Virus record (IMG/VR): IMGVR_UViG_3300033142_000236
Location: 1-30,273 of that record
Source: a virus
Length of the DNA: 30,273 bases
Reading direction: 5' to 3' (one strand)
The first letter of the stretch is position 1; each line of letters starts with the position of its first letter. Shown piece by piece: positions 1 to 30,273 of the stretch. The notes beneath the pieces were generated by a model. It was given only the letters and a program-made list of their open reading frames with translations, was not told where the DNA came from and searched no databases. The translations under genes and the position numbers were made by a program.

Positions 1-1
1 G

Positions 2-1254
2 GGAGATTTAGATCAGTGCAAGCCATTAAAAGATATGATACTAAATCCTGAATCAAATGATATATATGCTGTAGAGACAGACTTAATGGATGCTGACGGA
101 ACAATTGCTAAAGCTGGTTTATTTATACCTGAGCAATGGTCAATGCCTCCCTACATAGATGCTTATGGTAATTCACAAATTGAAGAAGCAAAAGAAGCAA
201 TAATAAAAGAAAGAGAAAGATGGAAGTCAGAATTAAATGGTGAGCAATATCAGTTAAGGATATCTCAGAAACCAATGAATATTTCAGAAGCTTTTGCATA
301 TAGAAAAGCATCTATATTTCCACAAGGTATACTAAGTAAGCAACTAAAGAACAAGAAGGTATTATAGCAAAGAGAACTAAAAAACTTCCTATTAGTGAGT
401 TCCCTGTAAATAAGAAGCAACATGATAAGACAGGTACTATTGTAGTATGGGAAAGACCAGCAAGTAAGAAACCAGAATTTGGTGCATACTATGCATCTAT
501 TGACCCTGTATCAGAGGGAAAGACAACAACATCAGATTCATTATGTAGCATATTTGTATATAAGAATGCAGTAGAAGTAATTAGAACAACAGAAGCAGGT
601 GACACTGAACAGTTTATAGAAAAAGATAAAATAGTAGCAGCTTGGTGTGGTAGGTTTGATGATATAAATAAAACACATGAGAGATTAGAATTATTAATAG
701 AATGGTATAATGCATGGACACTTGTTGAAAATAACATATCATTATTTATACAACATATGATTGCAAGGAAAAAACAAAGATACCTTGTACCAAAACAACA
801 GATATTATTTTTAAAAGATTTGGGATCTAATAGAACTGTATATCAAGAGTATGGTTGGAAGAATACAGGAACACTGTTTAAGAGTCATCTTATATCATAT
901 GCAATAGAATTTATAAGAGAAGTAATTGATGAAGATTTAGATGATAGTGGTAATGTAATGAATCAAACTTTAGGAGTAGAAAGAATACCAGATCCTATGT
1001 TATTAAAAGAAATGTTAGCTTACTATCCAGGACTAAACGTGGATAGACTAGTTGCCTTTGGTGCTTTAATTGCATTTGCTAAAATTCAACAATCTAATAG
1101 AGGATACTCTAAAAGACGTGAATCTGAGTCTAATTCCTTGGTTAATCCAAATAAAATAAGTAAATTAAAGTATAGTCCGTTCAAAAATATAGGACGTGGA
1201 AAAAGCAGTCAACTAAGGAAAATTAGGAGATCTGGTTTTAAGAATTATAAATAA
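2..1254 (+). CDS. terL: Terminase large subunit, 5'-truncated and frameshifted
   Basis: This is the ATP-driven DNA packaging motor and headful nuclease that docks on the portal. The window begins inside the gene. The frame opened at base 2 runs to a TAG at 365-367; the rest is read from the frame of base 1, open from 340 to the TAA at 1252-1254. The C-terminal RNase H-like nuclease shows three acidic residues in the expected order: Asp at 502 (context ASIDPV), Glu at 727 (LVENN) and Asp at 1042 (NVDRLVAFG). The tail is basic, as in many terminases. Reading across with one extra A in the AAA at 346-348 gives a smooth join (SKQLK then EQEGIIAK), so a lost base is the simplest explanation. It lies 11 bases before the portal gene, the usual packaging order. 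The terminase call is firm; whether the break is real is open. Confidence 0.88.
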
Positions 1255-1265
1255 AATATCAAAGA

Positions 1266-4016
1266 ATGAGAGTATTAAATGCAATGCAACTTAAAAATGG
1301 GGCAAAAGCAGAAAGTGGGCCTACGTTTTCAAGCTTAACTCAACCTACTCAATTTTTACCTTTTTCTAAAAAAACTGATGACTGGGCTGCCTGGAATTTA
1401 GATTGGTTAGAATTACAAGGTATAGAGTTCTTACGTTTAAATGCAAGAAGACTTCTTAAGAATTATAAACTTGCAAAAGGTATTATTGATAAATCAGATT
1501 ATATTGTTGAACCAGACAATGACTATAAAGAGTTGATGGATGTATTAACTCAAGAGAATGATTCTGCACTTGAGCTTAAGTTTTATCCTATAATTCCAAA
1601 TGTTGTTAATGTTCTTACAGGTGAGTTTGCAAAGAGATATTCTAAAGTACAATTCAGAGCAGTAGATGATACATCTTACAATGAGATGTTGGAACAAAAA
1701 AGAATGCAAGTAGAACAAGCTTTATTAGCTGATGCTGAGAAAAATCTTTTGATGAAGATGCTTGAGATGGGTATGGATCCTGGATCAGAAGAAGCACAAA
1801 AAAGTTTAGCTCCAGAAAATATTAAGACTTTACCAGAGATAGAAGACTTTTTTAGTAAGTCATATAGAAGTATGGTAGAAGAATGGGCTACTCATCAAAT
1901 GAATGTAGATGAGGAAAGATTCCATATGCAAGAGTTAGAAGAAAGAGGTTTCCGTGATATGCTCATATGTGATAGAGAGTTCTGGCATTTCCGTATGTTA
2001 GAAGATGACTATGATGTAGAGTTGTGGAATCCGGTATTAACATTCTATCAAAAATCTCCTGACCAAAGATATATAGCAGATTCAAATTATGTTGGTAAGA
2101 TTGATTTGATGACTGTTGCTGATGTAGTAGATAGGTATGGATATTTGATGGATGAAAAACAACTTAAATCATTACAAAAGATTTATCCAGCAAGATCTGC
2201 ACAATATCAAGTAAATGGTTATCAAAATGATGGTGCTTACTATGATGCTACTAGATCTCATGCATGGAATACTAATATGCCTGGATTAGCATATAGACAA
2301 TACACAAGTAATTATTGGAATGATCCAGCTGTAGGAGGAGATATTATAAGTGAGATCCTTGATCAGAGTGAAGATATGACACCACTAGATGAAGGTAACT
2401 TAATGAGAGTATCAACTATTTATTGGAAGACTCAACGTAAAGTTGGACACCTTACAAAAATAGAAATGGATGGAGAAGTTATACAAGAAGTTGTAGATGA
2501 AACATTCAAGGTAACTGAAAAACCTATTTATGATACTTCTATATTCAAAAATAAAACTGCTGAGAATCTATTACAGGGAGAACATATTGAATGGATATGG
2601 ATTAATGAAGTATGGGGTGGTGTGAAAATTGGACCAAACCTACCTGCTATGTGGAGATCCACTATGGGTGATAATATAAATCCAATATACATAGGAATAA
2701 ATAGAACAAAACCTGGTAGACTACCTTTTCAATTCAAAGGAAACAATACACTATATGGATGTAAACTTCCAGTAGAAGGAAGAGTATTCTCAGATAGAAA
2801 TACCAGGTCAACTTCATTAGTAGATTTAATGAAGGCTTATCAAGTTGGTTACAATATGGTTAATAATCAAATTGCAGACATTCTAATAGATGAATTAGGG
2901 ACAGTAATAATGTTTGATCAAAATGCTTTACCACGTCACTCTATGGGTGAGGACTGGGGTAAGAATAATTATGCCAAAGCATACGTAGCAATGAAGGATT
3001 TTCAAATGTTACCGTTAGATACTTCAATTACTAATACTGAGAATGCAACCAACTTCAATCACTACCAGACTCTTAACATGGAGCAGACTAGTAGACTTAT
3101 GTCTAGAATCCAATTAGCAAACTATTTTAAACAACAATGTTTTGATGCTATTGGTGTTAATCCACAACGTTTAGGAGGTGCTGTATCAGCACAGACAGCA
3201 ACTGGTGTAGTACAGGCTATGCAACAATCATATGCCCAAACAGAAATGTACTTTGTTCAGCATTCAGATCAACTAATGCCTAGGGTACATCAAATGAGAA
3301 CTGATCTTGCACAATACTATCAAAGTAATAATCCAAGTATTAGACTTTCTTATATTTCAACAGAAGCAGAAAAAGTTAATTTTACAATTAATGGTACAGA
3401 TCTATTAATGAGAGACTTTAATATTTTTGCAACAACTAAAACTAATCATAGAGCTATCTTAGAGAACTTAAAGCAAATGGCTCTTACTAACAATACTACA
3501 GGAGCAAGTATCTATGAATTAGGTAACATTGTTAAAGCAGATTCTATTGCAGAGGTGACAGATATACTTAAAGATTCTGAAGTAAGACAACAAATGCAAC
3601 GTCAACAAGAAATGCAACAAGCTCAACAAATGCAGCAGCAACAATTAGAAGCTAAAGCTAAAGAAGAGCAAATGAAGCTACAAGTTGAAATGGAAGAAAA
3701 TGAAAAGGATAGAAGAAATGATGTATTACTAGCTGAAATTAGATCTGCAGGATATGGTTCTATGGTAGATATAAATCAGAATCAACAATCTGATTATCAA
3801 GATGCTATAAAAGAAATTAGAGAGACAACTCAATACAGAGAGCAAATGAACTTAAAACGTGAAGATATGGCTTCCAAACAAAATATGGAAAGTAGTAGAT
3901 TAGACGTTGAAAGAGAGAAGATTGCTGCACAAAGAGACATTGCTAATACTAAACTTGAAATAGCACGTGAGAACAAAAATAAGTATGATACACCTAATTC
4001 TGAAGATAAAAAATAG
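1266..4016 (+). CDS. Portal protein
   Basis: This is the likely portal, the dodecameric ring at the capsid vertex through which DNA enters and leaves. The call rests on position directly after the terminase, on length (916 residues, near the large portals of crAss-like phages) and on overall character: a mixed alpha/beta body and a long helical C-terminal part. From about residue 773 the chain is a Gln/Glu/Lys-rich coiled coil (runs such as QQAQQMQQQQ) to the end. Such a tail could extend the portal barrel into the head or contact scaffold. The start at 1266 is the first ATG after the terminase stop and has no Shine-Dalgarno sequence. It ends in TAG at 4014-4016 and is followed by 119 bases without a gene. 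I see no frameshift or missing segment. Confidence 0.85.
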   Translation: MRVLNAMQLKNGAKAESGPTFSSLTQPTQFLPFSKKTDDWAAWNLDWLELQGIEFLRLNARRLLKNYKLAKGIIDKSDYIVEPDNDYKELMDVLTQENDSALELKFYPIIPNVVNVLTGEFAKRYSKVQFRAVDDTSYNEMLEQKRMQVEQALLADAEKNLLMKMLEMGMDPGSEEAQKSLAPENIKTLPEIEDFFSKSYRSMVEEWATHQMNVDEERFHMQELEERGFRDMLICDREFWHFRMLEDDYDVELWNPVLTFYQKSPDQRYIADSNYVGKIDLMTVADVVDRYGYLMDEKQLKSLQKIYPARSAQYQVNGYQNDGAYYDATRSHAWNTNMPGLAYRQYTSNYWNDPAVGGDIISEILDQSEDMTPLDEGNLMRVSTIYWKTQRKVGHLTKIEMDGEVIQEVVDETFKVTEKPIYDTSIFKNKTAENLLQGEHIEWIWINEVWGGVKIGPNLPAMWRSTMGDNINPIYIGINRTKPGRLPFQFKGNNTLYGCKLPVEGRVFSDRNTRSTSLVDLMKAYQVGYNMVNNQIADILIDELGTVIMFDQNALPRHSMGEDWGKNNYAKAYVAMKDFQMLPLDTSITNTENATNFNHYQTLNMEQTSRLMSRIQLANYFKQQCFDAIGVNPQRLGGAVSAQTATGVVQAMQQSYAQTEMYFVQHSDQLMPRVHQMRTDLAQYYQSNNPSIRLSYISTEAEKVNFTINGTDLLMRDFNIFATTKTNHRAILENLKQMALTNNTTGASIYELGNIVKADSIAEVTDILKDSEVRQQMQRQQEMQQAQQMQQQQLEAKAKEEQMKLQVEMEENEKDRRNDVLLAEIRSAGYGSMVDINQNQQSDYQDAIKEIRETTQYREQMNLKREDMASKQNMESSRLDVEREKIAAQRDIANTKLEIARENKNKYDTPNSEDKK

Positions 4017-4083
4017 GTGTTAGCTATATACTGCTAAAAACTTTCAATCTTTTTAAAATTTTATAAGTTTAATTAATAAAACA

Positions 4084-4104
4084 TTTCTTATATTATATAT
4101 ATAG
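4084..4104 (+). promoter_or_regulatory. Variant of the recurring promoter-like motif, before the scaffold gene
   Basis: In the 119-base gap between portal and scaffold-like genes sits TTTCTTATATTATATATATAG, a looser copy of the TTTTTGTATATTAT motif found before other late units: the TATATTAT core is intact and the T/G part diverges. TTTCT and AGAAA flank it as a short inverted repeat. It would place scaffold and capsid protein in their own transcription unit. The stretch is so AT-rich that chance similarity is possible. Confidence 0.3.
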
Positions 4105-4135
4105 AAAGTATTAATTATTTAAAACCAACATAATT

Positions 4136-5464
4136 ATGAGTTCAAAAGTAGAAACTATGGATAGTAAAGTTGAAACCTTAGACATTAATTTGGATGAGAT
4201 TTTTAGTGGAGCACCAGGAGGTGATGCCGTAACTTTACCAGAGGAGAATAAAGATACTCCTAAACAAAATAACATCTTTACAAGAAAAGATAAATCTGAT
4301 TTTTCATTTGCAGATCCAGATAAAGATGATGCAGATGATTTGACAGCTAAGGTAGATGAGAAGAAAGAAGAAAAAGTTGTTGAAGAAAAAACAGAGGTAA
4401 CAGATACTCCTGAAAATGAAACAGAGGTAAAACAGGAAGCAAAAAAAGAAGGTGGTGATATTTTAGATACCTTAGATGATGAAACTGAAGAAGATGTAGA
4501 AAAATCTAAAAGAGGTAGAAAACCAATTAATGGTATAGCTGATGTATTTACAAAGCTAATAAAGGATGATAAGATAGTTCCTTTTGATGATGACAAACCA
4601 TTAGAGGAATATACTGCTAAAGATTGGGAAGAACTTGTTCAAGCTAATTTAGAAGAAAGAGCTAATCAAGTAAGAAGAGAAACTCCAAAACAATTCTTTA
4701 ACAGTTTACCACAGGAATTACAAATTGCAGCTAGATATGTTGCAGATGGTGGTAAAGATTTAAGAGGTTTATTTTCTACACTTTCAGCTGTAGAAGAAAA
4801 CAGAGCTTTAGATGTAAAAAGTGAAAAGGATCAAGAAAGAATTATAACTGAGTACTTAGGTGCTACTGGTTATGGTACAAGTGAAGAGATCCAAGAAGAA
4901 ATAGAGATATGGAAAGATTTAGGAAAATTAGAACAACAAGCTTCTAAGTTTAAACCTAAATTGGATAAGATGCAGGAGAAAGTTGTTGCAAAGAAATTGC
5001 AAGAGCAAGAAATGAAAAGAAAGCAACAAGAACAAGCATCTCAAGCATATATGAAAAATGTATATGATACATTGAAAGATGGTAAGATAGGAGAAATCAA
5101 AGTTGATAAAAAGACTCAAGCTATGTTATATAATGGTTTAGTCTCTCCTTCATATCCATCTGTAAGTGGGAAGAATACTAATTTATTAGGACACTTACTA
5201 GAAAAGTATCAATTTGTTGAGCCAAACTATAGTTTGATCTCTGAAGCATTGTGGTTATTACAAGATCCAGATGGATACAAAGCAAAGATAATGCAAAAGG
5301 GAGCTCAAGCAAGTGTTGAGAAAACTGTTAGAAAATTAAAAACAGAACAAGCAAATGCTGGTGGATCAACTTCATTAGGAGTTAAAGATAAAGAACCTGC
5401 ATCTGCAAGAACAACAGGAAGAAAAAAATTACAAAGAGCCAACAACATTTTTAAAAGGATGTAA
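4136..5464 (+). CDS. Putative scaffolding / internal head protein
   Basis: This 442-residue protein lies between portal and capsid protein, where tailed phages usually carry scaffold or prohead protease. Residues 1 to about 125 are strongly acidic and low in complexity, rich in Asp, Glu and Lys. A short basic linker (KSKRGRKP) follows. Residues about 140-380 look largely helical, with a coiled-coil stretch rich in Gln, Lys and Glu near 270-305. The C-terminus is basic (GRKKLQRANNIFKRM). Acidic helical proteins with a basic C-terminal end are typical of scaffolds, where that end binds the coat protein. I see no protease motif. The start has an A-rich leader (AAAACCAACATAATT) and no Shine-Dalgarno. 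An internal cargo protein is the main alternative. Confidence 0.5.
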   Translation: MSSKVETMDSKVETLDINLDEIFSGAPGGDAVTLPEENKDTPKQNNIFTRKDKSDFSFADPDKDDADDLTAKVDEKKEEKVVEEKTEVTDTPENETEVKQEAKKEGGDILDTLDDETEEDVEKSKRGRKPINGIADVFTKLIKDDKIVPFDDDKPLEEYTAKDWEELVQANLEERANQVRRETPKQFFNSLPQELQIAARYVADGGKDLRGLFSTLSAVEENRALDVKSEKDQERIITEYLGATGYGTSEEIQEEIEIWKDLGKLEQQASKFKPKLDKMQEKVVAKKLQEQEMKRKQQEQASQAYMKNVYDTLKDGKIGEIKVDKKTQAMLYNGLVSPSYPSVSGKNTNLLGHLLEKYQFVEPNYSLISEALWLLQDPDGYKAKIMQKGAQASVEKTVRKLKTEQANAGGSTSLGVKDKEPASARTTGRKKLQRANNIFKRM

Positions 5465-5533
5465 AAGAAATTTAATTAAGTAAATTAAATATAGAGTGAA
5501 AACAATTATTAACAATTAAAACAATCAATTATT

Positions 5534-7153
5534 ATGGCAACTCCAGTTTTAAATAATGGGATTTTCCTACGTGATACAAGCTACAAAGCCAGTTCACATA
5601 TTGATTCTTATCACCTAACCCAGATGCTTGGTAATGCTGAGCCTATGGATATGGGACCAATTGACTTATGGGCAATGACTCAGAAGGTAGAAATGCCTTT
5701 ATATCAAATGGCTTCTTTTGGTGGAAAGAATACAATTCTTGTGGATAACGCTAGAGGTGAGTACAAGTGGCAAACTCCTATTGCACAGGATCTACCTTAT
5801 ATTGTTGCAGACATTGAGCCTGCTAACGCTAATAAGGGAATTGACGGAACAACGTTCCAGATTAAGATCAACAAAAGAACTTTTGGACATGGTGACATTA
5901 TTACTTATGATAAGTATAATGGATTAGAATTATACATTACTGCTGCAGATATTATACCTGCTGGTGATGGATTTGTCTACACATGTCAATTAGTTAACAA
6001 CAACAACTCTGCTGTTTTAGATAACAAGTACCTAGCTAAAGGAACAAAATTCTTTAGAAAAGGTTCTGCTAGAGGTGAGTATGGGGAAAGATTTTCTGAC
6101 ATTGAAACAGGATCTGGATTCCGTGAATTCTACAACTTTGTAGGAGGAGCTGAAGCACACGTACACTATTCAATTTCAAGCCGTGCTGATCTTATGATCA
6201 AAGGTGGTTTGAATGCTGATGGTACTGTACCAGTTACTGAGATTTGGAGAAATTTTGACAATGACCCAAACAATCCATCTGTACCTAGTATAGAAGGATT
6301 AGTAGCAACTATGGGTAAAGCTGGTGCTAGAGAAGCATTTGAGAATGGAACTCTTACAAGAACGTTCATTACAAATATGGAAGCAGCACACTTATCTAAA
6401 ATTGCAACAGATATAGAAACTTACCTAATGTGGGGTAAAGGTGGTAGAATTAAACAAGACGGTCCAGATGACATTAGATTATCTGTAGGTTTATGGTCAC
6501 AGTTAGACAACTCATTTAAAAGAGTTTATAACAAGTCATCATTTACTCTTGACATGTTTAAGTCTGAGCTTTATAACTTCTATCAAGGTAAAGTAGAATT
6601 TAAAGGACCAGATCCACAAAGATCACTTGTTGTACAAACAGGTATTGGTGGAATGCAACTTATCAACAAAGCAATTGCTGATGAAGTGTATGGTTCAGGT
6701 TTAGTCCAAAATGCATCTCAAATTGGTGCTGTAAGTGGGCAAGGTATGGATTTAGATTATGGTTTTGCTTACACAAGCTTTACTATTCCTTTCTTAGCAA
6801 ATGTTAAGTTTGTACTGAATCCAGCGTTTGATAATCTAAATACTAATGATATTGAGAATCCATTAATTGATGGAAGACCATTAAGTTCATTTAGTTTTAT
6901 TATCTTTGACGTTACTGATGAAGGAAATGATAACATTCACTTGTTAAAACTTTCTTGGGATAATCAACTTAAGTGGTTCTACCAAAATGGTACTATGGAC
7001 TACATGGGAAGAACTCAAGGATTTGCTTCTACAGGACAGTTCAATGGATATAGAGTTTATATGACTCAGACCATGCCAGCTATATGGGTTAAGGATCCAA
7101 CTAAAGTTCTTAAAATTGTAATGAGAAACCCAATTACGGGAGGATCATTCTAA
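5534..7153 (+). CDS. Major capsid protein
   Basis: This 539-residue protein is the probable building block of the icosahedral shell. Evidence is its place after portal and scaffold-like genes, its length, the well-ordered alpha/beta composition with no low-complexity stretch, and a strong terminator directly behind it, as expected for a very highly expressed gene. The N-terminal part (DTSYKASSHIDSYHLTQ) and the segment KGTKFFRKGSARGEYGERF resemble capsid proteins of large Bacteroidota phages; an HK97 fold is inferred from the family, not seen. There is no obvious N-terminal delta domain or cleavage site. The leader contains AAAACAATTATTAA (5499-5512), repeated before the gene at 7580. Confidence 0.78.
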   Translation: MATPVLNNGIFLRDTSYKASSHIDSYHLTQMLGNAEPMDMGPIDLWAMTQKVEMPLYQMASFGGKNTILVDNARGEYKWQTPIAQDLPYIVADIEPANANKGIDGTTFQIKINKRTFGHGDIITYDKYNGLELYITAADIIPAGDGFVYTCQLVNNNNSAVLDNKYLAKGTKFFRKGSARGEYGERFSDIETGSGFREFYNFVGGAEAHVHYSISSRADLMIKGGLNADGTVPVTEIWRNFDNDPNNPSVPSIEGLVATMGKAGAREAFENGTLTRTFITNMEAAHLSKIATDIETYLMWGKGGRIKQDGPDDIRLSVGLWSQLDNSFKRVYNKSSFTLDMFKSELYNFYQGKVEFKGPDPQRSLVVQTGIGGMQLINKAIADEVYGSGLVQNASQIGAVSGQGMDLDYGFAYTSFTIPFLANVKFVLNPAFDNLNTNDIENPLIDGRPLSSFSFIIFDVTDEGNDNIHLLKLSWDNQLKWFYQNGTMDYMGRTQGFASTGQFNGYRVYMTQTMPAIWVKDPTKVLKIVMRNPITGGSF

Positions 7154-7167
7154 GAATAATAATAAAT

Positions 7168-7200
7168 AAGGGAGGGGAGTTAAACCTCCTCCCTTTATTT
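7168..7200 (+). terminator. Intrinsic terminator after the capsid gene
   Basis: A ten-pair stem, AAGGGAGGGG (7168-7177) with CCTCCTCCCTT (7185-7195, including one G-T pair), encloses a short A/T loop and runs into TTTATTTTT. It lies 15 bases past the capsid stop and would end the head transcript. Confidence 0.85.
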
Positions 7201-7223
7201 TTAACCTTTAAAAATTAGAAATT

Positions 7224-7469
7224 ATGGCGGCACCAAAGCAAGTATATAAATTAAGTCAACAGTTTGAAAGCCCTGCTTATGAAGGGGCTACAAGAGCTCA
7301 GACAGGTAATGCTAGATTACTTCATGTGAATCTAGTGATTAGCTGGTTACGTGATCTTGCTGGTTCTGATACATATGCAGATGAAACTGCTGCAAAAGCA
7401 GCTGGATTAGAAAAAGGTGATCTCTATTTAAAAGATGGAGACTCAGCTATTCACATTGTATTGACTTAG
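7224..7469 (+). CDS. Small protein of unknown function next to the capsid gene
   Basis: An 81-residue protein with start context AAATTAGAAATTATGG. I do not recognise it. The second half has a helix-like stretch (YADETAAKAAGLEKGDLYL) followed by a short beta-like end (AIHIVLT). This pattern, an Ala-rich turn into GDLY and a strand, occurs in small phage virion proteins and in fibre-associated domains, but that is only a resemblance. It stands alone between the capsid terminator and a weaker hairpin, so it is probably transcribed by read-through or from a promoter I cannot see. Head decoration protein is a possibility by position only. Confidence 0.6.
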   Translation: MAAPKQVYKLSQQFESPAYEGATRAQTGNARLLHVNLVISWLRDLAGSDTYADETAAKAAGLEKGDLYLKDGDSAIHIVLT

Positions 7470-7481
7470 TCAAATAACTAT

Positions 7482-7503
7482 AGCAAGGGTAATACCTTGC
7501 TTT
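7482..7503 (+). terminator. Weak terminator-like hairpin
   Basis: AGCAAGG (7482-7488) pairs perfectly with CCTTGCT (7495-7501) around a six-base loop, 12 bases after the stop of the 81-residue gene. Only three or so T follow, so termination would be weak or the hairpin may protect the 3' end. Confidence 0.4.
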
Positions 7504-7523
7504 AGAAACTTAATAATAAGAAT

Positions 7524-7539
7524 GTACATAATTATGTAC
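7524..7539. repeat. 16-bp perfect palindrome in the leader of the 339-residue gene
   Basis: GTACATAATTATGTAC reads the same on both strands. It is 40 bases before the ATG at 7580 and is followed by TTTTGACTAAAACAATTATTAA. It could be an operator for a dimeric protein or a small hairpin followed by four T. Confidence 0.5.
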
Positions 7540-7579
7540 TTTTGACTAAAACAATTATTAATTTTAAAAACCAAATGTT

Positions 7580-8599
7580 ATGAGTGATTACACTATTGTA
7601 GAAAAATACCAACAAGAAAAAAGGCAAAGTACTGTTGCCATCCGTCCATACTTTAATCCTAATAAAGAAAATATGGGATTAGAACAATACGGTTTAGCTA
7701 TGCATGATGGAGTTTACCATGAGGAATCTCTTGCATGTTTAGAAATGAATGGAGTTAAAAGATATGTTACTGGATTAAATGAGTTTGCTCCAGAAGTTAA
7801 AATGTTACCTCCAAAAGAAAAGAAAGAAAAAATAAAAGAAATTAGAACAGTAGTTGCAGAGCTTGAAGCAGAATTAGCTGCTAATATAGTAGATCCAGAA
7901 GATAAAGATTTTTGGAATAAACTATCATTATTAAAGCCTGATAATTCTAAGTTCTGGGATAAGATCTCAATCAGATGTGGAAATGATCCAGTCTTTTTAG
8001 ATCCAGAGTATGATCCTTATGATAAAATAAAAATATATGCAATTAATGCAGGTGGGTTTTCTATTGTTGCTAAATCTCTAAGAGCAGCTAAAAGTGCTCC
8101 TAGAGCTCCTAAGTTTTACTTAGATAGTTTAGAAGAAACTTTAAGTACAAGAACTGAGTTAAGCAAATTAAGAAACAAAGCTGTAGTTGAATTAGAAAAA
8201 TTATTTGATTCAAACACAAGCAAGTTAATGTATGTAGCAAAAGTTGTTGATGTTAATAGTAGTCAATATGTAAAGAGTACTCCAACAGATATTCTTTATG
8301 AAAATATGAATGATTACATTAATGGAAATGGTGCTGAGTCAAACAAGAAAAGGGCAGCTCAGAACTTTTTAGATGTAGCAAGATTGAGTATGGAAGAAAT
8401 TAAAATAAGAGCTTTAATTAAAGATGCATTATTTTATAGATTCCTAACAACAAAACCAGGTGGTTGGATTGAGCCTATTGATAGTGGACATAGATTAGGT
8501 AAAATTCCTGCTGAGTGTTTAGAATATTTAATGAAACCAGAGAATGATGAAATTTTAGATTCTTTATTGGCTAAAGTTGAACCATATTGGAACTCATAA
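7580..8599 (+). CDS. Conserved virion-module protein of unknown function
   Basis: A 339-residue hydrophilic protein I cannot name. Residues about 75-100 form a charged helical segment rich in Lys and Glu (PPKEKKEKIKEIRTVVAELE), followed by an acidic part with repeated DP and YDP turns (EYDPYDKIK). The C-terminal half appears helical and ends near PGGWIEPIDSGHRLG. There is no signal peptide or membrane segment. The start follows AAAAACCAAATGTT, the same kind of A-rich leader seen before the genes at 4136 and 11923. It is ten bases before the next gene, so the two are probably cotranscribed. Its place between capsid and connector genes suggests a head-completion or internal role; this is inference. 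Confidence 0.6.
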   Translation: MSDYTIVEKYQQEKRQSTVAIRPYFNPNKENMGLEQYGLAMHDGVYHEESLACLEMNGVKRYVTGLNEFAPEVKMLPPKEKKEKIKEIRTVVAELEAELAANIVDPEDKDFWNKLSLLKPDNSKFWDKISIRCGNDPVFLDPEYDPYDKIKIYAINAGGFSIVAKSLRAAKSAPRAPKFYLDSLEETLSTRTELSKLRNKAVVELEKLFDSNTSKLMYVAKVVDVNSSQYVKSTPTDILYENMNDYINGNGAESNKKRAAQNFLDVARLSMEEIKIRALIKDALFYRFLTTKPGGWIEPIDSGHRLGKIPAECLEYLMKPENDEILDSLLAKVEPYWNS

Positions 8600-8608
8600 A
8601 AAAAATAA

Positions 8609-9316
8609 ATGGAAAATAGTACTCTTATAATTAAACTCAAACAAAGGCTAAATAAATTAGATAGTCAAGATTTTGATAATATTGAAACATGGCAATTTAT
8701 TGAAGCATTTAATAAGTGTCAAGTTGAATGGTGTAGAAGAAATTTACACGGTGGTAACATGTACAAAGAAGGAGATGAGTTATCTAAAAAAAGAATAGAT
8801 GACTTACAACCTTTACTAATAGAGTTATCTCTTACAGGTACTCAGTATGATGATTACTTTGAAGCTACCAACTTTCCACTTGAAACTTATTTAGAGTTTA
8901 AAAGAGTAAGTACTGATGCAACAACAGAATGTTGTCCAGATCCTAGATCAATGACTGTATATTTAGCTGAAGAGGCTAATGTTCCATTGATCTTAAGAGA
9001 TCCGTTAAAGAACCCTAGTTTTGAATGGGGTGAAACGTTCTGTACTATGCTGGATAATAGAATCAGAATATATAGACAAAGTGATTTTAATATAGTAAAT
9101 CCTGTTCTAACATATTATAGAAAGCCAGTATATATACAGATACCTAATGTAACAGATCCTTATACAGGTGACATCAGTTTAGTAAATGTAAATTGTGAAT
9201 TTAAAGATGACTTAGTAGAAGTTATTTTAGATGACACAGCAGCTTTGATTGCAGGAGATATAGAAAACTTATATCAACAAAAAAGAGGGCAAGCACAAGC
9301 TGAAAGAAATAATTAA
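8609..9316 (+). CDS. Putative head-tail connector / adaptor protein
   Basis: A 235-residue protein with a helical N-terminal domain (residues 1 to about 70, WQFIEAFNKCQVEW), a beta-rich middle with the paired-Cys segment TECCPDP near residue 108, and a helical end containing DDLVEVILDDTAALIAGDIE. That last segment is the type of C-terminal helix seen in head-tail adaptor and ring proteins of crAss-like and related Bacteroidota phages, where it packs around the portal. Position after head genes agrees. The call is by resemblance and context, with no motif that proves it. No terminator follows within the 128-base gap; instead a promoter-like motif for the next gene begins 20 bases downstream. 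Confidence 0.55.
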   Translation: MENSTLIIKLKQRLNKLDSQDFDNIETWQFIEAFNKCQVEWCRRNLHGGNMYKEGDELSKKRIDDLQPLLIELSLTGTQYDDYFEATNFPLETYLEFKRVSTDATTECCPDPRSMTVYLAEEANVPLILRDPLKNPSFEWGETFCTMLDNRIRIYRQSDFNIVNPVLTYYRKPVYIQIPNVTDPYTGDISLVNVNCEFKDDLVEVILDDTAALIAGDIENLYQQKRGQAQAERNN

Positions 9317-9336
9317 TATACAAGTAATTAAATTGA

Positions 9337-9355
9337 TTTTTTGTATATTATTATA
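9337..9355 (+). promoter_or_regulatory. Recurring promoter-like motif, copy 1
   Basis: TTTTTTGTATATTATTATA lies 90 bases before the 591-residue gene. The same string, with at most small changes, lies before the genes at 11335 and 21615. Directly after it GTAGC (9356-9360) and GCTAC (9367-9371) form a small inverted repeat. Repeated, intergenic placement at the head of blocks, twice after a terminator, argues for a late phage promoter. The start of transcription is not known. Confidence 0.55.
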
Positions 9356-9410
9356 GTAGCACTAACGCTACAAGCAGAGTAAACTGTTAAAATCATTTTT
9401 TTATTAACCA

Positions 9411-9430
9411 GTGAGGGTAATGGTCCTCAC
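9411..9430 (+). promoter_or_regulatory. Leader hairpin just upstream of the 591-residue gene
   Basis: GTGAGG (9411-9416) pairs with CCTCAC (9425-9430) around an eight-base loop, ending 14 bases before the ATG at 9445. There is no T tract, so it is not a terminator. It could stabilise the 5' end of the message or position the ribosome in a transcript without Shine-Dalgarno sequence. Confidence 0.45.
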
Positions 9431-9444
9431 ACAAATTTTAAATT

Positions 9445-11220
9445 ATGGCTTATTTTAATCATGCATTTAACAAGACATTTGTTGTAGGTTCTGTAGCCGG
9501 AGCTGGAGTAGCAACAAGTGCACTGACCTCAGGTCAGTTTGCTCTTGTGAATGGAGATGCTTGGACCTCAGTACTTGCTAATGGTGGAGCTCCGGTTATG
9601 CCGGAAGGAGCATTAGCTTACTTAGTTCAAGGATCTTTTTATTCAAAAGACTCAATTGGTAACAATCCAGGACATGGAGGTTACAAAGAGTCAGTTAAAT
9701 CTAAGGGTATTAACCCAAGATATATTACTGACTTATGGAGAGGAAACTGTTCAGTAGCATCAAAAGCTACAGCTAAATTATGTTTAGCTTCAGACTGTGC
9801 TCCATGTGGTAAAACACAATTTGCAAGAATTGATGTGAAGGGTTCACCTGCACTAAGATTCTTAAATCATAACGCATATGCAATTGGTGACTCATCAAAT
9901 GTATGCTGTGTTGATGGACAAGAATATCTTGATCCAGCATTAGTTTTAGCAAAAATGATGGAACAATTAATTGGAAATGGACTAGCAAAAGATGATGTAA
10001 ATTATCAAGCTGGTAATCCACTTATTACTCCTTTTGTTGCTGAAGGTGATCCTGATGGGGTAAAAACTTTTAATGCTATTGCTGCTGTAGGTGTAGGAAC
10101 AGGTTATGCTCCTTCTTCAACTGCTTTAGCAACTACTGTATCACCTGCAGGTGGTTCAGGTTTAACAGTAAAAGTTGATTCTATTACTGCTGCTGTAGTA
10201 ACAGTTTCATTAACTGCAGGAGGAACAGGTTATACTAATGGTGCACAAACAAACGTAGCTACTACATCTGATGGTGCTGGTACAGGAGCTACTATTAACT
10301 ATACAGGTTCTGGTAATGCTATTACTTCTCCATCATTAGGTAACTCTGGTGGTTCAGGATATGTTGTAGGAGAGGTTCTTACAGTTGCAGGTGGTAGTAA
10401 TGGTAAAGTTACTGTTGCTTCTATTGGTGCTACAGGTGCTATCAAAGCAGTTACTGTATTAAACGAAGGATCTGGATATTCAGTAGGAGATACTGTTACT
10501 GTAGTAGGTGGTGGAAATAATGCTGCATTAACTGTAGCTAGTGTTTCTGCAGGATCTATTGAAGTAACTGAAACTACTGCTGCTGGTGTTGTAACTACAG
10601 AGTATTACACTATAGCACAAGCTGCTGGTGTAGCTGCTGCTGGTAACTATGTACCATCAACTGATCCTAATGGATCTACTAAGATTTCAGCGTGTGTAAC
10701 TTTACAAGGAGCTTACGTTGATACTGTATTTGGTAACTGTTCATTTGATACAAGAGATCATTATAATGCAGAGCCAGTTGAAATCATCTTATCTTCATTA
10801 GATGAAACTGGTAACCCATGTAATGATTGTGGTGTAGCATCTAGAACTCCAGGATCAATGCAACAAACACAAGGTGAGGAAGTAATTAGAGAACTAATAA
10901 TGTCTGAAAGATACAGACAAAATCCTTACAACCAAGGAAACGCAGACAGTGCAAGATTTAGAGAAATCCAAATGTCTGATGAATTACTTGCTGCTGTAGA
11001 TAGAACTGCTACTTATAGAGCATATTATTTACAACACAGTGTTCCAAGGTTTAACAACCCAAGTGGGGTATTTGATAATGATCAGTATGTTTATAAAGTA
11101 TACATCAAGTGTGATGACGGTGCTTTAAAAACAGCAGTGGATAATATGTGGGAATCTATACATAAGTGGGCTGAGGCTAACTTTAATATGGTCCCAGTAA
11201 GATATAACCAATACTGGTAG
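9445..11220 (+). CDS. Abundant structural protein with inserted Gly-rich beta repeats
   Basis: A 591-residue protein in three parts. Residues 1 to about 205 are a conserved-looking domain rich in Cys (CLASDCAPCG, NVCCVDG). Residues about 205-385 are Gly, Thr and Val-rich repeats with the pattern GxGYxxGxxxTVxGG. Residues about 390-591 are again ordered, with NPCNDCG, an Arg-rich helix (MSERYRQNPYNQG) and a helical end (MWESIHKWAEANF). The middle looks like a beta-domain inserted into a core virion protein. It is monocistronic, with its own promoter-like motif, leader hairpin and terminator, the arrangement expected for a protein made in large amounts. Auxiliary capsid, head fibre or tail tube protein are possible; I cannot choose. 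Ends in TAG. Confidence 0.65.
   Translation: MAYFNHAFNKTFVVGSVAGAGVATSALTSGQFALVNGDAWTSVLANGGAPVMPEGALAYLVQGSFYSKDSIGNNPGHGGYKESVKSKGINPRYITDLWRGNCSVASKATAKLCLASDCAPCGKTQFARIDVKGSPALRFLNHNAYAIGDSSNVCCVDGQEYLDPALVLAKMMEQLIGNGLAKDDVNYQAGNPLITPFVAEGDPDGVKTFNAIAAVGVGTGYAPSSTALATTVSPAGGSGLTVKVDSITAAVVTVSLTAGGTGYTNGAQTNVATTSDGAGTGATINYTGSGNAITSPSLGNSGGSGYVVGEVLTVAGGSNGKVTVASIGATGAIKAVTVLNEGSGYSVGDTVTVVGGGNNAALTVASVSAGSIEVTETTAAGVVTTEYYTIAQAAGVAAAGNYVPSTDPNGSTKISACVTLQGAYVDTVFGNCSFDTRDHYNAEPVEIILSSLDETGNPCNDCGVASRTPGSMQQTQGEEVIRELIMSERYRQNPYNQGNADSARFREIQMSDELLAAVDRTATYRAYYLQHSVPRFNNPSGVFDNDQYVYKVYIKCDDGALKTAVDNMWESIHKWAEANFNMVPVRYNQYW
10144..10570 (+). repeat. Degenerate Gly-rich beta repeats inside the 591-residue gene
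   Basis: Translated units GGTGYTNG, GGSGYVVGEVLTVAGG and GSGYSVGDTVTVVGGG recur every 35-45 residues, separated by Val/Thr/Ala strands. The codons are Gly, Thr, Ala and Val-rich and unlike the flanks. Similar units occur in appended domains of other phage structural proteins, which supports an insertion. Confidence 0.6.
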
Positions 11221-11245
11221 TCATTACTTATCTTATATTATAATT

Positions 11246-11280
11246 AGAGCAGGGGTAAATCTCCTGCTCTTTTTATTTTA
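11246..11280 (+). terminator. Intrinsic terminator after the 591-residue gene
   Basis: AGAGCAGG (11246-11253) pairs with CCTGCTCT (11263-11270) around a nine-base loop and is followed by TTTTATTTTA. It begins 26 bases past the stop codon. Confidence 0.85.
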
Positions 11281-11292
11281 TATTCTGTTTAA

Positions 11293-11315
11293 TTTTTTGT
11301 ATATTATTTATATAG
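11293..11315 (+). promoter_or_regulatory. Recurring promoter-like motif, copy 2
   Basis: TTTTTTGTATATTATTTATA lies between the terminator at 11246 and the ATG at 11335. It shares its first 16 bases with copy 1. TTTATAT and ATATAAA (11307-11323) form a seven-pair inverted repeat at its 3' end, at the same relative place as the inverted repeat of copy 1. It would drive the four-gene unit 11335-15063. Confidence 0.55.
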
Positions 11316-11334
11316 TATATAAAAGTAAGTTCAA

Positions 11335-11910
11335 ATGGCCAATAAACATATTTTAAGTTTAGAGATACCAACAGTTTCTAACTGTAATCTACTGTGTATC
11401 AAGGATACAAGTCAGTACTCTAAAGATTTAGCAGTAGATTGTGAAGAATTACAAATAACATTACCTGGTTTTTCAGTTCCCGTACTAGTAAAAGTAGATA
11501 AAGATTTTGACATGTGTTTAACAGCATGTGCACTTAATTTACAAAAAGAAAAGTGTGGTGATACTCAACAAAACATTCCAGATGGTATTTATATTGTAAG
11601 ATATAGTGTATCTCCAAATAGCAAAGTATATGTTGAATATAATCATTTAAGAGTTACTGCATTATTAACATCATACTATGAAGTATTATGTGATCTTGAT
11701 GTGCATGCTTGTCAACCTAATTCAACTAAAGAATCATTACTAGCTGAATTAAGTTATATAAGAACTATGATTGATGCAGCAGTTTCTAATGTAGAATATT
11801 GTTCATCAGCAGCACAAGGAATGCAATTATATAACTATGCAAAAATTAGATTAAATAAGATCATCTGTCCTACAGGAGACTGTAAGGGTGGCAGTAAAGC
11901 TTATTATTAA
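11335..11910 (+). CDS. Conserved small virion-module protein of Bacteroidota phages
   Basis: A 191-residue protein with a beta-rich N-terminal half (residues 1 to about 110: HILSLEIP, LQITLPGFSVPVLV, DGIYIVRYSVSPNSKVYVEY) and a helical C-terminal half with Cys at several places and the end CPTGDCKGGSKAYY. The pattern of a short Ig-like beta domain followed by a helix containing YYEVLCDL is one I recognise from fibre-adjacent genes of Bacteroidota phages; I have no name or proven role for it. It is followed at 12 bases by a zinc-ribbon protein and then by a fibre-end-domain protein, and the three probably act together at the tail or fibre attachment point. Confidence 0.65.
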   Translation: MANKHILSLEIPTVSNCNLLCIKDTSQYSKDLAVDCEELQITLPGFSVPVLVKVDKDFDMCLTACALNLQKEKCGDTQQNIPDGIYIVRYSVSPNSKVYVEYNHLRVTALLTSYYEVLCDLDVHACQPNSTKESLLAELSYIRTMIDAAVSNVEYCSSAAQGMQLYNYAKIRLNKIICPTGDCKGGSKAYY

Positions 11911-11922
11911 AACCAATAAATT

Positions 11923-12120
11923 ATGAGTAGCACATGTGCACATTGCAATAGACAGTTCACTTGTGGGTGTCAAAAAGCAAATGTAGATGGTATAATTGTC
12001 TGTAAGACATGCGTTACCAACTATAAACAAAGTAAAGCAAGTCAAGCTAAACAAGATCCTAATAGAGATAAAGGTCTTGAATTAGCTAGACAACAAATAG
12101 TAGATTTAAGAAATAAATAG
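11923..12120 (+). CDS. Small zinc-ribbon-like protein
   Basis: A 65-residue protein with six Cys in three pairs: C5-x2-C8, C14-x-C16 and C27-x2-C30. Four of these could hold one zinc ion as a ribbon or treble-clef-like knuckle. The C-terminal half is a Lys/Gln/Arg-rich helix (DKGLELARQQIVDLRNK). The start follows AAAACCAATAAATT, an A-rich leader shared with other genes here. The stop TAG is one base before the next ATG, so translation is probably coupled. It is too small for an enzyme; a structural or nucleic-acid-binding part of the virion is possible. Confidence 0.65.
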   Translation: MSSTCAHCNRQFTCGCQKANVDGIIVCKTCVTNYKQSKASQAKQDPNRDKGLELARQQIVDLRNK

Positions 12121-12121
12121 T

Positions 12122-12658
12122 ATGGCTGTAGTATCATCATCTAATACCTTGCAACAGGAACATAATTCTTTGATGAAAAGAATACAGATTGAACAAAATT
12201 TTGCAAATCAAGCATATGCAAATTTTAAATCAGTAAAGTTTGGTATTAGTCCATGTTGTTATACAGATCTAGTAAATGCTACTATAGATAAAGATTTATG
12301 TGATTGGAAAAATTCAAAAAGTAATAAGGTCATAGTTGCAACAAATGCAGATAGCTTATTCTTAGAACCAATTGCACAAGTAAATGAAGATGTTAGTATC
12401 TCTTGTCCAGTAATACCAACAAACGTTTGTACTATACTAGACTTAGAGTCAATATTAGCTGACACAGGAACATTTACATTTTGTCAAGATGCTCCATTAG
12501 CAACTTGGACAATAACACATAATTTGGGTAAGTTTCCATCTGTTACAGTAGTTGATAGTGGTAATAGTGTAGTAGTAGGAGATATAGATTATATTAACTC
12601 AAATGTAATAAAGTTAAATTTTAACTCAGCATTTGCTGGGTGTGCGTTTTTAAATTAA
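12122..12658 (+). CDS. Fibre-associated protein with a C-terminal fibre-end domain
   Basis: A 178-residue protein. The N-terminal 60 residues are helical and include the segment KFGISPCCYTDLVNA with paired Cys. Residues about 125-178 form a beta domain with TWTITHNLGKFPSVTVV and DYINSNVIKLNFNSAFAG. This His-Asn-Leu-Gly type domain is common at the ends of phage fibres and neck proteins, and a related end (ISHGLDTLDVIVQVF) closes the 791-residue fibre encoded next. The two may therefore share an attachment or trimerisation function. It follows the zinc-ribbon gene with one base between, and a short TAAA tandem repeat (12652-12675) separates it from the fibre gene. Confidence 0.6.
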   Translation: MAVVSSSNTLQQEHNSLMKRIQIEQNFANQAYANFKSVKFGISPCCYTDLVNATIDKDLCDWKNSKSNKVIVATNADSLFLEPIAQVNEDVSISCPVIPTNVCTILDLESILADTGTFTFCQDAPLATWTITHNLGKFPSVTVVDSGNSVVVGDIDYINSNVIKLNFNSAFAGCAFLN

Positions 12659-12687
12659 ATAAATAAATAAATAAAAATTAAGTAATC

Positions 12688-15063
12688 ATGGCAAGTATTA
12701 AATATTTACAAAATATAGACCTCAATGGTAGTGAATTGCAAAATGCAGTTGTACAGAATTTAGGGTCTAGTCCAACCGTATATGGTGATGGGCAAATTTA
12801 CTATGACACTGGTGTAGATAAACTATTTTTACGTGCCAACGGTGCATGGGTAGCTGTACAAACAGGGTCAGAAGGAGATACAAAGTATGACCTTACAGGT
12901 GTTGGATCCACAAATGGTACAGCAGGTGTAAGACTTACAGAACAAGGAACATCTAATCATGATGATGTATTAATTGTTGGTGCTGGTACAGTAGGAGTAA
13001 CAAGAAGTGGTAATACACTGACAGTTACAGGAACTGACTCAGCAGCTGGTACAGTAACTTCCGTGTCAGGTGGTACTGGTATTACAATTAGTGGATCAGC
13101 AACAGTTACTCCAACAGTTAACATTGACTATTCAGGAACTGACAATGCAATTTTAGCTGCTTCAGCTGCAACACCTGTTGGTGCTGATACATTATGGTTC
13201 TCTGATGCAAGTGATAATACAATTAAAAAATCATTGTTATCTAACTTCCCAGGATTTGGGGCAGATGGTACAGTACTTTCAGTAGGTTCAGGTGCAGGTT
13301 TAACGGGTGGTACAATAACTACTACTGGTTCATTAGCAGTAGACTATGCAGGAACTGATAACGTTATACTAGCTGCAGGAGATGGAACATCTGTAACATT
13401 AGCAGATGCAGATGATTTCTTATTTTCTGATGCAACTGATAATGCTGCTAAATATGCAAACTTATCTCAATTAAAAACATATATTAATGCATCTGCTGGT
13501 TCTGTAACTTCAGTAGGTGTAAGCGGTGGTTCAACAGGAATGTCTTTTAGTAACTCTCCAATTACTTCTACTGGTACAATGACAATGTCAGGTACATTAG
13601 ATGTAGATAATGGTGGTACAGGACTTTCAAGTTATACAACGGGAGATATACTATATGCTTCTGGTGCATCAACATTAGCTAAATTAGCTATAGGTTCAGC
13701 AGGACAAGTATTAAAAGTATCTTCAGGTGGAATTGTAGAATGGGCTGCAGATACAAATACAGGACTTACAAGTGTTGGTATTACAGAAACAGGTAGTGCA
13801 CTTACAATTTCTAATACTCCTCTTACAGCAAATGGTAACATAAACATTGCTGGTGCAGGTACTTCTTCACAAGTAATTTTAGGTAACTTAACACTTGCTA
13901 CTTTACCAGTAGATGGTGTAACAAGTATAGGTATAACTCCAGGTACAGGATTAGATGTAAGTAATTCACCTATTACAAGTAGTGGTAATATTGGTATTAC
14001 ACTTGACTTAAGTGAATTAACTACAGTTACAGCTATTGATCCTGCTAATGATTTCTTAGTAGGTGTAGATGGAACGGCTAATGAAAAAATATTATACCAA
14101 AATGTACATCTTAACCAATGGGGTGCTGCTGAAGCTGATGTAAACATTGGATCAAATAAATTATTGAATGTAGCAAATGGTACAGCATCTTCTGATGGTG
14201 TTAACTTAGGGCAAGTACAATCTCTTGTAGCTGGAGTTGGTGTATTCCAAGGTGGATATAACGCAAATACAAACACTCCTAAAATAGCAGGTACAAGTAA
14301 CATTGCACTTACTACAGGTGACTTCTTTGTTGTTACTACAGATGGTACTATATCTTTCAATGGTAGTACTGTAGCTGTAGAGGTTGGTGATATGATTTAT
14401 GCTAATTCAGATATTAGTGCAAGTTCCAATCCAGCAGAAACAGCTTATAGTATTGTTATTCAAGATCAAAACATTGCAGGTACAGGTTCAACAGATGGAG
14501 CAACAGAAAAAGGTGTTGCTGGATTTAGTAGTGCTTCTTTCTCAGCAACAGCAAATGGATTTATCACAATCAAAACAGGTGGTATATCAAATGCTATGTT
14601 AGCAAATACTCCTAATTACATTATTGGTATTGACACAGATATTAATACTTCAGGTGTTGAAGTAGTTGATCAAATTAGTTTAACTGATGGTGTTGTACAA
14701 ACATTAACTAAAAGAACATTACCTGATGCAACTACAAGTGCACGTGGTGTAGCTGAAACAGCAACTCAAACAGAAGTTAATGATGGTACTTCAGGAGATC
14801 ACTTAATGGTAACTCCTGCTACATTAAAAGCTCATTTAGATGCTCAAAGTTATGCAGTAGATTGGCCATCAAGTAATGCATCATCTCAGGCTATATCACA
14901 TGGTTTAGATACTTTAGATGTTATTGTTCAAGTATTTGAGAAGAGTTCTGGTAATACTGTATTCTGTGGAATTGAAAGAAACTCTACAAGTCAAGTAACA
15001 ATTACTACTTCAGGTACTACTACAGCTAATACTTTAAGAGTTCTTGTTACAAAAGTAAGATAA
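12688..15063 (+). CDS. Modular tail fibre protein
   Basis: A 791-residue, Gly/Thr/Ser-rich beta protein. Residues 1 to about 60 look like an attachment region (NIDLNGSELQNA, GDGQIYYDTG). Then follow many units of the type GTVTSVSGGTGI and a roughly 45-residue module with DYxGTDNxILAA and FSDASDNTIKKS, present twice here and once in the next fibre. NGGTGLSSYTTGDILYASG near residue 310 and ETATQTEVNDGTSGDH near residue 690 are classic phage fibre repeats. Residues about 735-791 form a beta end domain like that of the preceding gene. It is the last gene of its unit and is followed by a strong terminator. Role: receptor contact or stalk of a trimeric fibre. The target is not readable from sequence. 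Confidence 0.8.
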   Translation: MASIKYLQNIDLNGSELQNAVVQNLGSSPTVYGDGQIYYDTGVDKLFLRANGAWVAVQTGSEGDTKYDLTGVGSTNGTAGVRLTEQGTSNHDDVLIVGAGTVGVTRSGNTLTVTGTDSAAGTVTSVSGGTGITISGSATVTPTVNIDYSGTDNAILAASAATPVGADTLWFSDASDNTIKKSLLSNFPGFGADGTVLSVGSGAGLTGGTITTTGSLAVDYAGTDNVILAAGDGTSVTLADADDFLFSDATDNAAKYANLSQLKTYINASAGSVTSVGVSGGSTGMSFSNSPITSTGTMTMSGTLDVDNGGTGLSSYTTGDILYASGASTLAKLAIGSAGQVLKVSSGGIVEWAADTNTGLTSVGITETGSALTISNTPLTANGNINIAGAGTSSQVILGNLTLATLPVDGVTSIGITPGTGLDVSNSPITSSGNIGITLDLSELTTVTAIDPANDFLVGVDGTANEKILYQNVHLNQWGAAEADVNIGSNKLLNVANGTASSDGVNLGQVQSLVAGVGVFQGGYNANTNTPKIAGTSNIALTTGDFFVVTTDGTISFNGSTVAVEVGDMIYANSDISASSNPAETAYSIVIQDQNIAGTGSTDGATEKGVAGFSSASFSATANGFITIKTGGISNAMLANTPNYIIGIDTDINTSGVEVVDQISLTDGVVQTLTKRTLPDATTSARGVAETATQTEVNDGTSGDHLMVTPATLKAHLDAQSYAVDWPSSNASSQAISHGLDTLDVIVQVFEKSSGNTVFCGIERNSTSQVTITTSGTTTANTLRVLVTKVR

Positions 15064-15074
15064 TAATATAATTA

Positions 15075-15119
15075 ATGAAAGGGTGGTCTAATCACCACTC
15101 TTTCATATTATGTTTTTAT
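15075..15119 (+). terminator. Strong intrinsic terminator after the 791-residue fibre
   Basis: ATGAAAGGGTGGT (15075-15087) pairs with ACCACTCTTTCAT (15094-15106), 13 pairs with one G-T, around a six-base loop, followed by ATTATGTTTTTATTTT. It closes the unit that starts near 11300. Confidence 0.85.
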
Positions 15120-15131
15120 TTTGTATTTTTG
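15118..15131 (+). promoter_or_regulatory. Promoter-like box before the 1522-residue fibre gene
   Basis: ATTTTGTATTTTTG lies 16 bases before the ATG at 15148, just after the terminator. Its TATTTTTG (15124-15131) fits the Bacteroidota -7 box TAnnTTTG exactly, and TTTTGTAT matches the start of the recurring motif. I see no convincing -33 element. Confidence 0.4.
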
Positions 15132-15147
15132 ATTAAAAATAAATTAG

Positions 15148-18100
15148 ATGGCAATAAACTTCTTAAATAATCAGTCAGTAACAGGTACTTTAAGTGTGTC
15201 TTCTATATCTAATGATAATTCTTCCTATACTGGTATATTAGTTTGGGATGGTGGTGTTCTTAAATATAGAACTAAATCACAAGTTAGATCAGATATAGGT
15301 GCAGGCACAGGAAGTGGAACTGTTACCAGCGTTGCTATTTCTAATGGTGGTGGTATAGGTGTTAGTGGATCTCCTATAACTGGCAGTGGTACAATTACTT
15401 TAACTAATTCAGATAAAGGATCAAGTCAAAATATATTTAAAAATATTGCAGTTAGTGGTCAAAGTACTGTAGTAGCTGACTCTAACAATGATACTCTAAC
15501 ATTAGTTGCAGCTGGTGGTATGACTATTACTACAAGTGGTGATACTATAACTTTAAACTCAGCTAATGATAATGATAATAACTATTTAACTAGTTTAAGT
15601 TTTAATACAGGAAATGGTGTTCTTACTGCAGCAAGAAATGGTCTATCTTCTGTTACAGTAGATCTAGATGGTAGATATGTAGAAGTAGCAGGTGATACAA
15701 TGACTGGTGATCTAGTGATGGATGATAATAGTGGTGCCTCACCTAGTATATATTTTTATAATGCATCAAATAACTATGCTAGATTGATGATGGATACTAG
15801 TGATCAATTTCTAATAAAAATAGGTACTACAAATGAGATGACTATGTCATCAACAGCAACTACTTTTGATTCATCTGTAACAGCTCAATCATTGGTATTA
15901 AGTAGTGCATCTGATGCTATGATTACTCTTAATCAAACAGGTACTGATACAGGATGGAGCTATATAAACTTTCAAACAAACAATGTAAGAAATTATTATG
16001 TTGGACAAGATTCAGATAAAAACTTTGAAATATATAATGATAATTTAGATGTTATAGCAATATCTGTAAAATATGCTACAAATTTTGTAAACATAGGAGG
16101 AGACTTAACAGTTGAAGGTGGTGATATTATTTTATCAGGTACCGGTAGAATACAAGGTATTGATACTGTATCCCTAGGTACAGATGCAGCAAATAAAACT
16201 TATGTAGATAATGCTGTATCAGGTGTACCTCAAGGTACAGTAACTGGTACAGGAGTTGATAATAGGTTAGCTATTTGGAATGGTACAACTGCTATTGATT
16301 CTGATGCTGACTTTTATGTAGATGGTGATACAATATATTCATCAAATTTTGAAGCAAGTGGTAAAGTAGTAACTCCTGAAGTAGTAACTCCTAAAGTAGT
16401 AGGTAGTACTATAACTTTAGATTCAGCTGGAGATATTGTTTTTGATGCTGATGGTGCAGATATTGCACTTAAAGATGGGGGTACTGAATTTGGTAGATTT
16501 ACAAGAGCTAGTTCTGATTTTATAATTAAATCAATGTCAAATAATAATGATATTCTTTTAAAAGGAATTGATAATAGTTCTACAATCACAGCTCTTAAAT
16601 TAGATATGTCTGATCAAGGTTGGGCATATTTTAATACAGGTATAGCAGTTGCAAACTCAGGAGCAGAAAGTACATTTGCAGGGAAGGTAACTGTTTCAGG
16701 TTTTGTTGCAGCTGCAAGTTTAAGACCTACAAATATAGCTACAAATAAAATAGTAAAGTTTGATGGTACAGACTTAGATGATTCTATAATGACTGATGAC
16801 GGTAGTACTGTAACTGTTGCAGGTGATTTACAAATACAAAAATCTACACCAAAAATAACTTTTAACAATACAGCTGGTGGAGGTTTAGACCCAATATTAA
16901 CGGCATCAGGTAGTAATTTTACTATTTCAACAACTAGTATTACTCCACTTTCAATAGCTTTAGATACTGGTAACACAACTATTCTTGGAAGTTTAACAGC
17001 TGCAATTGCTGCTGATACTAATAGTACATATGCAGGTATTGTTGTTTCAGAAAATGGATTACTAAAATATAGAACTAAAACACAAATTAGAAGTGACATT
17101 GGTGCAGGTACTGGTGATGGTACTGTTACATCTGTATCCTCTGGTAATACAAATACAATTACTGTAGGAGGGTCTGCAACAGCACCAACTATATCAGCTA
17201 ATACAGGTGCTGTAAGTAGTAGTTCATCAAACTTAGCAACAGGAGCACAAATTCAAACAGCTATTAATACAGCTGTAACAGGAGTTTTAGCATTTCAAGG
17301 AACCTGGAATGCATCTTCAAATTCACCAACATTAACAAGTGGATCAGGTACACCCGGGCATTATTATATTGTGGGAACTGCAGGATCTACTAACCTAGAT
17401 GGCATAACAGATTGGGCCGTAGGAGATTGGGCAGTATTTTCTGATTTAGCAACAGATGCTTGGCAGAAGATAGATAATACCCAAGTTGGTAATGTAACAG
17501 GTTCAGGAGCTAATACCAGAATACCAATATGGAATAGTTCTTCAAACATAACTTCAGATAGTGGTTTAACATTTAATACATCAACAAATCTTTTAACAGT
17601 AGGTGGTCAAGTAAATTGGTCAGGTGGTCATTCTGGAGAATCTAATGCTGCTTATGATAACATGATTACTGCATTCAGTGATTCAGGTTCTTCTACAATA
17701 ACATTAACGCTTACACAACAAGATGGTGGTACTTTAACTACATCATTTAGTAATCCACAAGGAACAACTACACCAAGTAATACACAAACATTTACAAATA
17801 AATCTGGTAATATATCACAGTGGACTAATGACTCAGGTTATACAACTTTTGCAGAGCCAGGAATATTTTCTGGGGGTGGTACACCCACTTTAGCAAGTGG
17901 TGTAACAGCAGCTGAGATAAGATCTTTAATAGGAGCAGGTACTGGAAGTGGTACAATGACAGGTTTTGGAGTAGCATCTGCTGTTGGTGGTTCTTCATTT
18001 ACTATTACTAATGGAGAAACAGTAAGTATAGTAGGAGGTACAAATATTCAATCAGTAATAGATACAGGTGATGAAAGTATTACATTAAATTATAATGGTC

Positions 18101-19716
18101 CTTTACCAGCTATAACAACAGATGGATCTACGCCTTCTTTAGCTAGTGGTATATCAGCTGCTGAAGTAAGAAGTTTGATAGGTGCTGGGACCGGAGCAGG
18201 TACAATGACAGGCGTTGCATCAGGAGCTGGTTTACAGGGAGGAGCAACATCAGGTATAGCTACTCTTGCTGTAGATTATCAAGGAACAGATAATTATATA
18301 TTAGCAACACCCTATGGTGCTGAAACCCCTGTTGCAGCAGATACTATTGCATTTGTAGATTCTGATAATAATGTTCATAAAACTACTATTAGTAATTTAC
18401 CATTTAGTAATAATTCTGGTACTGTAACAGAAGTATCTGGTGAAGGAACAGTAAATGGAGTAACATTAACTGGAACTGGAACAGGTGCTGTTACTTTAAC
18501 TCTTGGTGGATCTCTATCAATAAGTAACTCAGATTGGGATGGGACTGATTTATCTGTGGCTAATGGTGGTACTGGAGCTTCAACCGCAGCTGGTGCAAGA
18601 ACAAACTTAGGTGTTGTAAACGACACTGGTACTCCAGCTATTTTATCAGATGGTTCAAGTCCAAGTTTAAATACTGGAATAAGTGCTGCTGAGATCAGGA
18701 GTTTAATTGGTGCTGGTACAAGCTCAACAAATAACTATGTTAGTTCTGTATCATTTGCTACCGGAACAGGTGTTCTTACATTAAATAGAAGTGGTCTAAG
18801 TGCATTAACTGTAGATTTAGACGGTAGATATTTACAGCTTTCTGGTGGTACAATGACCGGTGATGTTACATTTAATGATAATATAAAAGCACTATATGGT
18901 ACCGGTAATGATTTACAAATGTATTATGATGGTAGTAAAGGTATTATAGATAATAGAGCTGGATCAATGCAAATACGTTCTGCTGATGAGCTTTCTATAA
19001 TGAAAGGTTCTTCAGAAACTATGGCAACATTTACACCTGATGGTGGAGTAACTTTAAATTATGATAATTCTCTTAAGTTTGAAACAAAATCAACTGGTGC
19101 AAAAGTAACAGGAAGTTTAACTGTAACATCAGCTCTACAAGCTAGTGGTAACTTACAAATTCAAGGTACTGAGATAGACTTTGAACAAACTACTAATTTA
19201 TTATTAGGAAATGGTACGCAAATAGAGATAGATGGAGATGCTGGTACAACTGGACAATATTTAAAATCATTTGGAAATGGTAATGGTGTACAATGGGCTG
19301 ATATACCAAGTCCTACTACTACTCAAACTATAATAAACAGTAATTTTATAGACACAGGAAGTAATACAAATGCATTAAGAATACCTTTTAATAGTTTAAA
19401 TGAAACAACTTCAAATCAGTATTATAACTGTATGGATATGCCGGCTAATGGTACTGTTAAAAGATTTAGAATGCATAATGTTAGTGGAAGTATGAGTACT
19501 GGCTTTACTACAACAATGTTGATATTTAAAAATGGTAGTACAACACCTACATCTTCTGGTACATTAACTGCTTCTAGTGGTCAAATTGAATGGGAACCTA
19601 GCAATTACACATTTAGCAAGGGTGATCATTTACAGTTTGCATATGCTAAAAGTGCTTTAAGCAAGTATTGGCAAGGTGTTGCTGCTTCAATAATAATTGA
19701 ATTTACACAAGTATAA
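15148..19716 (+). CDS. Giant modular tail fibre / receptor-binding protein
   Basis: At 1522 residues this is the largest gene of the window. It is built from repeated Gly/Thr/Ser-rich beta modules. LKYRTKSQVRSDIGAGTGSG near residue 35 returns near residue 645. DLDGRYVEVAGDTMTGDL near 172 returns as DLDGRYLQLSGGTMTGDV near 1226, a well-known phage fibre repeat. AAEIRSLIGAGT-type units occur three times between residues 915 and 1190. A module near 710-775 with LDGITDWAVGDWAVFSD resembles carbohydrate-contact repeats of other fibres. The last ~130 residues (from about 1390) change character, contain no such repeats and have aromatic residues and a KGDHLQFAYAKS strand, as expected for a receptor-binding head. 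Its stop overlaps the next ATG (TAATG). Confidence 0.8.
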   Translation: MAINFLNNQSVTGTLSVSSISNDNSSYTGILVWDGGVLKYRTKSQVRSDIGAGTGSGTVTSVAISNGGGIGVSGSPITGSGTITLTNSDKGSSQNIFKNIAVSGQSTVVADSNNDTLTLVAAGGMTITTSGDTITLNSANDNDNNYLTSLSFNTGNGVLTAARNGLSSVTVDLDGRYVEVAGDTMTGDLVMDDNSGASPSIYFYNASNNYARLMMDTSDQFLIKIGTTNEMTMSSTATTFDSSVTAQSLVLSSASDAMITLNQTGTDTGWSYINFQTNNVRNYYVGQDSDKNFEIYNDNLDVIAISVKYATNFVNIGGDLTVEGGDIILSGTGRIQGIDTVSLGTDAANKTYVDNAVSGVPQGTVTGTGVDNRLAIWNGTTAIDSDADFYVDGDTIYSSNFEASGKVVTPEVVTPKVVGSTITLDSAGDIVFDADGADIALKDGGTEFGRFTRASSDFIIKSMSNNNDILLKGIDNSSTITALKLDMSDQGWAYFNTGIAVANSGAESTFAGKVTVSGFVAAASLRPTNIATNKIVKFDGTDLDDSIMTDDGSTVTVAGDLQIQKSTPKITFNNTAGGGLDPILTASGSNFTISTTSITPLSIALDTGNTTILGSLTAAIAADTNSTYAGIVVSENGLLKYRTKTQIRSDIGAGTGDGTVTSVSSGNTNTITVGGSATAPTISANTGAVSSSSSNLATGAQIQTAINTAVTGVLAFQGTWNASSNSPTLTSGSGTPGHYYIVGTAGSTNLDGITDWAVGDWAVFSDLATDAWQKIDNTQVGNVTGSGANTRIPIWNSSSNITSDSGLTFNTSTNLLTVGGQVNWSGGHSGESNAAYDNMITAFSDSGSSTITLTLTQQDGGTLTTSFSNPQGTTTPSNTQTFTNKSGNISQWTNDSGYTTFAEPGIFSGGGTPTLASGVTAAEIRSLIGAGTGSGTMTGFGVASAVGGSSFTITNGETVSIVGGTNIQSVIDTGDESITLNYNGPLPAITTDGSTPSLASGISAAEVRSLIGAGTGAGTMTGVASGAGLQGGATSGIATLAVDYQGTDNYILATPYGAETPVAADTIAFVDSDNNVHKTTISNLPFSNNSGTVTEVSGEGTVNGVTLTGTGTGAVTLTLGGSLSISNSDWDGTDLSVANGGTGASTAAGARTNLGVVNDTGTPAILSDGSSPSLNTGISAAEIRSLIGAGTSSTNNYVSSVSFATGTGVLTLNRSGLSALTVDLDGRYLQLSGGTMTGDVTFNDNIKALYGTGNDLQMYYDGSKGIIDNRAGSMQIRSADELSIMKGSSETMATFTPDGGVTLNYDNSLKFETKSTGAKVTGSLTVTSALQASGNLQIQGTEIDFEQTTNLLLGNGTQIEIDGDAGTTGQYLKSFGNGNGVQWADIPSPTTTQTIINSNFIDTGSNTNALRIPFNSLNETTSNQYYNCMDMPANGTVKRFRMHNVSGSMSTGFTTTMLIFKNGSTTPTSSGTLTASSGQIEWEPSNYTFSKGDHLQFAYAKSALSKYWQGVAASIIIEFTQV
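15241..15330 (+). repeat. Internal duplication in the giant fibre, copy A (copy B at 17041-17130)
   Basis: The two stretches encode matching modules, ILVWDGGVLKYRTKSQVRSD and IVVSENGLLKYRTKTQIRSD, followed in both by IGAGTG. DNA identity is visible over AAATATAGAACTAAA and again over GGTGCAGG. This points to duplication of a fibre module inside one gene. Confidence 0.65.
17881..18720 (+). repeat. Three related fibre modules (SLIGAGT repeat)
   Basis: Units at 17881-17961, 18130-18210 and 18658-18720 encode TPTLASGVTAAEIRSLIGAG, TPSLASGISAAEVRSLIGAG and SPSLNTGISAAEIRSLIGAG. Codon choice differs between copies, so they are not recent duplications. Confidence 0.7.
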
Positions 19717-20222
19717 TGGCAAATATAAATGATAACATAAGAGGTAAAAAACTATTTAAACAAGGAAGCTCAGGACAAAAAGCTGTCAAAGGTAGTGATG
19801 GAGAAATAACAGTTTCTAAAGAAATATCTGATGATTTAGCAAGTCTAACAGACATTAGTGAGATATTTAATGATGATGGTCTATATCAAGTAAATAGATT
19901 TTTATTGAAACAAATAGAAGATCTAAGAGAAGATGTAGAGGAATTACATGCATTTATAAAAGCTGCTTTTGGTAAAGACTCTTCAGCTGCTAGTTCACAA
20001 GGACCTAAAGGTAATACTGGTGCACAAGGACCTAAAGGTGACACAGGAGCAACAGGAGCTCAAGGTCCAAAGGGTGACACTGGTGCTAAAGGAGATAAAG
20101 GTGATAAAGGAGACAAGGGTGCTACAGGTGAGAATGCTTCACTAAGTGGATTTGAAGGAAAGAAAACAGTTGGTAAAGAAACCTGGACTTTTGAAGATGG
20201 TTTATTAAAAACAGTAAAATAA
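19716..20222 (+). CDS. Collagen-like virion protein
   Basis: A 168-residue protein in three parts. Residues 1 to about 90 contain a helical segment (NRFLLKQIEDLREDVEELHA) likely to form a trimeric coiled coil. Residues 96-140 are 15 unbroken Gly-X-Y triplets (GPK, GDT, GAT, GDK and others), a collagen-like triple helix with many charged Lys/Asp positions. Residues 141-168 are a short beta end (KTVGKETWTFEDGLLKTV) that reads like a fragment of a fibre capping motif. Its ATG overlaps the fibre stop by one base, so it is translationally coupled to the giant fibre and probably part of the same adhesive structure, as a stalk or whisker. No proline hydroxylation is expected in bacteria; charge pairs would stabilise the helix. 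Confidence 0.8.
   Translation: MANINDNIRGKKLFKQGSSGQKAVKGSDGEITVSKEISDDLASLTDISEIFNDDGLYQVNRFLLKQIEDLREDVEELHAFIKAAFGKDSSAASSQGPKGNTGAQGPKGDTGATGAQGPKGDTGAKGDKGDKGDKGATGENASLSGFEGKKTVGKETWTFEDGLLKTVK
20001..20135 (+). repeat. Gly-X-Y triplet repeat (15 triplets)
   Basis: Nine-base periodicity encodes fifteen Gly-X-Y triplets in a row, with GGTGACAC and GGAGATAAAGG type units recurring. Such tracts slip and recombine easily, so the copy number may vary between relatives. Confidence 0.85.
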
Positions 20223-20225
20223 TAT

Positions 20226-20732
20226 ATGCATTTTAAATCTTTTTGGAATGAATTTGATTATGACGTTTTTAAAGACGGGCAAGTAAAAAATGTAAATGGT
20301 TCTTTTATGTTTGTTCCATTTATGCATGGATTAGATGATCCTATATATAAAAAATATATAAAAGAACTTTTAAAACTAGACTGGTTGCATCATAAACTTT
20401 GGATTGTTGGTGGTATACTAGAAGGTTGGCCAACAACAGATATAGATATATGTGTTACTGGTAAAGCTGATCATAGAACTAGAGAATTAATGTTGCACGC
20501 TAGAGCTATGGGACCTTTTGATATGTATTGGGTTAAGAACTATGATAAAATATTTAAAGGTAAAGATAATGGAATAAAAGTTTGGGAGTTTGCTAAAGCA
20601 CATGACAGATGGAGTCAAAATAGTAGACAATGGACTGGTAAATGGAAGAAGAATGGATTGTTTCATATGACTGGGTTATTTCAACCTAAAGAAGGTAGAG
20701 AATATACAAAAGATGCACAACAAATAAATTAA
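20226..20732 (+). CDS. Putative nucleotidyltransferase-fold protein
   Basis: A 168-residue protein with the segment WIVGGILEGWPTTDIDICVT: Gly62-Gly63, eight residues, then Asp72-Ile-Asp74. This is the GG...DxD signature of the DNA polymerase beta-like nucleotidyltransferase fold, closest in look to the heads of poly(A) polymerases and CCA-adding enzymes (VGG...DxDI), but with a shorter spacer and no RD..LLG. The third carboxylate is not certain; an Asp in GPFDMYWVKNYD could serve. There is no partner domain for RNA binding. It lies three bases after the collagen-like gene inside a fibre operon, a surprising place for an enzyme. It may transfer a nucleotide or similar group, or keep only the fold as a structural part. 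The fold call is moderate, the activity unproven. Confidence 0.5.
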   Translation: MHFKSFWNEFDYDVFKDGQVKNVNGSFMFVPFMHGLDDPIYKKYIKELLKLDWLHHKLWIVGGILEGWPTTDIDICVTGKADHRTRELMLHARAMGPFDMYWVKNYDKIFKGKDNGIKVWEFAKAHDRWSQNSRQWTGKWKKNGLFHMTGLFQPKEGREYTKDAQQIN

Positions 20733-20734
20733 CA

Positions 20735-21178
20735 ATGAAAAAGAAAAAAAAAGTAATTAAAAAAACTACAAGCAAAAAAGCAGCTGTAAAAAAGCCAGTT
20801 GTTAAAAAGCCAGTTGTTAAGAAACCTGTAGAAGTAAAACCTGTAATAAAATATACTTGGGATATAATATCTATAGATACTTATAATCATCCTGAGAAGG
20901 GAACGGATCTTATAAATCAAATAGTATATGAGATAACAGGAACTTGGACTAAAGGTTCTATTAAGAAAACTGGATCTACATCAGGAGCAATAGCTGTAAA
21001 CTTTGATAAAGATGATAAGTTTTCCACTGGAGCTTTCCAACAATTTACAAAAAAACAATTAGTAGATTATATAAAGAGAAAGATAAGTGATAGGCATTTA
21101 CAAGCTATGATAGATATAATAAATAAAGAATTCTTACAAGCTAAAAAAACTGTAACAGAATTTTCTTGGAATAAATAA
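20735..21178 (+). CDS. Protein with Lys-rich histone-like tail and a conserved phage domain
   Basis: A 147-residue protein. Residues 1 to about 39 are a very basic tail with VVKKP repeats (KKPVVKKPVVKKPVEVKP), like the tail of histone H1 or of bacterial Lys-rich DNA-binding proteins. Residues about 40-147 form a compact alpha/beta domain (TWDIISIDTY, KGTDLINQIVYEITGTW, FQQFTKKQLVDYIKRK, VTEFSWNK) of a kind found in small proteins near fibre genes of many phages; its role is not known to me. Two bases separate it from the preceding stop. The tail could bind DNA, acidic polymers or the acidic scaffold-like protein. It has no signal peptide. Confidence 0.6.
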   Translation: MKKKKKVIKKTTSKKAAVKKPVVKKPVVKKPVEVKPVIKYTWDIISIDTYNHPEKGTDLINQIVYEITGTWTKGSIKKTGSTSGAIAVNFDKDDKFSTGAFQQFTKKQLVDYIKRKISDRHLQAMIDIINKEFLQAKKTVTEFSWNK

Positions 21179-21192
21179 TTTTTATATATTTG
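21179..21192 (+). promoter_or_regulatory. Promoter-like box before the 91-residue gene
   Basis: TTTTTATATATTTG differs from the recurring motif at few places, and TATATTTG (21185-21192) fits the Bacteroidota -7 box TAnnTTTG exactly. It lies in the 35-base gap before the ATG at 21214. The surroundings are almost pure A/T, so chance is possible. Confidence 0.35.
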
Positions 21193-21213
21193 TTTTAAAT
21201 AAATATTTATACA

Positions 21214-21489
21214 ATGGCAAAAACAAAAAAACCTTCAAAACCAAAAGTAGCTAAAAAGCTATCAAAGGAAGAATTAGAAAATGTAAAAGATTTACAGAAT
21301 AGAATTCAAAGTGTAGTATTAAACTTAGGTTCTGCAGAATTAGCTAAACAAACAATAGCAAAACAGCATGCTGATCTAACTAATGAATGGAAAGCTATGA
21401 CCGCTGAACTAGAAAAAAAATATGGTCAAGTTAATGTCAATCTTGAAGATGGCAGTCTTTCTCCTATTGAGAGTTCAGAGGGGAAGTAA
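21214..21489 (+). CDS. Small coiled-coil protein
   Basis: A 91-residue protein with a Lys-rich start (AKTKKPSKPKVAKKLSKEE), a central helix with heptad-like hydrophobic spacing (residues about 17-70, LENVKDLQNRIQSVVLNLG and ELAKQTIAKQHADL) and the end KKYGQVNVNLEDG. This helix-then-KYG-strand layout is common in small phage proteins encoded beside tail genes, where they are thought to act as chaperones or assembly helpers; the function here is unproven. It is followed by 125 bases without a gene, containing the promoter-like motif at 21555. No terminator is visible. Confidence 0.6.
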   Translation: MAKTKKPSKPKVAKKLSKEELENVKDLQNRIQSVVLNLGSAELAKQTIAKQHADLTNEWKAMTAELEKKYGQVNVNLEDGSLSPIESSEGK

Positions 21490-21554
21490 AATTCTAAAAT
21501 CATAAATATTAGCAAAAAATTTTTAAGAGCTGACTTCTTGTTTGCTTTTAAAAA

Positions 21555-21576
21555 TTTTTGTATATTATAATTGTAG
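21555..21576 (+). promoter_or_regulatory. Recurring promoter-like motif, copy 3
   Basis: TTTTTGTATATTATAATTG lies 39 bases before the ATG at 21615. The 14-base core TTTTTGTATATTAT is identical to copies 1 and 2. TTGTA (21571-21575) and TACAA (21581-21585) form an inverted repeat right after it, as in the other copies. It would drive the unit with the von Willebrand A protein. Confidence 0.55.
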
Positions 21577-21614
21577 AGTTTACAACACGGTACGTTATAG
21601 TAAAATAAATATTT

Positions 21615-23864
21615 ATGATCCCAACAATATCAAGCGGTAGCACAAACGGATGTGATAACATTTCTTCTAATTGTGTAGTATGGCAAGGACCAGACATTTC
21701 TTGTATAAATTTATGTACAGGAGATACAATAAGTGATGTTACATATAAATTAGCTACAAAGGTATGTGATCTTATTACCAATGGTGTAAGTGCAAATCCA
21801 AGTCTAGCAGGTTTAGATTTAACATGTTTAAATATTCCTGGAATTACACCAACTGAATTAGTTCCTGTTTTACAAGCAATGGTAAAACAAATATGTGCTA
21901 ATACAGGATCTAATCAAGTACCAAACTCTAACAGTAGCCTTTCTTCACAGTCACAAGTACAAGCTGACTTACCAATGATGACATTACCTGCATGTATGCA
22001 GTATAATGATGCAAGTGGCAATCCTGTTACAAGCTTACGTCTAGATGAATTTGCAACATTGATAGCAAATCAAGTATGTACAAATTTAGCTAGCATACAA
22101 GTAATTAATACTACTCTAACAAGTTATAGTTCAAGGTTAGATGTATTAGAAGCATGTGTATTACCATGCTCATCTACAGTTGTAGAAAAACAGGTTGTTC
22201 CAACATGTATTATAAATGTAGGGCAACTAACTGATGTATCAGTTTTATTATTAGCATTAGAAGTACGTTACTGTGCATTAGAGACAGCAGTAGGGTTACC
22301 AGCAGCTATTAACTTAGCTATGAATCAAAGTACTATACAATCTTCTACTTCATCTTTATATGGCGTAGCAGGTAACAATGCTTCTTACGGATCATTATCA
22401 GGATGGAATGGTACTGTATCTAATTTAGCACAGAGTGTACAAAATGCATGGGTTGTTATTGATGACTTATATAATGCATTATCACAAGTACAAACAAACT
22501 GTTGTCCAAGTGGATGTGATGGAATTACTTTTGGATATACTACAAGTAATCTTTTTGCAACAAGTGGATTAATTAATGCAGTAAACTTTAATTTCCAAAG
22601 TAGTGTAGTACCAAATTCTTTTAGTGATGCATCAGGATTTAGCAAACTTATTGTAACAGATGTTAATGGCGTAAAAGCAGAGACTACTGCTAGTGTTGCT
22701 TTATTACAAAATAGTGCAACAGGTATTACTTTACCTTTACCATCTGGATTTAATTCTTCTCAAAATATGACATCACAAGTACAATTTTCATTTACAAATG
22801 GAACAAATGTTTGTGATGATAATATATCAAAAACTATAACAGGTGTAGTACCATGTCCTGCTTCTATTACCACAACAAGTATTACTAGTACAAATGTAAC
22901 AGTAGGCTTTACTCAATTGTTAGGTACAACTGCTGTATATAAAATAGATATTTTAAATACTTCAGGTGTGGTTGTTAAGACTTATACTCAAAATAGTCCT
23001 GCTGGTGCAGTGAGTCATACGTTTACTGGTTTAACACCAGGTAGTCAATATAATGTAAGAGTAACAACTACATTTAATGGAGCAAGCAAAGTATGTGACT
23101 TAGTTCCATTTGCAACAACTTCTGCTGCTGCATCATGTAGTGCAGGAATGGATGTTGCCTTTGTTGTAGATTATAGTAATAGTATGGGTACTTCAATTGA
23201 TGCAATCAAAGCTGGTATAACTACAGTTGTAAACTCAGTTACTTCACAAGTAGGATCTAACGTATATAGATTAGGTTTAGTTACTGCTGATGAACGTTCA
23301 AGTAGTACTCCTACATATAATACATCATCTGCTTATCAAGCATTACCAGCAGCACAAAGAGTTATAAATACTGGTACAAGTACTTACCAATTTATAACTG
23401 CATGGGAGATGTTCCAAAATAATAATCAATCATCATTTACTACTCAGTTAAATAAACTTAATTCAGGAGCACCTACATCAGGTGTACCATTAGGATCTGG
23501 TAATGGAATAGCTGAACCAACAGATATGGCAATAGGTTTAATAATAGAATCTAATGCCTTCTTAGGAGCATTTACTGGTTCATCTGCTAAATATGTTATA
23601 GTTATAACTGATCAATTACCAAGTGGTGATGATGATCAATTTAACCAAATAGATGCTGCAAGACTGAATAGCTTACAAGCAACAGCATTAACAGCAGGAA
23701 TTAAAATATTTGTTTGTGGTCCTGGTACAAGTAGAACATATACTCCACTTGGAGGAGATGCATACTACCCATGGAGAGAGCTTGCTACAAACACAGGAGG
23801 AAACTGGAATGTATCTGAGAGTCCAGCAACAATAGCATCATTAATAACTAATGGTTGCTCATAA
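21615..23864 (+). CDS. Virion adhesin with fibronectin III and von Willebrand A domains
   Basis: A 749-residue protein. Residues 1 to about 90 are Cys-rich (VWQGPDISCINLCTGD) and resemble base regions of tail proteins in Bacteroidota phages. The middle is a repetitive beta/helical stalk with further Cys (NCCPSGCDG). Residues about 412-505 look like a fibronectin III domain (SITSTNVTVGF, TFTGLTPGSQYNVRVTT). Residues about 510-749 are a von Willebrand A domain with a complete metal-ion site: Asp519-x-Ser521-x-Ser523 (VDYSNSM), Thr636 (EPTD) and Asp666 (VITDQ). Such domains bind proteins through a divalent metal. There is no signal peptide, so it acts as a virion part. It probably sits at the tail tip or on side fibres and contacts the host surface; the partner is unknown. 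Confidence 0.78.
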   Translation: MIPTISSGSTNGCDNISSNCVVWQGPDISCINLCTGDTISDVTYKLATKVCDLITNGVSANPSLAGLDLTCLNIPGITPTELVPVLQAMVKQICANTGSNQVPNSNSSLSSQSQVQADLPMMTLPACMQYNDASGNPVTSLRLDEFATLIANQVCTNLASIQVINTTLTSYSSRLDVLEACVLPCSSTVVEKQVVPTCIINVGQLTDVSVLLLALEVRYCALETAVGLPAAINLAMNQSTIQSSTSSLYGVAGNNASYGSLSGWNGTVSNLAQSVQNAWVVIDDLYNALSQVQTNCCPSGCDGITFGYTTSNLFATSGLINAVNFNFQSSVVPNSFSDASGFSKLIVTDVNGVKAETTASVALLQNSATGITLPLPSGFNSSQNMTSQVQFSFTNGTNVCDDNISKTITGVVPCPASITTTSITSTNVTVGFTQLLGTTAVYKIDILNTSGVVVKTYTQNSPAGAVSHTFTGLTPGSQYNVRVTTTFNGASKVCDLVPFATTSAAASCSAGMDVAFVVDYSNSMGTSIDAIKAGITTVVNSVTSQVGSNVYRLGLVTADERSSSTPTYNTSSAYQALPAAQRVINTGTSTYQFITAWEMFQNNNQSSFTTQLNKLNSGAPTSGVPLGSGNGIAEPTDMAIGLIIESNAFLGAFTGSSAKYVIVITDQLPSGDDDQFNQIDAARLNSLQATALTAGIKIFVCGPGTSRTYTPLGGDAYYPWRELATNTGGNWNVSESPATIASLITNGCS

Positions 23865-23880
23865 ATAAAAATTAAAAGAT

Positions 23881-24447
23881 ATGGCATGTAATTGTACAAA
23901 ATGTAGTCAAAAATGTAGCTGTGCTGACACAGCCATTACTAACGCATGTACATACACAGATTGTAGTGTAGGTAGTGAAAGATGTGATGATATTCAATGT
24001 GCAGCATGTGTAAGCTATTGTGGTACATCTTTTCAAATAGGTACTACAGGGCAAATGATTCAAATAACTTCTGGTGAAAGACTTGATTCTATTATACAGA
24101 AGTTTGCCTCAATTTTATCACAAGGACTAGGTGCATGTACATCTAATGATGTAGTACACAATCCTTATAATGTTTATGCAACGGCAGTAACAAGTTCAAG
24201 TATTACAGTTGTATGGGATGGTGTTTGGAGTTCTACCTCTGGATTTAATGTGTATAGAGATACACAGATAAATCCTAGTGGATGGACACTCTGTAACGGA
24301 TCAGGTGTAATAGCAACAACTATTAGAAGTTACACTATTACAAACTTAACTGCTAGCACTGCATATAAAATCAAAGTTCAAGATGCAGGTATAGGTAGTG
24401 GATGTGAGCCAATAGAATTATTGGTTTCAACTCTTGCTGCTTCATAG
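23881..24447 (+). CDS. Cys-rich protein with a fibronectin III-like domain
   Basis: A 188-residue protein. The first 47 residues hold 11 Cys, with motifs CNCTKC, CSC and CAAC, enough to bind two or more metal ions or to form disulfides. A short helix follows (ERLDSIIQKFASILSQG), of the same style as the base region of the preceding adhesin. Residues about 97-188 form a fibronectin III-like domain (NVYATAVTSSSITVVWDG, FNVYRD, YTITNLTASTAYKIKVQ). It lies 16 bases after the adhesin, with which it shares both domain types, and before a strong terminator; the two probably form one complex. A secreted role is unlikely since there is no signal peptide. Confidence 0.68.
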   Translation: MACNCTKCSQKCSCADTAITNACTYTDCSVGSERCDDIQCAACVSYCGTSFQIGTTGQMIQITSGERLDSIIQKFASILSQGLGACTSNDVVHNPYNVYATAVTSSSITVVWDGVWSSTSGFNVYRDTQINPSGWTLCNGSGVIATTIRSYTITNLTASTAYKIKVQDAGIGSGCEPIELLVSTLAAS

Positions 24448-24493
24448 AAAAAACAACTGTGGTGGTTTGTTGGTTTTCTACTACAAACGTTGG

Positions 24494-24529
24494 AGAGACT
24501 GGTTCAAAAAGGCCAGTCTCTTTTTTTTT
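24494..24529 (+). terminator. Strong intrinsic terminator after the adhesin unit
   Basis: AGAGACTGG (24494-24502) pairs with CCAGTCTCT (24513-24521), extended by two T-G pairs, and runs into nine T (24521-24529). It separates the adhesin unit from the phosphoesterase gene. Confidence 0.9.
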
Positions 24530-24554
24530 ACTATCTTTATAAAAAAATAAACAA

Positions 24555-25778
24555 ATGAATTACAAAAAACAAAAAGTAATTGATTCCTTAAAATGGAAGA
24601 AACATCCTAAAATTAGTGCTCAAAGACTTGGAATGTCAGAAGATGAGTACATAAAGATTAAACAAGAAGTTCTTCAAGAAAGAAAGAATGCAAGAAAAAA
24701 AGCTAATTTTTTTAGCAAAGCAGCTGATAATTCTCAGCTGGTAGAGTCAATAGACTTAGATAAAGGACAGGGTAAAATATCTGGTACATTTGATTATGAA
24801 CCTAAGACAGCAGAAGAAATAATATCCTTACTAAAGATAGATACAAAAAAATGGAAACTATCCCAGTATTGGAATAAACAAATGGGAGATCACTGGAGAG
24901 TATCTGCTTTAGTAACTAAGTTAAAAGATCCAGAAGAAAATCTATTTAAAAATTTACTAGAGACCTGGCAACCTAAAAAAAATAAAATACCTAAGATAGA
25001 TACTAAAAAATTAAAATCTTTAAATCCTGTTTGTGGTGTTATGTCTTTACAAGATATACATTTTGGTAAAGAAGGTAATGAAACTATAGATAAAGATTTT
25101 GAGGATACAGTTAAAAATCTTATGAGTAGAGCTGTTCCTGTTAATTATATTGAAAAGCTTTATTTTGTAGTAGGAGGTGATCTAATTAATATGGATACAT
25201 TTTCTGGTACTACCACCAGCGGTACACCTTTAGATAATTGTATGAATGCTACAGAGGCTTATGTACAAGCATTTGATGCTATGCACTGGGCTATAAATTA
25301 TTTAAAAGCATTTTGTAAAGAACTTGTGGTAGTCTATGTTCCAGGTAATCATGATAGATTATCTTCATACCATTTAGTTCATGCTTTATCCAAGTCAATA
25401 GATTGTGATGAGATTGTTTGGGATATATCTTATGAAGAAAGAAAGGTACATGTATGGCATAATAATTTTAATGCATTTGAGCATGGTGATAAACCTACTA
25501 AGAATACCCCTCTTGTTTATGCAACAGAGTATCCAAAAGAGTGGGGTAACACAACAAACAGAACATTATTTACAGGACATTTTCACACTGAAAGAAAAGT
25601 AGAATATATGACAACCGCTGAGACAACAGGGTTTATACATAAGACTTTACCAAGTTTAGGTAAAACTGATTATTATCATTATAGTAATAAATATGTAGGT
25701 AACAGAAGATCTGGTAAATTAGAAATACAACATCCTACAATGGGCAACATCTGTGAATTAACTTATCAAGCATTATAA
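24555..25778 (+). CDS. Calcineurin-like metallophosphoesterase
   Basis: A 407-residue protein with a complete two-metal phosphoesterase site: Asp167-x-His169 (LQDIHFG), Gly-Asp209 and Asp214 (GGDLINMD), Gly-Asn265-His266-Asp267 (VPGNHD), His310 (FEHGD) and Gly-His342-x-His344 (TGHFHTE). These residues bind two divalent metals and cut phosphoester bonds, in nucleic acids, nucleotides or proteins. Residues 1 to about 55 are basic and helix-turn-helix-like (KISAQRLGMSEDEYIKIKQEV), as in some phage DNA-binding proteins. The gene has its own terminator and a terminator before it, so it is a separate unit within the structural module. A DNA-processing nuclease similar to the Mre11/SbcD group in fold only, or a signal-nucleotide phosphodiesterase, are both possible. 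Confidence 0.85.
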   Translation: MNYKKQKVIDSLKWKKHPKISAQRLGMSEDEYIKIKQEVLQERKNARKKANFFSKAADNSQLVESIDLDKGQGKISGTFDYEPKTAEEIISLLKIDTKKWKLSQYWNKQMGDHWRVSALVTKLKDPEENLFKNLLETWQPKKNKIPKIDTKKLKSLNPVCGVMSLQDIHFGKEGNETIDKDFEDTVKNLMSRAVPVNYIEKLYFVVGGDLINMDTFSGTTTSGTPLDNCMNATEAYVQAFDAMHWAINYLKAFCKELVVVYVPGNHDRLSSYHLVHALSKSIDCDEIVWDISYEERKVHVWHNNFNAFEHGDKPTKNTPLVYATEYPKEWGNTTNRTLFTGHFHTERKVEYMTTAETTGFIHKTLPSLGKTDYYHYSNKYVGNRRSGKLEIQHPTMGNICELTYQAL

Positions 25779-25780
25779 AG

Positions 25781-25815
25781 ACCTCACTTAAATTTCATAA
25801 AGTGGGGTTTTTTTT
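25781..25815 (+). terminator. Intrinsic terminator after the phosphoesterase gene
   Basis: ACCTCACTT (25781-25789) pairs with AAGTGGGGT (25800-25808), nine pairs with one T-G, and is followed by a run of T to 25815. The T tract merges with the promoter-like motif that follows. Confidence 0.85.
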
Positions 25816-25832
25816 GTAAATTATAAATATAA
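25811..25832 (+). promoter_or_regulatory. Variant of the recurring promoter-like motif before the tail block
   Basis: TTTTTGTAAATTATAAATATA has one mismatch to the 14-base core (A for T at the ninth base). It overlaps the terminator T tract and ends a few bases before the ATG at 25837, leaving almost no leader. It would drive the ring and stabilization genes. Confidence 0.4.
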
Positions 25833-25836
25833 CTAT

Positions 25837-26403
25837 ATGATCAACAATTTTAAAAAACCAAATTTAAATGCTCCAAGGTACAGAGAGAAAAGATTGGGGT
25901 TATTAAATAGTGAAACAATAAAAGAATTTAAAGAGAAAAAACCTTTATATTCTAATATAGATAATAGTAAGTTAAAACAAATAATAAAATTATATAATAT
26001 TAAATTATGGAAGGCTGTTATTAGTAATAGAGATGGAGTAGAATTACCAGATTCATTAGGGTTTTTATTTATAGGAACATGCCCTTCTTCTAAAACGGTA
26101 AATACTAATTATGCACTATCTCAAAAATACGGTAAAGTCTTACAAAATAGAAATTGGGAAACAGACGGGAACATTGGAAAAATATTTTATACTAACTGGT
26201 CAACAAAGTATAGATTCAAAAATAGAGAGTTGTGGCATTTTGTAGCATGTAGAGATTTTAAAAGATCTGTTGCAAAAGAATATCCAAATAAGTGGACACA
26301 ATATGTAGTAATGAAAAATAAATATAGGGTTGCACATTTATATGATTCCAATCCTGAAGAAACCAAAGCTCAATTAAAATATTATGATGAATTTGAAACA
26401 TAA
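25837..26403 (+). CDS. Conserved tail-block protein of unknown function
   Basis: A 188-residue basic protein. Residues 1 to about 60 are Lys-rich and helical. Residues about 70-150 contain FLFIGTCPSSKTVNTNYALS and NWETDGNIGKIFYTNWS, followed by RFKNRELWHFVACRDFKR. The combination of an aromatic-rich core and WETDGNIGK looks strongly constrained, and I believe similar proteins occur beside ring-protein genes in crAss-like phages, but I cannot give a function. It is five bases before a ring-type gene and probably cotranscribed with it. A structural or tail-assembly role follows from context only. Confidence 0.6.
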   Translation: MINNFKKPNLNAPRYREKRLGLLNSETIKEFKEKKPLYSNIDNSKLKQIIKLYNIKLWKAVISNRDGVELPDSLGFLFIGTCPSSKTVNTNYALSQKYGKVLQNRNWETDGNIGKIFYTNWSTKYRFKNRELWHFVACRDFKRSVAKEYPNKWTQYVVMKNKYRVAHLYDSNPEETKAQLKYYDEFET

Positions 26404-26408
26404 ATAAT

Positions 26409-27083
26409 ATGTCAACAATAGCTGAGGTAGTATCAAGAATTAGAGGTCAAGCAAAAGCAGAAGTTCAAGATGCTTTTATAACTGACAGATATATATTTAG
26501 TCTTATAGAAAAGTTTGCTCAGATATTAATGAGAAGGCAAGACTTTGCAAATAAGCTAATGAAGTTTAATTCTGTATGGAAAAATTTACCATACGTTGAA
26601 CTAATAGATGTAGATAAAGTAGAAGCAGGGTGTTCAGGCATTACAAGTGGATGTACTATAAAACGTTCTAAACATAGACTTCCTTCAATGTATGAAGGAT
26701 ACTGGGGACCTCTTATCCGTACAGTAAGTTCTATAGATGGATCTCAAGAATTACAAGCAACACAGCCTGGTACATATACATCAATGACAAAAACAACATC
26801 TTTTAAATATAACAAGACATTATATTTTTGGTGGTTAGATGGTTATATATATTCTCCAAACATAGAGTGGGATGCATTACAAGTTGAAGGGGTGTTTAAT
26901 TCTGATATAACTAAATGGAATTGTGATACAGAAGATGACTGTACACCAAGATATCAACAACCAATATACATTCCTGAAGCTTTATTTGCAGAAATAGAAG
27001 CACAAGTCTTACAAGTTATGTTAGGGACTATGCAAATACCTTCTGAGGATTCTGACAATAAACGTAATATAAATAGACAATAA
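26409..27083 (+). CDS. Putative tail ring / tubular protein A
   Basis: A 224-residue protein. The N-terminal 60 residues (IAEVVSRIRGQAKAEVQDAF, TDRYIFSLIEKFAQILMRR) form helices typical of the ring or tail tubular proteins of crAss-like phages, which stack below the portal. The middle is beta-rich with paired acidic/Cys loops (CSGITSGC, CDTEDDC). The C-terminus is helical (EALFAEIEAQVLQVMLG). Its stop overlaps the ATG of the next gene (TAATG), which encodes a second protein of the same kind, so the two are made in a fixed ratio. The call is from resemblance and gene order. Confidence 0.65.
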   Translation: MSTIAEVVSRIRGQAKAEVQDAFITDRYIFSLIEKFAQILMRRQDFANKLMKFNSVWKNLPYVELIDVDKVEAGCSGITSGCTIKRSKHRLPSMYEGYWGPLIRTVSSIDGSQELQATQPGTYTSMTKTTSFKYNKTLYFWWLDGYIYSPNIEWDALQVEGVFNSDITKWNCDTEDDCTPRYQQPIYIPEALFAEIEAQVLQVMLGTMQIPSEDSDNKRNINRQ

Positions 27084-28066
27084 TGGGAGTATCACAAAAA
27101 TATAGAACATTCAGTCAATTGATGGAAGATGTATCCATAGACTTTTCTACATATGCGTTAGAGGGGATGATTGAACCACAACAACTAATTAAGGTTGCAC
27201 AAAGAGTCAACTATGATTTAGGATTAAGAATACACAGAACAAAAGAAGCTGTATTAGATATAGAACATGGTAAAGCACAATTACCTATGGATTTTAAATA
27301 TCTTAATTATGCTTTTAGATGTGGGTCTTATACAGTAAATAATACAATGCCTTCAGGAACACATGTAGAAACATTTAATGATGTTCCTTATGTACCAGCT
27401 CCTGGTGAGTCTGGACCTTGTGAGGATCCTGAATGTAGAGATGTGTGTGTTATAAAAACATGTGATGATAAAAAAGAGTATCAATTAATACAAAGAGTGG
27501 GTCCAAATCAGTATAGACAATTTTCTAGTTGGTCACAATTAAGAATACAAAATGTAAATGATCCTGTTTGTTTTTGTCCTGCATTAGGTGCACAATCTTT
27601 AGATATAGCAGAAATTAAAGATGGTTTTATGTGTACTACTTTTAAGACAGGTAAAGTATATATAAGCTATCAAGGTGAAATGGAAAGTGCTGAAGGAGAC
27701 TTGTTAGTGCTAGATCAACCATATTGTAATGAGTATTATGAATATGCTATAAAGCAAAGAATATTAGAAAATATGGTATGGCAAGGAGAAAATGTATCTC
27801 AACAATTACAATTAGTAGAGGTTAGACTTAGAGCTGCTAGAAATAATGCATTAGGTTTTGTAAATACACCAAACTTCCAAGAAATGAGAAAAGTTTGGAC
27901 TATGAATAGAAGAGCTCAATATCATAACTATTACAATATGTTCTTAAGTTATGCTCCATTGCAACCAACAATACAAGGACCTGGTGTAGTAACTAGTGGA
28001 CCAAATTCTGTTGTACAAGAAGCAGCCGCACCATCAAGTGGATGTGATACTACAACAGCAACATAA
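27083..28066 (+). CDS. Putative tail ring / tubular protein B
   Basis: A 327-residue protein. Its first 90 residues are highly characteristic: YRTFSQLMEDVSIDFSTY, EGMIEPQQLIKVAQRVNYDL and LDIEHGKAQLPMDFKYLNYA. I recognise this pattern from ring proteins of crAss-like phages. A Cys-rich loop follows (CEDPECRDVCVIKTC, residues about 113-128), then a beta region (FKTGKVYISYQGEM) and a C-terminal helical part (ILENMVWQGENVSQQLQLVE) ending in a Pro/Gly/Ser tail. Translation starts by overlap with the previous stop. It would form the next ring of the short tail, below protein A and next to the stabilization protein encoded downstream. Confidence 0.7.
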   Translation: MGVSQKYRTFSQLMEDVSIDFSTYALEGMIEPQQLIKVAQRVNYDLGLRIHRTKEAVLDIEHGKAQLPMDFKYLNYAFRCGSYTVNNTMPSGTHVETFNDVPYVPAPGESGPCEDPECRDVCVIKTCDDKKEYQLIQRVGPNQYRQFSSWSQLRIQNVNDPVCFCPALGAQSLDIAEIKDGFMCTTFKTGKVYISYQGEMESAEGDLLVLDQPYCNEYYEYAIKQRILENMVWQGENVSQQLQLVEVRLRAARNNALGFVNTPNFQEMRKVWTMNRRAQYHNYYNMFLSYAPLQPTIQGPGVVTSGPNSVVQEAAAPSSGCDTTTAT

Positions 28067-28082
28067 ATAATTATTCAGAGTT

Positions 28083-30273
28083 ATGGCAAAAAAAAAGTCT
28101 AAATCTACACCGCAGCAAGGTCAAAGAAAGGCTGGGAGACCAGCTTTTAGTTCTTCTTCAGTAAGAATTAATACATTCAACAAAGGGATGAACAAAGACA
28201 TTGCTCAATCCCTTGAGTTAAATACTCAGTGGTGGCATGCAAGAAATGCAGCTAATTATGATGCTGATGGTGATGTAGGTCTAATAGGTAATGAGCCAGC
28301 CAATCTACAATGTGGTGTAATACCTTACACTGTTATAGGAGCTATACATAGATATGGAGATGAGTGGATAATATATTCTACTGATGACATTAGCTCTGAG
28401 ATAGGACGTTTTGATGATAGTGAATGTAAATATGAAACTATTGTAAATGCTCCTTGTTTAAATTTCAAAAAGAAACATTTGATTACAGGTGCAGCAAAAG
28501 AAAATTTTGATTGTACATGGCAGGTATATTGGGATGATGGACTAAATCCTTCACGTACTTTAAATATAGATGATGTACCATATATTCAAGAAATAGTTTC
28601 AGCTCCAGGAGATCCATGTATAGTATATGAAGATAAAGAACCAAAGGTATTAGACTGTGAAAAGATTAGACTTGCACCTTTAGTATCTACACCTTGCCTA
28701 AAACTTACTAAAGCAAGAGATGGAGGTTTATTATCAGATGGATGTTATCAGGCATTTATAGCTTATGTAGAGAATGAACAAAGAGTTACAGACTACATAG
28801 GTATATCTAACCTACAAACTTTATGGAATCATAATGATGATGCATGTGGTTTAAACTTAGATATATCTGAGTTAGATAAAGATTATGAATTTTTTCAACT
28901 AACATTATTAATAAGAAATCAAGGACAGTTATTTAGAAAGATTATAGGACTGTATAGTACAGAAGTAACATCAATAGATATAGATTTTATAGATCCTACT
29001 TTACCATCTGAGACAGCTGTAGATTTATTTTTTATATCTCCTTCCTATGAAAAATCAGATTCTATGTTTGTTGTTAATGATTATTTAATTAGACAAGGAC
29101 CAACTGAACAATTTGATTTTAATTATCAACCAATAGCAAATAATATTGTAACTAGTTTTGTTGTCAATCAAGTACCTATTGATTATTACTATAAAGCAGG
29201 TAATAAGTTAGGATTTATGCGTGATGAACAATATGCATTTTTTATAAGATGGATATATAATACAGGAGAAAGATCTGCATCATATCATATACCTGGTAGA
29301 GCTCCTAAACCATATACACTACCAAATGGCACAACATTTAATGAAGATGAAAAAATTGTTAGTTCTAACTCTGTAAATGTATTAGGTGATGAAGAATATG
29401 TATTTCAAGTATATAATACAGGTCAAGTAACTCAAGCAGTAAGTGAACAACAAGAAGATGGTAGTTTTATAGTTGCACGTGGTGAAATGGGATACTGGCA
29501 ATCAACAGAAAGATATCCTAGTAATAGACCAGATATATGGGGAGATTTATGTGGTGAGTTTATAAGACATCACAAAATACCTAGTGAGCAACAAGGTGGT
29601 AGTGATTTAGCTTTAACAAGTATAAACGAAGACTTTATAAATATTGTTGGTGTTGAATTCTCAAACATTGCTAGACCAATAGATAATGACGGTAATGTTA
29701 TTGAAAACATAGTAGGTTATGAAATACTAAAAGGATCTAGAATGGCTGCTAAAAGTATTCTAGCAAAAGGTATGTTTAAGAACATGCGTGAGTATACTGT
29801 TCCTGCTGCTGATAATTTATTAGGTAATGATATACAAGGTTTATATGTTAATTATCCATACAATGATTTAAGACCTGATCCATACTTTACAACAAGTAGA
29901 GATACAGAAGGCTGTGATGATTATGCTGATTCTATTAGTAACTTCCCTCCTTTAACTGGTTATAGAACAGATGTATTTAGTTTTCATTCTCCTGATCTTA
30001 TGTTTACTAAACCTTTCTTAAATACAAGTGAGGCAAAAATTTATGGAGAAATACATGGTAGTTCATCTGGTAAATTTATACCATCAGAAAATCATCCTGG
30101 ACAAAAGCTATTAAGAAACATATCTGCTTTGATTTCTGCATTTATTGGTTTAGGTTATGCTGTAAGACAAATACAAGGTACACCTAATGTTACTGCACTT
30201 CCTGTACAGGCTATGAATAATGCATATCCTGAATGGCATCTAAAATTTAAAGATATAGGTGGTGGAGGAGGAA
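28083..30273 (+). CDS. Tail stabilization protein, 3'-truncated by window end
   Basis: An ORF of 730 codons that stays open to the last base. The start is basic (MAKKKSKSTPQQGQRKAGRP), then INTFNKGMNKDIAQSLELN, the N-terminal signature I associate with the stabilization protein of crAss-like phages. Later segments agree: RWIYNTGERSASYHIPGRAP, GEMGYWQSTERYP, and FHSPDLMFTKPFLNTSEAKI followed by YGEIHG. The body is a beta-rich repeat fold, and Cys residues are frequent. A hydrophobic stretch near residues 680-700 (ISALISAFIGLGYAVRQIQG) and a Gly run close the visible part. Full-length members of this family are well over 1000 residues, so several hundred codons are probably missing. It anchors the tail below the ring proteins encoded just before it. 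Confidence 0.8.
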   Translation, partial: MAKKKSKSTPQQGQRKAGRPAFSSSSVRINTFNKGMNKDIAQSLELNTQWWHARNAANYDADGDVGLIGNEPANLQCGVIPYTVIGAIHRYGDEWIIYSTDDISSEIGRFDDSECKYETIVNAPCLNFKKKHLITGAAKENFDCTWQVYWDDGLNPSRTLNIDDVPYIQEIVSAPGDPCIVYEDKEPKVLDCEKIRLAPLVSTPCLKLTKARDGGLLSDGCYQAFIAYVENEQRVTDYIGISNLQTLWNHNDDACGLNLDISELDKDYEFFQLTLLIRNQGQLFRKIIGLYSTEVTSIDIDFIDPTLPSETAVDLFFISPSYEKSDSMFVVNDYLIRQGPTEQFDFNYQPIANNIVTSFVVNQVPIDYYYKAGNKLGFMRDEQYAFFIRWIYNTGERSASYHIPGRAPKPYTLPNGTTFNEDEKIVSSNSVNVLGDEEYVFQVYNTGQVTQAVSEQQEDGSFIVARGEMGYWQSTERYPSNRPDIWGDLCGEFIRHHKIPSEQQGGSDLALTSINEDFINIVGVEFSNIARPIDNDGNVIENIVGYEILKGSRMAAKSILAKGMFKNMREYTVPAADNLLGNDIQGLYVNYPYNDLRPDPYFTTSRDTEGCDDYADSISNFPPLTGYRTDVFSFHSPDLMFTKPFLNTSEAKIYGEIHGSSSGKFIPSENHPGQKLLRNISALISAFIGLGYAVRQIQGTPNVTALPVQAMNNAYPEWHLKFKDIGGGGG

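Follow-up and report, generated by a model that had tools for sequence, protein, structure and literature searches.

The 749-aa protein and its gene neighbourhood

The window analysed here is the whole of virus record IMGVR_UViG_3300033142_000236 (30,273 bases), and the gene of interest encodes a 749-aa protein that combines, from its N-terminus, a presumed anchor, a beta-sandwich, a fibronectin type III (fn3) domain and a von Willebrand A (VWA) domain. The features of this protein, and of the genes that bear on its interpretation, are the following:

1266-4016: portal gene, matching phrog_6547 (E 2.2e-91)
11335-11910: 191-aa Cys-rich protein, occupying the position of the THA tail hub gene
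21615..23864, + strand: 749-aa protein (N-terminal anchor, beta-sandwich, fn3, VWA)
21615..22514, + strand: N-terminal region, residues 1-300, presumed virion anchor (low-confidence model)
22539..22838, + strand: beta-strand-rich domain, residues 309-408, Ig-like by look (predicted strands)
22857..23084, + strand: fn3 domain, residues 415-490 (PF00041, E 3.2e-7, above cut-off)
23136..23861, + strand: VWA domain, residues 508-749, with Cys508 and Cys748 at its ends (Pfam, conservation, fold)
23169..23183, + strand: metal-site motif DYSNS, residues 519-523
23514..23516, + strand: Glu634, which probably serves as the fourth metal ligand and aligns with Glu220 of integrin beta3
23520..23522, + strand: Thr636, variable and probably not a ligand
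23610..23612, + strand: Asp666 of the metal site, which aligns with Asp251 of integrin beta3
23881..24447, + strand: 188-aa Cys-rich protein with fn3, possible partner (directly downstream in every relative whose sequence extends far enough)
24555-25778: 407-aa protein inside the tail block, metallophosphoesterase-like by eye, without a Pfam match
26409..27083, + strand: tail ring protein 2 (CrAss_Ring_2), which puts the VWA gene in the tail block
27083..28066, + strand: tail ring protein 1 (CrAss_Ring_1)
28083..30272, + strand: muzzle protein (crAss_MUZ), cut by the record end

The portal match, the ring 2, ring 1 and muzzle genes (the CrAss_Ring_1, CrAss_Ring_2 and crAss_MUZ profiles all scored above cut-off in the window, at 26409-30272) and the distance of its portal relatives indicate that, on sequence grounds, the window is a distant crAss-like phage. 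Those portal relatives, found in 131 phage records, are all <60% identical and belong mostly to crAss-like phages of Bacteroides, Flavobacterium and Cellulophaga. The one ranked first comes from a phage of the cyanobacterium Leptolyngbya (33% identity), an oddity in view of the Bacteroidota that the crAss-like group is thought to infect. A copy of the window, with 99.9% identity over 17,165 bases, is also present in a 110,543-base contig (L002).

Gene order was compared across 73 anchor proteins, taken from the best 80 of 502 relatives and including the window twice (as itself and as L001, a shortened copy). Wherever a locus held enough DNA, the anchor gene was followed by the 188-aa gene (70/70, one of these being the window copy) and the phosphoesterase gene (68/68), and further downstream by ring 2 (64/64), ring 1 (60/60) and the muzzle gene (6/6). 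The original prediction had spoken of a phage tail protein, a label that has contextual support from this gene order and from the occurrence of the same module in muzzle proteins of other crAss-like contigs (see below); presence of the protein in the virion itself is what we infer. On its other side, the VWA gene lies near two fibre-like genes (12688-15063 and 15148-19716), and the fibre block also holds a collagen-like triple-helix repeat protein (19716-20222; Pfam Collagen, E 8.5e-10).

The tail of phiCrAss001 shares with the window the order ring 2, ring 1, muzzle and the possession of Cys-rich tail proteins, but it has no VWA. The place of the VWA gene before ring 2 had suggested that the 749-aa protein might be the tail hub THA; this identification was rejected, as the N-terminal region has no match to gp38 (THA) of phiCrAss001 and the 188-aa protein none to its gp39 (THB). 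A profile search found the crAss_THA family in 0/12 related records. The 191-aa protein at 11335-11910 has relatives in other crAss-like contigs; compared with THA, it gave no BLAST match, a probability of 1.2% in profile comparison and no match to crAss_THA, nor did it match the PDB.

Within the 749-aa protein, the N-terminal region is the more conserved part, with a mean column identity of 79% versus 68% for the VWA domain (six sequences). Residues 1-301 contain 16 Cys, 11 of which are present in 46/46 aligned homologues. The full-length AlphaFold2 model (46 aligned relatives) is confident from about residue 301, most of residues 1-300 being of low confidence, and the profile search of solved structures returned only fn3 and weak VWA matches for the N-terminal region. 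By tblastn against 50,697 phage records, nothing known matched this region, and the whole 749-aa protein, the N-terminal part of a relative and three other VWA domains likewise gave no match; against PHROGs the best E was 0.018, and NCBIfam gave no match for the window protein. A passage of PMC10172136 describes the tail barrel and hubs of crAss001 as held by disulfides, so a Cys-rich anchor would fit a place in the tail. Docking on the tail rather than on the head is presumed, the N-terminal region being poorly modelled and without known matches.

Fold and putative metal site of the C-terminal domain

Against Pfam, residues 513-588 match VWA (PF00092) with E 2.8e-4 and 21.6 bits, just below the 23.8-bit cut-off; the identity of the domain is settled by its fold. 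When the VWA region was modelled alone with AlphaFold2 (24 relatives), the mean pLDDT was 93.9 and the pTM 0.92. VIA-align ranked an integrin beta I-like domain first for this model (6v4p_B, Z 18.4, 187 residues at 2.7 A, 13% identity); most of the chains tied with it to within one Z unit were also integrin beta chains. Foldseek placed integrin beta chains and the A domain of CMG2/ANTXR2 at the top. The full-length model matched 3ze2_D (Z 18.2, 2.9 A, 189 residues) and, by Foldseek, tandem fn3 chains over ~200 aligned columns; in these full-model searches the VIA list was filled by the VWA part only, and the top Foldseek list by fn3-type chains only, so families missing from these lists may still have matches in the protein. 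As modelled, the C-terminal domain has the Rossmann-like fold of VWA and integrin A domains.

These results bear out the architecture proposed in the original prediction, in which an fn3 domain precedes a VWA domain that has a metal site: the fn3 match is above cut-off, and structure prediction followed by comparison with integrin domains yields a Rossmann-like A domain. The span had been put at 23140-23864, close to that found here (~23136, at Cys508, to 23861). The five residues assigned to the metal site, Asp519, Ser521, Ser523, Thr636 and Asp666, all occur at these positions in the translation.

Conservation of the site was computed over 68 distinct phage VWA sequences, after removal of a partial VWA (L133), identical copies and the window copy L001. 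Asp519 was present in 68/68, Ser or Thr at 521 in 66/68, Ser or Thr at 523 in 65/68 and Asp666 in 66/68, which argues that the site is more than chance. Position 636 behaved otherwise: Thr or Ser occurred in 46/68 phage sequences only, 14 others had Met, and the remaining ones Val, Cys or Gly, and the bacterial relatives described below had Thr in 9/9 injection-system proteins and Gly in 17/17 lipoprotein-type proteins. Glu634, by comparison, was found in 62/68 phage sequences (anchor proteins 52/58, muzzle proteins 3/3, others 7/7) and in 26/26 bacterial relatives. Thr636 had been proposed as the fourth metal ligand, a role that we reject as improbable in view of this variability; the conserved Glu634 is probably the fourth ligand instead.

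In a HMMER alignment to integrin beta3, a weak one with a whole-chain E of 0.72, Glu634 falls on 220 and Asp666 on 251. We take the metal-site positions of integrin beta3 to be Asp119, Ser121, Ser123, Glu220 and Asp251, with Glu220 and Asp251 as ligands. Since Glu634 is conserved and aligned with beta3 Glu220, and 636 is variable, the putative metal site would be of the integrin beta type, D-S/T-S/T-E-D. This set is complete in 62/68 phage sequences, 9/9 injection-system proteins and 16/17 lipoprotein-type proteins. The six phage copies with an incomplete set (L063, L098, L099, L106, L112 and L117) suggest that metal binding is not essential everywhere, or does not take place in those copies.

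The likeness to the integrin beta I-like domains 6v4p_B and 3ze2_D thus extends over the fold of the whole domain and includes D, S/T, S/T, E and D at matching positions. It has limits beyond the low sequence identity, in that the phage protein has no alpha subunit and residues 526-527 are Thr-Ser, where integrin beta3 has an acidic pair (presumably 126-127) belonging to a neighbouring, regulatory metal site. We do not class the protein as an integrin.

Relatives in phages and in Bacteroidota

Relatives were collected as the best 80 of 502, 52 of 52 and the best 80 of 119, so that the share carrying a VWA is biased to close kin. Among the 73 anchor proteins (from the best 80 of 502), 63 carried a VWA, one was cut and nine had other ends, in which no VWA was found by profile. 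The domain also lies within, or ends, muzzle proteins in four contigs, as detected by Pfam (L043:169-6744, L048:151-6741 and L059:994-7404) or BLAST (L231:3420-8717); directly after this muzzle VWA follows the muzzle C-terminal domain, either in the same protein or as a separate next gene. The muzzle of crAss001 is a tail-tip protein according to a section of PMC10172136.

Further contexts were encountered among the phage contigs. A VWA protein directly follows the gene in the tail-hub position, a candidate hub, in nine of them (L056, L218, L226, L243, L244, L250, L251, L253 and L255), the domain occurs in ~500-aa proteins (L039, L044, L047 and L053), and it is combined with a laminin-G/ConA-like lectin domain in L060 and L061. 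It also ends a 1998-aa protein (L249:2709-8705) in a 198.8-kb viral contig for which BLAST found no crAss-like neighbours. In a quick tree with SH-aLRT support only, the muzzle VWAs of L043 and L048 grouped with anchor-protein VWAs (99*), and, going by the starred branches, the state 'muzzle' must have changed at least twice and 'anchor' at least four times. The VWA domain is a mobile module exchanged between proteins, and this exchange is the pattern expected of an exchangeable recognition head.

The nearest viral model is the VWFA protein A0A7S9SU38 of Virus NIOZ-UU157 (E 7.5e-30, 42% identity, TM 0.95), which differs in its length of 986 aa and is already labelled VWFA. The same structure search of viral models returned a VWA model of the crAss phage cr106_1 at 15% identity.

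A pattern-based scan of 84,980 species genomes gave 26 loci, all in Bacteroidota. Nine of these (L143-L151, one Dokdonia MAG and eight Chryseobacterium) encode a 1045-1088-aa protein that ends in the VWA. Baseplate_J and 929-952-aa genes lie upstream in 8/9, the ninth contig beginning inside the gene, and a sheath match (PF04984, E <0.001, over cut-off in 2/8) precedes the gene by ~11 kb, in the same orientation, in 6/8 and is on another contig in 2/8 (Chryseobacterium). On account of the Baseplate_J neighbours and sheath matches, we take these nine loci as putative contractile injection systems. Their best VWAs are 45-47% identical to that of the window, and like it they carry a C-terminal VWA with the metal site (9/9), here beside baseplate genes; they differ in having another N-terminal part (1080 aa, with cadherin/Big-type repeats) and in belonging to a contractile particle rather than a short-tailed phage. 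They can be likened, by VWA and gene context, to the VWA-bearing fibre proteins of the eBAP4 group that appear in part of PMC12923769.

The other 17 loci (L152-L168) encode short proteins (269-344 aa) whose N-terminus is a hydrophobic stretch that ends in Cys. A strict lipobox pattern is present in 7/17, and all 17 are probably secreted lipoproteins. Over the VWA they are 35-42% identical to the window, with which they share the terminal Cys508, Asp519, Glu634 and Asp666, but they are cell-secreted, measure ~290 aa and have Gly at 636. An OmpA-family gene lies directly upstream in 17/17 (15 intact, that of L153 in three pieces and that of L168 partial), an assignment checked with Pfam OmpA in two of the 17. 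Among 196 genomes from the order of one carrier, a match of lipoprotein length occurred in the carrier only, and the 1080-aa injection type in three others.

Proposed role of the VWA domain

Our preferred reading, to which we give a probability of roughly 0.62, is that the VWA domain is the candidate cation-dependent, target-binding head of a tail appendage. The Cys-rich N-terminal 300 residues would dock the 749-aa protein on the virion, and the two beta-sandwich domains would form a stalk. The C-terminal VWA would be an exchangeable head that grips a cell-surface target through a divalent cation. Asp519, Ser521, Ser523, Glu634 and Asp666 would hold this cation, and the target would contribute an acidic group to complete the metal shell, as in integrins. 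As relatives of the domain are found on bacterial lipoproteins and injection machines as well as in further tail proteins, it is probably how these particles hold the target cell. What the computation shows is the fold, the conserved site residues, the gene surroundings and the movement of the module between proteins; a place in the virion, a bound metal and a host surface molecule as ligand are inferred. The metal-gated binding of a host surface protein envisaged in the original prediction is plausible and agrees with this reading.

The VWA could instead serve as a joint inside the virion: during assembly its metal site would grip another phage protein, for example the 188-aa partner or a fibre, and the cell would be recognised by the fibres at 12688-15063 and 15148-19716. 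Many VWA domains work in protein complexes, the 188-aa gene is always found next door (70/70), and the long fibre-like and collagen-like genes are close by, all of which would suit such a joint. Nine anchor proteins, however, have unrelated ends in its stead, and the module has also moved into proteins of the muzzle, lectin-like and injection-system kinds. Such swapping is more easily reconciled with a head that faces outward than with an obligate joint, and we regard an internal joint as unlikely, though the likeliest of the rival readings.

Less probable still is mimicry, in which the phage head would copy the VWA lipoprotein of the Bacteroidota outer membrane and bind that lipoprotein's OmpA-family partner. 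Such copying would be in keeping with the OmpA-family gene directly upstream at all 17 lipoprotein-type loci and with the at least 44 positions conserved (at least 80% per group) when 58 VWAs of anchor proteins are compared with 17 of the lipoprotein type; Asp519, Ser523, Glu634, Asp666 and their neighbours belong to these positions. Against it, position 636 and the loop 702-720 differ between phage and lipoprotein-type domains, the latter form one clade of the tree, separate from the phage domains, the lipoprotein is rare (the carrier only, among 196 genomes of its order), and the strict lipobox is limited to 7/17; we consider this reading improbable.

That the protein acts outside the virion, like the CobT or MoxR-linked AAA+ adaptors of other tailed viruses, is highly improbable: descriptions of VWA proteins in phages usually concern such adaptors, at least in the portions of PMC8651126 and PMC7911831 that concern them, and several CobT-type models rank in the structure search of viral models, but those models are only 10-15% identical, AAA_5 is above cut-off in 0/12 related records (four weak matches lie far from the gene), and the gene sits in the tail block with fn3 and a Cys-rich anchor.

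The VWA domain is already on record in particles other than phages. Section 9 of a 2026 catalogue (PMC12923769) lists VWA among the fibre domains of extracellular contractile injection systems. Phage VWA domains are mentioned in excerpts of PMC8651126, PMC8504454, PMC10892097 and PMC7911831, and those in PMC8651126 and PMC7911831 are CobT or AAA+-linked. In the open PMC literature we found no paper that describes an adhesin of phage virions built on a VWA domain, and none on a crAss-like phage with a von Willebrand domain. To call the adsorption mode unusual, as the original prediction did, is fair for phages and less so for injection systems, to judge from the catalogue's section: there the VWA is already known as a fibre domain, and its description as a phage virion adhesin is what we did not find.

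Taken more broadly, and with the odds against it, one metal-dependent adhesion module may circulate in Bacteroidota among short-tailed phages (where it would occupy three or more virion-gene contexts, including the muzzle), contractile injection systems and the pair of OmpA-family protein and VWA lipoprotein. A captured cell-surface domain would then act as an integrin-like, cation-switched hook, possibly on an OmpA-type partner.

To our knowledge, host receptors and the proteins that bind them are unknown for most crAss-like phages. A well-folded, soluble-looking single domain with a defined metal site offers a direct handle on ligand and adsorption, and a module shared by phage tails and injection systems would, if this sharing is true, let the targets of both be compared.
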